A stretch of DNA of 64,000 nt from Planctomycetota bacterium (GCA_016209685.1 JACQVQ010000005.1:150655-214654); one strand, 5' to 3'. Numbered from the stretch's first letter, positions 1 to 64,000 are shown. Notes: a model not told the origin generated them from the letters alone. Translations and numbers: made by a program.

Positions 1-101
1 ATCAAAAGGCAGACAAGGAACTAGATTTCTGCCACGCACTTGAAAAGACTATACGGGAAATCATATACCGCCAATATAAAAAGCCAGAGCAGAGCCAGTA
101 G
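1..101 (+). CDS. 3' end of an unidentified gene (partial)
   Basis: An open frame (third frame) enters from the left edge and reads about 32 residues, ending in YRQYKKPEQSQ before TAG at 99-101. The residues are charged and look like a normal C-terminus. The stop codon is supplied by the first bases of a palindromic repeat (99-135), so the original end may have been altered by the insertion. Because the next genes make and use phosphonoacetaldehyde, the natural missing upstream gene would be PEP mutase, but nothing in these few residues identifies it. Confidence 0.45.
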   Translation, partial: QKADKELDFCHALEKTIREIIYRQYKKPEQSQ

Positions 102-135
102 GGGCACATTGTCCGCCTGAGGCGGATGCCCCTAC
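99..135. repeat. Composite palindrome (family A arms, family C core)
   Basis: Outer arms TAGGGGCA and TGCCCCTA belong to the family A palindrome seen throughout the window. The loop is occupied by the family C palindrome TCCGCCTGAGGCGGA. It looks like one small palindrome inserted in another. Confidence 0.75.
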
Positions 136-157
136 TACTGAGGAGGGCAATTTCAAC

Positions 158-646
158 TTGAAGGCCGAGGAATTCCTGGACCTACTGGCGGCGGCGGGGT
201 ATAACTTCTTCACGGGCGTCCCCTGTTCCATCATTGGGGACCTAATACTCTTACTGGAGAAAGACCCCCGAATCCCTTACGTCCCTGCCGTTAGAGAGGA
301 CGTGGCCGTGGGGCTTGCGGCCGGGGCCTACCTGGGCGGGAAGACCCCATGCGTACTTATGCAAAATTCCGGCCTGGGCCAATGTCTTAATGCCTTGACC
401 TCTCTTAATCTTATCTATAAAATCCCTAGCCTCTTAATCGTTACCTGGAGGGGTTATAAAGACAAGGACGCACCTGAACATCTGGTTATGGGAAAGGCGT
501 GCACAAAGTTAATGGACTGTATAGGACTCCCTTACAGAGAACTCTCCACCAAAAACGTCGCTAAGTCTATTGAATGGTCCAGAGAGATGACCTCTCAGAG
601 ACAGATACCCGTTGCCCTGTTCCTGCCCAGGGGGGTGCTAGAGTGA
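158..646 (+). CDS. Phosphonopyruvate decarboxylase-type enzyme, alpha (N-terminal TPP) subunit
   Basis: 162 aa, matching the pyrimidine-binding half of TPP decarboxylases of the phosphonopyruvate/sulfopyruvate decarboxylase family (single-chain Ppd is about 380 aa; here the halves are separate genes). Visible signatures are FFTGVPCS near residue 18, the VREDVAVGLAAGAYLGG stretch with the glutamate expected to activate TPP, and MQNSGLGQCLNAL. TTG start at 158 has GAGGAGG 11 bases upstream. With the following beta gene it should decarboxylate phosphonopyruvate to phosphonoacetaldehyde. Sulfopyruvate decarboxylase (ComDE) is the sequence-level alternative; the AEP transaminase downstream strongly favours the phosphonate reaction. 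The stop originally overlapped a GTG start of the beta gene; that junction has been broken up (see 631-832). Confidence 0.85.
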   Translation: MKAEEFLDLLAAAGYNFFTGVPCSIIGDLILLLEKDPRIPYVPAVREDVAVGLAAGAYLGGKTPCVLMQNSGLGQCLNALTSLNLIYKIPSLLIVTWRGYKDKDAPEHLVMGKACTKLMDCIGLPYRELSTKNVAKSIEWSREMTSQRQIPVALFLPRGVLE

Positions 647-832
647 AGACCACTGCCGAGGAATTTAAGATTGGAAATTGGAAATTTTAAATTTGAAATT
701 TCCAATCTTCATTTTACAATTCTTCCAGGAGGAATTTTTCTTTTTATAGTGTTGCCTATGTCCTTAAACTATACAAAGATGCAAGAATCTTTTGAGAGGA
801 CGGTGGGGGTACTCCAGTGAAGACCACTGCCG
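631..832. other. Duplication scar with AT-rich repeat between alpha and beta genes
   Basis: The junction sequence occurs twice: 631-658 and 805-832 agree at 25 of 28 bases, including GTGAAGACCACTGCCG, which is both the alpha stop/beta start overlap and the true beta start. Between them lie an AT-rich repeat (about 670-725, TTGGAAATTGGAAATTTTAAA and its complement) and, at 780-804, a degraded copy of the start of the downstream transaminase gene (ATGCAAGAATCTTTTGAGAG versus ATGCAAGAGCCGTTTGAGAG at 1386). This looks like a tandem duplication of the operon junction that decayed and took in a repeat. Confidence 0.7.
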
Positions 833-1383
833 TATTAAAGACCATTATGGGAACACTAAGAGAAGAGTTAGTGGTGGCGGCCAACGGCAGGGTCTCCCGT
901 GAGGCCTTTACCCTTAAGGACAGGCCCCAGAATTTTTACATGATTGGCTCTATGGGCCTGGCCTCTTCCATTGCCCTGGGTCTTGCCCTCGCACGACCCC
1001 AACGTAAGGTAGTGATACTTGATGGCGACGGCAACGTACTTATGAACCTCGGGGGGCTGCCCCAGATAGGGGAACTCCTGCCACCTAACCTTGTCCACAT
1101 AGTCATTGATAATGAGACCTACGGCTCCACGGGCAGCCAGGCCACAATATCCAGGAAGATACCCCTGGAAAAGATAGCCCAGGCCTCTGGCTATCCTGTG
1201 GTAGAAAAGGTTACTGAAGAAAAAGACTTCAAGCTGACTTTAGAGAGATGCCTTGAGAAAGAAGGCCCTTCTTTTCTCCTGGTAAAGGTAGAGGCAGAGG
1301 AAGGGCCCGAAGGGCTTCCAAGGGTCAACCACAGCCCTGTCGTTATCAGGGATAGATTTATGGAGGCCATCAGAAGGAGTTAG
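817..1383 (+). CDS. Phosphonopyruvate decarboxylase-type enzyme, beta (C-terminal TPP) subunit
   Basis: 188 aa with the TPP-diphosphate/Mg binding signature GDGNVLMNLGGL near residue 68 and the following IVIDNETYGSTGSQ, as in the C-terminal half of phosphonopyruvate and sulfopyruvate decarboxylases. GTG start at 817; MKTTAVLK matches the duplicated start at 643. It should assemble with the 158-646 product to form the active site at the subunit interface and give phosphonoacetaldehyde in the cytoplasm. The stop is two bases before the ATG of the transaminase fusion, so the genes are almost certainly co-transcribed and translationally coupled. Confidence 0.85.
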   Translation: MKTTAVLKTIMGTLREELVVAANGRVSREAFTLKDRPQNFYMIGSMGLASSIALGLALARPQRKVVILDGDGNVLMNLGGLPQIGELLPPNLVHIVIDNETYGSTGSQATISRKIPLEKIAQASGYPVVEKVTEEKDFKLTLERCLEKEGPSFLLVKVEAEEGPEGLPRVNHSPVVIRDRFMEAIRRS

Positions 1384-1385
1384 AG

Positions 1386-3341
1386 ATGCAAGAGCCGTTT
1401 GAGAGGATGGTACTATTAAACCCCGGCCCGGTGGTGGTATCGGAGAAGGTCAGGAAGGCCCTCCTTCGGGGAGATATCTGTCACAGGGAGGAAGAGTTCT
1501 CCCGCATCCTTAAGAGGGTAAGGCAGATGCTCCTTGCGGCCTTTACGCCTGGAGGGGGGTACACCTCGGCGATACTTACGGGTTCCGGCACTGCCGCCAT
1601 GGAGTCCTCTATAGCCTCCTCCGTTGGGGAAGGTAAGGCCATCCTGATAATCAACAACGGTGTCTATGGCGAGAGGTTCTCCCGTATGGCCTCCATCTAC
1701 GGCCACCGCAAGTTTGAGCTAGTCTACGACTGGAGGAAGTTGCCAGACCCTGGCGACATTGAAAAGGCCCTCAGAGAGCACCCGGAGATACAGGTAGTAG
1801 CCCTTGTGCACCATGAGACCTCTACGGGCCTGATTAACCCCGTGAGGGAGATTGGCAAGATAGCCAAGAAATACGGGAAGGTCTTCCTGCTGGACTCCAT
1901 AAGCGGCCTCGGGGGAGAGGAGTTAGACCTGGAAGGATGTAACGTAGACCTCTGCGTCGGCTCGGCCAACAAATGTATACAGGGGCTCCCGGGCCTTTCC
2001 TTTGTATTGATTAAAAAAGAAGAGATGGAGAGGCTAAAGAAGATACCCCCCCGTTCCATGTACCTCCATATACCTACCCTCTGGGAGAGTCAGGAAAAGG
2101 GCACCGTCCCCTTTACCCCGTCTATCCCGATATTTTATGCCCTGGAGGCGGCCCTGGAGGAACTCCTGGAAGAAGGAGTCCAGGGCAGGATTGCCCGCTA
2201 CAGGAAGGCCGCCGAGATCCTGCGTAGCGGCTTCAGAGAGATGGGCCTCAAGCCCTATCTGCCTGAGAAGTTACTATCCAATACCATCACGACCCTTTAT
2301 CTCCCCACCGGGTTTGACTATCAGACCCTCCATGACGGGTTAAAGGAGAGTAGGTTTGTAATTTATGCCGGACAGGAACGCCTCAAGGGAGAAATCTTCA
2401 GGGTGGCCAACATGGGGGAACTTACCAGGAAGGACCTGGAAGGCTTCCTGGGCTGTCTAAGGAAGATAGTCTCCCGCCCCTCTGCCTCAAGTAAGGCCGG
2501 GAGGTCTACGGTACGTGCCATAATCCTTGCGGCAGGGGTAGGTAAGAGGCTCATGCCCATTACGGGCCAGAGGCCCAAATGCCTGATAGAAATCGGCGGG
2601 AAGACCTTGCTGGATAGATACCTGGAATCCCTGAAAGAATCTTCCATCACAGAGGTCACCTTTGTACTGGGCCACCTGAAGGAAATGATACTCCCAAGGC
2701 TCAAGGAGGCAGAAAATACGTTTAAGACCCACTACATATACAATGAAAATTACACGAGGGGCAGTATCACCTCCCTCTGGGAGGCCAGGGAAAGACTCCA
2801 GGGCGACGTCCTCATTATGGACGCCGATGTACTATTCCACCCCACCCTTTTAAAAAGACTGCTTGAGTCCCCTAAAAAGAGTTGTTTCCTGCTGGAGGAG
2901 GACTTCACGGATACGGGAGAGGAGATGAAGCTCTTCGTCCAGGGGGAGCGGGTAGCGGCCATCTCTAAGAATGCGGAATTCGGAATTCAGAATGCGGAAT
3001 CCCGCACTCGGCAATCCGCACTCCGCAATCCGCACTCCGCAATCCGCACTTTAATTGGAGAGGGGGTAGGGTTCCTGAAGCTAGCCGGGGAGTATTGCCC
3101 TCAGCTTAGAAATACCCTGGAGGATTTTATTCGGGAAGGAAGGCTGGACGCAGAATATGAGGAGGCCCTGGACAGGCTGTTATCCTGCTGTGAGGTGGGC
3201 TACGAACCCGTAGACGGCCTCCCCTGGATAGAGATAGACTTTGAGGAAGACATACAGAGGGCAGAGAAGGATATACTGCCGATGTTAGACGGCAACAAGG
3301 GTGAACTGAGCCACAAAAAGGGATTGAAAGGACGCCCATGA
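1386..3341 (+). CDS. phnW: Fusion: 2-aminoethylphosphonate-pyruvate transaminase + PntC-like cytidylyltransferase
   Basis: 651 aa with two enzymes. Residues 1-365 are a class V aminotransferase of the PhnW type: LNPGPVVVSEKVR at the N-terminus, FLLDSISGLGG with the PLP-nitrogen aspartate (D170) and VGSANKCIQGLPG with the PLP lysine (K196). It interconverts phosphonoacetaldehyde and 2-aminoethylphosphonate (AEP). From about residue 376 a sugar-nucleotidyltransferase fold follows with the signature ILAAGVGKRLMPITGQRPKC and a metal-binding MDADV near 478. A PntC cytidylyltransferase making CMP-AEP is the expected partner; PntC-AEPT fusions are known, reported from Treponema in what I recall as the opposite domain order. 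Residues about 529-555 (AEFGIQNAESRTRQ...) are translated repeat (2970-3051). SD AGAAGGAG precedes the ATG; the stop overlaps the next ATG (ATGA). Confidence 0.88.
   Translation: MQEPFERMVLLNPGPVVVSEKVRKALLRGDICHREEEFSRILKRVRQMLLAAFTPGGGYTSAILTGSGTAAMESSIASSVGEGKAILIINNGVYGERFSRMASIYGHRKFELVYDWRKLPDPGDIEKALREHPEIQVVALVHHETSTGLINPVREIGKIAKKYGKVFLLDSISGLGGEELDLEGCNVDLCVGSANKCIQGLPGLSFVLIKKEEMERLKKIPPRSMYLHIPTLWESQEKGTVPFTPSIPIFYALEAALEELLEEGVQGRIARYRKAAEILRSGFREMGLKPYLPEKLLSNTITTLYLPTGFDYQTLHDGLKESRFVIYAGQERLKGEIFRVANMGELTRKDLEGFLGCLRKIVSRPSASSKAGRSTVRAIILAAGVGKRLMPITGQRPKCLIEIGGKTLLDRYLESLKESSITEVTFVLGHLKEMILPRLKEAENTFKTHYIYNENYTRGSITSLWEARERLQGDVLIMDADVLFHPTLLKRLLESPKKSCFLLEEDFTDTGEEMKLFVQGERVAAISKNAEFGIQNAESRTRQSALRNPHSAIRTLIGEGVGFLKLAGEYCPQLRNTLEDFIREGRLDAEYEEALDRLLSCCEVGYEPVDGLPWIEIDFEEDIQRAEKDILPMLDGNKGELSHKKGLKGRP
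2970..3051. repeat. Family D repeat (GCGGAAT/ATTCCGC) in frame inside the cytidylyltransferase domain
   Basis: About 82 bases of alternating GCGGAATTC and CCGCAATCCGCACT units, the same family found in intergenic spaces (for example 21923-22047, 53836-53905, 60378-60484). It keeps the reading frame and adds the low-complexity peptide SALRNPHSAIRTL to the protein. Confidence 0.85.
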
Positions 3342-4654
3342 TAAGGCGGGCCATTGTCCTGGTAACGGCCCTGAGGTGGGCACTGGAAGACTGTGCAGGA
3401 TTACCCCTCTTCAAGCGTGCACTGCTGGCGGCCCAGAAAGGGGGAATAGAGGAGTTTTATATCGTTGCCAGGGAGGCCGCACAACTCCAGCCTTTGTTAC
3501 AGGACACAAGACTCAAGGCTACCTTGCGGTGGATTGAAGGGGGTCTGCCTGAAGAATTTTTTAAACCTGATACCAAGGCCGGCCCTGCCACCTCAACGGG
3601 GGTGTTGGTTATCAAAGCAGAATCGGTCTTTGATGCAAAGGTAATAGAAGGGGTACAGAACTGGGGGCTAGGGGAGGAGTCAGCCAGCCTGGCCGTCAGG
3701 AAGGGCACGGCAGAGCGGGGCACCTCTGTAAGGCTTGAGGGAGAAAAGGTTGCTGGCCTTGGGGAGGAAGAGGCAGATGCCCTGACGGCAGGGATTCTAC
3801 TGGTAAAGCCAGAGACCCTGAGGGGGATAGACCTTGGCGACCACAGGAACCCCATAACCTTTACGGAAGTAATCCGCCATCTGGCCAATAAAGGTACTGT
3901 AAGGGCGGTTAACGTTACCAAAGAGTTCTGCCAGGAAGTTACCTCTCTAGAGACCCTCAAGGGTGTAAAGAAGGCGCTGTATAAACGGTTGGGCCTCCCC
4001 ACTGATGGCCTAATGGCCATATATGTCAACAGAAAACTCTCCAGGTTTCTCACAAGGGTGTTAATAAGACTGCCAATTACCCCCAACCAGATAACCATTT
4101 GCAGTCTCCTTATTGGATTGACTGCCTGCTGGTTCTTCTGGCAGGGGGGTTACTGGTACGGCGTCTTTGCCGCATTGATATATCAGGCCTCGGTCATTGT
4201 GGATTTGAGCGACGGGGAGGTGGCCAGGCTGAAGTTTATGCAGTCCCGGTTTGGTGCCTGGCTTGATTCTGTCTGCGACAGTATAGTTTACGCAGGTATA
4301 TTCCTCGCCACTGCCCTGGCCCTCTCCAGACAAGGACATGCCAACGTCCTCTGGGCAGGCATTGTCTCTGCCACTGCCGCCCTCGTATGCCTCAACCTGG
4401 ATTCCTACTTGCTCATGCAAAAGGATACGGCAGGGGCGTCCAACACGTCAGCCCCTGTGGGGAGTGGTACTGCCACCTTTCTAGGAATGCTGTCCAACGT
4501 GGATACCTTCCAGATAATCCTCTTCCTCTTTGTATTTTCCGGACAGATGCTGTGGTTCACCTGGGGCATGGCGGTGGGATGGGGAGGTTATCTAACGGTC
4601 TCTCTTTCTAGACTCTTTCTAGGATGGATATGGAGAAGTCGTGCAGCGGCCTAA
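3338..4654 (+). CDS. CDP-alcohol phosphotransferase with degenerate N-terminal nucleotidyltransferase domain
   Basis: 438 aa. The C-terminal half is a membrane CDP-alcohol phosphatidyltransferase: the signature is intact as DLSDGEVAR (D289, D292, G293, A296, R297) followed by G306, D310 and D314, inside several hydrophobic segments from about residue 240. The N-terminal 220 residues resemble a nucleotidyltransferase fold as in archaeal/thermophile CTP:inositol-phosphate cytidylyltransferase-DIPP synthase fusions, but the expected GxGxR loop is lost (VLVTALRWALEDCAGLPL), so this domain is probably inactive. With CMP-AEP made by the preceding fusion, the likely reaction is transfer of AEP to a lipid alcohol, giving a phosphonolipid; the acceptor is inferred. 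ATGA overlap with the upstream gene. Confidence 0.82.
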   Translation: MIRRAIVLVTALRWALEDCAGLPLFKRALLAAQKGGIEEFYIVAREAAQLQPLLQDTRLKATLRWIEGGLPEEFFKPDTKAGPATSTGVLVIKAESVFDAKVIEGVQNWGLGEESASLAVRKGTAERGTSVRLEGEKVAGLGEEEADALTAGILLVKPETLRGIDLGDHRNPITFTEVIRHLANKGTVRAVNVTKEFCQEVTSLETLKGVKKALYKRLGLPTDGLMAIYVNRKLSRFLTRVLIRLPITPNQITICSLLIGLTACWFFWQGGYWYGVFAALIYQASVIVDLSDGEVARLKFMQSRFGAWLDSVCDSIVYAGIFLATALALSRQGHANVLWAGIVSATAALVCLNLDSYLLMQKDTAGASNTSAPVGSGTATFLGMLSNVDTFQIILFLFVFSGQMLWFTWGMAVGWGGYLTVSLSRLFLGWIWRSRAAA

Positions 4655-4767
4655 ACCACAAGTAGGGAGACATAGTCCAGGTGTTCCGCCACCTGGATGG
4701 ATATGGAGAAGTCGTGCATCGGCCTGAACCGCCAGGGGACGGTATAGTCCTGAGTGTCTGCCCCCAC
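4622..4767. repeat. Tandem duplication of about 73 bp at a gene junction
   Basis: 4622-4657 and 4695-4730 are near-identical (GGATGGATATGGAGAAGTCG...), and the similarity continues weakly into ATAGTCC...GTGT in both units. The first copy is the 3' end of the CDP-alcohol phosphotransferase gene; the second is the 5' end of the molybdopterin gene. It makes the start of the latter uncertain. Confidence 0.7.
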
Positions 4768-6831
4768 GACTGCCCGGACACCTGCAGTATCCTATCCCAC
4801 GTGAAGGGGGGCAAGCTAGTAAAAGTGAAGGGAAACCCCCAACACCACGTGACCAGGGGTTTCCTCTGTCCAAAGGTGAGGCACTATCCAGAAAGGGTCT
4901 ATAGCCCGGAACGGGTGTTATATCCCATGAAGAGGGTAGGCCCGAGAGGCTCAGGCCGCTTCCAGAGGATTTCGTGGGAAGAGGCCGTGGAGACCATTGC
5001 CTCCCGCTGGAAGGCTATTATCGCCAGGGAGGGCCCAAGGGCCATACTCCCCTATTACGGTTCTGGAACCCTGGGGATGGTGCATGGAAAACTGGCGGGG
5101 AAACGGTTCTTTAACCGCCTGGGAACGCTACAGCTTGACCGTACCATATGCACCAAGGCGGGACGGATTGGCTACCTCTACACCATGGGTACCTCGGAAG
5201 GGGCGGACCCAAGGGGCATCCCCTATTCAAGACTTGTCATAGCCTGGGGGACTAACACCTTTTCCACCAACGTACACCAACTACCCTTCCTCAGAGAGGC
5301 CAGGAGAAAGGGCGCCCTCTATGCCGTGGTGAACCCGTTTAGGGTAAAAGGGGCAGAGGTGGCGGATTTGTTCCTCCAGCCAAGGCCCGGCAGTGATGCG
5401 GCCCTGGCCCTCGGCATGATGCACATAATAATCAAGGAAGGACTCTTTGACAGGGACTTCGTCTCCCACTCCACCTCTGGTTTTGAGGAACTGCAGAGAC
5501 GGGTAGAGGAATATCCCCTGGAGCGAGTAGAGAAACTCACGGACATAGAGGCCCAAAAGATACGGGAATTTGCCAGGCTCTACGCCAGTAGTAAGCCCTC
5601 TTTTATCTATGTGGGTTCAGGCTGTCAGCATCATACTAATGGTGGCATGACCCTGCGGACGCTATCCTGTCTACCTGCCCTAGTGGGGACGTGGGGGAGG
5701 CCAGGCGGTGGTATCTTCTTCCCTACCAGCACTATATTTCCGGTGGACTGGGACTACCTGGAGGGGGAGGACCTGAGGCCCAACCCTCCGGCCTCATTTA
5801 ATATGAACAGCCTGGGCGAAATCCTCACGAATGGTAACCCCAGGATTAGCAGTCTTTATGTGTTCAATGCCAATCCTATGGCCGTACTATTTAACCAGAA
5901 CAGGTTGTTGACCGGGATTCTCAGGGAAGACCTCTTTACCGTAGTACATGAATTGTTCTTTACCGATACTGCGCATTATGCCGACATGGTTCTGCCGGCC
6001 ACTACCCAATTTGAGCAGGTAGACCTCCATGCCTCCTACTACCACCTCAGCCTCCAGCTCAACCAGCGGGCCATAGAACCCCTTGGGGAATGCAAGTCAA
6101 ATCTGGAGACCTTTAACCTCCTGGCCAGGGCAATGGGCCTTGAAGACCCCTGTTTTAAGCAAGACAGTTGGGACGTAATTGAGGAGATGCTGTCTACCAG
6201 GCACCCCGCCCTGGAAGGCATAACTCTGGAAAGACTCATTAAAGAAGGTCACGCCCCACTTAACCTTGAGATACCTTACGTGCCTTTTAAGGCTTGTAGT
6301 GAACTAGACAAATCTGACGGGCGATTTCCCACCCCTTCAGGGAAGATAGAATTTTACTCCCAAAAGATGGAAGCCGAGGGCCTTGACCCATTACCCACCC
6401 ACATACCGTTAAAGGAGGGTAGGGAGACTACGCCCTGGCTCTACGAAAGGTATCCACTCTATCTCCTCACCCCGTCAGCCCACTCCCTCTTGAACTCCAA
6501 TTTCGCCAGCGACCCCTGGCTGCACGGTAGGGGCACGTTGCAACGTGCCCCTACTATAGTTATTAACCCTGAGGAGGCCGCCTCAAGGGGTATAAAGGAT
6601 GGGGACCTCGTAAGTGTCTTTAACGACAGGGGCAGTTGCCTCCTCTGGGCCTCTGTGGAGGATAGGGTAAGGCCAGGGGTGGTGGTGAGCCTGGGCCAGT
6701 GGTGGAGCCGCCACTGCCCAGGAGGTAAGAACGCAAACCATACCACCCCGGACTTCCTCGCAGACATGGGTGGAGGCTCGGCCTTCAACACCAATCTGGT
6801 GCAGGTAGAAAAAACCCTGTGGAACGCTTAG
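4681..6831 (+). CDS. Molybdopterin-dependent oxidoreductase (DMSO reductase family), cytoplasmic
   Basis: 716 aa catalytic subunit. The N-terminal [4Fe-4S] motif is VCPHDCPDTC (C27, C31, C35) with the fourth Cys in FLCPK (C63). RTICTKAGRIGY near 148 is where a Mo-ligand cysteine would be expected. The C-terminal molybdopterin-dinucleotide-binding domain starts near LYLLTPSAHSLLNSNF. No Tat signal, so probably cytoplasmic. No iron-sulfur or membrane partner is adjacent, so the electron partner and substrate cannot be assigned; members are often annotated only as anaerobic dehydrogenases. Start is ambiguous (GTG 4681 or GTG 4714) because of the local duplication. An in-frame palindrome inserts RGTLQRAPT near residue 619. 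Confidence 0.85.
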   Translation: MFRHLDGYGEVVHRPEPPGDGIVLSVCPHDCPDTCSILSHVKGGKLVKVKGNPQHHVTRGFLCPKVRHYPERVYSPERVLYPMKRVGPRGSGRFQRISWEEAVETIASRWKAIIAREGPRAILPYYGSGTLGMVHGKLAGKRFFNRLGTLQLDRTICTKAGRIGYLYTMGTSEGADPRGIPYSRLVIAWGTNTFSTNVHQLPFLREARRKGALYAVVNPFRVKGAEVADLFLQPRPGSDAALALGMMHIIIKEGLFDRDFVSHSTSGFEELQRRVEEYPLERVEKLTDIEAQKIREFARLYASSKPSFIYVGSGCQHHTNGGMTLRTLSCLPALVGTWGRPGGGIFFPTSTIFPVDWDYLEGEDLRPNPPASFNMNSLGEILTNGNPRISSLYVFNANPMAVLFNQNRLLTGILREDLFTVVHELFFTDTAHYADMVLPATTQFEQVDLHASYYHLSLQLNQRAIEPLGECKSNLETFNLLARAMGLEDPCFKQDSWDVIEEMLSTRHPALEGITLERLIKEGHAPLNLEIPYVPFKACSELDKSDGRFPTPSGKIEFYSQKMEAEGLDPLPTHIPLKEGRETTPWLYERYPLYLLTPSAHSLLNSNFASDPWLHGRGTLQRAPTIVINPEEAASRGIKDGDLVSVFNDRGSCLLWASVEDRVRPGVVVSLGQWWSRHCPGGKNANHTTPDFLADMGGGSAFNTNLVQVEKTLWNA
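6527..6554. repeat. Family A palindrome, in frame in the Mo oxidoreductase gene
   Basis: Perfect 28-bp palindrome, arm GTAGGGGCACGTTG followed by its reverse complement. It is translated as RGTLQRAPT between LHG and IVINPEE, at the entrance of the C-terminal domain. Confidence 0.9.
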
Positions 6832-6859
6832 AATAATTATCAAGAGAGGGTAACAGCAG

Positions 6860-7306
6860 TTGAAGATATTGGAAATCGCAAGTATGGTTATCACCATTAT
6901 TGGCTTCGTTGCTACGATTATCTTCGGAATCCTCCCTCTACACGAACGCATGGACCGCATGGAAGAGGCAGTCTTATTAAAGCACTTTACAATTATTTAT
7001 CCGGTTAATAATACAATTGTGGAGTCCTCTCAAGTAATTAATGGCAGGACGCCTTTTCTAAAACTGAACCATTACATCTTATCGGCGCCGATGGAGACAA
7101 ATGACGTCTATGTCCAGGATGGGCCTCTGAAGGTCTCGGCGGGGGGCAATTGGGTGGGGGTAGCAAGGTTTGATGACGCTGGCGTAAGCAAGAAATTCCT
7201 CGTCCAGGTCGTTGCTACTAAGGCCGCACTACCACTAGGCCTTTTAACTAAACTACCCGGGGATGCGTTGTATTCTGAGGCAATAACGCTTGTCAAAAGG
7301 GAATGA
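6860..7306 (+). CDS. Small membrane-anchored protein of unknown function
   Basis: 148 aa. A single hydrophobic segment (IASMVITIIGFVATIIFGIL, about residues 6-25) anchors a mostly beta-predicted outer domain (TIIYPVNNTIVESSQVINGRTP, VGVARFDDAGVSKKFLVQVV) that looks like a small Ig/Fn-like or surface domain. TTG start with AGAGAGGGT upstream. Spacing of 28 bases from the Mo enzyme would allow co-transcription, but no functional link is visible. I do not recognise a family. Confidence 0.55.
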   Translation: MKILEIASMVITIIGFVATIIFGILPLHERMDRMEEAVLLKHFTIIYPVNNTIVESSQVINGRTPFLKLNHYILSAPMETNDVYVQDGPLKVSAGGNWVGVARFDDAGVSKKFLVQVVATKAALPLGLLTKLPGDALYSEAITLVKRE

Positions 7307-7352
7307 CCTGTCTACCTTAAAGTAAGAAAGGACTACCACGGATAAAACTCTC

Positions 7353-8597
7353 ATGACAACATTCAAAAAATATCTACTTCCAAAAGAGGGAGAGCCGATT
7401 ATCGTCCAGGGAAATCAGCTGAAGGTGCCGGATAATCCTATTATCCCCTACATTGAGGGGGACGGCATAGGTCCCGATATAATGGCCGTAGCCAGGCGGG
7501 TGCTGGACAAAGGGGTAGAGAGGGCCTACGGCGGGAAGAGGAAGATAGGCTGGTATGAGATATTCGCAGGCGCAAAGGCCAAAGAGCGTTTCGGGGAATT
7601 GCTACCAGAGGACACCTTTGAGGCCATAAGACAGTACCGTATCGCCCTGAAAGGGCCATTGAGCACGCCCATCGGAGGGGGGCACAGGTCCCTGAACGTT
7701 ACACTGCGTCAGGTGCTGGACCTCTATGCCTGTGTCAGACCCGTAAGGTACATCAAGGGCGCCCCCAGTCCCGTGAAGCGTCCTGAGAAGGTAGACATGG
7801 TCATCTTCAGGGAGAACACGGAGGACGTCTATGCTGGTATAGAGTGGCCCCAGGGGAGCAAGGAGGCTAAATCCATCATTGACTTCCTCAATAAAGACTA
7901 TAAGGCCAATATCCCCGCTGATTCTGGTATTGGGATAAAACCCATCTCCATTACCCGTACCAAGAGACTCATGAGGAAGGCCATAGAGTATGCCATTGCC
8001 CAAAAGAGGAGGTCTATCACCATAGTGCACAAGGGTAACATCATGAAGTACACGGAAGGGGCCTTCCGCAACTGGTGTTACGAACTAGCCAGGGAAGAAT
8101 ATGGTCACTGCACCATTACCGAGACCCAACTGACCGGGGAGTACGGAGGTAAACAGCCTGCGGACAGGATAGTGGTAAAGGACAAGCTGGCAGATGACAT
8201 GTTCAGGTTCGTACTGATGAGGCCGGAGGAGTGTGACGTACTGGCCATGCCCAATCTTAACGGCGACTACCTCTCGGACGCCTGTAATGCCCAGGTAGGT
8301 GGCATCGGCCTTGGCCCTTCGGCCAACATCGCCGACACCTGTGCCCTCTTTGAAGCGGCCCACGGCTCGGCCCCCAAATACGCCGGGCAGAACAAGGTGA
8401 ACCCCAGCGCCCTCATCCTCTCGGGGATAATGATGCTGGAGCACATGGACTGGAAGGAGACCGCCAAAAAAGTCCTTACCGCCCTGGAAAAGACCATCCT
8501 CCAGAAGAAGCTCACCTACGACCTTGCCAGACAGGTAAAGGGTGCCACGGAACTATCCACCTCCGCCTTTGGCGAAGAGGTTATCAGGAATATGTAA
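7353..8597 (+). CDS. icd: NADP-dependent isocitrate dehydrogenase
   Basis: 414 aa, the length of E. coli Icd. Isocitrate-binding loop RSLNVTLRQ with S113 (the residue phosphorylated in enterics), FRENTEDVYAGIEW, the metal-binding NLNGDYLSDACNAQVGG, and the coenzyme loop HGSAPKYAGQNKVNP, whose Lys-Tyr pair indicates NADP preference. It oxidatively decarboxylates isocitrate to 2-oxoglutarate in the TCA cycle. Together with the KorAB-type ferredoxin oxidoreductase at 24.9-27.5 kb it supplies the 2-oxoglutarate branch in either direction. No strong SD is visible immediately before the ATG. Confidence 0.95.
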   Translation: MTTFKKYLLPKEGEPIIVQGNQLKVPDNPIIPYIEGDGIGPDIMAVARRVLDKGVERAYGGKRKIGWYEIFAGAKAKERFGELLPEDTFEAIRQYRIALKGPLSTPIGGGHRSLNVTLRQVLDLYACVRPVRYIKGAPSPVKRPEKVDMVIFRENTEDVYAGIEWPQGSKEAKSIIDFLNKDYKANIPADSGIGIKPISITRTKRLMRKAIEYAIAQKRRSITIVHKGNIMKYTEGAFRNWCYELAREEYGHCTITETQLTGEYGGKQPADRIVVKDKLADDMFRFVLMRPEECDVLAMPNLNGDYLSDACNAQVGGIGLGPSANIADTCALFEAAHGSAPKYAGQNKVNPSALILSGIMMLEHMDWKETAKKVLTALEKTILQKKLTYDLARQVKGATELSTSAFGEEVIRNM

Positions 8598-8873
8598 ACC
8601 AGGGGCCAGGGGTCAGAGGCCAGGGATCAGCAATCTTTTCCCCCAATCTCTGTTCCCTGACCCCTGTCCCCTGATTTTGGGGTGGTAAGCCCTGGTGGCG
8701 GAGCACCAGGGCTATAGCATTGGGGCTCTGCCCCCAATGCTCCGCCTCAGGCAGGAATTGCCCCTACGATAGGTGTCCGAACTCGTATCCTAACATCAGA
8801 AAGAATACTTGAGTTTTGGGATATTCTCGTATATCATATTGGTTTTAAATTTTAAAAGATACAGAGGGCACTT
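8598..8873. repeat. Intergenic repeat block (families F and B)
   Basis: 8600-8680 holds the family F string (CAGGGGTCAGAGG... and CCCTGACCCCTGTCCCC), which can fold on itself. 8689-8755 is a family B double stem-loop (CCCTGGTG...CACCAGGG, then ATTGGGGC...GCCCCCAAT, ending CCGCCTCAGGC). The remaining 8756-8873 shows no gene; a promoter for the next gene would lie there but I see no convincing boxes. Confidence 0.75.
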
Positions 8874-9755
8874 TTGCAAAGCAGCACTGTAGAAAGGATA
8901 AAAGAGGCCGGTATCCTTCATAAGGGGCTGGGGCGGGTAGAGGCCTTTGATTTCGCCCGGGGAGGGCTAAGCCAGTTAAGGGGCGTACTTGACGGCTTAT
9001 ACGCCGAGGGTACCGAGAGCTTTAGCTTCCATGCCCCGGTACCCCGACCTGAGTACTTCCCTTTCTCAGGCGTAACCAGCTTCCTCCTGAACGAAGACCC
9101 TGCTAATAGACAACTCTCTTTCCGTCTCCTGGAGGATACCCTCAAGCAGGCCGGGGAATGGGGTGCAGAGTATGTGGTCTGTCACCTCACCTACAGGCTT
9201 ACCGACACCCAGGATGAGAGGATGGCTATGCGGCTGGCCGAACAGGCATGCCGCCGCCTTGCGGAGATGTCCCGCTCCCACGGTGTCCCCATCCACGCCG
9301 AGTTCACCTCTTATTCCAACGCCTTCCATAGGCCCAGCCAGTTTGTAGAAATGGTAGGGGCCCACACAGAGCTGGGTATATGCATTGACACGGGTCATGC
9401 CTTTCTGGGTGCACAGCAGCGGAATAAGAATTATCTTAAAGACATAGAGGCCCTGGCCCCCTATGCCAGGTCTATGCACCTCTGGAACGCCAGGGACTTT
9501 GAGCATTACAAGAAGCATGGACACGTCCCCTTACACCCCTCCCAGAGACCCCGTGAGGGGTGGATAGACGTAGAGAGGGTACTGGAGGTAGTGCTAGGCG
9601 CGAACAAGGAGGTTAAAATTATCTTTGAGTACCCCGTAAAGGAAGTAACCAGAGAGCTCCAAGAGGGGTTCGATTGGATAAAGGGGCTTGCGGAAAGATT
9701 TAATGGTCCAAAAGTTCAAGGACCCAAAAGTGGAAGAAATGAAGAAGGACTTTAA
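8874..9755 (+). CDS. Sugar phosphate isomerase/epimerase-like TIM-barrel protein
   Basis: 293 aa of the xylose isomerase-like/AP endonuclease 2 superfamily (COG1082 type). Features include FSFHAPVPRPEYFPF, CHLTYRLTD, IHAEFTSYSNAFHRPSQFVEMV, ICIDTGHAFLG and MHLWNARDF, giving the His, Glu and Asp residues that usually bind a divalent metal, and a final IIFEYP with the C-terminal Glu. The substrate cannot be told. TTG start with GAGG upstream; 17-nt overlap with the next gene indicates an operon with the radical SAM and flippase-like genes. Confidence 0.7.
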   Translation: MQSSTVERIKEAGILHKGLGRVEAFDFARGGLSQLRGVLDGLYAEGTESFSFHAPVPRPEYFPFSGVTSFLLNEDPANRQLSFRLLEDTLKQAGEWGAEYVVCHLTYRLTDTQDERMAMRLAEQACRRLAEMSRSHGVPIHAEFTSYSNAFHRPSQFVEMVGAHTELGICIDTGHAFLGAQQRNKNYLKDIEALAPYARSMHLWNARDFEHYKKHGHVPLHPSQRPREGWIDVERVLEVVLGANKEVKIIFEYPVKEVTRELQEGFDWIKGLAERFNGPKVQGPKSGRNEEGL

Positions 9756-11226
9756 AGTATTACTAATTAATTGCAACACCATGCTTGATACCCTCATTAC
9801 GGCGGGTATAGGCACCCTCTCCGCCTCCCTGAAGCAGGAGGGCATAGAAGTAAAACTCTTTGATACCACCTTTTACAAGACAAGAGATAAGACCGGAGAC
9901 GAGGTGCGGGCCTACACCCTCCAGGTAAAGAAAACAGACTTCAAAGAACTGGGCATCCTCCCCGAAGAAGGTGACGTCATTGAGGACTTCAGGAAAGAAG
10001 TGGAGTCCTACAGGCCCGACCTCATCGGACTATCCTGCATAGAGGTTACTTATTCCCTTGGCATAGAACTCCTGAAGGCCGTAAGGCACACAAAGATTCC
10101 TACCGTAGTAGGCGGGGTGTACGCCACCTTTTCTCCGGACATAGTAATTAAGGAGGATTGCGTGGACATGGTATGCATTGGGGAAGGGGAGATGGCCCTG
10201 GTGGAGCTTTGTAAGAGGATGAGGGCCAGTGAAGACGTTACACACGTACAGAACGTATGGGTCAAGCAAAATGGTATGCTGTATAAAAACCCTCTGAGAC
10301 GGACGATGGACATGAGGGAACTGCCCTTCCAGGACTGGGGCGTATACGACAAGAGGCGGTTCTGGAAGCCCATGGGGGGTAAGATCTCCGTAACAGGCAC
10401 CTTTGAAATGAACCGTGGGTGCCCATACAGTTGTTCCTTCTGCGTTAACTCAGGGTTCAATAAACTCTACAAAGGTCTGGGAGGTTACTACAGAGAGCAG
10501 GAAATCCCCAGGCTGATTGAGGAGATGCAGGAGAAAAAGGAGAAGTACAACCTGCAATTCGTTTACCTGGTAGCCGAGAGTTTCCTTACCACCAGCCGTA
10601 AGAGGATAGATGAATTTGCCAGGCTTTACCCCAGGGTAGGACTCCCCTTCTGGATAGAGGCCAGACCTGAATCCATCACAGAGGAATACGTGGAGCTACT
10701 GGCCTCCGTCGGCTGTGAGGGTATCAGTGTAGGGATAGAGAGCGGCAACTACGAGTTGAGGAAGAACGTATTGGGAAGGGACATAACGAACGAGAGGGTT
10801 ATCCAGGCCTTTGAACTGCTTGAAGGGAGCAGGATACGGGTAAGCGGCAACAACATCATCGGCTTCCCCACCGAGACCAGAGAAAAGATTTTTGATACCA
10901 TAGAACTCAACCGTCAGATAAAGGCCAAAGGGGTAATGGTAAGCTTTTTCAGCCCTTACAGAGGATGTGCCTTAAGGGAGGTATGCGAACTGGAGAAGTA
11001 TCTGAAGGAAGACGACATTGCCAACGACTACCGTCTGTCACCCACGCTAAATATGCCTCAGCTTACCAGTAGAGAATTAGCCGGGTTGCACAGGACCTTT
11101 CCCCTCTACGTCAGGTTCCCTAAGAGCGAATGGCCGCTCATAAAGATATGCGAAGGTAATGGCCCCCAGGCGGAAAGTCTTTATCAGGAATTGTCAAATA
11201 TATACACAGAGAAATTCATGAGATGA
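9739..11226 (+). CDS. B12-binding domain radical SAM protein
   Basis: The ORF track starts at 9688, but ATG 9739 (MKKDFKVLLINCN) begins exactly at the B12-binding Rossmann domain and leaves a modest overlap. The N-terminal 150 residues resemble a cobalamin-binding domain (DLIGLSCIEVTYSLGIELL, VVGGVYATF, CIGEGE). The radical SAM cluster motif is NRGCPYSCSFCVN (Cx3Cx2C), followed by GVEGISVGIESGN-type sequence (GCEGISVGIESGN) and IIGFPTET. Such enzymes perform methylations or rearrangements in lipid, cofactor or natural-product pathways; the substrate is unknown here. Stop overlaps the next ATG by 4 nt. Confidence 0.85.
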   Translation: MKKDFKVLLINCNTMLDTLITAGIGTLSASLKQEGIEVKLFDTTFYKTRDKTGDEVRAYTLQVKKTDFKELGILPEEGDVIEDFRKEVESYRPDLIGLSCIEVTYSLGIELLKAVRHTKIPTVVGGVYATFSPDIVIKEDCVDMVCIGEGEMALVELCKRMRASEDVTHVQNVWVKQNGMLYKNPLRRTMDMRELPFQDWGVYDKRRFWKPMGGKISVTGTFEMNRGCPYSCSFCVNSGFNKLYKGLGGYYREQEIPRLIEEMQEKKEKYNLQFVYLVAESFLTTSRKRIDEFARLYPRVGLPFWIEARPESITEEYVELLASVGCEGISVGIESGNYELRKNVLGRDITNERVIQAFELLEGSRIRVSGNNIIGFPTETREKIFDTIELNRQIKAKGVMVSFFSPYRGCALREVCELEKYLKEDDIANDYRLSPTLNMPQLTSRELAGLHRTFPLYVRFPKSEWPLIKICEGNGPQAESLYQELSNIYTEKFMR

Positions 11227-12233
11227 AGAGCATCCCGGCCGAAGTTAATCCCTTTCCTGCAAAAGGCTTCCAAAATTTGAAGTTGGCCCTCCTCTTGATG
11301 GGACTGGCAGGCTTTGCCTTCCTCCTATACAAGTTAGATGCCTCGGCCGTTTACGCAGATATCCGCATGTTAGGCATGTGGAAATTTCTCATAATACTAA
11401 TACCCTACACGATAGTCTTCGTCCTGGATACAATGGGATGGAGGTATGCCCTGAAAGACCTGACCCCAGACCTCAAGTTTGTTGGACTCTTTGCCGCCAG
11501 GATGGCCGGGGAATCTATAAACTGCCTCACCCCCTCCGCCTACCTGGGAGGAGAACCTCTTAAGGCCTATTTGCTAAAGACTTATAACGTCTCAACGATA
11601 GACGGTATGGCCTCAGTAGTAATCTCCCGTACGATAATGACCCTGGCCCAGGTGGTCTTCGTACTCATTGGGGTTGCCCTGGCCTTTTCCAGACTCAAAG
11701 ATACAAATTCCTTGCTGGCCATTACGGCTCTTACATTACTCCTGGGAATACCGCTTACCGGCATGATAATCGTTAGCCGGAAAAAGGGGCTTTTTACCGC
11801 CACCTTGAACCTCCTCAGGAGGTTCGGGATACACATCCGCTTCCTGGAAAAAAGGGCTGGCAGGCTCAAAGAACTGGACGACACCATAGCCGAGTTCTAC
11901 AGCACCAACAGAAGGGGATTCTACCTCTGCTTCCTCTTTTACTTCCTCGGGTGGCTGGCGGGGATGCTAGAGGTGTATCTAATACTGAACTTTCTCGGAG
12001 TACCTATAGACCTGACCAATGCGTTTATCATAGAGGCCCTCTTCACCGTGGCAAGGAGCGTATCCTCCTTCATCCCGGGAAGCCTGGGAGGACAAGAAGG
12101 GGGCGTACTGCTAGTCTTCCTGGCCCTCTCCCTCACCGCCCAGGTAAGTATGTCCTTTTGCATTATAAGAAGGATAAGAGAGGCCCTGTGGGTTGGGGCA
12201 GGGCTGGTAGTCCTGGCCAAGTGGCAGGCATGA
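11223..12233 (+). CDS. Flippase-like/lysylphosphatidylglycerol synthase TM-region family protein
   Basis: 336 aa integral membrane protein with about eight hydrophobic segments. Matches the UPF0104/COG0392 family (flippase-like domain of MprF and relatives): AARMAGESINCLTPSAYLGGEPLKAYLL near residue 99 and SSFIPGSLGGQEGGVLLVF near 275 are its two conserved blocks. Likely moves a lipid or lipid-linked molecule across the inner membrane. Its ATGA overlap with the radical SAM gene suggests the three genes act on one lipid- or isoprenoid-linked substrate (inference). Confidence 0.8.
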   Translation: MKSIPAEVNPFPAKGFQNLKLALLLMGLAGFAFLLYKLDASAVYADIRMLGMWKFLIILIPYTIVFVLDTMGWRYALKDLTPDLKFVGLFAARMAGESINCLTPSAYLGGEPLKAYLLKTYNVSTIDGMASVVISRTIMTLAQVVFVLIGVALAFSRLKDTNSLLAITALTLLLGIPLTGMIIVSRKKGLFTATLNLLRRFGIHIRFLEKRAGRLKELDDTIAEFYSTNRRGFYLCFLFYFLGWLAGMLEVYLILNFLGVPIDLTNAFIIEALFTVARSVSSFIPGSLGGQEGGVLLVFLALSLTAQVSMSFCIIRRIREALWVGAGLVVLAKWQA

Positions 12234-12359
12234 CCTAACTTCCTTTCATTTGCCGTCACAGTCTGCAATCTTCGCGTCTATATCCCCACCAGGGCTTAGG
12301 GGCTAGTAGCTCGTAGCCGGGGGGAGAAATTGCCTCGCAATGACAACACGACTATTTGC

Positions 12360-14117
12360 CTACCCAGGCTGGTTGGATATGAGGTGTATCCGCCTGTGGC
12401 CCACTGCGGCAGAGAGTAGATTGTAGACAGGAACCTTACTAGCCCCCTTCAAGGCGGCCAGTTGTGCATCCCCGATAATACAAAACACCCTCTCGCCCTT
12501 TGCTGATGGTGACCCTGCCCTGAATCGTCCCTTCTCCGCCTGAGGCGGACTCAAGGGCAGGTCTGGTTCAGGGCCAAGAAACTCTTCCAGCGCCCCCTGG
12601 TCGCTGAAGGTCTTTAACCGCCTCTTTGTATAGAACAAATAGGGCCCAATCTGGTGATACCCTATGCCGAAAATCCCTAGCGGCCTTTCTTTTACAACCC
12701 TTACGGCCTCCTGGCAAAAGGGCCTGGCAGAATTGCGGGGATTCAACTCCTTCTGGACAAAGGCGTGGTAATAGAATAATAGCAGCGAAAGGCCCACGAG
12801 GAGGGATATGAAGGCGGTCCACCGTTGGCGGAAATGGCCCTCCCGTCCGCCGTAGAGGAGTCCGAGGAAGAAAGACCCGCCCAGGAGGGTCAAGAAACTG
12901 CTGAGGGGGACAAACAGGGAGAGGTATTCGGGATATCTTTTTTTAACGAACCATAGCCCCAAGACCCCGACAAGGAGCATACACCCCGACATCACCCCTC
13001 CAGGTATCAGGACCCACCTCTTGTATGAGAGACACCCCTTGTTCAGAGTGCGGAATGTGGAATGCGGAGTGCAGAGTTCTTCCCAGAACCTCCCCACCAT
13101 CAGGGCCAGTGCGGGCATCATCGGTAAGAGGTACTTGGCCTGTTTAGCCTGGGCCAGGCTGAAGAAACAGAACATTACCACGGCCCAGGCCAGGAGGAAG
13201 TCCCTCTGAGGTCTCTCTTTCCCATTGAGAAACAGCAGATACACGGCGGATGGGAGAAACACCACCCAGGGGGAGAACTCCCAGGGCAGGTTCCAGAGGT
13301 AGTAATAAATGGGTTGCTTATGGCTCCAGGTCTCCAGGAACATCTGGAAATTGTGCTTGAGTATAAGCTCCCTGGTAAAATCAGCCCCTCCCCTACTGTA
13401 AGAGGCCAGATACCAGGGTATGGATACCACGAAGACTGCCACGATATAGAGGATTAGCCTGCGGTTAAGAAACTCTTTAATCCGCCCCTGGAGGGCAAGG
13501 AAGAGGGCGATTGTCAAGGAGGGGAGGATGATGGCCATAGGCCCTTTGGTAAGTACGCCCAGGCCCATACAGAAGGAGCCCAGGAGTAGGGGCACGTTGC
13601 AACGTGCCCCTACCGTGGGATTTGTGTAGCCATAATAAAAAAGGCTTAAAGATAGAGTAACAAAGGCACAGAGGAGCATATCCACCTGTACCCATCGTGC
13701 CTGGTGGAAATATATGGGGGTGGTAGCCAGCACCAGGGCTGAGAATAGGGCGGTCCTCCTATTACCATAAAGGGTCTTCCCCAGCCAATACGTGGCCAAT
13801 ACCCCAGCTAACCCCCCCAGGGCGGAAGGGAGTCGGGCAGTGACCTCTGTAACCTTCCCCAGGGGGAGGGATATTATTGCCACGGCCCAGTTAAAGAGGG
13901 GGGGTTTTTGGGCAGTGGGCTGGTCGTTCATCCTGGGTATTACCCAGTCGCCTGTATCAAGCATCTCCTGGGATATCTGGGCATACTCCCCTTCATCGGG
14001 GGCCCACAGGTCTCTCCCTCCCAGGTTAAAAAAGAATAGTACGATACACAGGGAGACAAGGAGGGCTATGCAGGGGCGGTCACTTTCAAATAACTCTTCT
14101 ATTGTTCCATTACCCAT
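12360..14117 (-). CDS. ArnT/GT39-like glycosyltransferase 1 (lipid-linked sugar donor)
   Basis: 585 aa polytopic membrane protein. The first periplasmic loop has DLWAPDEGEYAQISQEML, with the acidic residues typical of ArnT/PMT-type GT-C enzymes, followed by QKPPLFNWAVAII and ARLPSALGGL. Such enzymes transfer a sugar from a polyprenyl phosphate carrier to lipid A or another periplasmic acceptor. Last gene of a minus-strand glycan cluster. Three repeat families interrupt it in frame: a composite at 12521-12577 (PPQAEKGRFRAGS), family D at 13046-13079 (TPHSTFRTL) and family A at 13586-13613 (VGARCNVPL). Confidence 0.85.
   Translation of the reverse strand: MGNGTIEELFESDRPCIALLVSLCIVLFFFNLGGRDLWAPDEGEYAQISQEMLDTGDWVIPRMNDQPTAQKPPLFNWAVAIISLPLGKVTEVTARLPSALGGLAGVLATYWLGKTLYGNRRTALFSALVLATTPIYFHQARWVQVDMLLCAFVTLSLSLFYYGYTNPTVGARCNVPLLLGSFCMGLGVLTKGPMAIILPSLTIALFLALQGRIKEFLNRRLILYIVAVFVVSIPWYLASYSRGGADFTRELILKHNFQMFLETWSHKQPIYYYLWNLPWEFSPWVVFLPSAVYLLFLNGKERPQRDFLLAWAVVMFCFFSLAQAKQAKYLLPMMPALALMVGRFWEELCTPHSTFRTLNKGCLSYKRWVLIPGGVMSGCMLLVGVLGLWFVKKRYPEYLSLFVPLSSFLTLLGGSFFLGLLYGGREGHFRQRWTAFISLLVGLSLLLFYYHAFVQKELNPRNSARPFCQEAVRVVKERPLGIFGIGYHQIGPYLFYTKRRLKTFSDQGALEEFLGPEPDLPLSPPQAEKGRFRAGSPSAKGERVFCIIGDAQLAALKGASKVPVYNLLSAAVGHRRIHLISNQPG
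12521..12577. repeat. Composite palindrome in the GT39-like gene 1
   Basis: GCCCTGAA... pairs with ...TTCAGGGC, and the interior carries the family C palindrome TCCGCCTGAGGCGGA (12535-12549). A related element lies at 48960-49017. Confidence 0.65.
13046..13079. repeat. Family D repeat in frame in GT39-like gene 1
   Basis: AGTGCGGAATGTGGAATGCG and following bases match the family D units; translated on the minus strand as ELCTPHSTFRTLNKG, breaking a loop between membrane segments. Confidence 0.7.
13586..13613. repeat. Family A palindrome in frame in GT39-like gene 1
   Basis: Identical in sequence to the copy at 6527-6554 but read in a different frame, giving VGARCNVPL in a loop before a membrane segment. 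Confidence 0.9.
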
Positions 14118-14152
14118 CCGCTACGCTCAAGATAAGTTTTAGGGCAGGTGCA

Positions 14153-14240
14153 AGTTGAAAAATCCGCCGTGTTTTGGGCGGGACCTGCCCCTACAAGGGG
14201 GTATCCCCCCGCCCAAAAGATGGCGAATTTTCAACTTTAA
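14153..14240. repeat. Large imperfect inverted repeat
   Basis: About 29-base arms: GTTGAAAAATCCGCCG...TTTTGGGCGGG pairs with CCCGCCCAAAAGATGGCG...TTTTCAAC across a short G/C-rich loop. It covers the 3' end of the LABN gene, so its last residues (SPSFGRGDTPL) are repeat-derived. It could also act as a transcription attenuator between the LABN and GT39 genes. Confidence 0.7.
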
Positions 14241-14583
14241 CCCCTTGTTTCTTTTCTTTATGTATGAGTACCAGGTTACGGATATATATGAGGCTACCGC
14301 CGCTGTAGCCGAGGATAAAGATAGGGTCCTGGCGGTGGAGGGCGTAGAAGAGGAGCATGAGACTCCCCACAATACTCATGTACCAGAAGTAGACGGGTAT
14401 AATACTTTTACCCATCTTTTCTGAGGCAATCCATTGTATCACGAAACGGCCCATGAAGGTGAATTGCCCTACCAGGCCCAGCACTAGCCAAAAATCAGGC
14501 CTGAAGTTCACTATCCAGGGCCAAACGACGCTCGCAATTTCCATAGTCCCGCTTAATCCTCCTGGGAAATCAATTGTTCGCAA
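14191..14583 (-). CDS. LABN-domain (lipid-A-disaccharide synthase N-terminal-like) membrane protein
   Basis: 130 aa with three hydrophobic segments. LVGQFTFMGRFVIQWIASEKMGKSIIPVYFWYMSI is the conserved heart of the LABN domain (PF07578), followed by GSLMLLFYALHRQDPIFILGYSGG. Stand-alone LABN proteins commonly sit in LPS glycan-modification operons beside GT2 and ArnT-like genes, as here. The tail is modified by an inverted repeat. Confidence 0.8.
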   Translation of the reverse strand: MRTIDFPGGLSGTMEIASVVWPWIVNFRPDFWLVLGLVGQFTFMGRFVIQWIASEKMGKSIIPVYFWYMSIVGSLMLLFYALHRQDPIFILGYSGGSLIYIRNLVLIHKEKKQGVKVENSPSFGRGDTPL

Positions 14584-14647
14584 AGATAATGTAGTAGAAG
14601 CATACAGAAAATCGTTTAAATTTCAAAAAGTTATCCGTTGCAACAGC

Positions 14648-15373
14648 TTATCTTCCTTCAACAACCAATACTTTTGTCGTCTTTTTCAATAAGCCTATTA
14701 AGATATAGGTGAACAATGCGAAAGGAAACATTACTTCCCAGGGTAAATCCAATACGAATTTACCTTGAGCAATCCTTTCTTCAATAACATCTATAAAGGT
14801 GAACACTGCAACTATTATAAAAAAGAGAGAATACTCCTTCTTGATACCAGCTTTAAGAGAGAATGGCAAACTCGGCGATTTCCAATTCTTGAATTTAGGT
14901 AAAATACAGGGGGTTTCTTCGGCCCATTCCAAAAATGTATTACCCCATTTCCCCCTTAAAAAACCTTCCTCGGTGAGCATTATCCTTTCATAACATAGCC
15001 AGTAAAGTAAAATGGTTATAAGGGTAAACCACCAGCACAGAACTGATAAAGATATTCCAAGCAAAATAAGGAAATTACCCAAGTAAAGCGGATGCCTAAC
15101 AATAGAGTACATCCCTGTGGTGTTCAAGACATCGGAAACCTGTTTTTCTGTATTCCGACTAGATGTCCTTCTGGGTGTACAGCCTATAGTATAGATGCGG
15201 ACGCCTAAGCCCAAAAGAGAGATACCTAGACAACCTATCTCCCATATATGACCGGGATACGCAAAGTTCCTCACAGCTGGGAGAAACAACATGACTAGAA
15301 GTAAAGGCACCAGAGAACCTCTATATCTAAAAAGCCAGCTCCCTTCCTTTGCAAGTTGTTCTCTTAATTCCAT
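14648..15373 (-). CDS. Isoprenylcysteine/phospholipid methyltransferase-like membrane protein
   Basis: 241 aa polytopic protein with the ICMT/PEMT SAM-binding signature TTGMYSIVRHPLYLGNFLILLG (about residues 89-110) and a second block GKWGNTFLEWAEETP near 142. In bacteria this family methylates lipids, including lipid A phosphate in Leptospira. Its position between LABN and GT39 genes makes lipid A or lipid-linked glycan methylation reasonable, but the substrate is inferred. It continues to two further C-terminal hydrophobic segments, longer than a minimal ICMT. Confidence 0.7.
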   Translation of the reverse strand: MELREQLAKEGSWLFRYRGSLVPLLLVMLFLPAVRNFAYPGHIWEIGCLGISLLGLGVRIYTIGCTPRRTSSRNTEKQVSDVLNTTGMYSIVRHPLYLGNFLILLGISLSVLCWWFTLITILLYWLCYERIMLTEEGFLRGKWGNTFLEWAEETPCILPKFKNWKSPSLPFSLKAGIKKEYSLFFIIVAVFTFIDVIEERIAQGKFVLDLPWEVMFPFALFTYILIGLLKKTTKVLVVEGR

Positions 15374-15387
15374 CCCTTTAGTTTTAC

Positions 15388-17010
15388 CTATGGCAAATTT
15401 GAGACCAGTACAAACCTTGCCTTGTGAAGACCCTGGAGTTCCGCTACTTTGAATAGAGGGACCCTCCCTGTAGAGGTCAGCCCATTATAATCCGCCTCTG
15501 CCATAAGGCAATAGACCTTTTCCGGAGGGCCCAAGAAAGAAACGATTTCTTCCTCAGAAGAGATGACCTTGGGATGGGACTTAGTATAGTAGACCTGGGC
15601 GGGTCTGAAGATTCTGTACACAGCCCAGGGGGCGCCTGGTTCCATAAGCCCCTTCAATTCCTCACAATAGGCCCTCTCTGACCGATTTTCCTTCTCCCAG
15701 GGGAAGAGAAACCTGTTATAGGACATCTGGAAGCTGGAGGTGATGAGGAACGTAAAGACGAAGAGCACCTCCCACTGCTTATCCCTGAAAATCTGCCGTA
15801 CTGCAAGAGAAAGACTGAGGAACCCCACACCCATTGCCCCAATAATAAGATAAGAAAGGACTAGCTTATGGGTATGTAGTCCGAAGAATATCCAGGCAGA
15901 GAAGAGGCCAAGAAAGGGGGCCAGGCCCCAGCAGAGAGCCCCTTTAATAGACGTCCACTCCCTCAGGGCGGGGCGTCGTATGTAGCCCCCGCAAAAATGG
16001 GCCAAGATGAGGGCCACGGCAGGGTACAGGGGGAGGGTGTACCTGCTAAATTTCTGAAGGATTATAGAAAAAGTAATGAGTATCACAAAGAGCCACGTCC
16101 ATATGAAGTCCCTCTGAGGTCCTTTAGTCTGCTCCTTCCAATAGGCGTAGAAGGCAAAAGGGAGGAGGATAGACCAGGGTGAGCCATCCACAAATATCCC
16201 AGAGAAATAAAAGAGGAATTTATCAACCCCCAGGGGGGTAGTTACCTGGGAATTAAATTGCCCAAAGAGCCCCTCCATATAGGACCTTCCTACCGTTAGA
16301 TAGGCCGGGAGTAGCCACAGGGTTATGGGGGCTGCTGATAAGAAAAGTCCCAGGACGGGCCTGGTCTCCAAGAATAGTCTCAACTCCCCCCTCCTCCAGA
16401 GAAAGACCAGCACTGTAGCGCCTACCAGGATGAAGGCTATCGGGCCTTTTTCTGTAATAGCGGCCAACCCCAATAGAACCCAGCCCCAGAGGAAATAGCC
16501 CCTTTTTTTCTCTGGTTCGGAGTATCCGAAATAAAAGGCCGTTAATGCGGCCGTAATAAAGAAGGTGAAGGGGACGTTCAGCCTGGCCATACAGCTAAAG
16601 CTATGGAATTGGGGTAGCGTGGCCAGGATTGCCGCACCTAAGAAACCCGTGTCAGCGTCAAAGAGTCTCTTCCCCAGGGAGTAGGTTAGCAACATGGTCC
16701 CCAACCCGAAGAGACAGGCCGTAAGCATTGCAATAAACGGCGTAACGTCACCGTGGGGCAGGCTGAGGAGGGCCTCTGACCAGAAGTACAGGGGTGGCTC
16801 CCCATAATAGGGGGCTCCGTTAAGATGGAGGGCGAACCAATGCCCGTCCAGTAGCACCTCTCTGGCCACCTGGGCGTATTTAGGCTCGTCTGTCCCCGTA
16901 AGGTCTCTCCACCACAAGTTGGGGAGGTACAGTACTGCCCATATAGCTATCGTCAGGAGTACATAAGAACGGTTGCTTCCCGTAATAAATCTTCTCCTGT
17001 TTCCTGTCAC
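15388..17010 (-). CDS. ArnT/GT39-like glycosyltransferase 2
   Basis: 540 aa GT-C membrane protein, paralogous to the other three here. Signature loop DLTGTDEPKYAQVAREVLLDG, then GAPYYGEPPLYFWSEALL and a C-terminal soluble tail with YYTKSHPKVISSEEEI and CLMAEADYNGL that is also present in the others. Two bases or so separate it from the upstream methyltransferase gene, so they are co-transcribed. Expected to use a polyprenyl-phosphate sugar made by the GT2 gene at 21177. Confidence 0.85.
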   Translation of the reverse strand: MTGNRRRFITGSNRSYVLLTIAIWAVLYLPNLWWRDLTGTDEPKYAQVAREVLLDGHWFALHLNGAPYYGEPPLYFWSEALLSLPHGDVTPFIAMLTACLFGLGTMLLTYSLGKRLFDADTGFLGAAILATLPQFHSFSCMARLNVPFTFFITAALTAFYFGYSEPEKKRGYFLWGWVLLGLAAITEKGPIAFILVGATVLVFLWRRGELRLFLETRPVLGLFLSAAPITLWLLPAYLTVGRSYMEGLFGQFNSQVTTPLGVDKFLFYFSGIFVDGSPWSILLPFAFYAYWKEQTKGPQRDFIWTWLFVILITFSIILQKFSRYTLPLYPAVALILAHFCGGYIRRPALREWTSIKGALCWGLAPFLGLFSAWIFFGLHTHKLVLSYLIIGAMGVGFLSLSLAVRQIFRDKQWEVLFVFTFLITSSFQMSYNRFLFPWEKENRSERAYCEELKGLMEPGAPWAVYRIFRPAQVYYTKSHPKVISSEEEIVSFLGPPEKVYCLMAEADYNGLTSTGRVPLFKVAELQGLHKARFVLVSNLP

Positions 17011-17013
17011 CTG

Positions 17014-17790
17014 TTACCTGTCTCCTTGCTTTCGTTTCTCAACAATGCCCTTGATTATAATAGTGTGTCCTTTAACAAACCTGGACAGCAATAGGTCTTC
17101 AAGGCGTGATATTTTATACATGAAAGGGAAGATAATGTAACGGTATAATTTAAAAAAGAAAGACCTGTCTGCGTCCCGGAGGCTTGCCTGGGAGGTATAA
17201 TCCTTCTTGACTAGAAACAGCATGAGCTTTAACGCCTCCAAGAATACCTCTCCCAATAGAGTAACGGCATACCGCACCTCCACCACCCTTACGTTGTGCC
17301 TCTCTAAAAGTCCCTTTAAATCGTCTAAGGTGTAACCGTTTCTAACGTGGTACTCTGGCGAACCCTTCTCCGAGTGAAAGAGTCTGTGGAGTCGGGTACT
17401 GCTTAGCAGGCCGTCTCTGGAGGGGACGGAAATGACCAGCAAGGACTTATCCCTTGCTATCCTGCAGAGTTCACTGATTACCCTCTCGTCCTCTTCTACA
17501 TGCTCAAGGACGTCTGCCAGGAGGGCCTTCTCTATTGTATTATCCTTAATGGGGACGTCCGTAACGCTCCCGCAAATAAACGCAGCGGGCACGTTATCCC
17601 TGGCGAGGCCAAGAGAACGCCTGTCGGTATCAATCCCGCAGCACCGTGCCCCATTCTCGGCAATCCTCTCGGTAAAATAACCCGCCCCACAGCCCAGGTC
17701 CAGGATGCACTCCCCCTCTTTTGGCTCAAGCATCTCCAACAGGTGTGGCTCCCTTAATCTTGCGTATAAGGAATAGGTATGGGGGTTCAT
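17014..17790 (-). CDS. Class I SAM-dependent methyltransferase
   Basis: 258 aa. Motif I ILDLGCGAGYFTERIAENG (near residue 29), motif II acidic CCGIDTDRR, and ALLADVLEHVEEDERVISELCR fit the UbiE/Methyltransf_11 group. The C-terminal 90 residues are basic and hydrophobic (YRYIIFPFMYKISRLEDLLL), suggesting membrane association. Located inside the glycan cluster, it probably modifies a sugar or lipid-linked intermediate. Confidence 0.75.
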   Translation of the reverse strand: MNPHTYSLYARLREPHLLEMLEPKEGECILDLGCGAGYFTERIAENGARCCGIDTDRRSLGLARDNVPAAFICGSVTDVPIKDNTIEKALLADVLEHVEEDERVISELCRIARDKSLLVISVPSRDGLLSSTRLHRLFHSEKGSPEYHVRNGYTLDDLKGLLERHNVRVVEVRYAVTLLGEVFLEALKLMLFLVKKDYTSQASLRDADRSFFFKLYRYIIFPFMYKISRLEDLLLSRFVKGHTIIIKGIVEKRKQGDR

Positions 17791-17810
17791 CTGGTATCAC
17801 TATTGAGAAA

Positions 17811-17866
17811 AATTGCAAATTGTAAATTTAAAATTTTAAATTTCCAATTCACAATTTACAATGTTT
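17811..17866. repeat. AT-rich inverted repeat (family E)
   Basis: AAATTGCAAATTGTAAATTT followed by its near complement AAATTTCCAATTCACAATTT. Same family at 670-725, 47649-47716, 57617-57666 and 57929-57967. Confidence 0.75.
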
Positions 17867-17870
17867 TTCC

Positions 17871-19499
17871 TTAAGGCCTGTTGGAGAGGAGGAGGAGCTT
17901 ACCCCCATACTTGCCCGGCCTCTGAAACTCCTTTACCTTATAAACATTTGTCTTATTAACATCGGCCTCTGACCCCAGAGAGGGGAGGGCCTCTTCATCC
18001 GTAAGGCAATAGACCCTCTCACTGGAAGAGAAGAAGTTCAAAAGCCCCTCTCTGGAAGAGAGCTCCTTAACCCTGCCTTTCATGTACCAGACGTAATCTT
18101 GATTAAATGATTGGTAAGTGGTCAGGGAGGCGCCTGGCTCCATGACCTGTAGTATCTCCTGGCAGAGGGCCCTTTCCTGTCCAGCATGGCTCTCTCTGGG
18201 CAAGACGAGCTGGCAATAGGTGGTCTCAAAGGCCATGGCAAAGAGGAAGAGACTGCCAAAGAGCACCATGTATTGGCGGGACCAGAGGGCGAGGAGCATC
18301 AAGGCCAGGACGCATAACCCCACCAGTAACACTATCCAGCTTACGGGCAGTCCAGCATAGACTAGCCCCAGGAATGAACCCCCGCAAAAACCAAAGGCGA
18401 GGACCGTGGCCCACCTCTCCCACGTCCATAGGGGGGCGGCCCTGGATATGTAATAGTTCCACAGGGTCCCCAGCATCAAGGCCAGCGCCGGGTAGAGGGG
18501 CAGGAGGTACCGGCTCCTCTTTTCCATACTGATGGAAAAGAGGATGAAGGTGGCCAGAAACCATACCGCTGGGAATCGCAGGGGATCCCTCTCCTCTGCC
18601 TTGCTCCTCTTCCAGTAGGCATACAGGCCAATAAGTATGAGAGACCATGGGAGCGTCCCTGCCAGGACCTCCCTCGTATAAAAAACGGGTTTAAAGAGGT
18701 TGGCAGGTTTGCCTACGTGGTATTTAAAGTGCCCCACCAGGCCCCCCGTATAACTTATACCTCCATACAACTGGGCCGGGAGGAGCCAGCATAGTAAGAG
18801 GGAAACGAAGAGGAGGCCGCCAAGGAATGGCTCCATCTCCCTCCATCGGTAGAGTTCCCTTCGGCTAAGGAGGTAGAGGCCCAACACCGGAGGGATGATG
18901 AGGATACCAATGCCCTTAGTGAAGACGGATAGGGCAAGGAAGGCCCATCCCCAGAGGAAATACCATCTCTTGCCCCGTACCTTATTGGTACAGGGCTTGT
19001 GAGACGCAGAATCAAGGCCAAAATAGAAGCAGGCCAGGCTGGCAGTGACGAAGAAGGTCAAGAGCATCTCCAGTTTGGCCACACAGGCATACTTCTGGAA
19101 CTCGGGACTGCTGGCCAGGATAAGCCCCGCCAGGAAGCCTCCCCCCGCACCGATGAGTACCTCACCTAGAGAGAAGACCACAAGCACGGTACCTATGGCC
19201 GCCAGGGCAGAGGGCAATCTAAGGGTAAATTCCGTTACGTCCCCCCAGGGCTTACTTAACAGGGCTATCACCCAGAAGTACAGGGGCGGTTTGTTGAAAT
19301 ATATCTCCCCATTAAAGTGGGGCACAATCCAATTCCCCTGGAGTGTCTCCCTGGCCACCTGGGCGTAGAGGGTCTCCCTCCCTGCCCAGAGGTCCCTCCC
19401 CCCAAGATGGGGGAGATACAGGGTCAGACATATCACCACCAGTGCGAGCTTTAGCGATAGCACTCTGGAAAAACTCTCTCTAATATAGGCAAATCTCAT
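17871..19499 (-). CDS. ArnT/GT39-like glycosyltransferase 3
   Basis: 542 aa GT-C family membrane protein: DLWAGRETLYAQVARETLQG, NGEIYFNKPPLYFWVIALL and ARLPSALAAIGTVLVVFSLGE. Compared with paralogues the first acidic residue after the tryptophan loop is changed (AGRETLYAQ rather than APDEGEYAQ), so the catalytic acid pattern may differ. C-terminal soluble part ends LLLLSNRP, as in paralogue 4. Confidence 0.85.
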   Translation of the reverse strand: MRFAYIRESFSRVLSLKLALVVICLTLYLPHLGGRDLWAGRETLYAQVARETLQGNWIVPHFNGEIYFNKPPLYFWVIALLSKPWGDVTEFTLRLPSALAAIGTVLVVFSLGEVLIGAGGGFLAGLILASSPEFQKYACVAKLEMLLTFFVTASLACFYFGLDSASHKPCTNKVRGKRWYFLWGWAFLALSVFTKGIGILIIPPVLGLYLLSRRELYRWREMEPFLGGLLFVSLLLCWLLPAQLYGGISYTGGLVGHFKYHVGKPANLFKPVFYTREVLAGTLPWSLILIGLYAYWKRSKAEERDPLRFPAVWFLATFILFSISMEKRSRYLLPLYPALALMLGTLWNYYISRAAPLWTWERWATVLAFGFCGGSFLGLVYAGLPVSWIVLLVGLCVLALMLLALWSRQYMVLFGSLFLFAMAFETTYCQLVLPRESHAGQERALCQEILQVMEPGASLTTYQSFNQDYVWYMKGRVKELSSREGLLNFFSSSERVYCLTDEEALPSLGSEADVNKTNVYKVKEFQRPGKYGGKLLLLSNRP

Positions 19500-19590
19500 C
19501 TCAGTTGTCAGTCTTCAGTTGTCAGTCTTCAGACAACCGACCACTGCCTACCCCCTACTCCCTACTCCCTACCCCCTACTCCCTATTACG
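19500..19590. repeat. Direct-repeat string (family F, CCCTACTCCCT type)
   Basis: Short direct repeats TCAGTTGTCAGTCTTCAGT and CCCTACTCCCTACCCCCTA between two glycosyltransferase genes. Units are too short and irregular for a CRISPR array. Confidence 0.65.
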
Positions 19591-21187
19591 GCCTATTGGA
19601 GACAAGGACAAAAGAAGGGGGGCCTTTCTCCCTGGGATTGGGAATTTCGGCCACCTTGTAGACCGATGCCCCTAACCCCCTGTAATCTGCCTCACCCAGG
19701 AGGCAATAGACCTTCTCCCTGGAGGAGAGAAGGGCCGTGAACTGCTCTTCCATGTATATACTACCTGGAAAGGTGTGGGTGTAATAGGTAAATGAGGGAC
19801 GATAATACTTATACACGGCCCACTTAGCCCCTGGTTCCATAATACCTAGTAGCTTCTGACATAAGGGCCTGTCAGAATTGGCGTTGTTCTGTAACGGCAG
19901 GAGAAACTGGCAATAAATCGCTTGATAGACGGACAGGACGAGCAAGATGACCCCAAAGAGGAGCTTCACCTGCGAGGCCCTGTAAGCCAGGTATACGGCT
20001 ATCAGCATACCTGCAACGACTAGAGAGAGGCCCAGGGCGGGATAGGGGAGCCGTCCCCCTTCAAACAAGGCCACCGCCACACCCGTCAAGGCGGCGATTA
20101 CAAGGACAGGCAGGCACTTTTGCCAGGACCATAAAGGAGGGCTCTTTGCCCAGTAGCCCTCCCACATCTGGGCCACCATCAGTGCCCCCGCCGGATAAAT
20201 GAACAAGATATATCTGCCGTGCTTGGTGCTAAGGAGACTAAATGCAATAAGGCCGACCAGTAACCAGAGAACAGGCAACGGGGATAAAGGTTTTCCTATT
20301 CCCTGTCCCCTGTCCCCTGTCCCCTGTTCCCTGTCTCTTGTCTCCTTATAGTATGAGTACAGGACCAGTGGTATAAAGATAGACCAGGGGGCCATGCTGA
20401 CCAGGAATTGGGGGAGATAGAAGTAGAAACTCTCAACGTGGTATTCCTCCTCCTTCAGGTACCATACCCCCCAGTTAAACAGGCCATTGAGGTAAGGCCC
20501 TGCCTTAAAATAAACAGGGACTAGCCAGAGGCATATAGTGCCAAAGAACACCAAGGCTCCCAGGAGAGGGAGGGTCTCCTTCAAGCGGTGTAACTCTTTT
20601 CTGAAGACCATGTAAGAGGACAGGGTAAGGACAATAATAAGTGGATAGACGGGCCCTTTTACCAGGCAGGAGAGGGCGGCAGAAAACCAGCCCAATAGAA
20701 ATAACCACCTCCTGGAGGTAGCAAGCCCTATATAGAAGCTGGCCAGGCTCAGGGTAAAAAAGAAGGCCACTGGCACGTCTATCCTTACCATGCAAGCAGA
20801 CCTGAAGAACCCAGGGGAGCTCAGGAGTATCAGGGCGGCCAGGAGTCCCGCCCGTTCGTTCAGCAGGGCCTTGCCCAGGAAGTACACTACGATTACCGTG
20901 CCCAGTGCGGCAAGGGCTGAAGGGAGGCGGGCGGTAAATTCCGTAACATCTCCGACAGGCAGACTGGCCAGGGCCATAAGCCAAAAGTACAGGGGGGGCT
21001 TTTCATTGTAGAGACCGCCATTGAAGTGGGGTACTAACCACCCCCAAGAGGTGGAGTGGAGGGCCTCTCTGGCCACCTGGGCATATTCCGTCTCTACGGT
21101 GCCCCAGAGGTCTCTGTTCCCCAATGCAGGCAGATAAAGGACAAGGCATAGGGAGGATAACAGCAGTACCCGGTGACTATCTCTCAT
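19586..21187 (-). CDS. ArnT/GT39-like glycosyltransferase 4
   Basis: 533 aa GT-C membrane protein: GTVETEYAQVAREAL in the first loop, NGGLYNEKPPLYFWLMALA, ARLPSALAALGTVIVVYFLGKALL. Overlaps the upstream GT2 gene by 11 nt, so the polyprenyl-phosphate sugar synthase and this transferase are translationally coupled. An in-frame family F repeat (20291-20345) adds REQGTGDRGQGIGKPLSP in a loop between membrane segments. Confidence 0.85.
   Translation of the reverse strand: MRDSHRVLLLSSLCLVLYLPALGNRDLWGTVETEYAQVAREALHSTSWGWLVPHFNGGLYNEKPPLYFWLMALASLPVGDVTEFTARLPSALAALGTVIVVYFLGKALLNERAGLLAALILLSSPGFFRSACMVRIDVPVAFFFTLSLASFYIGLATSRRWLFLLGWFSAALSCLVKGPVYPLIIVLTLSSYMVFRKELHRLKETLPLLGALVFFGTICLWLVPVYFKAGPYLNGLFNWGVWYLKEEEYHVESFYFYLPQFLVSMAPWSIFIPLVLYSYYKETRDREQGTGDRGQGIGKPLSPLPVLWLLVGLIAFSLLSTKHGRYILFIYPAGALMVAQMWEGYWAKSPPLWSWQKCLPVLVIAALTGVAVALFEGGRLPYPALGLSLVVAGMLIAVYLAYRASQVKLLFGVILLVLSVYQAIYCQFLLPLQNNANSDRPLCQKLLGIMEPGAKWAVYKYYRPSFTYYTHTFPGSIYMEEQFTALLSSREKVYCLLGEADYRGLGASVYKVAEIPNPREKGPPSFVLVSNRP
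20291..20345. repeat. Family F direct repeat in frame in GT39-like gene 4
   Basis: Five tandem CCCTGTCC-type units (CCCTGTCCCCTGTCCCCTGT...). On the minus strand they encode DREQGTGDRGQGIG. The same string occurs between genes at 8660, 44590 and elsewhere. Confidence 0.8.
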
Positions 21188-21908
21188 CCAGTTCCTCTAC
21201 AACCTCGTAATCTATGCGTCTGTTCTGCATCCACTTTACGGCCAGGAGGTCTACCAGGAATTTGAAGAGGCGGTTTCTGATATTGTATTTGGACTCACCG
21301 AACTTCCTGGGGAAGTGGGAGATGGGTATCTCTATCACCTTAAAACCCTCCATCCGGCAAAGGGTGGGGTAGAAGCGGTGGAGACCTTTGAATAGTTTGA
21401 CCTTCTGTACCACCTCGCGGCGCATGACCCTGAGGGGCGAACCTGCATCCCTGGCATTATCTCCCATAATCACCTGCCTGAGGGTATTGCCGCCCCAGGA
21501 CACAAGACGCCTCAGCCACTCATCTTTTCTTTCGGCCCTCAGCCCCCAGGCCACGTCGTATTCTTTCAGTTTTTCCAGGAGGCCGGGTATATCCTTTGGG
21601 TCACTCTGGAGGTCGGCATCCATGGCCACTATCATGTCTCCCCTGGCGGCCTTAAAGCCCGCCTCCAGGGCTGCTGACTCCCCACAGTTCTTTTTGAACC
21701 GAATAACCCGCACGTGCGGGTTATTGGCACGCAGTTCTTTCATCACCCCCCAACTCCTGTCCGTACTGGCGTCGTCCACAAAGATTACCTCGTAAGGCCG
21801 ATTCAAGCCCTTGAGGACTGGCAGGAGACGAGAGAGGAGTTCTCCAAGGCTATCCGCCTCGTTATGTACAGGGAACACTACAGATAGATTTTTACGGGAG
21901 ACGTCCAT
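21177..21908 (-). CDS. Polyprenyl-phosphate glycosyltransferase (GT2, DPM1/ArnC-like)
   Basis: 243 aa GT2: VVFPVHNEADSLGELL, VIFVDDASTDRSW, KNCGESAALEAGFKAARGD and VAMDADLQSDP (metal-binding DxD-like region) are diagnostic of dolichol/undecaprenyl-phosphate mannosyl- or aminoarabinosyl transferases. No C-terminal membrane segments, so DPM1-like rather than ArnC-like in architecture. It should load a nucleotide sugar onto undecaprenyl phosphate, giving the donor used by the four adjacent GT39-like enzymes. Confidence 0.85.
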   Translation of the reverse strand: MDVSRKNLSVVFPVHNEADSLGELLSRLLPVLKGLNRPYEVIFVDDASTDRSWGVMKELRANNPHVRVIRFKKNCGESAALEAGFKAARGDMIVAMDADLQSDPKDIPGLLEKLKEYDVAWGLRAERKDEWLRRLVSWGGNTLRQVIMGDNARDAGSPLRVMRREVVQKVKLFKGLHRFYPTLCRMEGFKVIEIPISHFPRKFGESKYNIRNRLFKFLVDLLAVKWMQNRRIDYEVVEELDER

Positions 21909-21922
21909 TATCAGAACCTATT

Positions 21923-22108
21923 GTAGAATGCGGAGTGTGGATTGCGGATTACGGAATTCTGAGTGCAGAATTATTCCGCATTCTGCATTCCGCAATCCGC
22001 ATTTGGAATAATTCCGCACTCGGAACGCATTCCGAAATCCTAACTCCAAATTCACCATTGTCCGCCTCAGGCGGCATGCCTGAGGCACGACAATATGCCC
22101 CTACTAAC
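21923..22108. repeat. Intergenic block of family D, C and A repeats
   Basis: 21923-22047 is a long family D palindrome (AATGCGGAGTGTGGATTGCG ... CCGCAATCCGCATT). 22059-22098 carries TCCGCCTCAGGCGG followed by CATGCCTGAGGCA, ending in ATGCCCCTAC. No gene. Confidence 0.8.
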
Positions 22109-23233
22109 CTAACTGATATGGACTCTAATGGCCTCCGCCACTGCCTCTACTTGTTCCACCCGCATCTCAGGGTAAAGGGGAAGGCTGAGTACCTTTGACG
22201 TGGCCTCCTCCGCCATGGGGAAAGTACCCTTAGGAAGGCCCAAATGGGCATAGGCCGGCTGGAGGTGGAGTGGGAGGGGATAGTGGATACCAGTCTGGAT
22301 ACCCATCTCCTTCAGTTTCTTTTTCAACCCATCCCTGTTTTCTACCTTTATGGCGTAGATATGATACACGTGCCTTACCCCGTGGAGTACCCTGGGTATG
22401 GTTACCCCTTGTACAGGGGATAGGAGTACGTCGTATTGCCTTGCCCTCTCCCTCCTCTTTTCGTTCCAGCCTTCCAGGTATTTCAGTTTAATGGACAGGA
22501 TGACCGCCTGGATGGCGTCCAATCGGCTGTTATATCCTTCAATCTCATGGATGTATTTTTCCTTCCTGCCATGGTCTCTTAGCATACGGACCTTCTCCGC
22601 TATGAGCGGGTCGTTAGTAACCACTGCCCCCCCATCCCCGTAGGCCCCCAGGTTCTTGGAGGGATAGAAACTGAAACAGGCCGCCTCGCCCAGGTTTCCT
22701 ACCCGTACTCCCTTGTATTCGGCACCGTGGGCCTGGGCGGCGTCCTCAATCAACCTCAGCCCGTAGCTCATGGCAAGCTCCTTGAAGGCATCCATATCGG
22801 CAGGTTGGCCGTACAGGTGCACCGGTATGATGGCCTTGGTCCTGGAGGTTATGGCCTTCTTGACCTTTTCCGTATCCAGGTTATATGTCTCGGGGTTAAT
22901 ATCGGCAAAGACCACCTTTGCCCCGGCAAGGCCAATGGCCTCGGCAGTAGGGGCCGCAGAGTTGGGGGCGGTAATCACCTCGTGACCCGGTCCAATCCCC
23001 ATGGCCCTGAGGGCAAGGATGAGGGCGTCCGTACCATTGGCTACCCCCACGGCGTATCTGGCCCTGCAAAAGCTGGCAAAGGACTCTTCAAACTCCTTCA
23101 CGTACTTACCGAGGATAAAGGCCCCTTCTTCAATCACCTTCCTTATGGAGGAGTGTACCTCTTCCTGGATACCCTGGTACTGGGTCTGCAGGTCTACTAG
23201 CTGTATCTTCTCCATTACTATGGTGTTCCTCAT
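22109..23233 (-). CDS. DegT/DnrJ/EryC1/StrS aminotransferase (sugar aminotransferase)
   Basis: 374 aa PLP enzyme. NGTDALILALRAMGI, EDAAQAHGAEYKG and CFSFYPSKNLGAYGDGG, with the PLP lysine at K193, are the standard blocks. It transaminates a keto-sugar nucleotide to an amino sugar. ATG at 23233 is supported by AAGGA five bases upstream. The neighbouring Gfo/Idh oxidoreductase (12 bases upstream) would create the keto group, a pairing like WbpB/WbpE in di-N-acetylated sugar synthesis; no acetyltransferase is present here. Confidence 0.88.
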   Translation of the reverse strand: MRNTIVMEKIQLVDLQTQYQGIQEEVHSSIRKVIEEGAFILGKYVKEFEESFASFCRARYAVGVANGTDALILALRAMGIGPGHEVITAPNSAAPTAEAIGLAGAKVVFADINPETYNLDTEKVKKAITSRTKAIIPVHLYGQPADMDAFKELAMSYGLRLIEDAAQAHGAEYKGVRVGNLGEAACFSFYPSKNLGAYGDGGAVVTNDPLIAEKVRMLRDHGRKEKYIHEIEGYNSRLDAIQAVILSIKLKYLEGWNEKRRERARQYDVLLSPVQGVTIPRVLHGVRHVYHIYAIKVENRDGLKKKLKEMGIQTGIHYPLPLHLQPAYAHLGLPKGTFPMAEEATSKVLSLPLYPEMRVEQVEAVAEAIRVHIS

Positions 23234-23245
23234 GGGTTCCTTCTT

Positions 23246-24286
23246 TCAGCGTGATTTACCTGCTGCGCCCGGGGTGGATAGGGCTGGCAGGGTTTGTTTT
23301 GTCCCACCCCTCTTCAGCGACGTCTGCGCCGCCTCTAGTACCCTTACTACCCTGAGGCCATTCAGGCCATCGGTACGGGGTCTCTGTCCCTTCTCTATAC
23401 ATTCCAGGAAGTGGGCACATTCCAGTAGTAACGGCTCCCCTCCTTCCAGTTGGGGGGTTATCACCTCCCCTTTTTTCTTTACGTACTTGTCTTTTTTCTG
23501 CTCAAAGCCGTCGGCGCAGAGTTCATTCCTCACGAGTTTCACCTTGCCATCGGCAGAAAGCTCATCATATATTACCATATTCTTACTGCCCACCACAGTG
23601 GTAGTCCTTATCTTCCGTGGACTGAGCCAGCTTACGTGTACCTCCGCATTGACACCGGATGGGAACCCCATGGTTAGATGCACCATGTCCTCAATCCCCT
23701 CCTGGAGGTAGCTGAACCCCTGGGCGCAGACCCATAGGGGTTCCTCCCCCAGCCAGTACAACAGGATGGAGACGTCGTGGGGGGCGATGTTCCACATGGC
23801 ATTCACGTCGGCCTTGACCGTACCCAGGTCCATCCTCTCAGAGTAAAGATAATACACCTTCCCCAACGTGCCCTGCTGGAAGTATTCCTTTACCTTAAGG
23901 ACGGCAGGGTTGTACTCAAAGACGTGTCCTACCATAAGGACAAGTTTCTTGTCCTCAGCCAGTTGTATTAAGTCCTCGCACTCCCTGGTATTAACGGCGA
24001 GGGGTTTCTCCACAAAGACGTGTCTCCCTGAGGCCAGGGCCGCCCTGGCCACCTCATGGTGGTAGGCCGGCTGGACGACTACCACTACGGCCTCCACCTC
24101 TTTGTCTTCAAGGAGGTGGGGGTAGTCCTCATAAACCCTTAGTTGCGGGTACGTCTGGGCTATCATTTCCCTTCGGGCCTTGCTCTTGTCACAGATAGCA
24201 CGGACCGATTGGGGGTCTATCCTTAGAAAGTCTCTTATAAGGTTGGGCCCCCAGTAACCCGCCCCGATTACTCCCAGTTTTACCAT
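23246..24286 (-). CDS. Gfo/Idh/MocA family NAD(P)-dependent sugar oxidoreductase
   Basis: 346 aa. N-terminal nucleotide-binding GVIGAGYWGPNLIRDF, then VEAVVVVVQPAYHHEVA and the family signature HVFVEKPLAVN (Lys-Pro dipeptide), with a C-terminal Gfo/Idh domain including MWNIAPHDVSILLYWLG with the conserved catalytic-region His. Probably oxidises a nucleotide sugar to the substrate of the DegT aminotransferase that follows. The C-terminal extension TLPALSTPGAAGKSR is low-complexity and may be repeat-derived. Confidence 0.87.
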   Translation of the reverse strand: MVKLGVIGAGYWGPNLIRDFLRIDPQSVRAICDKSKARREMIAQTYPQLRVYEDYPHLLEDKEVEAVVVVVQPAYHHEVARAALASGRHVFVEKPLAVNTRECEDLIQLAEDKKLVLMVGHVFEYNPAVLKVKEYFQQGTLGKVYYLYSERMDLGTVKADVNAMWNIAPHDVSILLYWLGEEPLWVCAQGFSYLQEGIEDMVHLTMGFPSGVNAEVHVSWLSPRKIRTTTVVGSKNMVIYDELSADGKVKLVRNELCADGFEQKKDKYVKKKGEVITPQLEGGEPLLLECAHFLECIEKGQRPRTDGLNGLRVVRVLEAAQTSLKRGGTKQTLPALSTPGAAGKSR

Positions 24287-24616
24287 CTTCCTGTCAACCC
24301 TTCTTTGGGAGATAGACGTAAAGTGCTATAATAAACAGGTTATATACTATCCTGGTCAAACCCATAATGGTTCTTTCCGATGCAAGGTTAATCTAACCAA
24401 ATCAGGGTTAAAACAAAATAGAATATCCTGGCAGGGCAAAAAGTCAATCATTTTTTATTGGTAAGTTGGGCTAGGGAAAATGTCAATCCGCCTGAGACGG
24501 ACCAATGGTGAATTTGGAGTTCGGATTGTTGAAAATCCGCCTCAGGCGGGCGGAATTTAACTCTGCATTCTACATTCCGCAATGAGTCGGGGTGGGGTTA
24601 TCCCCCCCTACAGGTA
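24287..24616. other. Intergenic region with repeat remnants
   Basis: 24301-24430 is AT-rich upstream sequence of the glycan cluster and should hold its promoter; TTGACC/TATTAT-like boxes on the minus strand (24328-24359) are 20 bases apart, so only weak. 24487-24501 and 24536-24550 are family C palindromes, and 24555-24585 is a fragment of family D. No gene seen. Confidence 0.5.
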
Positions 24617-24832
24617 TCAGCAGGGCACCTCTATCCTCATAAAATAGAGGTCCACTCCTTCTTTGGGATATTCTTCTGGTGGAATGGTCTTAAGATAAGA
24701 TTCCAGTGCCTTACAGAGATTATCTCTGGCCTCTTCCTGGGTGGCCCCCCTGGCCAATATCTCCGTCTCCATGCAGTGGGCTAGATAGCCCTCACCCTCT
24801 CTTCTTATAAGGACTGTGAATTGGCGTGACAT
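24617..24832 (-). CDS. HicB-like (UPF0150) protein, no HicA partner
   Basis: 71 aa with the HicB N-terminal fold: FTVLIRREGEGYLAHCMETEILARGATQEEARDNLCKALE. Usually an antitoxin with a C-terminal DNA-binding part and a small HicA RNase upstream. Here only the N-terminal domain exists and no HicA is adjacent, so it is an orphan, possibly a relic. Good SD (GAGGGAAAGAA) before ATG. Confidence 0.75.
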   Translation of the reverse strand: MSRQFTVLIRREGEGYLAHCMETEILARGATQEEARDNLCKALESYLKTIPPEEYPKEGVDLYFMRIEVPC

Positions 24833-24905
24833 TTCTTTCCCTCTTAAGCGTATTTTATCACCTCTCTATATCTTATGGTAGGGGTTTTTCGGGGGTATGG
24901 GGTAT

Positions 24906-25775
24906 TCAGATAAACTCTTCCAGCAATCTCTCAAGCCTGGAGCGGTCTGGTCCGCCCGCGGCAGACTTTACCAGCGGTGCCTCCCTTATGGCATGTATCT
25001 GCTCCTCCATGGTGGGCCTTTTGGGGTTGGTGTAGATAACACCAATGGGAATTTTACTGTCCCACTCCTGGGCCTTCTGGAAGGCCGCAACCCTATCTGT
25101 CGGGTCATACTTGCCGCCCTCATCCAATTTATAAACCCTCTCCTTATACCAGGCAAAGGTGTTCAGTTTGTTAAAACTGGGGCAAGGCTGGAGGACGTCC
25201 ACCAGGGCGAAGCCTTTGTGCCGCACGGCCTTCTGTATCAGGCCCACCAGGTGGTCCTTCTCACCGGTAAAGCCCCTGGCTACAAAACTGGCGTCCATGG
25301 CCGCCGCCGCCAGGACTGGGTTAAAGGGGGCAAGGATTACTCCCTCTGGCTGTATCTTGGTGGCAAAACCCGTATCGCTGGTAGGCGAGGCCTGTCCCTT
25401 TGTCAGGCCGTACACCTGATTATCATGCACTATCAGGGTTATGTCTATGTTCCTTCGTATGGCGTGGATAAAATGGTTCCCACCCTCACCGTAGCAATCC
25501 CCGTCTCCGGCGATGGCCAATACCGTCAGTTCGTGGTTGGCCAACTTTGCCCCGGTAGCAGGCGGCAAGGTACGGCCGTGGAGGCTGTTGAACGTGTTGC
25601 ATCTCAGGTAGTGAGGGAGCTTGCCTGCCTGCCCGATGCCAGAGACAAGGAGTACCTCGTGCGGCTCCTTCCCCAGGCCCACCAGGGCCTCCTGTACCGC
25701 CCTGAGGAGCATGAAATTCCCGCACCCCGGACACCAGGCCGTCGGCCCGCCTGCATAGTCTTTTAACGTAACCAT
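24906..25775 (-). CDS. korB: 2-oxoacid:ferredoxin oxidoreductase, beta subunit
   Basis: 289 aa. WCPGCGNFMLLRAVQEAL at the N-terminus (Cys of the Fe-S cluster), TPP/Mg motif GDGDCYGEGGNHFIHAIRRN and LIVHDNQVYGLTKGQASPTS identify the beta subunit. With the alpha/gamma fusion it interconverts 2-oxoglutarate (or another 2-oxoacid) and acyl-CoA with ferredoxin. KorB is the best fit by length and the GQASPTS block, but substrate cannot be proven. Confidence 0.88.
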   Translation of the reverse strand: MVTLKDYAGGPTAWCPGCGNFMLLRAVQEALVGLGKEPHEVLLVSGIGQAGKLPHYLRCNTFNSLHGRTLPPATGAKLANHELTVLAIAGDGDCYGEGGNHFIHAIRRNIDITLIVHDNQVYGLTKGQASPTSDTGFATKIQPEGVILAPFNPVLAAAAMDASFVARGFTGEKDHLVGLIQKAVRHKGFALVDVLQPCPSFNKLNTFAWYKERVYKLDEGGKYDPTDRVAAFQKAQEWDSKIPIGVIYTNPKRPTMEEQIHAIREAPLVKSAAGGPDRSRLERLLEEFI

Positions 25776-25798
25776 TACTATCTCCCTACTCCTTGGTT

Positions 25799-25824
25799 CC
25801 CAGGTGGCGGAGCACCTGGGCTAT
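25799..25824. repeat. Single stem of family B repeat
   Basis: CCCAGGTGGCGG...CACCTGGGCTAT, only the first stem-loop of the two-stem family B element, lying between korA and korB among CCCTACTCCCT strings. Confidence 0.75.
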
Positions 25825-25844
25825 ATCTCCCTACTCCCTACCCC

Positions 25845-27545
25845 CTATTTTATTCCCTCCATAACATATTCCGGACTAAAAGGAAGCCCGTCAAACTTGA
25901 GTATCTTCCCCGTAACGGCCTTACCCGTCTCCCTTCGTATAAGCCTTGCCAGTTGGCCTGTGGCGTTATTTTCCACGACAAAACATGCCCTGGCAGATTC
26001 CAGGGCCGTGGCAACCGCCCCGGACGGAAATGGCCATATCTCGCTTAGGTGCATCATGCCAACCTTCTGCCCCTGGGACTGGAGGAGGTCTACGGCCTCC
26101 CTGATTGCGCCGTAGGTGGAACCCCAGCCAATCAGTAGTACCTCAGGGTTGACCGCACCATAAAATTTGGGCGGAGAAATCTCCTGGGCCAGACCTATCT
26201 CTTTCCTCATCCTCTTGAGCATCATCCTGGTACGGAGTCCTGTGTCTTCCGTGAGGTGGCCCTCCTCGTCGTGCTCGTCGCTATCGGTAACCACGGTTAT
26301 ACCAGGATACCCCGGCAGGGCCCTGGGGGAGATACCAGAGTGTGTAATGGCATGTCGCTTGTAACCCACCAGTTTCTCCGTCTCCTCCGGCCGTATAAGC
26401 TGGCCTCTATCAATAATAATGCGGGACATGTCCAGGGTATCTATCGTCCAGTAGGAATCTGCCAGGTGCTGGTCACTCATAACGATGACCGGGGTCTGGT
26501 ATTTCTCGGCCAGGTTGAAGGCCTTGGCCATCGTGTAGAAGGCCTCTTCCGAGGTGCCTGGGGCTAAGACCGCCCTCGGGAATTCGCCATGGGAGGCATG
26601 GAGCACGAACTCAAGGTCGGACTGCTCAGTCCTGGTGGGTAGTCCAATGGCAGGCCCTGGTCTCTGGGCCTCTACCACCACGATGGGCGTCTCTGTCATC
26701 CCCGCCAGGCCCAACCCCTCCACCATGAGGCAGAAACCCCCGCCAGAGGTGGCCGTCATGGCCCGTACCCCTGCGAAGGAGGCGCCGATGGCCATGGTAA
26801 TGGCCGCTATCTCATCCTCTGCCTGCTCCACGATTATGTCCCACTCCCTGGCCTTCCCTGCCAGGTAGGTCATTATCCCCGTAGCGGGGGTCATGGGGTA
26901 GGCGCTCACAAACTTACAGCCTGCGGCAAGTGCCCCCAGGGCCAGGGCCTCACTACCAGCTATCAGCATACGCCGCCTGTCGTCCAGGGGCTTAAACTTC
27001 CAGGGGAATTGGGAGTGGCCGTTCCTTGTAGTAAAGTCATAACCGGCCCTGGCGGCCTTGACGTTATCCTCTGCCACAGTGCCTTTCTTACCGAAGACGT
27101 CCCTGAGTACCTCTGCCAGGGGCTCAAAGGCGTAACCCAGTAGGCCCAGGGCCGCCCCTGCCGCCACGGAATTGCCGTACAACCTGTTCCCGCCCTCCTG
27201 GGCCAACCTGTCCAGGGGGACACTCAAGAGGTCTTGATGGGCCTCTACCTTTATCTTCTCACCGTCGTAAATAATTACTCCCCCCTCATAGAGTTCACCC
27301 TTGTGTAGGTCTATGGTCTCCTTGTTGAGGGCGATGAGGATATTTACGCCACGGGTCATGGAAAAGACAGGAGATTCCCTTATCCTTAACTCGGAAAAGT
27401 TGTGCCCGCCACGGATGCGGGACTGGTAGTCCTGGACGCTGAACACGTGCAGTCCTCCCCTTGTGAACACGTGGGCAAGGGTGTGACTGATGGTCTGCAT
27501 CCCCTGGCCTGCCTCTCCGCCTATTTTTATCTTGAGGTCTAACAC
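25845..27545 (-). CDS. korA: 2-oxoacid:ferredoxin oxidoreductase, fused gamma-alpha subunit
   Basis: The ORF is open to 27605, but GTG at 27545 has GGAGGG nine bases upstream and begins right at the gamma domain (LDLKIKIGGEAGQGMQT), giving about 566 aa. Residues 1-180 are the gamma domain (FSVQDYQSRIRGGHNFSEL). The alpha domain follows with AAGCKFVSAYPMTPATGIM, VEQAEDEIAAITMAIGASFAG and TATSGGGFCLMVEGLGLAGM. This gamma-alpha fusion plus separate beta is the KorAB arrangement for ferredoxin-dependent 2-oxoglutarate metabolism. No ferredoxin (delta) subunit nearby. Confidence 0.88.
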   Translation of the reverse strand: MLDLKIKIGGEAGQGMQTISHTLAHVFTRGGLHVFSVQDYQSRIRGGHNFSELRIRESPVFSMTRGVNILIALNKETIDLHKGELYEGGVIIYDGEKIKVEAHQDLLSVPLDRLAQEGGNRLYGNSVAAGAALGLLGYAFEPLAEVLRDVFGKKGTVAEDNVKAARAGYDFTTRNGHSQFPWKFKPLDDRRRMLIAGSEALALGALAAGCKFVSAYPMTPATGIMTYLAGKAREWDIIVEQAEDEIAAITMAIGASFAGVRAMTATSGGGFCLMVEGLGLAGMTETPIVVVEAQRPGPAIGLPTRTEQSDLEFVLHASHGEFPRAVLAPGTSEEAFYTMAKAFNLAEKYQTPVIVMSDQHLADSYWTIDTLDMSRIIIDRGQLIRPEETEKLVGYKRHAITHSGISPRALPGYPGITVVTDSDEHDEEGHLTEDTGLRTRMMLKRMRKEIGLAQEISPPKFYGAVNPEVLLIGWGSTYGAIREAVDLLQSQGQKVGMMHLSEIWPFPSGAVATALESARACFVVENNATGQLARLIRRETGKAVTGKILKFDGLPFSPEYVMEGIK

Positions 27546-27612
27546 CGGCTCTTTCCCTCCTGAACAATAATCCGAGACCTCTGAAAAAGTTTTAAGAGGT
27601 CGCACCTCTTTC

Positions 27613-27885
27613 TTAATGACGAATTTCTTTTTTTACCCTCTCTATCAGGAACATCTTTAATAGAGACTGGTAGGGAACGTCCCTCTTATTGGCCAGGACC
27701 TTGAGGTGTTCAATGAGGGATTCTGGCAGTCTCAAGGAGATGGTTCTGGTAGATGGCTTCAGCTTTGGCAGTAATACCCTTTTTGCTTTGGAATAATCTA
27801 CATATTCCATTGAATCATGGGTTGCCCAGAATTCAGACTCCTCTTTTTCGCTCTTGAATTTAGGCACGTTTTTCGATTTGCTCAT
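27613..27885 (-). CDS. BrnA-like CopG/RHH antitoxin
   Basis: 90 aa. N-terminal KFKSEKEESEFWATHDSMEYVD and C-terminal ribbon-helix-helix RTISLRLPESLIEHLKVLANKRDVPYQSLLKMFL are typical of the CopG-type BrnA antitoxin family. Overlaps the toxin gene by 26 nt. Expected to bind the toxin and repress the operon at the palindrome 28182-28206. Confidence 0.85.
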   Translation of the reverse strand: MSKSKNVPKFKSEKEESEFWATHDSMEYVDYSKAKRVLLPKLKPSTRTISLRLPESLIEHLKVLANKRDVPYQSLLKMFLIERVKKEIRH

Positions 27886-28168
27886 AGTAAATTTTCCTTT
27901 CTTTCCTGCTCATATCCCTTGCCGACACGACCCCTAGCTTGTTTTTTCTTATCGTAAAAATCACGAAAAGCAATCGCCCGCTATTGGTCTTACCCAATAC
28001 ATAATAACGGGGTTCTTCTTTGGAATGTGGCTCATCTTCCTTGACAACGAGGGGCTTGTTAAAAAATACCTCCTCACATTCTAAAAAGCCAACCCTGTGC
28101 CTTTCCCAGTTCTTTTCAATGTTACCTCTATCCCAATCAAAACCTTCAGCACGAGATAATATGTCCAT
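27860..28168 (-). CDS. BrnT-like ribonuclease toxin
   Basis: 102 aa. EGFDWDRGNIEKNWERHRVGFLECEEVF and later RLLFVIFTIRKNKLGVVSARDMSRKERKIYY match the BrnT family (RelE-like fold; type II toxin). Toxin gene first, antitoxin second, as is usual for brnTA. Its promoter and operator are visible just upstream. Confidence 0.85.
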   Translation of the reverse strand: MDILSRAEGFDWDRGNIEKNWERHRVGFLECEEVFFNKPLVVKEDEPHSKEEPRYYVLGKTNSGRLLFVIFTIRKNKLGVVSARDMSRKERKIYYEQIEKRA

Positions 28169-28181
28169 TTAAGTACGCCTC

Positions 28182-28223
28182 TTTGTATATATCAAAGATA
28201 TACAAATTAGCTTGGCATGTCAA
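28182..28223 (-). promoter_or_regulatory. brnTA-like promoter with palindromic operator
   Basis: On the minus strand TTGACA (28223-28218), 17 bases, then TATCTT (28200-28195). The -10 region is embedded in the imperfect palindrome TTTGTATATCTTTGATATAT... (28182-28206). A ribbon-helix-helix antitoxin binding here would block RNA polymerase, giving autoregulation. Confidence 0.55.
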
Positions 28224-28262
28224 GCCCTGTGAGGGTGAGCGAGGACATTCCTTTATCCTTCC

Positions 28263-28290
28263 TTGACAATTCTACTTGCTATGCTAATAT
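28263..28290 (+). promoter_or_regulatory. Promoter for pheS-pheT
   Basis: TTGACA at 28263-28268, 16-base spacer, TAATAT at 28285-28290 preceded by TGC (extended -10-like). Predicted leader of about 65 bases before the pheS ATG; no phenylalanine-rich leader peptide or T-box seen in it. Confidence 0.55.
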
Positions 28291-28361
28291 CTCGCTATGT
28301 CAAATTCGCCCGCCCGTAACCATGTCAAGGACAAGTCCGTCTAAGGCAAAAATGACTACCG

Positions 28362-29390
28362 ATGAAAGAGGCACTACTAGAACTAAGAGAGAAGGCACTG
28401 GAGGAGCTTAAGAGTCTCCGTTCTGCCGAGGAACTGGAACTCTTCAGGGTAAAATATCTAGGCAGGAAGGGCCTCCTCAGCGAGTACATGGCCCAACTGT
28501 CCACCCTCCCACCAGATGAAAAGCGTGTAGTAGGAAAACTGGCCAACGAGATTAAGGTGGAACTTACCAGGGGGCTTGAGGAGGCTTGTAGGGGCGTATT
28601 GCAATACGCCCCTGCGAAGGTATCGCCTGTGATTGACGTCTCCCTCCCCGGTCACATACCCCCCCGTGGGCGTACCCACCCCCTGGTCCAGACCATCCAG
28701 GAGATAAAGGAAATCTTTGGCCGTATGGGCTTTCAGGTGGTCTCCGGGCCGGAGGTGGAGCTTGAGTATTTTAATTTTGAGGCACTCAACATACCCCCTG
28801 ACCACCCCTCAAGGGACGACTTTGACACCTTCTACGTCTCCGACGACGTCCTCCTGAGGAGCCAGACCTCTACTGTCCAGATTAGGGTAATGCAGAAACA
28901 GAAACCCCCCATAAGGATAATTGCCCCAGGCAAGGTATTCAGACCCGATACGGTGGATGCCCGCCATTCCTTCATGTTCCACCAGATAGAAGGGCTGATG
29001 GTGGGCGGTAGCACCGCAGGCGAAGGGGTAAATTTTGGACACCTCAAGGGGGTGCTTTCTCTCTTTATCAAGACCTATTTTGGCCCTGATACCAGGATGC
29101 GCCTCAGGCCCTCCTTCTTCCCCTTTACCGAGCCCAGTGCCGAGGTAGAAATCTCCTGCAGTCTCTGTAAGGGAAAGGGGTGCAGTGTGTGCGGTGGCAG
29201 TGGGTGGCTGGAGATACTGGGGGCGGGCATGGTACACCCCAACGTATTCAAGGCCGTGGGCTACGACCCTGAGCAGTACACAGGCTTCGCCTTCGGCATG
29301 GGGGTGGAGAGGATAGCCATGCTCAAGTATGGCATTGATGACATAAGGCTCTTCTTTGAGAACGACGTGAGGTTCCTAGCCCAATTCTAG
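28362..29390 (+). CDS. pheS: Phenylalanyl-tRNA synthetase alpha subunit
   Basis: 342 aa. N-terminal coiled-coil (MKEALLELREKALEELK), class II motif 2 region RHSFMFHQIEGLMV, the C-rich CSLCKGKGCSVCGGSGWLEILG, and motif 3 GFAFGMGVERIAMLKYG, ending RFLAQF as usual. Charges tRNA-Phe as an alpha2beta2 enzyme with PheT. A family A palindrome at 28588-28615 adds RGVLQYAPAK at the junction between the coiled-coil arm and the catalytic core, where an insertion is tolerable. Confidence 0.95.
   Translation: MKEALLELREKALEELKSLRSAEELELFRVKYLGRKGLLSEYMAQLSTLPPDEKRVVGKLANEIKVELTRGLEEACRGVLQYAPAKVSPVIDVSLPGHIPPRGRTHPLVQTIQEIKEIFGRMGFQVVSGPEVELEYFNFEALNIPPDHPSRDDFDTFYVSDDVLLRSQTSTVQIRVMQKQKPPIRIIAPGKVFRPDTVDARHSFMFHQIEGLMVGGSTAGEGVNFGHLKGVLSLFIKTYFGPDTRMRLRPSFFPFTEPSAEVEISCSLCKGKGCSVCGGSGWLEILGAGMVHPNVFKAVGYDPEQYTGFAFGMGVERIAMLKYGIDDIRLFFENDVRFLAQF
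28588..28615. repeat. Family A palindrome (GTATTG variant), in frame in pheS
   Basis: Arm GTAGGGGCGTATTG and its complement with one mismatch. Translates as RGVLQYAPA. Confidence 0.9.
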
Positions 29391-29398
29391 TAAAACAA

Positions 29399-29457
29399 CG
29401 CAGGCTAAAGCCTGCGGCTACAGACTAAAGTAGGGGCGTATTGCAATACGCCCCTGC
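29399..29457. repeat. pheS-pheT spacer built of two palindromes
   Basis: CGCAGGCTAAAGCCTGCG (29399-29416) is followed by a family A palindrome (29430-29457), nearly identical to the one within pheS. The second ends five bases before the pheT ATG, leaving no Shine-Dalgarno sequence. The CAGGCTAAAGCCTG element recurs at 35668-35690. Confidence 0.85.
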
Positions 29458-29462
29458 GACAC

Positions 29463-31508
29463 ATGAAAGTAACGTATAACTGGTTAAAGGAATACTGTGA
29501 CTTCAAGCTCTCGCCAGAGGGGCTGGCAGAGGTACTGACCGGCGCCGGCTTCGTGGTGGCAGGTATGAGGGCAACCCCTGACGGGGACCACGTACTGGAG
29601 ATAGAGGTTACCTCCAACCGCCCTGACTGTCTGGGGGTAATCGGGATTGCCCGTGAGATGGCGGCCCTCACCAGGAACCCCCTGAAGCCCCCTCCCCTGA
29701 GGTACAATGCGGGGAAAAAGGCCGTAGAGGTAAAAGTAACGGTAGAGGAGCCGGAGCTCTGCCCCAGATATACGGCGAGGGTGCTTCGCGGGGTAAAGAT
29801 TGGACCCTCCCCCGCCTGGCTCCAGCAGAGGCTTGAGGCAGTCGGCCTGAGACCGATTAACAACGTAGTGGACGTTACCAACTACGTCCTTATGGAGTGG
29901 AGTCAACCCCTCCATGCCTTTGACCTGGACAGACTTGAGGGTAAAGAAATCATAGTAAGGCGGGCACTGTCGGGGGAGAGGCTGGTAACCATAGATGGTG
30001 CCAAACTAGACCTTAACCCTGAGGTACTCGTGATTGCCGACACCTCAAGGCCCGTAGCCCTGGCCGGGGTGATGGGAGGGAGGGATACGGAGGTACACGA
30101 GGGGACGTGCAACGTCCTCCTGGAGTCGGCCAGGTTCGGGCCTGCTACTGTAAGGAGGATGGCGAGGAGGTTCGGCCTGAAGACAGAGTCCAGTTACCGC
30201 TTTGAGCGGGGGGTGGACATAGAGGGGGTGGACCTTGCCTCCCGGCGGGCAACGGCCCTTATCCTTGAGCTGGCCGGTGGAGAGGCGGCTAAGGATTCCG
30301 TAGACGTAAGGACAGTTGTAGGGGCACGGCATGCCGTGCCCCTACGATTATCCCGCCTGAACGCCGTCCTCGGCACCAACCTGGAGGAGGAGGCGGTCAG
30401 GGATACCCTCTGCCGTCTGGGTTTTGAGATAAAGGGCGGGAAACGGGGTGTCTTAGAGGTCGCCGTGCCTAGCTTCCGTGGGGACGTTGCACAGGAGATA
30501 GACCTCATTGAGGAGACTGCCAGGGTTCACGGCTATAACAATATCCCCACCAATACAGGTCTCCCCATACACGTCAGCCCCATAGGGAGACAGGAGCGGG
30601 TGGAGGAACGGGTCAGGGGGCTACTGGCCGGGTGTGGGTTCTTTGAGGCAGTTACTTATAGTATCGTAGAGGGTAATGAGACTGGGAGGGCAGGGTTGTT
30701 TCCCGGGGGGAGTCCCCTCCGTATAAGGAACCCGATACGAGCAGGAGAGGATTGTCTGAGACAGACCCTCCTGGGTAACCTGCTTCAGGCCAAGAGACAC
30801 AATCAAGACTACGGCACACCCAGGGTGAGACTCTATGAACTCTCAAAGGTCTATCTCCCCGAAGAGGGACAGAAACTCCCTATGGAAAAGACGTGTCTTG
30901 GGATTCTTTATGAGGAAGACTTGACTGTAATCAAGGGACAGGCTGGTAAAGACCCATTTTACGCCTTGAAGGGCCTTATGGAGGGCCTGCTGTCGGCCCT
31001 GGGTGCAAAGGGGGACATTCGTTGGGAGGGCCTGGCCAATCCATTCTTTACCAGAGAGAGGTCTTGTAAGGTAAACTTAGGGGGGGAACCCCTGGCTATC
31101 CTGGGGGAAGTGAGCGAGGAGATAGTGAAGGCTTACGACCTGCGGGACACGCCCTGCCTTGCGGAGATAAATTTTGACCTATTGGTTGAGAAGGCAGACA
31201 TGACCAGCACCTTTCAGAGACTCCCCCTCTACCCCCCGATTGACAGGGACGTTGCCATCGTAGTGGACGAGGGCGTAACCTGGGCAGAGGTAGAGTCCTG
31301 TGTAAGGGAGGCAGGGGCAAAATTTCTGGAGAAGGTGGAATTCTTTGACCTCTATCGTGGCAAGCAGGTTCCTCCAGGTAAAAAGAGCGTTGCCTTCAGA
31401 ATCCACTTTCGCACCCCTGACCGCACACTGACGGGAGAGGAGGCCGATAGGGCACAGGGCCTAATAATAGAAAGTCTGAGCAAGGCCCTGGGGGCCGTAT
31501 TAAGGTAA
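29463..31508 (+). CDS. pheT: Phenylalanyl-tRNA synthetase beta subunit (short form)
   Basis: 681 aa. YNWLKEYCDFKLSPEGLAEVLTGAGFVV leads directly into HVLEIEVTSNRPDCLGVIGIARE, so the roughly 110-residue OB-fold tRNA-binding domain found in E. coli PheT is absent. B3/B4 editing domain (INNVVDVTNYVLMEWSQPLHAFD), B5 (SYRFERGVD) and the C-terminal anticodon-binding domain (LPLYPPIDRDVAIVVDEGVTWAEV) are present. A family A palindrome (30318-30345) adds VGARHAVPL before the B5 domain. The 3' end is duplicated at 32098-32214 beyond a toxin-antitoxin pair. Confidence 0.93.
   Translation: MKVTYNWLKEYCDFKLSPEGLAEVLTGAGFVVAGMRATPDGDHVLEIEVTSNRPDCLGVIGIAREMAALTRNPLKPPPLRYNAGKKAVEVKVTVEEPELCPRYTARVLRGVKIGPSPAWLQQRLEAVGLRPINNVVDVTNYVLMEWSQPLHAFDLDRLEGKEIIVRRALSGERLVTIDGAKLDLNPEVLVIADTSRPVALAGVMGGRDTEVHEGTCNVLLESARFGPATVRRMARRFGLKTESSYRFERGVDIEGVDLASRRATALILELAGGEAAKDSVDVRTVVGARHAVPLRLSRLNAVLGTNLEEEAVRDTLCRLGFEIKGGKRGVLEVAVPSFRGDVAQEIDLIEETARVHGYNNIPTNTGLPIHVSPIGRQERVEERVRGLLAGCGFFEAVTYSIVEGNETGRAGLFPGGSPLRIRNPIRAGEDCLRQTLLGNLLQAKRHNQDYGTPRVRLYELSKVYLPEEGQKLPMEKTCLGILYEEDLTVIKGQAGKDPFYALKGLMEGLLSALGAKGDIRWEGLANPFFTRERSCKVNLGGEPLAILGEVSEEIVKAYDLRDTPCLAEINFDLLVEKADMTSTFQRLPLYPPIDRDVAIVVDEGVTWAEVESCVREAGAKFLEKVEFFDLYRGKQVPPGKKSVAFRIHFRTPDRTLTGEEADRAQGLIIESLSKALGAVLR
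30318..30345. repeat. Family A palindrome (ACGGCATGCCGT core), in frame in pheT
   Basis: Perfect palindrome, arm GTAGGGGCACGGCA. The core bases differ from other copies while both halves remain complementary, showing compensatory change. Translates as VGARHAVPL. Confidence 0.9.
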
Positions 31509-31519
31509 TAATATAATGC

Positions 31520-31834
31520 ATGATAAGCATTGATGACATTAGAAAGAGGGTGGGAAAGAAGGAGTATGAAATTAGCCTCCACGCTGAAAAGGAGAGATAT
31601 GTAGAGGATATAACTATCTCTGATATAGAGTCCGTCATTGACACGGGTGAGGTATTAGAATATTATCCAGGTGACCCAAGAGGAAAAAGTTGCTTAGTCC
31701 TGGGTTATTCCAGGAATCGGCCCATTCATATAGTTTGTGGCTATACTCGGCTGGGATGGGTCAGGATAATAACCGTTTACATACCAAAGGCCCCCAAATG
31801 GTTGGACGAAAGAACCAGGAGGAAAGGGAAGTAA
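31520..31834 (+). CDS. DUF4258-type toxin-like protein
   Basis: 104 aa: YEISLHAEKERYVEDITISDIESVIDTGEVLEYYPGDPRGKSCLVLGYS and VRIITVYIPKAPKWLDERTRRKG. The HAEKER segment and C-terminal PxxWLDE fit DUF4258 (RelE/ParE-like fold), normally paired with a YgiT-type zinc-finger antitoxin, which is exactly the next gene (TAATG overlap). Starts 11 bases after pheT and lies between two pheT 3' ends. Confidence 0.8.
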   Translation: MISIDDIRKRVGKKEYEISLHAEKERYVEDITISDIESVIDTGEVLEYYPGDPRGKSCLVLGYSRNRPIHIVCGYTRLGWVRIITVYIPKAPKWLDERTRRKGK

Positions 31835-32088
31835 TGAAGGTACACGAATATGGAGATTGCTCCTTCTGTCAAGGAGAGGTAAAGGAAGCAAGGGTGGAGC
31901 TGGATTATCGCTATAAAGGAAGACTGTACGTATTCCAGAATGTGCCCACCGGTGTGTGTCAGCAATGTGGGGAGAAATATCTTACTGCCAGAATTGCAAA
32001 AGAAATAGAAAAGAAGATTCAAAAGAAGAAATGGGCTAAGACCATTGCTGTCCCTGTGGAAGTCTTCACAGAAGAGGCTTCTGTTTAG
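31834..32088 (+). CDS. YgiT/MqsA-type zinc-finger antitoxin-like protein
   Basis: 84 aa from ATG 31834 (the longer ORF start at 31690 runs through the toxin gene). CSFCQGEVKEARVELDYRYKGRLYVFQNVPTGVCQQCGEKYLTA has the CxxC...CxxC zinc site of YgiT-type proteins. Only the N-terminal zinc domain and a short basic helix (KEIEKKIQKKKWAK) are present, no HTH. Translationally coupled to the toxin (TAATG). Confidence 0.82.
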   Translation: MKVHEYGDCSFCQGEVKEARVELDYRYKGRLYVFQNVPTGVCQQCGEKYLTARIAKEIEKKIQKKKWAKTIAVPVEVFTEEASV

Positions 32089-32097
32089 GAGTGCCCA

Positions 32098-32214
32098 TTT
32101 CCCTTCCACTTTCGCTCCCTTGACCGCACACTGACGGGGGAGGAGGCAGATAGGGCACGGGGGGTAATAATTGATGGGCTGGCTAAGAGACTGGGGGCTA
32201 TCGTAAGACAGTAG
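32098..32214 (+). pseudogene. Second copy of the pheT 3' end
   Basis: Reads HFRSLDRTLTGEEADRARG and VIIDGLAKRLGAIVRQ up to TAG at 32212-32214, co-linear with the PheT C-terminus (HFRTPDRTLTGEEADRAQG, LIIESLSKALGAVLR). No start codon and no upstream pheT. Both copies keep a full frame and a stop at the same place, with scattered substitutions, so the TA pair sits between two pheT ends. Confidence 0.85.
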
Positions 32215-32234
32215 TGTATAATGCCGTAAAAGCA

Positions 32235-32262
32235 GCAGGGGCACGTTGCAACGTGCCCCTAC
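32235..32262. repeat. Family A palindrome between convergent genes
   Basis: GCAGGGGCACGTTG and complement, one mismatch at the end. It lies one base beyond the stop of the clostripain-like gene and after the pheT remnant, where it could also form a bidirectional terminator-like hairpin. Confidence 0.85.
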
Positions 32263-32263
32263 A

Positions 32264-33547
32264 TTATTTTTGGGTCTTCTCCAATCCACCCAGAGTGGAC
32301 ACCCTCTCCTCCACGAAGGCGTACCATGGGCTATTTCTGGAGAAGGGGAGGTCCTTGTAACCCTCCAGTTCTGCCCCCATTGAGAAGAGGGTCAGCCCGG
32401 CCAGGGAGAGTTTTCTCTCGGGCAGGTCTTGATGCCTTTCCTTTATTACAACCTTTTTTAGGACCTTCTGTAATTCTACAGCCTTTTTGTTTATGGCTGG
32501 GTTATCTCTGAACTTTAGTCTCAGGGCATTCAGAAAACTACCCAGGTCGTAATGCATACTGTAAGGGATGTAGCGTCCGGCGATATGGGCACTGACGGTA
32601 AAAGAATCTGTGAGCATATCCACTTCTTTAAACCTCTTCACGGCCTGAGGCGATCCGCCGAAGGCGGACTTTAAAGTTAGGGCCAACTCCCCCAGTGGTG
32701 GCATTATTTCCGTAAAGGCCGCCAGGTCTATCACGGCTACGGTCAGTATATTGTCCAGCCTGGCAGGGGAGTACGAGGTAGTGTCTATGTAGGCGTCGGC
32801 TATGCGGGAGGCGATGTGGGGTGCGGGCATGGAAGGGTCTTCCATGAAGGCCATGAGGACGTCTCCGTAGGGCCAGCCGTCCAGGGCCTCCTCGTTCTCG
32901 GAGGCTATGACGTAACTGGCATAGTCCTTGATGGAAAACAAGACCTCCACCATGGCCAGGTAGCAGGCGTCCAGCCCCAGGATGTCAATCTTGTCCTTAC
33001 CATTAACCTTCTTTATTGCCCTGACGATACTGCCGAGGGCCTCTTCCAGTTCCGGGAGGCTCAAGACGTCCACTATCCCCTGTCCATCATTTAAGTCATG
33101 AAGCATACCCATCCATCCCTCGCCGTACCCACCGAGGAGCAGGAGGTAATTCTGGGCAGGCAGGTTCTCCACGGCCCATGTGGCAAAGGTGATTAGGGTC
33201 TGGGGGGCGCCTGTATTTAGTTCCTTACCCCTCCAGGAGGGGTCTATATCCTCTACGGGTAGTTCCAGCAGGTAGCCGTTTCTGACCTCGTAGAGATGTC
33301 CTCCCTTATCCAGCTTATCTACCAGGACTACCGTGCGGACGTCATAGCTTGCCGTGCCATGGCCCTCCCTGAGTTCTTCCAGGTTCTGCTGTGTGAACCA
33401 GTCCAGGAAGTTATCTCCGGCAAGGTATACTATGCAGGTCCATTTTGGAAGGGTCTTTATCTCCTGCCCGTGGCAATAGGCAGTAGGCAACAGGCAGTAG
33501 GCAGTAGACAGTAAGCAAAAAATGGCCTGCGGCGCAAATCTTCTCAT
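32264..33547 (-). CDS. Clostripain-family (C11-like) secreted protein lacking the catalytic His
   Basis: 427 aa. After a signal peptide comes WTCIVYLAGDNFLD, the start of the C11 domain. The catalytic Cys block is intact (DILGLDACYLAMVEVLFSIK, C195), but the catalytic His motif (normally HGxGW) reads LLGGYGEGW with Tyr141. This predicts loss of protease activity or a divergent mechanism. The signal peptide core CLLSTAYCLLPTAYC is repeat-encoded. A family C palindrome at 32654-32668 adds SAFGGSP. Exported, possibly a surface protein. Confidence 0.8.
   Translation of the reverse strand: MRRFAPQAIFCLLSTAYCLLPTAYCHGQEIKTLPKWTCIVYLAGDNFLDWFTQQNLEELREGHGTASYDVRTVVLVDKLDKGGHLYEVRNGYLLELPVEDIDPSWRGKELNTGAPQTLITFATWAVENLPAQNYLLLLGGYGEGWMGMLHDLNDGQGIVDVLSLPELEEALGSIVRAIKKVNGKDKIDILGLDACYLAMVEVLFSIKDYASYVIASENEEALDGWPYGDVLMAFMEDPSMPAPHIASRIADAYIDTTSYSPARLDNILTVAVIDLAAFTEIMPPLGELALTLKSAFGGSPQAVKRFKEVDMLTDSFTVSAHIAGRYIPYSMHYDLGSFLNALRLKFRDNPAINKKAVELQKVLKKVVIKERHQDLPERKLSLAGLTLFSMGAELEGYKDLPFSRNSPWYAFVEERVSTLGGLEKTQK
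33475..33525. repeat. CAGTAGGCAGTA repeat forming a signal peptide core
   Basis: Tandem AGGCAGTAGGCAACAGGCAG-type units. On the minus strand they encode LLSTAYCLLPTAYC, the hydrophobic core of the clostripain-like protein's signal peptide. Same repeat in the M16 gene at 35627-35660. Confidence 0.8.
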
Positions 33548-33572
33548 ATATTTCTACCCCCTACCCCCTGCA

Positions 33573-33621
33573 CCACGTAGGGTGCATGGCAGGCCGTGAA
33601 CCCCACGTGGTTCACGGCCTA
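33573..33621. repeat. Paired palindromes with CACGTGG/CACGTAGG cores
   Basis: CACCACGTAGGGTGCATGG next to GGCCGTGAACC...GGTTCACGGCC. The same two palindromes occur at 59409-59452 in the tail module. Confidence 0.7.
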
Positions 33622-34080
33622 CCCCCTTTCCTTCTCCTCCTCAAGGAGGGTAGACTCTAGCGATTGGATCTTTCCCGCCAATTCGTTTATCAGTTCGTGG
33701 ACCCTTGCAATCTTTATAACTAGTTCATCTGCCTGTCTTAACCTATTGGCCAGGGCCTTCATTACTATGAGGACGCATGAGGGGATGTTGGCAAAACACT
33801 GGTCGCAGTGTTTTCTGTCCAGGGCCATCACCGTGGAGTCGGTAGTGGCACGGGCGGTGGCACTCCTCGTGCCGCCTCCTATTACGGCCACCTCTCCCAG
33901 GAACTCCCCTTGTATCAACTCCCCTAACTTTATGTTTCTATTCAGTATCCTCTTGGTTACACTGAGCCTCCCACTCTCTAAGTAGAACATCTCGTTAGCA
34001 GGGGTACCCTCGTAGAAGAGTATATCTCCCTTCTTCAGGGAGTGGGTCTTCGTGACTTTGCACGTAGGTGATAGGGGCAT
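33619..34080 (-). CDS. Cyclic nucleotide-binding domain protein (Crp-like, no HTH)
   Basis: 153 aa. A single cNMP-binding beta-roll: LKKGDILFYEGTPANEMFYLESGRLSVTK and LIQGEFLGEVAVIGGGTRSATARATTDSTVMAL (the phosphate-binding cassette region, with RSATARA). It ends in an amphipathic coiled coil (VHELINELAGKIQSLESTLLEEEK) instead of a DNA-binding helix-turn-helix, so it acts by protein contacts rather than as a transcription factor. Confidence 0.83.
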   Translation of the reverse strand: MPLSPTCKVTKTHSLKKGDILFYEGTPANEMFYLESGRLSVTKRILNRNIKLGELIQGEFLGEVAVIGGGTRSATARATTDSTVMALDRKHCDQCFANIPSCVLIVMKALANRLRQADELVIKIARVHELINELAGKIQSLESTLLEEEKERG

Positions 34081-34140
34081 GCTTCTTTCCTCCTATTTGT
34101 CTCCGTAGACTGATTAGGGGTTAGGGGCCAGGGGGCAGGG

Positions 34141-34200
34141 ACTAGAATTCAGAATACAGAATTCAGAATTCAGAATATTTTGTATTCTGTATCCTTTCTT
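34141..34200. repeat. AGAATTCAGAATAC repeat (family D variant)
   Basis: Tandem GAATTCAGAATACAGAATTC units folding on TATTCTGTATCC. Nothing else between the cNMP and M16 genes apart from family F strings at 34117-34140. Confidence 0.65.
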
Positions 34201-34204
34201 CTCC

Positions 34205-35710
34205 CTACTCTATGCTCTTCAGTTCAATAGTCTTGACCTCTCCAAACTCGCTGAGGGGGCGGTCAAACTTGTCTTTATTCCCTACCACCAGGAGGGTGAC
34301 GTTATCGGGCTGGAGATATTTCCCGGCCACTCTTAATATGTCTTCCCTGGTGACGGCATTTACCTTAGCTACGTATGTGTCCAGGTAGTCAAGGGGGAGA
34401 CCTTGATACTCTATGTTTACCATGTGAGATGCGATGGCCGAACTGGAGGTAAAAAGGAAGACAAATTGGTTGGTAAAGGTATCCTTGGCAGTGGCCAGTT
34501 CGTCCTCCTCTACGGGCTTCTCTTTTATCTTCCGGATTTCCTCCAGGGTCAGGGATATGGCCCTGCTGGTGGATTCGGACTTGGTCTGACAGCTTACGAA
34601 AAAGAACCCCTTGTCTCTTGGGGTATGGAAGGCGCTGTAGACGCTGTAGGCCAGGCCCTCGTCACTCCTTACCTTTCCAGGGATCCTGGAGGCGAAGCTT
34701 CCCCCCCCAAGGATGAAGTTCATGAGCATGGCGGGAAAGTAGTCAGGGTTGGTCCTCTCTATGGCCACATGGCCGAGGACGACGTTAGACTGGTCAATGT
34801 CCTTGTATATGTAATTTATGGACTTATTAAATCCTTCTTTGACGTTCGGGACGGCAGGGAATGAGACCTCGGCCCTGGGCCAGTCCTTAAAGAGTTTCTC
34901 TAACTTCTCCAGCATCTCCTGGGTATTAAAGTCTCCAGCCACCCCCATCAGGACGTTGTTGGGGTGAAAGTACCTCTTGTGGAACTCTACCATGTCCTCC
35001 CTGGTTATCCTGCCCAGGGTATCGGGGTATCCCTCTACCTTCCTTCCGTAAGGATGAGGCTCGTAGATGAGCTTCCTGAACTCCCTGAACACGATACCGC
35101 CAGGGCTATCGTTCTCCCTCCGTATGCCCTCCAGTACCTCTTCCTTTCTCTTCTTTATCTTGTCTTCAGGGAAGTTAGGGTTCCTGAGGACGTCGGCGAA
35201 TATCTCCAGTGCCTTGTCCAGGTCCTTCTTCATGGTAGAAAGGCCGGCAGTACCCTCCTCTCTCCCTATGGCCGTCTCCACCGAGGCGGCCATGTATTCC
35301 AGCTCCTCATTAATCTTCTCTACACTGCGGGTGGTAGTCCCACCTGAGCGCATGACGTGGCCCGTCAGGGAGGCCAGCCCCGCCTTTTCTGCAGGTTCAT
35401 AGATGGCACCAGTCCTGATGGTGGACGTAATGTTTACGATGGGGAGGTCGTGGTCTTCAAGGAGGTACAACACCATGCCGTTAGAGAGTACCTTCCGTTG
35501 TGCCTTTGGTGGCGTAAACTCCAGGGGGTTGAAGTGTAGTTTAGAGACTATCTGTGCCCCTGGAGACTGAGGCTTTACGAAAGGCGACTCCTCTGCGGGG
35601 CGCCCGTGCTGGGCGTAGAGCGGGGCGGTAAGCAGTAGGCAGTAGGCAGTAAGCAGTAGGAAGGTAGCCGCAGGCTTTAGCCTGCGTGTAGGTAGTAAAA
35701 ATCTTTTCAT
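34205..35710 (-). CDS. M16 peptidase homologue lacking the zinc-binding HxxEH
   Basis: 501 aa. N-terminal M16 domain: RKVLSNGMVLYLLEDHDLPIVNI, then AGLASLTGHVMRSGG where the active site HxxEH should be, so zinc is not bound. The second M16 domain holds VVLGHVAIERTNPDYFPAMLMNFILGGG and the substrate-binding GLAYSVYSAF. This is the non-catalytic partner of two-subunit M16 proteases. Signal peptide core LLLTAYCLLLTA is repeat-derived. Follows the active partner gene by 34 bases. Confidence 0.87.
   Translation of the reverse strand: MKRFLLPTRRLKPAATFLLLTAYCLLLTAPLYAQHGRPAEESPFVKPQSPGAQIVSKLHFNPLEFTPPKAQRKVLSNGMVLYLLEDHDLPIVNITSTIRTGAIYEPAEKAGLASLTGHVMRSGGTTTRSVEKINEELEYMAASVETAIGREEGTAGLSTMKKDLDKALEIFADVLRNPNFPEDKIKKRKEEVLEGIRRENDSPGGIVFREFRKLIYEPHPYGRKVEGYPDTLGRITREDMVEFHKRYFHPNNVLMGVAGDFNTQEMLEKLEKLFKDWPRAEVSFPAVPNVKEGFNKSINYIYKDIDQSNVVLGHVAIERTNPDYFPAMLMNFILGGGSFASRIPGKVRSDEGLAYSVYSAFHTPRDKGFFFVSCQTKSESTSRAISLTLEEIRKIKEKPVEEDELATAKDTFTNQFVFLFTSSSAIASHMVNIEYQGLPLDYLDTYVAKVNAVTREDILRVAGKYLQPDNVTLLVVGNKDKFDRPLSEFGEVKTIELKSIE
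35627..35690. repeat. CAGTAGGCAGTA repeat plus CAGGCTTTAGCCTG palindrome in a signal peptide
   Basis: AGCAGTAGGCAGTAGGCAGT units encode LLLTAYCLLLTA; directly adjoining, GCAGGCTTTAGCCTGCG encodes RRLKPAA. Nearly the whole signal peptide of the M16 homologue is repeat sequence. Confidence 0.8.
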
Positions 35711-35744
35711 GTCCCTTTTCTCCTTGTTTCTCAGTCCTTACTCC

Positions 35745-37382
35745 CTACTGTTTACTGCCTTCTTTAGCCTCTTCTTTTGCCACCTTGACCAGCGTGGCCA
35801 CGGTGCGGTTAGTCTTGGTTAAATACTTCCTGGCCACGCGCATAACGTCCTCAGCAGTAACGGCCTTAATCTTTTCAAGGGCGATATTTATATATTCCCA
35901 GCCGGCAATGGATTCATAGTAACCGATTTCATCTGCAAGGCCGTTGTTGGAATCCAGCCCGCGAATGAAGCCGGCCTCCAGTTGGTTTTTTATCTTTTCC
36001 AGTTCCCATTGGGAAGGAGGTTCCTTCTTCAATTTTTCTATTTCTTCGTATATGACCTGCTCCACCTCCTCGGCGGTGTGGGGGTGTCTGGGGGTCACAA
36101 AGACATAGAAGGTGTCCGGGTATCTGGAGGCCCCGGCATAGGACCTGACCATAACGGCCATCCTCTTCTCTTCTATGAGGGTCTTGTATAGTCTTGCCGT
36201 ACGTCCACTGGAAAGGAGTGACTCTACGACCTCAAGGGCATACTGGTCAGGGTGGGTTACCTGAGGTTTGTGATAAGCTATGGCCACGTTGGGGTTGGCG
36301 TCATATTCTACGTATACTCTCCTCTCACCCCTCTGCTCCGGCTCCACTGTCTCCACCTCTGGTATGGGGGGTTGGGAGGGGATGTCGCTAAAATATTTTT
36401 CTACCAGTTTTATGAACTCTTGCGTCTGGAAGTCCCCAACGGCTATTAGTACGGCATTGTTAGGGGCATAGTATCTGGTGAAGTACTCCTTGGTCCCTTC
36501 CTTAGTAAGTGCGTTTATGTCGGACCTCCAGCCTATTACCGGCCAGCTGTAGGGGTGGGCAGTAAAGGTGGCCGCCCTGAGCTGTTCAAGGAGCAGCCCG
36601 AAGGGGCTGGTCTCAGTCCTCAGCCTCCTCTCCTCCATTACCACGTCCTTTTCCGAGTAGAACTCCCTCAAGACCATGTTCTTCATCCTGTCAGACTCAA
36701 TAAGGCCCCATAGCTCCAGCTTGTTGGTAGGGAGGTCGCAGTAATAAAAGGTGGCATCTTCCCCGGTAGAGGCATTTAACCCTGTGCCGCCATGGCTCAT
36801 GTATATGGACCATAATTCGTCTTTGACCGTTACGTCCTTTAACTTCTTCCTTACCTCCTCCAGCTCGGTCTCCAGGGCCTTAATCTTCCCCTGGTCTGCC
36901 GACGCCCCTTTGTGCCTCTCCCCCTCTACGGCCACCACCAGTTCGTCCTCTCTCTTCAGTAAGGGTTCTTCTATGCTCCAGTCCTTGGTGCCGAAGAGTT
37001 TCGTACCCTTGAACATCATGTGCTCAAAGAGGTGGGATACGCCGGTAATGCCAGGCCGTTCGTTCACGGAGCCTACCTTGTACACTATTCTCAGGGAGAC
37101 GGTGGGGGACTTGTGCCTCTCCAGGGTCAATACCTTCAGCCCGTTTTTCAGCACGTGCTCCTTTACGTCTAGCTTTAGCTCCTGGGCAAGGAGGGGTAGC
37201 GGTGGGACAAGTAAGAGGCAGAACAGTAGTGTACAGATTAGGAGTCTGCCGAGGAAGGATTTGTCACCCTGAGCAGGGCGAAGGGTCTCGTGCGGAGATT
37301 CTTCGCTTCGCTCAGAATGACGGCCGTAGAATTTATTACCCATAGCTTGCCTCCTCAAGGCCTTTCGTAAGGGCGTATGCAA
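35745..37382 (-). CDS. M16 family zinc metallopeptidase, catalytic subunit, secreted
   Basis: 545 aa. Active site GVSHLFEHMMFKGT (H117, E120, H121) is an intact HxxEH, with further M16 blocks (TGEDATFYYCDLPTNKLELWG, EKDVVMEERRLRTE). Signal peptide LLICTLLFCLLLVPPLPLLAQ. The 44 residues before it include RHSERSEESPHETLRPAQGD, translated from an unrelated repeat family, so the native start may be different (M14 or a start lost by insertion). Works with the HxxEH-less neighbour; likely degrades periplasmic peptides. Confidence 0.88.
   Translation of the reverse strand: MHTPLRKALRRQAMGNKFYGRHSERSEESPHETLRPAQGDKSFLGRLLICTLLFCLLLVPPLPLLAQELKLDVKEHVLKNGLKVLTLERHKSPTVSLRIVYKVGSVNERPGITGVSHLFEHMMFKGTKLFGTKDWSIEEPLLKREDELVVAVEGERHKGASADQGKIKALETELEEVRKKLKDVTVKDELWSIYMSHGGTGLNASTGEDATFYYCDLPTNKLELWGLIESDRMKNMVLREFYSEKDVVMEERRLRTETSPFGLLLEQLRAATFTAHPYSWPVIGWRSDINALTKEGTKEYFTRYYAPNNAVLIAVGDFQTQEFIKLVEKYFSDIPSQPPIPEVETVEPEQRGERRVYVEYDANPNVAIAYHKPQVTHPDQYALEVVESLLSSGRTARLYKTLIEEKRMAVMVRSYAGASRYPDTFYVFVTPRHPHTAEEVEQVIYEEIEKLKKEPPSQWELEKIKNQLEAGFIRGLDSNNGLADEIGYYESIAGWEYINIALEKIKAVTAEDVMRVARKYLTKTNRTVATLVKVAKEEAKEGSKQ
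37258..37327. repeat. Repeat of the TTCTTCGCTTCGCTCAGAATGA family inside a gene start
   Basis: CACCCTGAGC...GGCGAAGGG and GAGATTCTTCGCTTCGCTCA units, widespread in many bacterial genomes. Related copies at 48890-48912 and 57745-57843. Here it is translated as RHSERSEESPHETLRPAQGD ahead of the M16 signal peptide. Confidence 0.8.
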
Positions 37383-37393
37383 TACGCCCCTAC
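37367..37393. repeat. Family A palindrome (degenerate) between M16 and argJ
   Basis: GTAAGGGCGTATGCAATACG...CTAC, one base shorter than the consensus. It overlaps the 3' end of argJ and the 5' edge of the M16 ORF. Confidence 0.8.
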
Positions 37394-38661
37394 GTATGAT
37401 ACCTGGCGTTAATGGTCACGTACTTCTCAGAGAGGTCACAGGTCCAGACCTCGGCCTCTGCGCGGCCCAGCCCCAGTTCCAGCCGTAAATCTAGTTCTTT
37501 TCCTTGCATAATGTTTTTGAGCATTGGGGGCAGAGCCCCAATGCTATAGCCCTGGTGCTCCGCCACCAGGGCTTGGATAGGGCTGGCCACAGACGTTCCT
37601 CCCTCAAAAATTAACGACTCGCCAATATATAGCCTGAGCCTTTTTTCGTCAAGGGTAATACCCGTGGCCCCTGCCGCAGATATGATTCGGCCCCAGTTGG
37701 GGTCCTCCCCGTTTATGGCTGTCTTTACCAGGGGAGAGTTGGCAATGGCCCGTGCGATAACCCCGGCCTCTTTTTCCTTCTTAGCCCCTTTGACTATAAC
37801 CCTTACGAACTTGGTGGCCCCCTCGCCGTCCTTTACGATGGCCCTGGCCAGCACCTGGCAGAGGTGTCCAAGGGCCTCCTGGAAGGCGGTCAGGTCTCTG
37901 CCTCTAAGGCATGGCCCCCCACTGGCCCCATTTGCCATGAGGATTACCGTGTCATTGGTGCTCATGTGTCCGTCAATGGTAATCTGGTTGAAGGAGCGAC
38001 TCACTGCCCTCTGTAGACACGCCTTTGACTGTCTCCTGGTGAGCGTGGCATCGGTGGTGATAAAGGCGAGCATGGTAGCCATATTGGGGGCTATCATCCC
38101 TGCCCCCTTTGCCGCCCCTCCAAGGGTGATGGTACGGCCCCCTGTGTCTATCTTCAGCGCAAGCTCCTTGGGGCTGGTATCGGTGGTCATAATCGCCCTG
38201 GTAAACGACCTGCCGTGCTCGGGGTCCCTGCTCATCTTCTGACCGGCCTCTCTTATCCCTGCAAGTATCTTTTCCATGGGAAGCGGTTGACCTATGATGC
38301 CCGTGGAGGCCACAAGGACTTCGGAGGGGGAGAGGCCGAGTTCCCTGGCCGTGGCCTCTGCCATTGCCATGGCGTTGAGGTGGCCCTGGGCACCTGTGCA
38401 GGCGTTGGCGTTACCGCTATTTACTACCACTGCCCTGATGGGTCCCCTCTTGACGGTCTCCCTGCTCAATCTTACCGGGGCGGCCACTATCTGGTTGGTA
38501 GTAAAGAGGGCCGCCGCCCGGGCGGGGCGGTTGGATAGCAGGAGGGCCAGGTCGTAGCCCCCTTGTTTAATGCCACAGGCGCAGGCCCCGGCCAGGAAGC
38601 CAGAGGGTGCCACCACGCCACCAGAAACTTCTTGTATATTGTCTTTAGACATAGATAACAT
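37390..38661 (-). CDS. argJ: Glutamate N-acetyltransferase / amino-acid acetyltransferase (ArgJ)
   Basis: 423 aa. The autoprocessing and nucleophile region GAAKGAGMIAPNMATMLAFITTDA (Thr of MATML) is intact, with VNSGNANACTGAQG and the C-terminal INARYHT. It transfers the acetyl group of N-acetylornithine to glutamate, releasing ornithine. The next genes upstream make spermidine from ornithine, so this is a coherent ornithine-to-polyamine block. A complete family B element (37521-37572) is in frame as ALVAEHQGYSIGALPPMLKN in the C-terminal chain. Confidence 0.93.
   Translation of the reverse strand: MLSMSKDNIQEVSGGVVAPSGFLAGACACGIKQGGYDLALLLSNRPARAAALFTTNQIVAAPVRLSRETVKRGPIRAVVVNSGNANACTGAQGHLNAMAMAEATARELGLSPSEVLVASTGIIGQPLPMEKILAGIREAGQKMSRDPEHGRSFTRAIMTTDTSPKELALKIDTGGRTITLGGAAKGAGMIAPNMATMLAFITTDATLTRRQSKACLQRAVSRSFNQITIDGHMSTNDTVILMANGASGGPCLRGRDLTAFQEALGHLCQVLARAIVKDGEGATKFVRVIVKGAKKEKEAGVIARAIANSPLVKTAINGEDPNWGRIISAAGATGITLDEKRLRLYIGESLIFEGGTSVASPIQALVAEHQGYSIGALPPMLKNIMQGKELDLRLELGLGRAEAEVWTCDLSEKYVTINARYHT
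37521..37572. repeat. Family B double stem-loop in frame in argJ
   Basis: GCATTGGGGGC...GCCCCAATGC and CCCTGGTG...CACCAGGG stems, reverse orientation relative to the 49499 copy. About 17 residues of ArgJ are encoded by it. Confidence 0.88.
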
Positions 38662-38679
38662 CCGCCTCGGGTGAAATAG

Positions 38680-38760
38680 CCAGTAGCTAGTAGCTGGTAG
38701 CTAGGGGTTGGATTTTTCTCCTAGCTACTAACTCCTAGCTACTAGTTACTGGCTATTCCA
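38680..38760. repeat. AGCTAGTAGCTGG inverted repeat between argJ and speE
   Basis: AATAGCCAGTAGCTAGTAGC pairs with GCTACTAGTTACTGGCTATT across GGTTGGATTTTTCTCC. Long hairpin at the 3' end of speE. Confidence 0.7.
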
Positions 38761-39601
38761 CCAGACCCTGCACAAAATTTGGTAACGCAAAACTCCCCCA
38801 ATGGACCTTGCTATTGTAATACTTGGTGGGGAGTTTCAGGCTGTCGTATTTTTTTTGGAGAAAACCAGTTATCGGGTCATATTTCTTGGAACAGAATGCG
38901 AAACTCCATGTCCCGCTCGGATAAGTCGGTATGTGGGCCAGATACATCTTTACGATAGGGAAGATGTCTTTCAGGTTTTTGTATACCTTCTCAATCGTCT
39001 CGCCGTGGAATATCGGGGATTCTGACTGCGCAACGAATATCCCATCGGGAGATAGTGAGTCACTAATCATCTCGTAAAAGTTCTTCTGGAATAAGACCTC
39101 AGCCGGCCCGACTGGGTCTGAAGAATCACATAAAATCAGGTCGTATTTATTTTTGTTATTAACCAGGAATTTAGCCGCATCCTCAAAGAGGACTCCACCC
39201 CTGGGATTATCAAAACCACAACTAACCTCAGGGAAGAACCTCTTACAGACGTCAACCACCATCTCGTCAATCTCCACCACGAGGGCCTTTTTGACCTCCG
39301 GGTGTCTCAGGACTTCCCTGAGGGTCCCCCCATCTCCGCCCCCGATTATCAGTACCTCCTTCGGGTCAGGGTGGACGAACAAGGGGACGTGCGAAAGCAT
39401 CTCGTGGTATATAAACTCGTCCCTCTCCGTTATCATGATAGAACCGTATAGTACCAGTACCTTCCCAAATTCCTCCGTATCAAGTACGTCAATCCGTTGG
39501 AAGTCGGATTTACCACTGAACAAGACGTCCTTTATCTTAATTGTAAGGCCGACCGTCCTCTTATGTAACTCTGAGAACCAGAGGTTCCATAAGTCTCCCA
39601 T
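38753..39601 (-). CDS. speE: Spermidine synthase (polyamine aminopropyltransferase)
   Basis: About 282 aa from ATG 39601 (MGDLWNLWFSE), which aligns with Thermotoga-type SpeE; the ORF extends to 39721, but its first 40 residues (IPSHIRLRRTGLHN) are translated repeat including a family C palindrome. ERDEFIYHEMLSHVP, IIGGGDGGTLREVLRH and LCDSSDPVGPAE are the decarboxylated-SAM and putrescine site motifs, ending SFALPNFVQG. It transfers aminopropyl to putrescine supplied by the adjacent decarboxylase. SpeD is not in the window. A start at 39628 (MAGIIREES) is also possible. Confidence 0.9.
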   Translation of the reverse strand: MGDLWNLWFSELHKRTVGLTIKIKDVLFSGKSDFQRIDVLDTEEFGKVLVLYGSIMITERDEFIYHEMLSHVPLFVHPDPKEVLIIGGGDGGTLREVLRHPEVKKALVVEIDEMVVDVCKRFFPEVSCGFDNPRGGVLFEDAAKFLVNNKNKYDLILCDSSDPVGPAEVLFQKNFYEMISDSLSPDGIFVAQSESPIFHGETIEKVYKNLKDIFPIVKMYLAHIPTYPSGTWSFAFCSKKYDPITGFLQKKYDSLKLPTKYYNSKVHWGSFALPNFVQGLVE

Positions 39602-39675
39602 AGATTCTTCTCTGATTATCCCTGCCATCTTGTTAATTCTCTCTGGTTCTAGGTCCTGAATGTTATGGAGTCCAG

Positions 39676-39690
39676 TCCGCCTAAGGCGGA
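39676..39690. repeat. Family C palindrome upstream of speE
   Basis: TCCGCCTAAGGCGGA; adjacent GGAGTCCAGTCC and AATGGACTCC form a wider inverted pair. Confidence 0.75.
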
Positions 39691-39736
39691 TGTGGCTGGG
39701 AATATCCACTGACGCAGTCAATGGACTCCAAAAAAC

Positions 39737-40855
39737 TCAGTCCACTACGACGGTGGGGGTTCTTTTATGACAGTTGAATTCTGAGGCACTGCAACTGGTA
39801 TACGCCCCCATGCTCGTTACCAGCAATAAATCCCCCATCTCTAGTTCAGGCAAGACCTTTTTAGTGGATATTACGTCAAACGAATCGCATGTCGGACCAG
39901 CCACCACGCACTGCTCCCTGTTCCTGGTCTTTTCCGAGATGATATTATAATCTGTGTTGTCGTACACCTTTCCGGAAAACGAGTTGTACAACCCATCGTC
40001 AAGGAAATACCACTGCACGTCCTTCCGCCTTGATTTGCCGATGACCTTGGTAATAAGGACGATGGCATCCCCCACCAGAAACCGCCCAGGCTCGGCAATG
40101 ATGCGGGTATCCGGGGGGAAATTGTCCAGCGCCTCATTTATGGGCTCGCAAAATTTTTCAATTGGCATGATACTGCTGGTATACGCTACGGGGAACCCAC
40201 CGCCAATATCTAACAGGTCCAGCCTAATACCTCTTGACGTCAACCTGTCGGCTATCTTCTTGCACGTCATTATCGTGTCCACGTAGGGTTGGGGATTAGC
40301 GGTCTGAGAACCCACGTGGAAGCAGAGACCCTTTACGTTGAGACCAAGAGATACGGCCTCTGAAATTAGTGGTTCAGCCTCACCAGCCTCAGCCCCAAAT
40401 TTGTAACTAAGGTTGACCACACAGTGCGGGTTGGATACCTCAAGCCTCAACAGGACGTTACCCCCTGGTGCAGATTGGGCTATCTTCCGGAGTTCCAGGC
40501 TATTGTCAAAGACGAATAAATCAATCCCCTGCCCGTGTATGAACCTTATCTCCTCCTCTTTCTTGGTGGGATTGGTGTAGATAACTCTGCCGTTACCGGT
40601 ATTAATCTGCAGCCCTTGTAACGTATTAAATTCACCTATTGAGCATATATCAAAATTACTCCCCACCTCGTTCAGTATTCTTACCACTTCAACGTACGGG
40701 TTGGCCTTCAGGGCATAATACAGGCTTACTCTTGGAAGGGCATTGGAAAGTTTACTGTACTTCTCAATGACCTTCTGTTTAGACAGCACGAGCACAGGCG
40801 TGCCGTGCTTCTTAGCAATGTCTCTTGCCTGGTCAAAATCTAAAAAACTATGCAT
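39737..40855 (-). CDS. Ornithine (or ornithine/lysine) decarboxylase, fold III PLP enzyme
   Basis: 372 aa. PLP lysine K50 in LYYALKANPYVEVV, phosphate-binding DIGGGFP, IIAEPGRFLVGD (255-258 EPGR) and the ODC signature GPTCDSFDVIS with the catalytic Cys (C323) contributed across the dimer. Makes putrescine from ornithine, feeding SpeE. Lysine activity cannot be excluded. A strong AAAGGAGGTT lies 65 bases upstream of ATG, cut off from it by a palindromic repeat, and a stop codon directly precedes ATG, so no earlier start is possible. Confidence 0.9.
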   Translation of the reverse strand: MHSFLDFDQARDIAKKHGTPVLVLSKQKVIEKYSKLSNALPRVSLYYALKANPYVEVVRILNEVGSNFDICSIGEFNTLQGLQINTGNGRVIYTNPTKKEEEIRFIHGQGIDLFVFDNSLELRKIAQSAPGGNVLLRLEVSNPHCVVNLSYKFGAEAGEAEPLISEAVSLGLNVKGLCFHVGSQTANPQPYVDTIMTCKKIADRLTSRGIRLDLLDIGGGFPVAYTSSIMPIEKFCEPINEALDNFPPDTRIIAEPGRFLVGDAIVLITKVIGKSRRKDVQWYFLDDGLYNSFSGKVYDNTDYNIISEKTRNREQCVVAGPTCDSFDVISTKKVLPELEMGDLLLVTSMGAYTSCSASEFNCHKRTPTVVVD

Positions 40856-41106
40856 CTAAGGAAACGTGCGGTTGCTCAGTCCTCAGTACGGAGTCTTCGG
40901 ACAACCGGCAACTATCTTACAACCTCCTTTAGTGAAAATACAGAAAGAGCAGATTTGAGATTTTTATTAAACGGGAAAATTCAGGAAAGGTCAAGTCCAT
41001 TTTTCTACTGCCCTTTTTGTTGGTCCCTACCCCCTACTCCCTAGCTTAACTATTTCCTTTACAATAAAGATATTTACCCTAAAATCTTGTAGTGTAGGAT
41101 GCAAAA
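40856..41106. other. Divergent intergenic region (ODC / nadB)
   Basis: 40868-40911 is a palindromic element (GTTGCTCAGTCC...GGCAAC). 40921-40930 is the displaced Shine-Dalgarno for the ODC gene on the minus strand. 41021-41045 holds a family F string. The nadB promoter must lie in 41046-41100 but no clear pair of boxes is seen. Confidence 0.5.
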
Positions 41107-42840
41107 ATGGACGATGTGATCCTGCCCAGAAGATACCTGGTGGGTTTTGATACTGCCCAACTGCCCGAACTTTTTACCGAGGTACTGGTAATTGGCAGTG
41201 GGGTGGCCGGGCTTTCAGCGGCCCTCTCAGCGGCCGAGGTGGCAGGGCCACTCCCGACTAGGGCGTCATCCGCCTCCTCAGGCGCACACCCGGCAAAGAT
41301 ACTCATAGTCTCTAAGGATAAGCTCGGGGAAAACAATACCATGCGGGCCCAGGGGGGTATCGCCGTAGTGCTCTCCCCCGGGGATAGCTTCAGGTGCCAC
41401 ATAAAAGATACCCTGGAGGCAGGACAGGGCCTGTGTGACCAAAAGGTGGTAAAAGAGGTGATACGCAACGGGCCTGTCAGGATAAAAGAGTTGATAGGAC
41501 TGGGGGCGAACTTTGACCGTGCGGTCAACTCTGTACCTCACGGCACGGGACATGGGCCACCCCCGCCTGAAGACGGCCCGCTAGCCCTGTACCGTTCTGG
41601 TACAGGGCTGGACCTGACCAAAGAAGGGGGACACAGCCGCCCCAGGGTGATACACGGCAGGGGAGATTCCACCGGGATGGTGGTAGAAGAGACCCTACTG
41701 GAGGCGGTGGAAGGCAACACCAACATAGACACCATGGACCACTGCTTTGCCATAGACCTTTTAGTGGTAGAAGGGGCCTGTCGTGGGGCGCTACTGTGGC
41801 ACAAACAGAAGGGGAGGTTCATCGTCTGGGCCGGAGAGACCATCCTGGCCACGGGGGGCTGTGGTCAGCTCTACAGGGAGACTACCAATTCTGTGGTGGC
41901 CACCGGAGACGGTACGGCAATGGCCTACCGGGCCGGGGCCACACTGCAGGACATGGAGTTCGTCCAGTTCCATCCCACTACCCTTTACATCGCAGGGGCC
42001 ACCAGGGCACTGATTACCGAGGCCATGCGGGGCGAAGGGGCCATCTTGAGGAATAAATGGGGCGAGCGCTTCATGCCCAGGTATCACCCCATGGCTGAAC
42101 TGGCCCCCAGGGACGTGGTCAGTCAGAGCATACTCCACGAGATGCAGCTCACCGAGCATACCCACGTGTACCTGGACGTAACCCATCTGCCGAGAGAGTT
42201 CCTGGGCTCCCGCTTTCCCCATATCTGCTCCACCTGCAAGTCTTTCCATATAGACATCTCAAAGGAATTAATCCCGGTGAGGCCAAGCGCCCACTACATG
42301 ATGGGGGGTATAAAGGTGGATGCCAGGACACGCACAGGTATCCCACACCTCTATGCCTGTGGAGAGACGGCCTCTACCGGGATGCATGGGGCCAACCGCC
42401 TGGGCAGTAACTCCTTATTGGAGGGACTGGTATACGGTCATAAAGCAGGCAGGGAGGCCTCTCTCTCGTCAAAGCGGCGGCATGGTAAGGTGAGGCCCTA
42501 TCCCCTGGAGGTAAGTATGGAGGCCAAGAGGCTGCGGAGGCTGGACCTGGAGGACATAAGGGACTCCTTAAAGAGCCTTATGTGGAGGTGTGCCGGGGTG
42601 GAGAGAGACGAGAAACACCTCAAGGAGGCTACGGACACCCTGGCCCAGTGGTGGGAATACGTCATGGATAAAGAGTTTCATACCCCTGAGGGCTGGGAAC
42701 TCCAGAACATGATACTCTTGGCAGGCCTCGTTATAAGGGCAACACAGGACAGAAAGGAGAGCAGGGGTGCCCATTACAGGAAGGACTATCCTCAAAGGGA
42801 CGACCGACATTGGAAGAGGCATATCACCTTTAGGGGGTAG
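41107..42840 (+). CDS. nadB: L-aspartate oxidase
   Basis: 577 aa flavoprotein. FAD site VLVIGSGVAGLSAALSAAE, MRAQGGIAVVLSPGDS, DLTKEGGHSRPRVIH, FVQFHPTTLY with RALITEAMRGEGAIL, HYMMGGIKVD and GETASTGMHGANRLGSNSLLE match NadB rather than succinate dehydrogenase (no SdhB/C nearby, GGHSRPRV block). Oxidises aspartate to iminoaspartate in NAD synthesis. Longer than the usual 530-540 aa because of in-frame repeat sequence at about residue 45 (PTRASSASSGAHP) and near 160 (HGTGHGPPPPEDGPLALYRSGTG). Confidence 0.88.
   Translation: MDDVILPRRYLVGFDTAQLPELFTEVLVIGSGVAGLSAALSAAEVAGPLPTRASSASSGAHPAKILIVSKDKLGENNTMRAQGGIAVVLSPGDSFRCHIKDTLEAGQGLCDQKVVKEVIRNGPVRIKELIGLGANFDRAVNSVPHGTGHGPPPPEDGPLALYRSGTGLDLTKEGGHSRPRVIHGRGDSTGMVVEETLLEAVEGNTNIDTMDHCFAIDLLVVEGACRGALLWHKQKGRFIVWAGETILATGGCGQLYRETTNSVVATGDGTAMAYRAGATLQDMEFVQFHPTTLYIAGATRALITEAMRGEGAILRNKWGERFMPRYHPMAELAPRDVVSQSILHEMQLTEHTHVYLDVTHLPREFLGSRFPHICSTCKSFHIDISKELIPVRPSAHYMMGGIKVDARTRTGIPHLYACGETASTGMHGANRLGSNSLLEGLVYGHKAGREASLSSKRRHGKVRPYPLEVSMEAKRLRRLDLEDIRDSLKSLMWRCAGVERDEKHLKEATDTLAQWWEYVMDKEFHTPEGWELQNMILLAGLVIRATQDRKESRGAHYRKDYPQRDDRHWKRHITFRG
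41583..41609. repeat. Family I palindrome (CCCTGTACC/GGTACAGGG) in frame in nadB
   Basis: AGCCCTGTACC and GGTACAGGGCT arms around GTTCT. Related copies at 49457-49479 in a radical SAM gene and 56420-56442. Confidence 0.8.
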
Positions 42841-42904
42841 AGCATAGGGGGTAGGGGCTAGCAATCTTTTACTACTCCCTACTCCCTATCCCCTACTCCC
42901 TAAT

Positions 42905-44152
42905 TTACCCCTCAAACCTGCCTGTCACCAGGCTTACGTTATGCCCGCCGAAGCCAAAGGAATTGCTCATAGCCACCTTTATAGCCATTTCCCTGGCATT
43001 GTTGGGGACGAAATCCAGATTGCCGCACTCCGGGTCCGGGTGCTCATAATTAATAGTAGGGGGCACTACGCCCCGTTGTATGGCCAGTACACAGATAATC
43101 AGCTCCACCGAGCCGGCAGCGCCCAGCAGGTGGCCCATCATGCTCTTGGTAGAACTGACAGGTACACGGGGGGCAGAGTGATTAAAGACCCTGTTAATAG
43201 CCCTGGCCTCTATCTCGTCCCCCAGGGGGGTAGAAGTGGCATGGGCATTAATATAATTAACGGCCTCGGGGTTACACCTGGCATCGGCCAGGGCACTGTT
43301 CATGGCATTAACGGCCCCTCTACCACCAGGCTCAGGGGCGGCCATGTGACTCCCATCGGCACTGAGGCCATAGCCCATCAACTCTGCATAAATAGGTGCC
43401 CCGCGCCTCCGGGCGTGTTCCATCTCCTCCAGGATTACAATACCCGCCCCCGCTGCCAGGACAAAACCATCCCTCTCCTTATCAAATGGTCTTGAGGCCC
43501 TTTGGGGCTCATTATTTCTAGTGGAGAGAGCCTTCATATTCATAAAACCTGCCACTCCTAGAGGGGTAATCACCGCCTCTGTACCTCCGGCAATGACCAC
43601 ATCGGCCTCATCCCTCTGGATGAGCCTCAGGGCCTCACCGACGGCGTGGGCACCCGTGGCACAGGCACTTACTACGCCAAGGTTAGGGCCGTGGAGTCCG
43701 TACTCTATAGCCACCATAGCAGCGGAGGCATTTATCATGAGCTTGGTAATCATAAAGGGGGAGACCCTGGAGGGCCCCCGTTCCAGGAGGGTCCTGTGTT
43801 GCTCTTCTAGTTCGTGGAGTCCCCCCATGCCAGAGCCTATAATGCACCCGGCACGCGTAGTATCAATTTTACTGAAATCCAGGCCCGAATCCTTCACGGC
43901 CATCCTGGCGGCCGCCACTGCATACTGTACAAAGGGGTCTAACCTGCGGGCCTGCTTGGGGTCAAACCATTGGTTCGGGTCAAAGCCCTGAACCTCCCCC
44001 GCAAAGTGGACGTCATGCTTACTCGTATCAAAACTCTTTATCTCTCTTATACCACTCTTGCCCTGACAGAGGGCCGACCATAGGGTTTCTTTGTCGCTCC
44101 CCAGGGGGGTAACGACTCCCAGGCCGGTAATCACTACCCTTTCTTTTCGCAC
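42905..44152 (-). CDS. fabF: Beta-ketoacyl-ACP synthase II
   Basis: 415 aa, full length. Catalytic Cys in [15 protein letters not shown] (C164), His in [18 protein letters not shown], and [17 protein letters not shown] with the second His. Condenses acyl-ACP with malonyl-ACP in fatty acid elongation. Overlaps acpP by 19 nt. Confidence 0.96.
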
Positions 44153-44388
44153 TTCCCAGCCCGCTCCTCAATGTACTTAATAGCGTCCTCTACGGTCTTG
44201 ATCTTCTCCGCATCCTCATCCGGGATATTCATATCAAAGACATCCTCAAGCTCCATGATGAGTTCCACCACATCCAGAGAGTCAGCCCCAAGGTCGTTGA
44301 TAAAGGACGTCTGCGGGGTAATCTTTCCTGCACTTATACCCATCTGTTTGCTTACGAGCTCTATGACTTTTTCTTGAACGGATGGCAC
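44134..44388 (-). CDS. acpP: Acyl carrier protein
   Basis: 84 aa. Phosphopantetheine serine S37 in [23 protein letters not shown] start with AAAGGAGGG six bases upstream. Clear promoter at 44445-44473. Cotranscribed with fabF, the usual arrangement. Confidence 0.96.
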
Positions 44389-44444
44389 GCCTTACCCTCC
44401 TTTAAAGGACCCTCAAAAGGGAAATACTTTTCTCAAAAGATGCT

Positions 44445-44473
44445 ACTATAATAAATGCCAGGACGTATGTCAA
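44445..44473 (-). promoter_or_regulatory. Promoter of acpP-fabF
   Basis: Minus strand TTGACA (44473-44468), 17-base spacer, TATAGT (44450-44445). Near-consensus sigma-70 type; leader about 50 bases to the GTG. Confidence 0.7.
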
Positions 44474-44498
44474 GCAGTCTACGTTGACTTTTTGGGTT

Positions 44499-44625
44499 CA
44501 GGGACAAGGGGCAGGAACTAGGGGTCAGGGATTAGGGGTCAGAGGTCAGGGATTAGGGATTAGAAAAAGTTTATTTCCCTAATCCCTGGTCCCTGTTCCC
44601 TGTCCCCTAGTTCCTAGCTCCTGGC
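44499..44625. repeat. Family F inverted block (AGGGGTCAGGGATTAGG)
   Basis: GGTCAGGGATTAGGGATTAG units face CTAATCCCTGGTCCCTGTTC units around AAAAAGTTTATTTCC. It ends inside the 3' end of the radical SAM gene, so the protein's last residues are repeat-influenced. Confidence 0.7.
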
Positions 44626-45738
44626 AAGGAACCTCAAGGCGTCAAAGAGGGGGCGTGGATGGAGCTCCCATAGATAGGAAGACTCCAGCGTCCCGGCATC
44701 GGCGCAAAGGGCACATGACTCGGCCCTCCTTATGAAATCTTTGTATCCAGCACCCCCTATTATCTCCCTCAAGCCCTTCTCCCTTACGTTAGCCATTACC
44801 CGTCCAGGACGGGTACAGTCAATGACATCCCCGTTGGTATCTACCCTGAAGACCAGCTTCTTGTAATGGCATCTGTAATGACCATTTGCATTAAATGTAG
44901 CGTACATGCCCAGGCGACGGAGCGCCTGGGCTATAGGGTTGGGGCTCTGTCCCCAACCCCCGACCAGAGCTTCGGGCCGAAGGCTTGTCTCGCACGTTTT
45001 TATAAAGGTATTTAAATACTCGTAAGAATTCAGCACAGGGAACCCCCTGTTCTTGGCGTGTCTGATAAGCTTAAAGGCACTTGACTGTCCTTCCTGAGAG
45101 GGTACTGCATCGGGGTCTATGGGCCTGGGAGAGACTGCATAGTCCAGGGTGTTTATTGCCTGAAAGATAATGGGAAGCCCCTCCTTACGACTGAACCCCA
45201 GTAGACCCTCCACCTCCTGGAGGTTCTCCCTTGTGATTACTGAGATAATTATAGGTCTTACCCCGGCAAAGTCTGCCCTGATAGACCTTATACCGTCTAC
45301 AGCCCTTCTAAAACACCCCGGCAGGCGGCGCATGGTATCATGGAATTCGTTTGGGGCGTCAAAGGATACAAGGAGGGTATCCAGATATGGCCCTATCTCC
45401 CCCACCCTTTCTGGCAGGTTGTAACCGTTGGTAATGATCGTAGTCTTTAGGCCCGCCTCCCTGGCCGAAAACAGCACCTCCCCCAGGTCCTCCCTCAACA
45501 GGGGTTCTCCACCCCAGATTACCACGCTCAGGAAGCCCGACCTCCCAGCCTGGGCATACAAATTCTTCACCTGCCCACTATCCAACTCCACTCCCTCCCC
45601 TTTCCATAGACAGAAGGGGCAGTCAGCATTACATCGGCGGGTGATGAGGTGGGAGAGTATAAAGGGCCTGCCCAGAAACCGGGCAGTCGATAGGGCCCTG
45701 GATAGTCCGGCTATATCTCTAAGTGCTTCTACCCTCAC
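44614..45738 (-). CDS. Radical SAM protein with C-terminal Cys cluster
   Basis: 374 aa. LSHLITRRCNADCPFCLWKGEG has the Cx3Cx2C motif, then VVIWGGEPLLREDL and LLVSFDAPNEFHDTMR. A C-terminal ESCALCADAG suggests an auxiliary Fe-S site. Function unknown; overlaps the HEPN gene by 20 nt. A family B element is in frame at 44909-44959, giving GGWGQSPNPIAQALRRLG directly before MYATFNANGHYRCHYKK. Confidence 0.8.
   Translation of the reverse strand: MRVEALRDIAGLSRALSTARFLGRPFILSHLITRRCNADCPFCLWKGEGVELDSGQVKNLYAQAGRSGFLSVVIWGGEPLLREDLGEVLFSAREAGLKTTIITNGYNLPERVGEIGPYLDTLLVSFDAPNEFHDTMRRLPGCFRRAVDGIRSIRADFAGVRPIIISVITRENLQEVEGLLGFSRKEGLPIIFQAINTLDYAVSPRPIDPDAVPSQEGQSSAFKLIRHAKNRGFPVLNSYEYLNTFIKTCETSLRPEALVGGWGQSPNPIAQALRRLGMYATFNANGHYRCHYKKLVFRVDTNGDVIDCTRPGRVMANVREKGLREIIGGAGYKDFIRRAESCALCADAGTLESSYLWELHPRPLFDALRFLARS
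44909..44959. repeat. Family B double stem-loop in frame in a radical SAM gene
   Basis: CCCAGGCG...CGCCTGGG then GGGTTGGGGC...CCCCAACCC. First-stem bases differ from the 49499 copy (GCG/CGC instead of GTG/CAC) with pairing retained. Confidence 0.88.
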
Positions 45739-46126
45739 GTTTAGATAAGAAACTCTTTACCCACTCTTTTATCCGTTCTGCGGAATCTCTTGCCTTAACA
45801 GCAACTTCCTCGGTATAGCTACTGGGCCAATGTACAGGGTAACGTGTATCAACATAGAATGGGTTTAGGTAGCGACAGGGTTCCTCTATCGCTTTAATTT
45901 TTGGCTCTTTTTGCTTGCAAATCTCTAATAGTTCCAGGAGGTTATGAATAGGTCTAAATTCTAGCCGGTTGGCGATGATGAAAGCCTTAAGGTATTTCTC
46001 TGCCGATTGTTGAAAGTGGAAGCAGACCTGGGGAAAATACCCCATTTCCTTCAAGCCCAAAGAGGCAAACCCAAAGTCTTCTTCAGCCTTTTCAATCCAT
46101 TCCTTTACCACCTCATCCTGCGGCAT
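45719..46126 (-). CDS. HEPN domain protein (toxin-like partner of MNT)
   Basis: 135 aa: VVKEWIEKAEEDFGFASLGL, CFHFQQSAEKYLKAFIIANRLEFRPIHNLLELLEICK. The R...H of the HEPN RNase motif is likely within NRLEFRPIH. Overlaps the MNT gene by 14 nt, the standard HEPN/MNT toxin-antitoxin arrangement. Confidence 0.85.
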   Translation of the reverse strand: MPQDEVVKEWIEKAEEDFGFASLGLKEMGYFPQVCFHFQQSAEKYLKAFIIANRLEFRPIHNLLELLEICKQKEPKIKAIEEPCRYLNPFYVDTRYPVHWPSSYTEEVAVKARDSAERIKEWVKSFLSKREGRST

Positions 46127-46442
46127 AAAGAACTTTCCCCTCTTTAAGGATACTCTTAATAAATGGGTCGCCCAATTTCACCCTCTGGCTCATCTCCTGT
46201 GGTTTATATACTATGAAATCTGTGGCAAGCTTATACTTAATCAGTGTATCTAACTGACGAATCCTATCAACCCCCAAGTCGGGAATGTCCCGTTTGATGA
46301 TAAAGAGGTCAATGTCCGTTCCTTCCCTCCTCTCACCCCGCGCCAGAGAACCAAAGAGTATAACCTTTTCAGGTTTGTATACCCTTATAAGCTGTTCTAA
46401 AATACTTCGTATTTCTTTATCAAATTTATCTTCAGCAATCAC
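46113..46442 (-). CDS. MNT-type minimal nucleotidyltransferase
   Basis: 109 aa with PEKVILFGSLARGERREGTDIDLFII, the GS...DxD active site of the pol-beta-like fold. In characterised HEPN/MNT systems the MNT protein AMPylates or otherwise neutralises the HEPN toxin. First gene of the pair. Confidence 0.88.
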   Translation of the reverse strand: MIAEDKFDKEIRSILEQLIRVYKPEKVILFGSLARGERREGTDIDLFIIKRDIPDLGVDRIRQLDTLIKYKLATDFIVYKPQEMSQRVKLGDPFIKSILKEGKVLYAAG

Positions 46443-46692
46443 CTTATGCCCCTTTCCAATGTTAAAATATTTTAGACGTATTATAACCCATCTCTATTAA
46501 CTCCACAATCACTACCCATTTGATTGATTTTTACCTGGACAGGGGTTAAGCTATGGTTTATCTTGGGAAGGGTTTCTGTTCCCACACGGCAGAGCGTGTG
46601 GGCTCTGCCCCACACGGGATAAAGAAAGTGTGTTCACGGCTACTACGAATCGGCAAGAGGTGAATCATTCCCCCTAAAGAGGGTCTTTTTTC
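46443..46692. other. Divergent intergenic region with a palindrome
   Basis: 46581-46618 holds CCCACACGGC...GCGTGTGGG followed by GCTCTGCCCCACACGGG, a relative of family B with a different stem. The rest is promoter-type AT-rich sequence for the MNT/HEPN and epimerase genes; no ORF. Confidence 0.5.
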
Positions 46693-47649
46693 ATGCAAAT
46701 GGTAATAACCGGGGGTGCTGGCTTCATAGGCTCGCACTTGTGTAAATATCTCCTTAATAAAGGACACTCCGTCGTCTGCATAGACAACCTCTGTACGGGT
46801 TCCGAGGATAACTTCCCCTCCCCCTCCGGGACCAGGGAATTTAAATTCATAAAACATGATGTTACCGAGAAAATCTATCTGGAGGGGGACATAGACTGCG
46901 TCTTGCACCTGGCCTCTCCAGCCAGCCCTGTGGATTACCACAGATTACCCATTCAGACCCTTAAGGCAGGGGCGTTAGGGACCCTGATGGCCCTGGGACT
47001 AGCCAAGCACAAAAAGGCCAGGTTCCTCCTGGCCTCCACCTCAGAGGTCTACGGCGACCCCCTGGTCCACCCCCAGGTGGAGACCTACTGGGGGAACGTC
47101 AACCCCATAGGGCCAAGGGCCGTGTACGACGAGGCCAAACGCTTTGCCGAGGCCCTTACCATGGCCTATCACAGGGTCCACGGGATAGACACACGTATAG
47201 CCCGCATCTTTAACACCTATGGCCCCGGGATGCGACTGGACGACGGCAGGGCACTGCCCACCTTCATCTCCCAGGCCCTGAAGGGAGAAGACCTCACCGT
47301 ATTCGGCTCAGGGGAACATACCAGGAGCTTCTGTTACATCTCCGATATGGTGGAGGGCCTCTACAAACTCCTTTTGTCAAAGGAGCACGAACCAGTTAAC
47401 CTGGGTAACCCTGAGGAGGTCTCTATCCTGCAATTGGCCAGGGAGGTAGCGGAACTGTCCTCCAGCAAGAGCAAGCTAATTTTCAAACCCCTTCCGGAAG
47501 ACGACCCAAAGGTGAGGAGGCCGGACATCTCCAAGGCAAAGAGGCTCCTGAACTGGGAGCCAAAGGTGGGACGTAGAGAGGGGTTCCTGGAGACCATAGA
47601 ACATTTCGCCAGGAGGCTTAGGGGTCAGGGGGTAGGGGTTAGGGAATAA
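46693..47649 (+). CDS. UDP-glucuronate decarboxylase (UDP-xylose synthase-like)
   Basis: 318 aa extended SDR. NAD site [54 protein letters not shown] and [24 protein letters not shown] (catalytic Tyr and Lys in YDEAK) are characteristic of UXS. It makes UDP-xylose, possibly for the surface glycans. The last residues RGQGVGVRE derive from a family F string. Confidence 0.9.
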
Positions 47650-47716
47650 AATAGTATTGCAAATTGGAAATTGCAAATTTCAAATTTAGAATTTCCAATT
47701 TTCAATTTACAATTCT
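47649..47716. repeat. AT-rich inverted repeat (family E)
   Basis: TTGCAAATTGGAAATTGCAAA pairs with TTTCCAATTTTCAATTTACAA. It creates a false N-terminal extension of the next ORF. Confidence 0.75.
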
Positions 47717-47756
47717 TTTAGTCAGTGGGGAACTCCCCCTTACGTCTAGTTTCTTA

Positions 47757-48401
47757 ATGTCTTTAAATAAAGAAACCATTATAAAGAAGAAGCTCCTCGC
47801 CATAGCAGGAAGCCCCAGGAGGGGGGGCAATACAGACCTCCTCCTTCAGGAGGCCCTGAGGGCCGCCAACCAGGCAGGGGTGGACACGCTACTGTTACGG
47901 GTGAGTGAACTAAAAATTTCCCCCTGCACTGCCTGCGGGGCCTGCTGGAAGAGCGGGGAGTGCGTCCAGCAGGACGATATGCAGACCGTTTACGCCCACC
48001 TCCTGGACTCCCATTACATAGTCATCGCCTCACCCCTCTACTTTATGGGGGTGAGCGCCCAGCTCAAGGCACTCATAGACCGTTGCCAGGCCCTCTGGGC
48101 CAGACGTTACATGTTAAAGAAGGAACTCCGCAACGATCAGGTCAGACCCGGGGGCCTGTTCATCTCCGTAGCCGCCTTGAATAAAGGGGACAAGATATTC
48201 GCAGGCTCAATCCAGACCGTAAAGGCCCTCTTCCACGTACTGGGGGTGGAGTACAAAGGGGAGATACTCTGCTGTGGACTTGAAGAAAAGGGGGCAATCC
48301 AGTCCGCCTCAGGCGGACCCGAACTCCTGGAAAAGGTCCACCAGGCCACCCTGCAACTCTTTGAGCCTTTAGCCCAACCCGCACTAACCCGTCCGTCTTA
48401 G
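47757..48401 (+). CDS. NADPH-dependent FMN reductase / iron-sulfur flavoprotein-like
   Basis: 214 aa from ATG 47757 (MSLNKETIIKKKLLAIAG); the longer ORF start at 47664 reads through an AT-rich repeat. FMN-phosphate loop AIAGSPRRGGNTDLLL, the Cys motif ISPCTACGACWKSGECVQQDDM as in archaeal/clostridial iron-sulfur flavoproteins, and IVIASPLYFMGVSAQLKALIDR. Probably a flavodoxin-fold electron carrier. Two family C palindromes lie in it: 48303-48317 (SASGG) and 48392-48406, which provides the stop codon. Confidence 0.85.
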   Translation: MSLNKETIIKKKLLAIAGSPRRGGNTDLLLQEALRAANQAGVDTLLLRVSELKISPCTACGACWKSGECVQQDDMQTVYAHLLDSHYIVIASPLYFMGVSAQLKALIDRCQALWARRYMLKKELRNDQVRPGGLFISVAALNKGDKIFAGSIQTVKALFHVLGVEYKGEILCCGLEEKGAIQSASGGPELLEKVHQATLQLFEPLAQPALTRPS

Positions 48402-48439
48402 GCGGATAAGCTTGCATACTACAATGCCTGTCCTGTCAA

Positions 48440-48817
48440 TTAAATATTTTGTTCCAGCAGAGAGTCTATAATGATGGAACTAGGATAGGCCCTAGGATGG
48501 CGGGCCTTGACGAATTTTAATGCCTCTTCCAGGTCCATCCCGATGGACATAAGATAGACAATGGCCGCCGAAGGGCTCCTGGACACACAGGCATCACAGG
48601 CCAGGCAGACGTTCTTACCCTCGCTTATCCACCTGTACACCGTATTCTTTATCTTTGAGACAACTTCTGCATCCCAGGGTACGTCATCATCTATTGCAAT
48701 CCTCACCCCGCGGTTTGTGGGCATCTGACTGAGGATGAGCACCTCAAAATCCTCAGGCAGTTCCTCAGCCTCCTTTCTAGTAGTCAGATATAGCCTGGAA
48801 AGGATTTGATAAATCAT
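48440..48817 (-). CDS. Dual-specificity phosphatase-like protein with altered P-loop
   Basis: 125 aa. VCLACDACVSRSPSAAIVYLMSIGMDLEEALKFVKARHP aligns with the DSP active site HCxxGxxRS and following helix. The CX5R core is intact (C74...R80) but the preceding His is Ala and the P-loop Gly is Cys77. Start and flanking residues (MIYQILSRLYLTTRKEAEEL) look like the usual DSP opening. It may act on phosphotyrosine, phosphoserine or another phosphate ester. Confidence 0.7.
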   Translation of the reverse strand: MIYQILSRLYLTTRKEAEELPEDFEVLILSQMPTNRGVRIAIDDDVPWDAEVVSKIKNTVYRWISEGKNVCLACDACVSRSPSAAIVYLMSIGMDLEEALKFVKARHPRAYPSSIIIDSLLEQNI

Positions 48818-49065
48818 CTCTGCTCCTCTGCCCTAGCCTTTCTAGCTGAAAGTCCGCCTCGGGCGGGTTGATAATCCTTCTTTCCTGATGTCATTCTGAA
48901 CGGAGTGAAGAATCTAGGGTTATTAACTACTTATACACCCTTTCGCCCAATTTTGCCAGCCCTGAACCGTCCCTTCGCTCCGCTCCAGGGCAGGTCTGGT
49001 TTAGGGCCAGTGGGGGTTTGGTAGGGTTGCTTTTTGCCTAAAGGGCTTCTATTATATGGCCCGGT
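48818..49065. repeat. Intergenic repeats (families C, H and composite)
   Basis: 48852-48867 TCCGCCTCGGGCGG; 48890-48912 GTCATTCTGAACGGAGTGAA; 48960-49017 CCCTGAACCGTCCC...GGTTTAGGGCC, like 12521-12577. No gene. Confidence 0.65.
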
Positions 49066-49929
49066 ATGCAAAAGATTAGACGCAAGTCTTTGCTTTATAA
49101 AAGCAGAGTAGAATTCGCCGACTTCTGCATCAACCACGTGGAGGGGTGTTCTCATGGATGTAGATACCCCTGTTACGCCATGATGATGAAGAAAAGGTGT
49201 GGCGTAATTTCTTCTTATGAGGATTGGTGCAGGCCAAAGATCGTTGAGAATGCCCTTGAACTGCTAGAAAGGGAGTTATCAAGATACAATGGTAAAATCA
49301 AATCAGTCCACCTGTGTTTCTCTACAGACCCGTTTATGTTCGGGTATGATGAGATAGGACAGTTAAGTCTAAGGCTAATGAGGAGGTTAAACAGCGAAAA
49401 TATCCCCTGTACCGTTCTCACAAAAGGCGTTTACCCAAAGGAGATTGCCTTGCCTGCCCTGTACCCTCATGGTACAGGGGATGAGAGGATGTCGCCAGCC
49501 CAGGTGACGGAGCACCTGGGCTATAGGGTTGGGGCTCTGCCCCCAACCCTGCCTCAGGCACGGAGGAGAAACAAGTTTGGCATAACGCTCGTCTCCTTAG
49601 ATGAGGACTTCAGGAGAGATTACGAACCTAATGCCGCCGGATTTGAGGAACGTATTAAGTCCCTTAGATACTTACATGAAAAAGGCTTCAAGACGTGGGT
49701 GAGCATGGAACCATACCCCACGCCCAATATAATAAGGCAAGACCTGCTTAAAATCCTGGAGGCGGTATCGTTTGCCGATGAGATTATCTTCGGGAGGTTA
49801 AACTACAGCCCCAGGACAAGGGTCTTTTCGCATTCAAAGACCTTCTATAATGACCAGGCAAAGGCTGTAGTAAATTTTTGCAAGAGAAATAATATTTCGT
49901 ATTATATCAAGGATGGGACTATAACTTAA
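49066..49929 (+). CDS. SplB-like radical SAM protein 1
   Basis: 287 aa of the DNA-photolyase-like radical SAM group (COG1533). The cluster motif is NHVEGCSHGCRYPCYAMMM, with an extra residue before the last Cys, as in one subgroup. VHLCFSTDPFMFGYDEIGQL and TVLTKGVYP follow. Residues about 130-167 are almost wholly repeat-derived: a family I palindrome (YPHGTGD) and a family B element (AQVTEHLGYRVGALPPTLPQA) inserted next to each other between PKEIALPAL and KFGITLVSLD. Confidence 0.82.
   Translation: MQKIRRKSLLYKSRVEFADFCINHVEGCSHGCRYPCYAMMMKKRCGVISSYEDWCRPKIVENALELLERELSRYNGKIKSVHLCFSTDPFMFGYDEIGQLSLRLMRRLNSENIPCTVLTKGVYPKEIALPALYPHGTGDERMSPAQVTEHLGYRVGALPPTLPQARRRNKFGITLVSLDEDFRRDYEPNAAGFEERIKSLRYLHEKGFKTWVSMEPYPTPNIIRQDLLKILEAVSFADEIIFGRLNYSPRTRVFSHSKTFYNDQAKAVVNFCKRNNISYYIKDGTIT
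49457..49563. repeat. Adjacent family I and family B elements in a radical SAM gene
   Basis: 49457-49479 CCCTGTACCCTCATGGTACA... palindrome; 49499-49563 CCCAGGTG...CACCTGGG, GGGTTGGGGC...GCCCCCAACCC and GCCTCAGGC. Total insertion keeps frame. Confidence 0.88.
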
Positions 49930-49936
49930 TTTATAG

Positions 49937-49988
49937 CCCAGGTGACGGAGCACCTGGGCTATAGGGTTGGGGCTCTGCCCCCAACCCT
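49937..49988. repeat. Family B double stem-loop, intergenic
   Basis: Essentially identical to 49499-49550 but located after the stop of the same gene; two copies about 440 bases apart in the same orientation. Confidence 0.88.
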
Positions 49989-50078
49989 CTCTACGTAGTT
50001 CACTACCTCTTTAAAAGTCTCATTGGTAAAGGGCAATCCCCTGTCTTACAATGGTACTTTGCATTAGTAATGTGGTTG

Positions 50079-50921
50079 CTAGCCGATGCAGTTACATCCC
50101 TGGAATGTCCAACCTAATTCCTCCCATACTTCATTAGTCTCTTTGCAAAGGGAGGGTTGGAAACCAAGCCATTCTGCTATCTTGTTATAGGCATTGACTC
50201 TTATATCCCGTAGATAACGCATCCTGCCGTCAGCGGCCTCCTTTAAGCCACAGCGAGGGGCATTTGGGGAAAAACGGTATAGCCCACGATACGGTCTCAA
50301 ACTGCTAATAGTCACCGTTTCCGGGGCAAGTTCGGCCACTCTCTGACATATCTCCTTATATGTTGTGAAAGCATCGTTTCCGTTGAGTATTATCGGGTCA
50401 AGTCTGATGCGAGTTCTCCAACCCTCTTCCTTCAATTTTGCCGCGGCTTTTAGGCGCTCTACCGGGTCAGGGGTTAAATGTTCATATTTACTCCAGGCCT
50501 CCATACTGTTTACAGAGAAAGAGACCACTACTTGTGGTGAAGGTTTATGAGCGAGCAAAGCCCCGATATTGCTACTTTTTGTAACCAGAATGAGGTATCT
50601 ATCTCTTTGAGAACTAAACCATTTTAAGGCAGGCTCAAAGTTTGGAGGTACAATGGCTAGAGAATCAGCGAGTATTCCAGTTACAAAATTGCCTTTGGGG
50701 AGGAGCGAAAGCTCTTTCTCAATCTCCTGCCACTGATTGGTAAAGAGGACGGGTTTTTTATTACCCTTAAAAGTTAGTTTGAGGTAGCAATATGAACAAT
50801 TATAGGGGCAACCGTTGGAAAGAATAAGCTCGTAGAAGTGCGGGCAGATAACTCCTTCTGGAGTCTTATCAAAGAGCCTTACGAAATTGCTTTTTCTTTC
50901 TCTGAGGAGAGGCGAATTCAC
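50079..50921 (-). CDS. SplB-like radical SAM protein 2
   Basis: 280 aa. FYELILSNGCPYNCSYCYLKLTFKG (Cx3Cx2C), GILADSLAIVP, ILVTKSSNIGALL and VVVSFSVNSMEAWSKYEHLTP match the spore photoproduct lyase-type radical SAM family. Ends TFQGCNCIG, with two late cysteines. Convergent with SplB-like 1. No repeat insertion. DNA lesion repair is one option, RNA or small-molecule chemistry another. Confidence 0.82.
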   Translation of the reverse strand: MNSPLLRERKSNFVRLFDKTPEGVICPHFYELILSNGCPYNCSYCYLKLTFKGNKKPVLFTNQWQEIEKELSLLPKGNFVTGILADSLAIVPPNFEPALKWFSSQRDRYLILVTKSSNIGALLAHKPSPQVVVSFSVNSMEAWSKYEHLTPDPVERLKAAAKLKEEGWRTRIRLDPIILNGNDAFTTYKEICQRVAELAPETVTISSLRPYRGLYRFSPNAPRCGLKEAADGRMRYLRDIRVNAYNKIAEWLGFQPSLCKETNEVWEELGWTFQGCNCIG

Positions 50922-51027
50922 AAGGCCAAATTATAGCCACCCACCACCGCTACGTCAAAGGATTTTGGGGAGAGGTCTCTGAAAAAATATGAATGAATGA
51001 CGGTTTTGTCCTGAGTTTTTCAGAGGT

Positions 51028-51135
51028 CTAGTAATAAAAACATACGGTTACCCCCTCCGCCGTCTCCCCACTGTCTACGGCCGTTACCTTAAGACCGAGT
51101 TTATGGGAAAGACTGTGGGAGAGGATGTCATTCAT
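51028..51135 (-). pseudogene. Remnant copy of the 3' end of the 52107-53225 tail gene
   Basis: Minus-strand reading gives HKLGLKVTAVDSGETAEGV then TVCFYY and TAG, compared with DRLGLKVVAVDSGETAEGL...GYY at the end of the 372-aa tail protein. About 35 codons, no start of its own and no RBS. It marks the far end of a duplicated or deleted tail gene. Confidence 0.8.
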
Positions 51136-51190
51136 GCGGGTTAATATTGACTATTCTGTACCAGAGTGCCGCTGGTGTAACTATGTGTCT

Positions 51191-51388
51191 TTACTTAGTT
51201 CTTTGAATTTTCTTTATTGCTTGTTTGTGTAGGCATCTCAGTACAGGGAAAAAGAATCCAAAGGCACAAAGTACTCTTATTCCTTCGGATTTGGTAAAAT
51301 CATCAGGCCAGTAATGTAGCACTAAATATATTATTAAACCTAGAACACCTGCTTTCCCGGTCAGATGGAAGGGAAACCCGTTAGTCAT
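51191..51388 (-). CDS. Small membrane protein, unknown
   Basis: 65 aa. One or two hydrophobic stretches (GKAGVLGLIIYLVLHYW, IRVLCAFGFFFPVLRCL) and a basic tail. Start abuts the stop of 51388-51693. No family recognised. Confidence 0.4.
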   Translation of the reverse strand: MTNGFPFHLTGKAGVLGLIIYLVLHYWPDDFTKSEGIRVLCAFGFFFPVLRCLHKQAIKKIQRTK

Positions 51389-51693
51389 TACTTTCCTAAA
51401 TAATGGAATAATCCAGCTAATATTCCTAGTAGACCAAGAGAGGCGTAATAAACATCGGCTTGCACAACACCGAGGATTGTGAAAGAAAGCCCGGCAATTA
51501 ACAGAAACCCGACTAGAACGACGTCTTCAGTAATTACCTGTTTGATGTTCCGGGCAGGAGGAGCTTTAGGGTAATTCTCTGAACCACAATACAAAAACCT
51601 TATAGCCTCTGAAGAATCTTCAACGCATGTGTCTTTACTTACCCAGCGGGTGTTATTACCTTGGAAGGAATATCTAGTGGCTACTGTGTACAT
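51388..51693 (-). CDS. Small membrane protein, unknown
   Basis: 101 aa: soluble N-terminal 60 residues, then two hydrophobic segments (VVLVGFLLIAGLSFTILGVV, YYASLGLLGILAGLFHYLG). Three bases from the preceding gene; a mini-operon with its two neighbours. No family recognised. Confidence 0.5.
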   Translation of the reverse strand: MYTVATRYSFQGNNTRWVSKDTCVEDSSEAIRFLYCGSENYPKAPPARNIKQVITEDVVLVGFLLIAGLSFTILGVVQADVYYASLGLLGILAGLFHYLGK

Positions 51694-51696
51694 CTC

Positions 51697-51951
51697 TTAT
51701 ACCTTCCTTTTTAGATTATCAGGAGAGGAAACAGCTATCACATTGCTTGACTTAACAATATACATTGGATTATCATCACTATCATATCGCCCATCTACTC
51801 TCACAATCTCTGTTACTACAAGCTTCATCTTTACAACACTACCATCTTCTAGAAGGTATTCGCTCCAATTTTCTGAAGAAGATGTTCTTTCAATGGAGGT
51901 ACCCTCAAAAACCTCATTCCCAAGCTTAATCTTAACTTTATTCCTCCCCAC
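51697..51951 (-). CDS. Small beta-rich protein, unknown
   Basis: 84 aa: KVKIKLGNEVFEGTSIERTSSSENWSEYLLEDGSVVKMKLVVTEIVRV then DDNPMYIVKSSNVIAVSSPDN. Reads like a small barrel. First gene of the three-gene unit after the tail cluster; function unknown. Confidence 0.55.
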   Translation of the reverse strand: MGRNKVKIKLGNEVFEGTSIERTSSSENWSEYLLEDGSVVKMKLVVTEIVRVDGRYDSDDNPMYIVKSSNVIAVSSPDNLKRKV

Positions 51952-52106
51952 TATTTACGCTCCCCAGATATGCCATCTTTATTATATCGTATTCCAATAC
52001 CACTTATACTACATAAATGCCTATCCAACGTCAAGTGAATTTGGGCCTATCCTAAACTTGCAAAACAACCAATTTCAGATAGCCATGTACTTGCCTAAAA
52101 ACTAGT

Positions 52107-53225
52107 TTAATAATAGCCTAATAACACCCCTAGCCCCTCCGCCGTTTCCCCTGAATCCACGGCCACGACCTTGAGGCCGAGCCTGTCGCTTGCGGCGAAG
52201 GAGAGGCCAGGGGATAAAGTGGTTGACTGGTAGAGACTGCCTGCATTGAGGGTGGCTACCTTGCCGGTGGCCACACCATTCTTGAGTATCTCTATCTGGA
52301 GATTGCTTCCACTGGGGGCGCTCCTGGCAGAGAGGGTAATCTTATCAATGATAACGGCCTCGGCGAAGTAGTGGCCATCAAAGAATACGTCATTGAGTAT
52401 CGGGAAGCCCTCCAGATGGGCGGTAAGGTAGCGATGTTCCGTAACAGGGGCTTTTAAGAAGGCTCGGTAATCAGTGATGTCTGAACCCTGGACGTCCTTT
52501 ATCGTCCCTGCCCCGCCTGTGCCGTCGTCCTGAACCGTTACCATGCAGACGGGCATCTCGCCTGCTGGTAGGCTGGGGGCTACCACTGTCTCTTTTGTCT
52601 GGGCCTGTGTGCCTTCATATTTTTTTAGAAGGGCAGAGCCGTTCACCGTGAAAAGTATCTTGTTGTAGTAGTTGGCGGTGAGGGCGGAGACCTGGTATTC
52701 GCCACCTGTGCCGAGCCTGACGTTGGAGTTGCCCAGGTAGTTGACCCTGGTAGTCCCGATAAAGAAGAACCCTGGCTCTATCCAGATGGATTTATTGGCC
52801 GTGTCTTGTGGACGGGGGCGGAGGGCGTTGGTGATGCCCCTTGCAACGCCCAGGTGTTCATAGACCTTGTTCATGTCCTCTGCGTCTACAAGACTGCCCT
52901 TGCCAAAATAGATGGGCTGGACTACCTTGTCTGCGTCCGAGGAGTGGAACCAGACGTAGCCCATGACCCAGTCCACATAGAACTGACCCGCCTGGGTGGG
53001 GAGGGCCAGGTTCTCCGTGTAGCCTGAGATAGTTAGCCCTGAGTCCTTGTCGGGGAGTTCGTCCAGGCGGATACGATAGGGGCTGGAACTGGGGATGACC
53101 TTGTACTCGGTGTTGATGTACTGGAGGGTATCCCTTCGGTTGACCTCAAGAGAGGCGAAGGGGTCTTTCATCTCCTTTGTGATGGCTCGGAGGTCTAGTT
53201 TTAGGTCAATTAGGGTCGTTGGCAT
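52107..53225 (-). CDS. Phage tail/fibre-type structural protein
   Basis: 372 aa. GKGSLVDAEDMNKVYEHLGVARG, SIWIEPGFFFIGTTRVNYLGN and a beta-rich C-terminus (GVATGKVATLNAGSLYQS) resemble virion appendage proteins. Cotranscribed with the 188-aa gene upstream through a spacer that holds only a family A-like palindrome. Its 3' end exists again at 51028-51135. Confidence 0.6.
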   Translation of the reverse strand: MPTTLIDLKLDLRAITKEMKDPFASLEVNRRDTLQYINTEYKVIPSSSPYRIRLDELPDKDSGLTISGYTENLALPTQAGQFYVDWVMGYVWFHSSDADKVVQPIYFGKGSLVDAEDMNKVYEHLGVARGITNALRPRPQDTANKSIWIEPGFFFIGTTRVNYLGNSNVRLGTGGEYQVSALTANYYNKILFTVNGSALLKKYEGTQAQTKETVVAPSLPAGEMPVCMVTVQDDGTGGAGTIKDVQGSDITDYRAFLKAPVTEHRYLTAHLEGFPILNDVFFDGHYFAEAVIIDKITLSARSAPSGSNLQIEILKNGVATGKVATLNAGSLYQSTTLSPGLSFAASDRLGLKVVAVDSGETAEGLGVLLGYY

Positions 53226-53240
53226 TTTTCGTTCCTCTTT

Positions 53241-53267
53241 GTAGGGGCGGGGTAACCCCGCCCCTAC
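53241..53267. repeat. Family A-like palindrome (GGGGTAACCCC core)
   Basis: GTAGGGGCGGGGTAACCCCG...CCTAC, overlapping the stop of the 188-aa gene. Similar copies at 57860-57886 and 58362-58387. Confidence 0.85.
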
Positions 53268-53830
53268 TTCACGTGCAATTTAATCAAGACGTCTTTTCGG
53301 GCAGGGGTAAACCCTGCCCCTACATATCTCCCGTACATGGCCTTACCCCAGGCGGTAGAGCCGTAGACAACACTCCTGAGTAGCTCAATCTTTAGCCCAA
53401 TCATGTTCAGGCCCACGGGGGTCTGGGCGCCCTGGGGCATATTGAACTGGAAGTCTACGGTCTTTTTGGAGTTGGGCCAGAAGTCGCCGAGAGAAAGTCC
53501 CGTTGACACAGTCAGCGGACTCCATACAGAGGAGGTGGAGAGCTTTGCTTTCAGGTAGCCGTTCTGGACTATCTCCTGCCCCAGTTCATTGCTTGCCCCA
53601 TAGGTAAATGCTGACAGCCTCACTTCCTCCACCCTGTCGGCCTCCTGTCGTCTGGCGTACCAGAGGTCAAGGGACCACGTCCTGGTCTGGCCCTTCTCGT
53701 ACCAGTCTATGGGGATGGTGAGGATTTCTACATCGGTCTTGCCTGCGGGATAGAGTTCCAGGTACTCCTCCCCCAGCCTGCGATTTGCGGGGTCAAAGAT
53801 AGTCGTGAAATTAAGCGTCAGTGGGGGCAT
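53264..53830 (-). CDS. Tail-module protein, unknown
   Basis: 188 aa: EEYLELYPAGKTDVEILTIPIDWYEKGQTRTWSLDLWYARRQ, then LGDFWPNSKKTVDFQFNMPQGAQT. Beta-rich, no membrane segments; likely a virion or baseplate-associated structural protein by context. A palindrome (53298-53323) is in frame as YVGAGFTPARKDV near the C-terminus. Confidence 0.55.
   Translation of the reverse strand: MPPLTLNFTTIFDPANRRLGEEYLELYPAGKTDVEILTIPIDWYEKGQTRTWSLDLWYARRQEADRVEEVRLSAFTYGASNELGQEIVQNGYLKAKLSTSSVWSPLTVSTGLSLGDFWPNSKKTVDFQFNMPQGAQTPVGLNMIGLKIELLRSVVYGSTAWGKAMYGRYVGAGFTPARKDVLIKLHVK
53298..53323. repeat. Palindrome in frame in the 188-aa tail-module gene
   Basis: CGGGCAGGGGTAAACCCTGC...TAC, read as VGAGFTPAR. 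Confidence 0.8.
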
Positions 53831-53835
53831 TTTTC

Positions 53836-53905
53836 AAATGCGGAGTTCGGAATACGGAGTGCGGAATTGAAACAACTCCGCAATCCGCATTCTGCATTCC
53901 GCATT
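53836..53905. repeat. Family D hairpin
   Basis: AAATGCGGAGTTCGGAATAC...GCGGAATTG faces CCGCAATCCGCATTCTGCAT... Strong secondary structure between two tail-module genes. Confidence 0.8.
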
Positions 53906-53908
53906 CCT

Positions 53909-54253
53909 CTAGGGTACATATTCATACATCACTCCTTGTACTGGTGGTACGGCCAAATCCCACGCATCTATCTCTGCCTGTACGTTCTCCTCATAGGCCC
54001 AGGGCTGGGGGGGCCTGACTTCTATCTCATAGCTTGCCGGCGTTCCAGAGTATTTAAAATAAGGGCTGGTGGAATCATAGGTATTGACTCCATGAGAATC
54101 TGTTACCTTTACCTTCACCGTCCCGATTGCCACCCCTGGCCCATCGCTCTTAATTGTAAACCTTACACCGTCGCTTACAGGGACGTTGGTCTGGCCGTCC
54201 TGGGGGATAGGGTATCGCATTATGTATGGGCCTGGAATTGGGTCTCTAGGCAT
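53909..54253 (-). CDS. Ig-like beta-sandwich protein in the tail module
   Basis: 114 aa: PIPQDGQTNVPVSDGVRFTIKSDG and VKVTDSHGVNTYDSTSPYFKYSGTPASYEIEV resemble a bacterial Ig-like (Big/SbsA type) domain found on virions and surface proteins. Start overlaps the preceding stop (TAATG). Confidence 0.6.
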   Translation of the reverse strand: MPRDPIPGPYIMRYPIPQDGQTNVPVSDGVRFTIKSDGPGVAIGTVKVKVTDSHGVNTYDSTSPYFKYSGTPASYEIEVRPPQPWAYEENVQAEIDAWDLAVPPVQGVMYEYVP

Positions 54254-54582
54254 TATTTGTCCTCGCCTTTTAGGGCAGGGGCGGTCTCCACCCCTACAAA
54301 TTCCAGCGTATCAGGGTTCAATCTCCACTTCCCGTCCAGCCCACAGCCTTCAGTGATTCCCCTTACCAGCCCTTCCCTCTCTGCCTGCAAGCCTGCCGTC
54401 TCTATCTGCAACGCCCTGGCCCTCTCGTTTAGCAGGGCAAGCTGTAGATTAATGTTGCTGATTGAGAGGTTCAGCCTCTCTAGCTTTAATCTGTCTAGCT
54501 CTTTGAGTTCGGGCTTGGTCTGGGGCTTATGCAATAAGCCCCTACAGTTCCCCTGACCCCTATTCCCTATTTTTTGTTCCAC
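54253..54582 (-). CDS. Coiled-coil protein in the tail module
   Basis: 109 aa using GTG 54582, which has AAAGGAGG five bases upstream; the ORF-track start at 54705 is inside family D repeats. LKELDRLKLERLNLSISNINLQLALLNERARALQIETAGLQAEREGL is a long coiled coil. The N-terminal MEQKIGNRGQGNCRGLLHKPQ is repeat-derived (family F string and a palindrome at 54521-54545). Role unknown. Confidence 0.6.
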   Translation of the reverse strand: MEQKIGNRGQGNCRGLLHKPQTKPELKELDRLKLERLNLSISNINLQLALLNERARALQIETAGLQAEREGLVRGITEGCGLDGKWRLNPDTLEFVGVETAPALKGEDK

Positions 54583-54596
54583 GAAGACCTCCTTTT

Positions 54597-54705
54597 CAAA
54601 TGCGGATTGCGGATTGCAGATTGCGGAGTTCAATTCCGCACTCCGCACTCCCCATTCCGCACTCGGAACGCATTCCCCATTCCCCACCCCGCATTCGTTA
54701 CGCAT
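54597..54705. repeat. Family D repeat
   Basis: TGCGGATTGCGGATTGCAGA...TCCGCACTCCGCACTCCCC, with CACTCGGAACGCATTCC as at 22017. Confidence 0.75.
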
Positions 54706-56389
54706 AGGCCACCTCTGCCGTTACCAATGTACCATCCGATTTTTTGATTCTGAATTTTAACTTGCCCGCCGCCTCATCAAGCCAAGCAGTAGTCTCACTA
54801 TTGGAGAGGTCGGCATCTGTGGGGGCTGAGTTCGGCACCCCAAGGCTGAGCCTGCCTGCCACGTGGGCCAGAAACTTTGGGGCAGTCGTACCAATGCCTA
54901 CCTTGCCATCGGTCAGGATGTTGAATGGTTCGCTTGTCCCGATTACCCCTATCGTAAAGCGGTCGCTCCCCCCTGAGCCATACCTGTATATACCCCAGGT
55001 AGAGCCGCCTGACCTGCCTAGACGCATGGCCACTACCCCATCGGCCTGATTATGCAGATGGAGTCTTGCACTTGGGCTGTTAGTGCCGATACCCAGATTC
55101 TTACTTGAATTGTCCCAATAAAGATACCCGTTATCCTCTGTGAACAATCCGCCTGTACCAATGAATGGCACAGAGCCAGTGGTGAGGGACGTGGCCTTGA
55201 GGCTACCAGCCGCTATGGTCGCCCAGGAATCATTTATGTTTTTCACCTGGAGCGTCTCATCAATGTTTTGGAGTAAGAGGTCTGTAACAGGAGTGGCATC
55301 CACGTCCTTGAGTCTGAATCTGCCGTTACAATATAATCGCCCTGCCCCCTGTGGCCTCATCTCTATATCTATGTCTGTGTCCGTCCCGTATGCCGCAATC
55401 CCTAAAAACCCATCACTGGCAGGGATAGCAAGACGGCCATATTTAGCAGCGTTATACTGCCCCCATTCAAGCCATCTTCTTATGCCTACATCGCCTATAT
55501 TATCTGCGCTGAATACTGTATCCGTATTGTTGGTGAATGAAAATAATGGCTGCCCGCCAGGGACGGCCTTTGTATCTTTGATACGGAAGAGTGCGCCTAA
55601 TACTGAAGTATCCCCCTCTGCGTTAACCAACCCATCTACGGTCGGCGTACCTACAGCTAATTGTGATAGTATCAATGGGGCATAGGCGGTATTGGTGGAG
55701 TTTCTGGCCCTTAGGGCACCGTCTATCACGTCAAGGAGTACATCACCAACCGGCGTAGCATCCACATCTTTAATCTTGGGACTCTGCAAGAGCTTGTTGA
55801 GGAGGGTCTGGACATCAGTAGTCCCAACAAGTGAGCCACTAACCCCATGAACGCCAGAGGAGGCCCCCAGGTGGGTATCAATTTGAGCGTGGGTGTTTGA
55901 GCCTATGTCGCTAAGGACGGTATGGGACTTGGTAGTGATGTCCGCAAGACTGGAGACGGTCTTGTCTATATACCCCCAGGGGTAGTCCCCCAATTGGGGC
56001 ACCACTGCCCCTGTCCTGCCGAAGACGGAGAGGACGGTATCAGTAGGAGTAAGGAGTTCGCTCCAATCAGCCATAGTACCAGCCGTACCGCCGTTGTGGG
56101 CGTAGGATTTATTCTGGTCGGTGCGGATGGCGATGTCGCCCTCCTGAGCGGTGAGGGCAAGTTGTGCCACCTCGGAGGCCACCGTCCATATATCCGTCAG
56201 GGCCAGGGCAGGGAGTTGGGAGGAGGGGACCTTACCCCCGCTATCCAGTTCCGCAAGGCCGTTGGGCTGTCCTGGTTCACGACCGTCTACCTTGTCGGCA
56301 TCCAGGCCAGAGCCTGCACCCTGGTTGGTCTTGGTAACGGCTAAAATGTCTATTATGTCGCCTGAGCCTAGTTTATGTTTGACTGGCAT
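54698..56389 (-). CDS. Phage tail fibre-like protein
   Basis: 563 aa from ATG 56389 (MPVKHKLGSGDI); the extra 14 residues of the ORF are repeat-encoded. SVFGRTGAVVPQLGDYPW is a recurrent tail-fibre motif, as are GSNTHAQIDTHLGASSGVHG and LGIGTNSPSARLHLHNQADG with VGIGTTAPKFLAHVAGRLS, which precede C-terminal receptor or chaperone regions in many fibres. KIKDVDATPVGDVLLDVIDGALRARN and LKDVDATPVTDLLLQNIDETLQVKN are internal repeats. Confident as a fibre. Confidence 0.85.
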   Translation of the reverse strand: MPVKHKLGSGDIIDILAVTKTNQGAGSGLDADKVDGREPGQPNGLAELDSGGKVPSSQLPALALTDIWTVASEVAQLALTAQEGDIAIRTDQNKSYAHNGGTAGTMADWSELLTPTDTVLSVFGRTGAVVPQLGDYPWGYIDKTVSSLADITTKSHTVLSDIGSNTHAQIDTHLGASSGVHGVSGSLVGTTDVQTLLNKLLQSPKIKDVDATPVGDVLLDVIDGALRARNSTNTAYAPLILSQLAVGTPTVDGLVNAEGDTSVLGALFRIKDTKAVPGGQPLFSFTNNTDTVFSADNIGDVGIRRWLEWGQYNAAKYGRLAIPASDGFLGIAAYGTDTDIDIEMRPQGAGRLYCNGRFRLKDVDATPVTDLLLQNIDETLQVKNINDSWATIAAGSLKATSLTTGSVPFIGTGGLFTEDNGYLYWDNSSKNLGIGTNSPSARLHLHNQADGVVAMRLGRSGGSTWGIYRYGSGGSDRFTIGVIGTSEPFNILTDGKVGIGTTAPKFLAHVAGRLSLGVPNSAPTDADLSNSETTAWLDEAAGKLKFRIKKSDGTLVTAEVAYA

Positions 56390-56404
56390 TTGTTTGTCCT
56401 TTCC

Positions 56405-56497
56405 GTAGGGGCGAACGGCCCTATACCACAAGGGTACAGGGCAGGGATGCAGGGTAAGCCCTGAACCGTTTCTGGTTCAGGGGCCGTTCGCCCCTAC
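56405..56497. repeat. Nested palindromes upstream of the fibre gene
   Basis: Outer arms GTAGGGGCGAACGGCCC (56405-56421) and GGGCCGTTCGCCCCTAC (56481-56497). The loop contains CCCTATACCACAAGGGTACA... and CCCTGAACCG...CGG TTCAGGG-type palindromes, i.e. two family I-type elements inside one family A-type element. Confidence 0.8.
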
Positions 56498-56500
56498 CGG

Positions 56501-57613
56501 TCAATCAAAAAATCCCTGGTCTATATCAGCAATCAGGGTCTTTTTCATCTGTCCGTTGCCTAGCCTTTTTATCAGATAATTCTTGAGGGTGGGCTCCCAT
56601 ATACTTACTATCTCCCCCTCATTGCCCCTACTCCGTACCCATGCACCACCACCGCCAGCATAATAAGGTGGGTTGTATGCCTCGGAGATAATATCATCTG
56701 TAGCATCGTCATAATGGGCATTGCTCACGGCGACAGAAAGATTCTTATGCGTCTTGGAGAGTATCAGGGAGGCCAACTCTTGGATGATGGCCGTATAGGC
56801 TGGCGAAAGCCGGTTAAGGCTATAGGTATCCCAGGTCTTATCATAGACCCAGGGGCCTTCAAGGCTATTGGCTTTGTACTGGACAAGGTTCTCAGAATAA
56901 GGATTCCAGGGAATACCGTAGATACCACTGTCTTGCTTATAAATTACTATCTTGTAGCCATAATTAGGGTCAGAGTTATCTACATAGAGCCAACCCAGAG
57001 AATAGAAAGCCTTTTGACTATCCTGTATTGCAACCTTGACTTCCTTTGTCTCTGTCTTTTTTGTATTTAACTTTGCGTAGTAGATAGCATCGGTGAAATT
57101 ATAAGGGGCCCAGAAGAAGACATAGTCTTTAAAGAAAATAGGGTAATTGTTGGTTGTGAGAGTAATCCCCTCAAACATGTTCCCGATTGGAATCCACCCC
57201 CACCCACCACCTTCAAGGGGAACTAACCGCTTTGTGGCCTGTGCCTCCGCACTCCAGTTTTTAAGTTGAATGCTTTGTAAATAAGGGGCGTCCACCCACC
57301 CAGTATATTTATACAAAAGGTGTACCCCATCGGGGTTTGTGGTGCTGGATTTCTTAAACAGGTTGGCTACCTGGATGTTATGCTCTGTAGGGCTAAAGAC
57401 TCCCTGGTTGAACTTGTGGATATAGCTGAAGACCGTTACCAGTTCCTCCGGTGGCCTCCTGAAAATGGGCTGGTGGGCGAACCTCTGCTCGGGGAGGACC
57501 TGCTCAATGGGAACAAAGCCCTTGTCTGCCATCATGAAGTTGCCCATCCTGGTGGCATTCGGGAGGAGCCTGTATTGACCCTTATTATCTTGGTAGACGT
57601 AATCTTTTCTCAT
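56501..57613 (-). CDS. Tail-module protein of unknown function, with duplicated 5' end
   Basis: 370 aa. MRKDYVYQDNKGQYRLLPNATRMGNFMM at the start, then FAHQPIFRRPPEELVTVFSYIHKFNQG and YKYTGWVDAP; aromatic-rich and mostly beta by inspection. The start codon is confirmed by two truncated relatives of the same N-terminus upstream (57669-57741 and 57851-57919). Function unknown; context suggests a fibre-associated or receptor-binding protein. Confidence 0.65.
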   Translation of the reverse strand: MRKDYVYQDNKGQYRLLPNATRMGNFMMADKGFVPIEQVLPEQRFAHQPIFRRPPEELVTVFSYIHKFNQGVFSPTEHNIQVANLFKKSSTTNPDGVHLLYKYTGWVDAPYLQSIQLKNWSAEAQATKRLVPLEGGGWGWIPIGNMFEGITLTTNNYPIFFKDYVFFWAPYNFTDAIYYAKLNTKKTETKEVKVAIQDSQKAFYSLGWLYVDNSDPNYGYKIVIYKQDSGIYGIPWNPYSENLVQYKANSLEGPWVYDKTWDTYSLNRLSPAYTAIIQELASLILSKTHKNLSVAVSNAHYDDATDDIISEAYNPPYYAGGGGAWVRSRGNEGEIVSIWEPTLKNYLIKRLGNGQMKKTLIADIDQGFFD

Positions 57614-57668
57614 AGCCTAAAAACATTGTAAATTGGAAATTGGAAATTTAAAATTTGAAATTTACAGA

Positions 57669-57741
57669 AGCCCCCTATCCTCTCGGCGTTCTGGAGGAGC
57701 TTGTACTGGCCTTTATCTTGATAAACGTAATCTTTTTTCAT
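57669..57741 (-). pseudogene. Truncated 5' copy 1 of the 56501-57613 gene
   Basis: MKKDYVYQDKGQYKLLQNAERIGGF compared in pieces: MKKDYVYQD and GQYKLLQNAERIGG align with MRKDYVYQDNKGQYRLLPNATRMGN. Open but without the rest of the gene; it runs into family E repeat sequence. Confidence 0.75.
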
Positions 57742-57744
57742 AAA

Positions 57745-57843
57745 ACTCTAGACCCTTCGCTACGCTCAGGGTGACACTTCGTGTCAGATTCTTCGCTCCC
57801 CCTTCGCTACGCTCAGGGCTTCGGCTCACTCAGAATGACAAGG
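57745..57843. repeat. Family H repeat (CTTCGCTACGCTCAGG)
   Basis: ACCCTTCGCTACGCTCAGGG, then GATTCTTCGCTCCCCCTTCG and CTCACTCAGAATGACA. It separates the two 5' copies of the 370-aa gene. Confidence 0.75.
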
Positions 57844-57850
57844 AGGGGTG

Positions 57851-57919
57851 GCGTTCTGGTAGGGGCGGGGTTACCCCGCCCCTACGTCTTTATCTTGATA
57901 GACGTAATCTTTTTTCATA
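57851..57919 (-). pseudogene. Truncated 5' copy 2, interrupted by a palindrome
   Basis: MKKDYVYQDKD then a family A-like palindrome (57860-57886) bringing a stop (VGAG*), then CAGAACGCC matching the QNA codons of copy 1. So the palindrome inserted into the copied gene start. Upstream AAACATTGGAAATTGGAAAT is shared with the intact gene. Confidence 0.75.
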
Positions 57920-57966
57920 GCCTAAAAACATTGGAAATTGGAAATTTAAAATTTGAAATTTACAAT

Positions 57967-58182
57967 TCATTCCCCTGTCTGCTGACCCCTGACTGCTGAC
58001 TGCTGATTCCTGTCTTTCTTCAACTTATCCAGCTTCTTTGCAATCTCAAACTGCTGGTGGAAGCCCAGGCGACAGAGCGCCTGGGCTATAGGGTTGGGGC
58101 TCTGCCCCCAACCCTGGGCCAGGACAAAGAAGCCCAGTATCCAGCACAGGGTCAGGGCTATAGTAACCAGGGTATCTAGCAT
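57967..58182 (-). CDS. Small single-span membrane protein in the tail module
   Basis: 71 aa from ATG 58182. MLDTLVTIALTLCWILGFFVLAQ is a membrane segment; FHQQFEIAKKLDKLKKDRNQQ is a basic coiled tail. Between them a family B element (58064-58115) is in frame as GWGQSPNPIAQALCRLG. It could be a holin-like or spanin-like protein of a lysis or tail module; this is weak inference. The end QQSAVRGQQTGE is repeat-derived. Confidence 0.5.
   Translation of the reverse strand: MLDTLVTIALTLCWILGFFVLAQGWGQSPNPIAQALCRLGFHQQFEIAKKLDKLKKDRNQQSAVRGQQTGE
58064..58115. repeat. Family B double stem-loop in frame in a small membrane protein gene
   Basis: CCCAGGCGACAG...CGCCTGGG and GGGTTGGGGC...GCCCCCAACCC; the same peptide as in the 44614-45738 radical SAM protein. 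Confidence 0.88.
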
Positions 58183-58346
58183 TTTAATTCCGAATTCCGA
58201 AGTCCGAATTCCGAATTCGGGCTTCTGTCCGTACACTCCTTCTTGCAGTATTCAATCTCCACCGTCTTTCCCAGGAACTTACAATAGGTCCTGGGGGTTC
58301 CGCCCTCGTCCCTATACCTCGCGGCCATTGTGCACCAGAAGGTCAT
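58176..58346 (-). CDS. Small Cys-rich protein (below ORF-track cutoff)
   Basis: 56 aa: MTFWCTMAARYRDEGG, TPRTYCKFLGKTVEIEYCKKEC and a repeat-derived end (SPNSEFGLRNSELKC). Four regularly placed Cys suggest a small zinc-binding fold. ATG preceded by GGAG; stop overlaps the next gene's ATG region; overlaps the zinc-ribbon gene by 4 nt. Adjacent to a second zinc protein. Confidence 0.55.
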   Translation of the reverse strand: MTFWCTMAARYRDEGGTPRTYCKFLGKTVEIEYCKKECTDRSPNSEFGLRNSELKC

Positions 58347-58528
58347 GGTCTCTTTATCTCCGGTGGGCGGGGTAACCCCGCCCCTACGTTATAAATCCGC
58401 CAGGAGAAATGACAGCCCTCGCAGATCCATATCTGATACGAGCCGTTATCCTCCAGTAACTTTGCCACTAAACTTTTGCAACGGGGGCATTCTTCTGGCC
58501 GAACTTCTTTTGTCTCTCCCTCTCCCAT
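58343..58528 (-). CDS. Small zinc-ribbon protein
   Basis: 61 aa. ECPRCKSLVAKLLEDNGSYQIWICEGCHFSWRI has two CxxC knuckles, as in phage Com-like or ribbon proteins. ATG has AAGGAGG four bases upstream and lies within the end of the lipoprotein gene. The tail YNVGAGLPRPPE is a family A-like palindrome (58362-58387). Confidence 0.65.
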   Translation of the reverse strand: MGEGETKEVRPEECPRCKSLVAKLLEDNGSYQIWICEGCHFSWRIYNVGAGLPRPPEIKRP

Positions 58529-59298
58529 TGGACCTCCTTAACTCTGGCGTTCATATCTAGCGGGGTGGATGAATGCCTCTCCGCTAGGGTGGCGTTGATT
58601 TCCTCTCTCATGTCGGGATGCTTGACCTTCAAATCTTCAACCCCTTCAATGGTATCTATGTTGGCCTTCTTCTCCCTCCTGGCCCGTCTCAAGAGCCAGG
58701 CGCTGACACCTCCGCCTGTACCGGCGGTTGCGAGGCCAATGGCCCAGGGAAGGATGTCATTGAACGTCCACTTGGCGATACCTTTCATCTGCTCTATGGC
58801 CTGAGGATAGGCCTGCATACCTATGGCCCCCTGCATACCTGCGTAGGCGAGATACTGGGCAGTGGAGGTCTCCGTGCTATCAATTCCCCTGCCTGCTATC
58901 CCGCTCACGGCCTTTGTCGTACCGTCCACTGTTCCGATTTCTCGCAGCACTTTATCTTCCAATCCCACTCTAACTATGCCCGCCACTGCATTGGCGTTGA
59001 TGTTGGTCAGGGCCTCGGGGTCCTTAGTGTTCTTTGCCGATTCGGTGGCGACGGTCTTTATGGCCTCCACCTTCGCCTGGGCAATGGGGACAGCCACCTC
59101 CTTCATGGCTGTTACCTTCTCCTTCTGTGCCTCAGCCACGGCCTTGACGGACTCAATAGAGATTTCCTTGCTGGCCTGTACCTGGTGTTCCTTTGGCCCC
59201 GGGGCCTGGACTATCGGGAAGGACATACAACCGCTGAGTAGTAGTAGTCCGCCTGAGGCGGATATGTATCTGCCCACAATTTGTAAAGACTTTTTCAT
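58468..59298 (-). CDS. Tail-module lipoprotein with C-terminal membrane segment
   Basis: 276 aa from ATG 59298 (GAAGGAGG five bases upstream; the track start at 59313 is within the SD). Lipobox LLLLSGC near residue 24 predicts a lipid-anchored protein. Long alpha-helical region KEISIESVKAVAEAQKEKVTAMKEVAVPIAQAKVEAI, then DILPWAIGLATAGTGGGVSAWLL as a second membrane span followed by a basic tail. A family C palindrome (59247-59262) encodes SASGG right in the signal peptide. Confidence 0.65.
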   Translation of the reverse strand: MKKSLQIVGRYISASGGLLLLSGCMSFPIVQAPGPKEHQVQASKEISIESVKAVAEAQKEKVTAMKEVAVPIAQAKVEAIKTVATESAKNTKDPEALTNINANAVAGIVRVGLEDKVLREIGTVDGTTKAVSGIAGRGIDSTETSTAQYLAYAGMQGAIGMQAYPQAIEQMKGIAKWTFNDILPWAIGLATAGTGGGVSAWLLRRARREKKANIDTIEGVEDLKVKHPDMREEINATLAERHSSTPLDMNARVKEVQWERERQKKFGQKNAPVAKV

Positions 59299-59388
59299 AC
59301 GTTCCTCCTTCACAGGCTAAAGTCATGCCAAAGGCAGACCTGCCTCAGGCACGGCCTGCGGCTACTATTCCCTGACCCCTAAGTTCAT

Positions 59389-59462
59389 GCCCAATCAAAC
59401 CTCGGTGAACCACGTGGGGTTCACCGCTATGCACCCTACGTGGTGCATAGCAATCAATAGAC
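59389..59462. other. Copied 3' end of the next tail gene with palindromes between the copies
   Basis: 59389-59406 on the minus strand reads RFDWA then stop, matching the end LRFDWI of the 59469-60122 gene (CCAATCAAACCTC is repeated at 59390 and 59475). Between the two copies lie GGTGAACCACGTGGGGTTCACC and ATGCACC...GTGCAT-type palindromes, as at 33573-33621. Confidence 0.6.
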
Positions 59463-59468
59463 TCCAAA

Positions 59469-60122
59469 TCATATCCAATCAAACCTCAAGGCAAAGACAG
59501 GGTTGGCGTTAAAAGGCCCCGCCCCTGCCGGGACCCTGATGGCCAGGTTAAAGTAAAGTTCCGTTGGGCCAGTCAGGGGAGTGGCTGAGAGTATCAGGCG
59601 GTTGGCGTCTGCACTGCCTGCCAGGCTCTTTGCCTCACCGCCTGCCACCCAGTCGGGATTTATGGGGCCTGCACCGGTGGTGGCTATGCCCTTGATAAAA
59701 GAATTATCGGGCGTACCACTGCCCAGGGCTTTTGAGTTTATGGTGTTGTGGTTTGAATTGTCCCAGCACTCCAGATAGACAGGCCCTGACGTAGGGCCGT
59801 CAAAGTGGACGCAGAAGGGATAGCGTGTAGCCCCGCCTGACTGCTTGCCCTGGTTCGTCCCTGCCAGGGGGACCTGCTCTATGGTGGAGCCGTTGTCTAT
59901 ATAGGTCTCGTCTACCTCCACAGAGCCAGAGTCAGGGACAACGATATTATCCCTGGTATTAGCAGGGTCACCGTCGGTTGCGGCCTGACCTGTGGGGGCA
60001 AAGAGGTGTCCTGAGGCCCCGGCGGTGATGAGTTTAAAGTTAGCGTCTTCCGCAGGGCCGGCGGTCTTAGCTACATCATTCGTACCCTGATTATAGAACC
60101 AATAGACGTTCGGTTGTGGCAT
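59469..60122 (-). CDS. Tail-module structural protein, unknown
   Basis: 217 aa beta-rich protein: NVYWFYNQGTNDVAKTAGP, RYPFCVHFDGPTSGPVYLECWDNSNHNTINS, GPTELYFNLAIRVPAGAGPF. Resembles virion decoration or tail-tube type proteins only in general composition. Directly follows the zinc-finger gene without spacing. Confidence 0.55.
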   Translation of the reverse strand: MPQPNVYWFYNQGTNDVAKTAGPAEDANFKLITAGASGHLFAPTGQAATDGDPANTRDNIVVPDSGSVEVDETYIDNGSTIEQVPLAGTNQGKQSGGATRYPFCVHFDGPTSGPVYLECWDNSNHNTINSKALGSGTPDNSFIKGIATTGAGPINPDWVAGGEAKSLAGSADANRLILSATPLTGPTELYFNLAIRVPAGAGPFNANPVFALRFDWI

Positions 60123-60359
60123 CTAAGTTAATCCTTTCTGACCCGCATTGAGCCAGTCTTTATGTTCCTTCTTGCATCCTTTAGTGCAACATGGGTAGTG
60201 GGAACTTTTTACTAGTCGCCCTCCACAGATGACACAAGTCCTCCTGTTGGGCAGACTGGCATAAAGGGCGTCACTCAACAGCGTGGCTGAAAAGACGTCC
60301 TCTACGGCCCGTGTACCGAAATTTAAAAACCCTTCCCGTCTCCTATGGCTAGTTTTCAT
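60123..60359 (-). CDS. Small zinc-finger-type protein
   Basis: 78 aa: CVICGGRLVKSSHYPCCTKGCKKEHKDW has Cys and His pairs of a treble-clef type site. Basic N-terminus (KTSHRRREG). Stop adjoins the next ATG. Confidence 0.6.
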   Translation of the reverse strand: MKTSHRRREGFLNFGTRAVEDVFSATLLSDALYASLPNRRTCVICGGRLVKSSHYPCCTKGCKKEHKDWLNAGQKGLT

Positions 60360-60377
60360 TAGGTTTGCTCCATCTGT

Positions 60378-60484
60378 ATTCCGAGTGTGGAATGGGGAAT
60401 GCGGAATGCGGAATGCGAAGTTATTTTAATTCCGCATTCCGCAATCCGAAATCCGCATTTAAAACATTCCGCATTCCGCATTAC
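60378..60484. repeat. Family D repeat block
   Basis: TGGGGAATGCGGAATGCGGA... facing ATTCCGCATTCCGCAATCCG... The 60359-60568 ORF of the track is mostly this repeat and is not annotated as a gene. Confidence 0.8.
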
Positions 60485-60735
60485 CCGTGATGTACCCTCA
60501 GGTACCATGCCAGGAGGGTGGTGAAGGCCGCCCCGAAGAAGCCCGCCATACCCAGGACGACGTGCCACCTGGTCTTCAGGGCCACCAGGTCATTGTGGTC
60601 CCTAAGGAATACGGCTATTAGGTCCTCCAGGTGGCTGACCTTTTCTTCCAGGCGGGCTACCTTCTCCGCTACCCCTGAGGTCTGTCTTATAAGCCCCTCC
60701 AACTCTTCCAGAATACGCCCCTCGCAGTTCCTCAC
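60481..60735 (-). CDS. XhlA/holin-like coiled-coil membrane protein
   Basis: 84 aa. GTG start with AAGGAG upstream. ILEELEGLIRQTSGVAEKVARLEEKVSHLEDLIAVFLRD is a coiled coil, followed by one membrane segment VVLGMAGFFGAAFTTLLAWYLRV. This is the typical XhlA-like build of phage or tail-cluster holin accessory proteins. Confidence 0.6.
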   Translation of the reverse strand: MRNCEGRILEELEGLIRQTSGVAEKVARLEEKVSHLEDLIAVFLRDHNDLVALKTRWHVVLGMAGFFGAAFTTLLAWYLRVHHG

Positions 60736-60909
60736 CCTCTTCTCCTTTTCAATTGGTGGACTATTGACATTGGACTTTAGACTTTAGACTTTGGACTCTG
60801 GACCTTTCCTCTTAATGCGGATTGCAGATTGTGGATTGCGGAGTTGTTTTAACTCCACATTCCGCACTCCCCATTCCACACTCCACATGTTTAGTCCATA
60901 GTCCATAGT
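60736..60909. repeat. Intergenic repeats
   Basis: ACTTTAGACTTTAGACTTTG direct units at 60773-60803, then family D (TGCGGATTGCAGATTGTGGA...) and TAGTCCATAGTCCATAG. No gene. Confidence 0.65.
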
Positions 60910-61113
60910 TCATACCCCACGTATCTCTCCCAGAAATAGTAGTTCATCAGCATTACCGTTCAGTGGGATAGCTACCCCCACGTTCTTGCTAAACTGGTTC
61001 AGCAGAGAGATAGAGGAGATTAGTCCTCCGGTGCCCAACCTCCCCACCAGATTACTGGCCAGTACTGGGCCTACCTCTTTTCCCCCACCTGAGACTGGTA
61101 CCATTTCTTTCAT
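60910..61113 (-). CDS. Small tail-module protein, unknown
   Basis: 67 aa: GKEVGPVLASNLVGRLGTGGLISSISLLNQFSKNVG and PLNGNADELLFLGEIRG. Start one base after the hub gene stop (TGAAATG), with GGAGG upstream. No family recognised. Confidence 0.5.
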   Translation of the reverse strand: MKEMVPVSGGGKEVGPVLASNLVGRLGTGGLISSISLLNQFSKNVGVAIPLNGNADELLFLGEIRGV

Positions 61114-61114
61114 T

Positions 61115-63007
61115 TCAAGCCAACCTCCCCTTTACCGTGAGCCTTGTAAGGGCAGTACCCTCAAAGACGTCCTTTTCTACCTCGTAGCCCACTACTATAG
61201 GAACCGAGGCGAGGCCGGGTGAAGAAATGACCTCCATACCGTCCAGACTGGAAAAGGCAGGCATGTCTACCTGAAGCCCAAGGGCCACGTTTAATTCTCC
61301 AAAGACCTCGTAGGTGCGGACTACCTCGTCATGGCCCAGGTCTTCCTCCAGGAGCGGCAGGATAGTCTCCAGAGACTCCCAACTGGGGGTGTTCACTGCA
61401 ACCTCCAGGGCAGGGGACTCCATTGGGCCTTCACTGCCTATCCCCTTCTCGGCATAAACCTGCATCTTCCTGAACTCCACAGGAGAACCCTGCACCGCCC
61501 CCGCCTGCACTATCTGCACGTCTACACTGGTGGAGTACCTACCCTCGCGGTTCAGCCTCGTATGCTCCCGCCTGACACCGTAGGAATCCCTGCTTAGTTG
61601 ATAATAGGACACTGACTCCACACGTAGGATCTTTCGCTTGACGGTGCCATCGGGAGAGATGTCGTCCTTATTAAGAGAACTCAGTGGACTGAAGGTCTCG
61701 TCATCCTCGGTATAAACCGGCCCGGAGGTGATGGTGTACTGGGCCGCCAGCTCCCCGTGGGGGCTGTACCAGTAATAGGTAGAGGTTTCTTCCGGGACAC
61801 GGTAAAGCCCAAAGACCACCTCCCCATTGGATGGATAGAACATCGCCTGGTACAGGGTGCTCACCCGCCCCGGCCTGGCATTGAAGTCCTGTCCCACCAC
61901 GTTGCCGTACTCCCTGGGGGAGGCAAAGCTCCCGTGGGTATTTTCGTACAGAAAGGCGGTATCCTGTATGGAATACACGATGGAATGAAGGCCTGATTCC
62001 GTCTGCCTCCAGCGATGGGTAACATGGTATTCACTCAAAAGGGAGGTGACCTTACCAAAGACGTCCTTACCTCTCAATACGGAGACCACCTCCAGAGAGA
62101 AATTGTTTACTATCCCGGAATCAGGGTCCACTCCGTTTGCATCAACGTCTATGAAAGATACGCTGTCCGTCCCGGTAACGAAGCTATCCCGTGTCGTGCC
62201 GTAGCAGTAGTTGCTGGCCAGGATACTACCTGCTGGGGCTTCCACCTTCTGGAAGGGTTCGGGGCTCAGGATGCCTTTATATCGCTCAGACCTGAAACCC
62301 CCCAGGTTGCCCGTGAGGCGGAGACGGCCTGCCCTGGCTGAACTGTTCCCCCTCTTTACCTCCTCCCCCACCATCCTTACCCCCTGGAGGCCCAACGTGT
62401 TACCTGAAACGGTCCCCCTCCCCATATCCATCTCTGCTACAATAAAGACCTCTCCCTCCACACTGTAGAGAAGGGGTTTCAAAGGGGAGACCAACTCCAG
62501 GATGGCCCCCAGAAAGGTAGCGGAGGGTTTTACTGTAAATTGCTTTACCCAGTAGGCAGGTAGACCTATGCGGACATTTATCCCCAGGAGACCTGCCAGT
62601 ACCTGGATGATACTGTTGGAGTCCCATCCCCTCTCCCCAAATGCATTCCCCAGTCGTATCAGGGGCCTGAATTCCAGGCTATCCTCCTTCCCCCCATATT
62701 CCACCTGAAACTCTTCATACTCCCTGGCGGTAAGGGTGAGGAAGAGTTGGGTCTTCCCGGGGGAACGTCTGGCTTCCTTACTCAGAGAGGAGAGGAGACT
62801 GAGTTCCTGGGCCAGGCCCCCCGGGAGTAGTCTCTTGTCCAGGCCCTCCACCAGGAAGGCCCTGTCCTGTCCACCTACGGACACTGACACCTCCTGGCCG
62901 GGCTGGTAACCCCCTCCGAGGGTAGAGAGGGTAAGCGTGGCCCCCTCGACCCACTCCCCCGCCCGATGTCTGAGGTTCAGTCTGGTTATGTTCTCGTTTA
63001 TCTGCAT
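61115..63007 (-). CDS. Tail hub/baseplate-like protein
   Basis: About 630 aa from ATG 63007 (MQINENITRL); the ORF start at 63043 is inside a terminator stem. N-terminal GGGYQPGQEVSVSVGGQDRAFLVEGLDKRL and IIQVLAGLLGINVRIGLPAYW...LGAILELVSPLKPLLYSVEGEVFIV are reminiscent of tail hub (gpD/gp44-like) proteins, where an RNA-fold-like tandem is followed by a long beta region. Assignment is by pattern, not by strong motifs. Confidence 0.5.
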   Translation of the reverse strand: MQINENITRLNLRHRAGEWVEGATLTLSTLGGGYQPGQEVSVSVGGQDRAFLVEGLDKRLLPGGLAQELSLLSSLSKEARRSPGKTQLFLTLTAREYEEFQVEYGGKEDSLEFRPLIRLGNAFGERGWDSNSIIQVLAGLLGINVRIGLPAYWVKQFTVKPSATFLGAILELVSPLKPLLYSVEGEVFIVAEMDMGRGTVSGNTLGLQGVRMVGEEVKRGNSSARAGRLRLTGNLGGFRSERYKGILSPEPFQKVEAPAGSILASNYCYGTTRDSFVTGTDSVSFIDVDANGVDPDSGIVNNFSLEVVSVLRGKDVFGKVTSLLSEYHVTHRWRQTESGLHSIVYSIQDTAFLYENTHGSFASPREYGNVVGQDFNARPGRVSTLYQAMFYPSNGEVVFGLYRVPEETSTYYWYSPHGELAAQYTITSGPVYTEDDETFSPLSSLNKDDISPDGTVKRKILRVESVSYYQLSRDSYGVRREHTRLNREGRYSTSVDVQIVQAGAVQGSPVEFRKMQVYAEKGIGSEGPMESPALEVAVNTPSWESLETILPLLEEDLGHDEVVRTYEVFGELNVALGLQVDMPAFSSLDGMEVISSPGLASVPIVVGYEVEKDVFEGTALTRLTVKGRLA

Positions 63008-63026
63008 GGTATAGATGTACCTTGTC

Positions 63027-63076
63027 AAAATAAAAAGGCCCAAAGGTCTTTCTGCGTCAAAAAGACCTTCGGGCCT
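63027..63076 (-). terminator. Rho-independent terminator upstream of the hub gene
   Basis: On the minus strand AGGCCCGAAGGTCTTT, loop, AAAGACCTTTGGGCCT (one G-U) followed by TTTTATTTTG. It should end transcription of the retropepsin unit, so the hub gene needs its own promoter or read-through. Confidence 0.75.
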
Positions 63077-63348
63077 CTTGGAATCCTGTCCGCCTTAGGC
63101 GGATGGAACCTTCGGTTACCGTTTCTCAGGAATCAGGGAGTAGGGGCGGTTCGCGAACCGCCCCTACAATCTTTCTGCTGTCTGCTGACTGCTGACTACT
63201 GACTGCTGTCTCCTGTCTGCTGACCCTACACCTCTTTATATAACATATCTTTCAAAAGAGTAAATGGCTGGATTCAACAGGATGCCACCGGATTTAACAG
63301 GGGAGTCAAAAATAAGTGATATTGGGTGCGTCCAGACGCACCTTACTA
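63077..63348. repeat. Intergenic repeats before the retropepsin gene
   Basis: 63089-63103 family C (TCCGCCTTAGGCGGA); 63140-63167 perfect family A-type palindrome with arm GTAGGGGCGGTTCG; 63170-63225 CTGCTGTCTGCTGACTGCTG direct units. 63226-63348 shows no gene. Confidence 0.75.
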
Positions 63349-63825
63349 CTAATAGGCAAACGTAAAGAACCCACCGAAACCGTTATAGATAAAGACAGTT
63401 TTAGCCAGTATATCTCTGCCAATTAGTGCAATGAGGGGTTTATCGCCTACGCCTTGTCCCTTGAGGTTTACTCCGATTGCTGAATTAAACTCAACCTCAA
63501 ACCCATGTACGGGAAATCGTAGCCTAGCAGGATAAAGACTCTGCTGAACTGGACCAGCAGCAGTCATGGTAGTGGTAGTGCCTATTGGATTAACCCCTAA
63601 TGTGGAGACGGCTTGTTCGTCTATGCAACTTCGTGTAGCACCAGTATCTATAAGCGCAAAACCAGACACTGACGGTGGGATAGAGAGATTTTGTGTTGTT
63701 AAATACTGGACAAGTGCAGAAGGAACAGCAATTTCAACTTCTAGCACAGGGCCTACGTGAGCCAACAAATTTGGATTGGGTCGGTTACTCCTTGTATCAA
63801 TATAATGACGATTATAAACGGGCAC
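63349..63825 (-). CDS. Retropepsin-like aspartic protease
   Basis: 158 aa. SGFALIDTGATRSCIDEQAV contains the DTGA catalytic motif of retropepsin-like clan AA proteases, and KPLIALIGRDILAKTVFIYNG matches the C-terminal IGRDxL block. One catalytic Asp per chain, so it acts as a dimer. GTG start overlaps the upstream partial gene by 14 nt. No signal peptide. Confidence 0.85.
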   Translation of the reverse strand: MPVYNRHYIDTRSNRPNPNLLAHVGPVLEVEIAVPSALVQYLTTQNLSIPPSVSGFALIDTGATRSCIDEQAVSTLGVNPIGTTTTMTAAGPVQQSLYPARLRFPVHGFEVEFNSAIGVNLKGQGVGDKPLIALIGRDILAKTVFIYNGFGGFFTFAY

Positions 63826-64000
63826 CGATTAGACCCAATACAAGTGCTGGGAACCTTGAAACTTCCTCTTCTTTTGCTACCCTTTTAATCAAGAAGGGAG
63901 TATTCCCGAATTTTTGAATACCTGCTTGATAGGCTTCTTCTTCCGTCGTATAACTACCTGCGAAAGAAGTCCCCTTTATCAACACAAATTGACCCTCATA
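63812..64000 (-). CDS. Partial gene upstream of the retropepsin (DUF5678-like)
   Basis: The frame enters from the right edge and reads YEGQFVLIKGTSFAGSY, TTEEEAYQAGIQKFGNTPFLIKRV and SRFPALVLGLIGARL before TAA at 63814-63812. The GxFVLIKG...TxEEAYxxGxxxFGNxPFLI pattern resembles DUF5678-like small proteins often next to retropepsin-like genes. Translationally coupled. Confidence 0.6.
   Translation of the reverse strand, partial: YEGQFVLIKGTSFAGSYTTEEEAYQAGIQKFGNTPFLIKRVAKEEEVSRFPALVLGLIGARL

Follow-up and report, generated by a model that had tools for sequence, protein, structure and literature searches.

The right-hand end of the DNA stretch analyzed here (the window, 64,000 nucleotides, corresponding to positions 150655-214654 of contig C3 of genome G000) carries a row of tail-like structural genes, and the question raised by this locus was what kind of particle these genes serve. 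An earlier note on the window had read them as a headless, domesticated tail or as the arm of a decaying prophage. The G000 assembly comprises 2.02 Mb in 14 contigs and is 94.6% complete. Its named relatives include RIFCSPHIGHO2_12_FULL_52_36, RIFCSPLOWO2_12_FULL_50_35 and one "Brocadiaceae" MAG, among others. Two relatives are counted in Ca. Bathyanammoxibiaceae (2-02-FULL-50-16-A), a deep Brocadiales family with anammox genes (PMC9723696). The deep-subsurface, anammox-type family carrying the genes described below is taken to be largely Ca. Bathyanammoxibiaceae (Brocadiales, Planctomycetota), and G000 itself is tentatively placed there by kinship; the host is known solely through metagenomes.

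The tail module was found to be a series of long ORFs, all on one strand (the minus strand) as had been claimed, with genes at 52107-63007 and a host-like GC content (0.520 vs 0.523). The module is thus real, but the extent first given for it (51028-63076) included, at 51028-52106, a separate inserted low-GC cassette that is not a tail gene (GC 0.37-0.42; ORFs 51388-51693 and 51697-51951). Most module genes are kept in relatives; solid database matches were obtained for the fibre only.

The 5'-most gene (61115-63007) encodes a 630-aa hub-like, or distal tail, protein. It lies directly 3' of the tail-tube gene in G003, G004 and G006, and the protein is 93% identical to that of G001, 68% to that of G006, ca. 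51% to those of G005, G003 and G004, and 34-36% to that of G009. No match was found in Pfam, PHROGs, the PDB or 50,697 phage records, and the earlier label "hub-like" is therefore kept as a putative role, assigned by conservation and by the position after the tube gene. AlphaFold models of this protein (pLDDT 36) and of the 217-aa protein described below (pLDDT 43) were too poor for a fold search. The hub gene is followed by that of a 67-aa protein (60910-61113), kept in those cluster genomes that have this stretch (identity 98% in G001, 70% in G006 and 37-47% in G003, G005, G009 and G004; dN/dS 0.04-0.17). Next comes an 84-aa protein (60481-60735; identity 95% in G001, 73% in G006 and 54-58% in G003-G005). 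It had been called XhlA-like, a label for which Pfam gave no support; visual inspection of this small protein suggests a coiled coil and a single transmembrane segment, and a holin-like role is putative. A 78-aa Cys-rich (zinc-ribbon-like) protein (60123-60359; identity 97% in G001, 62% in G006, 34% in G003) and a 217-aa beta-rich structural protein (59469-60122; 77, 57 and 55% in the same genomes) precede a 281-aa lipoprotein with a C-terminal membrane segment (58468-59313). The last matches G006 at 52%, and G001 has a different lipoprotein at this position.

Beyond the lipoprotein lies the ORF of a small membrane protein (57967-58236), both ends of which fall in dispersed repeats and which has a short match to a 69-aa ORF of G006 (E=8e-5). 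The 370-aa protein encoded upstream of the fibre (56501-57613) matches G001 in two blocks (73% and 63%) and has an N terminus common to G006, G003 and G004. The tail fibre (54698-56431) consists of a conserved N-terminal anchor, common to G001, G003 and G004, and a variable remainder; matches to PHROG tail families (phrog_26941, E=1e-17; phrog_8780, E=4e-14) bear out its earlier identification as a strong fibre. A search of G000 with the fibre returned the fibre alone, i.e. no second copy. The module is completed by a 150-aa coiled-coil ORF with a repeat-derived N terminus and no Pfam match (54253-54705), a 114-aa protein with an Ig-like (Big_5-type) domain that matches the C termini of S8-protease and kelch proteins of G003 at 37-49% (53909-54253), a 188-aa protein of the fibre end (53264-53830; 50% to G003), and a 372-aa protein (52107-53225) that matches G003 over its full length (54%) and has weak minor-tail similarity (PHROG, 1e-4 to 2e-3).

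The lack of head, portal and terminase genes that had been reported holds for the window and is an effect of its edge; such genes are present in the genome, on contig C2, and beside the hub in relatives. On C2 the portal (78594-79802) and the large terminase (81271-82944) are on the minus strand, and an HTH protein before the terminase is a possible small terminase. Some 18 kb further on, past genes that are mostly unremarkable host genes, the protease (102263-103018), capsid (103090-104259) and connector (104427-104948) follow on the plus strand. The earlier note had proposed that the contig be extended to the right and searched for tail tube, sheath and tape-measure genes. C3 ends at 217060, only 2.4 kb beyond the window and within host repeats; the tube gene is absent from all G000 contigs and present in relatives. 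C2 ends at a delta-60 gene (106852), and C3 ends just past another such gene. By analogy with the gene order of G001, the ends of C2 and C3 would be neighbours, and the unassembled gap between them would hold the tube gene: in G001, the protease, capsid, connector, tube, hub and fibre occupy one 16.3 kb contig, along with two inserted beta-propeller genes of the delta-60 kind.

The cluster of G003 spans ca. 31 kb, whereas the parts in G000 are scattered. Outward from the hub, G003 encodes a Phage_tube_2 tail tube, a 174-aa protein in the tail-terminator position, a gp6-type connector, an HK97 capsid, an S78 protease, the portal and the terminase; G004 has the same row from terminase to hub. 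In G006 the terminase, the capsid and the tube-hub pair are on three contigs, with host genes around each. Pfam and PHROG matches identified the terminase, portal, S78 protease, HK97 capsid, gp6 connector, Phage_tube_2 tube and fibre as tailed-phage-derived. The Walker A (APRGHGKS), Walker B (IICDDLED) and nuclease residues of the terminase are present in G000, G003 and G006; the copies in G005 and G009 are either truncated by the end of a contig or deviate from the search pattern at one motif.

Selective constraint was estimated as dN/dS by the Nei-Gojobori method. Values were 0.05-0.20 for the capsid, 0.05-0.11 for the portal, 0.14-0.19 for the protease, 0.13 for the terminase, 0.13-0.16 for the connector, 0.16-0.26 for the tube, 0.20-0.21 for the 84-aa protein and 0.14-0.20 for the 217-aa protein. 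The hub gave 0.20-0.22 between genera (0.20 against G006) and 0.38 in the closest pair. Structural genes mostly fell at 0.05-0.25, compared to 0.11-0.30 in housekeeping genes (PheT 0.12-0.30, RpoD 0.11, DnaG 0.24), with mostly similar dS, and no internal stops occurred in the cluster genes compared. The most strongly conserved genes of the cluster include those of the capsid, protease, portal, terminase and connector. Between G000 and G006, most cluster genes had a dS of 0.78-1.3, compared to 1.17 for PheT; the 217-aa gene reached 2.2. In the G000-G001 comparison, the 217-aa (0.85) and 370-aa genes had dS near 0.8, far above the 0.07-0.25 of hub, capsid and housekeeping genes; the fibre-side genes have therefore probably been exchanged between close relatives.

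Parts of the cluster (hub, capsid, terminase, portal and tube were searched in each genome) were found in eight of nine family genomes and in one neighbouring family. G008 is the sole family genome in which none of these five was found; G005 and G007, the assemblies of which are fragmented and 82-90% complete, lack some. Of 75 genomes of the class, 7 encode a capsid of the cluster kind; six belong to the family and one to the neighbouring family. Scanning 84,980 species by sequence pattern yielded no others. Capsids at ca. 69% identity or more are confined to the cluster clade, which was recovered as one group (100% support) against 25 IMG/VR capsids. In seven genomes (G000, G001, G003, G004, G005, G006 and G007) the terminase adjoins one and the same host gene, which is read divergently; further host genes are in kept order near the terminase in G001, G004 and G007, and the portal is near dnaG-rpoD in G000 and G001. 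Cluster divergence tracks that of PheT. Capsid identity to G000 is 99% in G001, 97% in G002, 87% in G006, 77% in G004, 75% in G003 and 71% in G009; PheT identity, where PheT was found, is 88% in G002, 77% in G006, 60% in G004, 57% in G003 and 46-56% in G009. With 5-7 taxa per tree, the topologies obtained for capsid, portal and hub match that of PheT; those for terminase and protease contain weak forks and no strong conflict with it. The earlier claim of long residence is upheld by the conserved host neighbours, the host-like tree, purifying selection and host-like GC.

The claim of dense host repeats was also confirmed. Repeats cover 6.3% of the module vs 2.7% of window positions 1-51027 (within the module, 30% of the bases outside coding sequence and 1.4% of those inside it), and one 3.9 kb stretch gave 89 matches across the genome. 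Just upstream of the hub gene, a repeat-flanked inserted cassette that is not structural (63230-63825, minus strand) consists of a ca. 80-bp direct repeat and an aspartyl-protease gene (63349-63825; Asp_protease_2). This repeat bounds both aspartyl-protease and delta-60 beta-propeller cassettes (window 63230-63312; L009:4133-4215 and 6332-6403), which look like a row inserted among the particle genes. Small cassettes of another sort, several of them toxin-antitoxin-like (DUF4258 + MqsA-like, HTH + M78, HicA), lie 3' of pheT, the terminase, the portal and the 372-aa gene, and behind each of them the final 50-160 bp of the preceding gene recur in diverged form, as if recombination had inserted them at gene 3' ends (window 31402-32171 and 51028-52240; G000:C2:77271-78692 and 80054-81349; L068:4165-6071; L064:7265-8555). 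For the 372-aa gene, the decayed copy of the 3' end is at ca. 51028-51105 (76% over 51 bp; alignment score 44 vs a shuffled maximum of 27). Dispersed repeats also stand in frame within conserved protein genes, contributing peptides such as EHQGYSIGALPPM and GWGQSPNPIAQAL (window 37390-38661, ArgJ-like; 49066-49929, radical SAM; 44614-45738; 1386-3341; and the C2 terminase); they resemble the Rickettsia palindromic elements. Two radical SAM genes (49066-49929 and 50079-50921) adjoin the module, and a relative of one window radical SAM gene (SPL-like) lies within the G003 cluster at 16619-17524. In G003 (L024:9570-16365), G005 (L023:522-1550) and G006 (L021:14687-15688), the fibre end of the cluster contains sugar-nucleotide and glycosyltransferase genes; one such glycosyltransferase is common to G003, G004, G005 and G006 and absent from the G000/G001 cluster.

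At the level of genes, these comparisons establish an intact tailed-phage structural and packaging set that is under purifying selection across the family and at a conserved chromosomal place. The set includes a tail-terminator-like protein, host genes break the cluster in some members, and no integrase lies alongside. A published definition of gene transfer agents (GTAs; Kogay et al. 2022, PMC9662315) calls for tailed-phage-derived particle proteins, full endogenisation, often at multiple loci, and mostly vertical inheritance; it further asks that the packaged DNA be mostly random host DNA, that the head be too small for the element's own genome, and that DNA be delivered to cells. The half of this definition that is testable from sequence describes the present cluster. 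Its genes are endogenised over several loci (two places on C2 and the end of C3 in G000; three host-flanked contigs in G006), and trees, identity ranking, dS and the shared host neighbour all indicate mostly vertical inheritance and co-diversification with the host. We consider it likely that the module encodes the distal portion, with hub, fibres and accessory proteins, of a GTA-like particle that is built from several chromosomal loci and works as a GTA, probably of an independent lineage. In such a system, a few cells would express the particle genes under some host-controlled condition, the terminase would load the heads indiscriminately with available host DNA, the producer cells would lyse, and the fibres would bring the DNA to kin, where it would recombine. 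The fuller proposal, an independently evolved GTA of anammox-type Planctomycetota with a short, tape-measure-free tail that has mediated recombination (along with fibre exchange) in subsurface bacteria since before the family diversified, is given an even chance.

Several observations count against the GTA reading. No endolysin was seen in the cluster, the tube gene is missing from the G000 assembly, and the parts searched for are lacking altogether in G008 and to some extent in G005 and G007. In G003, G004 and G006 the tube abuts the hub, with no tape-measure or tail-chaperone gene between them, so tail assembly is left without an explanation. A search of G000 for tape-measure family PF10145 gave no match; the tail may be very short, or a tape measure, perhaps of another family, may be encoded elsewhere and have escaped recognition.

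IMG/VR siphophages with Phage_tube_2 tails (L080, L085 and L086) carry portal, protease, capsid (ca. 37%) and tube (29%) in the order of the cluster. Their existence, and the tailed-phage origin of all parts, would suit a family-wide temperate phage or its remnants, i.e. one prophage lineage that repeatedly lysogenised the same site and left defective copies. These contigs differ from the cluster in having chaperone-size genes and, where the sequence reaches far enough (L085 and L086), a gene of tape-measure size (1252-1867 aa) after the tube, and their capsids form a separate clade. The earlier note would have been refuted, in its own terms, by a complete prophage, head genes included, past the 64 kb of the window. 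Head genes exist, but the scanned ORFs of the cluster neighbourhoods held no integrase or other recombinase and no replication or endolysin family, unlike a temperate prophage with its integrase and self-mobilisation genes. The sole transposase-type match there comes from the HTH of the putative small terminase, and the single Phage_integrase-family (tyrosine recombinase) gene of G000, on C8, is probably a Xer recombinase. Host genes separate the loci, divergence, trees and dN/dS are host-like, and repeated lysogeny is strained by the shared location, with the same neighbour at the terminase in seven genomes. A temperate phage is accordingly judged unlikely.

Decidedly unlikely is a domesticated particle with another job, such as the killing of relatives or protein delivery (tailocin-like or defensive), that transfers no DNA. 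R- and F-type tailocins share with the cluster a phage-derived tail with exchangeable fibres in a bacterial chromosome; the fibre-side exchange noted above (dS 0.8 vs 0.07-0.25) recalls bacteriocin-type target switching, and the missing tape measure also fits. Such tailocins, however, have no capsid, portal or terminase, whereas in the cluster MCP, portal and TerL are present and constrained; in a headless device, these genes and the protease should have decayed. The first reading, a headless domesticated tail or decaying prophage arm, holds for the window taken alone and is otherwise highly improbable, as both versions are refuted: domestication stands, but the terminase, portal, protease, HK97 capsid and connector in the same genome, contiguous with the hub in relatives and under constraint, rule out a headless tailocin, and dN/dS and intact, stop-free frames rule out a decaying prophage.

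The preferred reading, a GTA-like particle, was compared with known GTAs by features. RcGTA-type GTAs (Rhodogtaviriformidae) likewise derive their head, packaging and tail genes from tailed phages, are inherited vertically and occupy several loci; the cluster, known from its genes alone, differs in belonging to another phylum and in lacking tape measure and chaperones between tube and hub. In the Brachyspira GTA (VSH-1/BhGTA), the terminase is apart from the structural genes, gene order is not kept among species, and the element co-diversifies with its host (PMC9662315). The likeness of the cluster to BhGTA lies in these three features; BhGTA, unlike the cluster, has an endolysin and demonstrated gene transfer.

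Formally classified GTA groups number three, two alphaproteobacterial and one spirochaetal (PMC9662315), and the true prevalence of GTAs has been called an open question (PMC11841831). No GTA report from Planctomycetota, Planctomycetes or Brocadiales was found in the open-licence literature, although one may have been published elsewhere. Contig-by-contig reading can miss a GTA: IMG/VR lists one piece of this cluster as a viral contig (L019). The candidate is testable without culture, via capsid-protected groundwater DNA. A conserved, constrained, multi-locus GTA candidate from an anammox-type family would extend GTAs to a further phylum and mark an independent domestication, and a GTA here would provide a means of gene exchange for bacteria that do not lend themselves to ordinary genetics.
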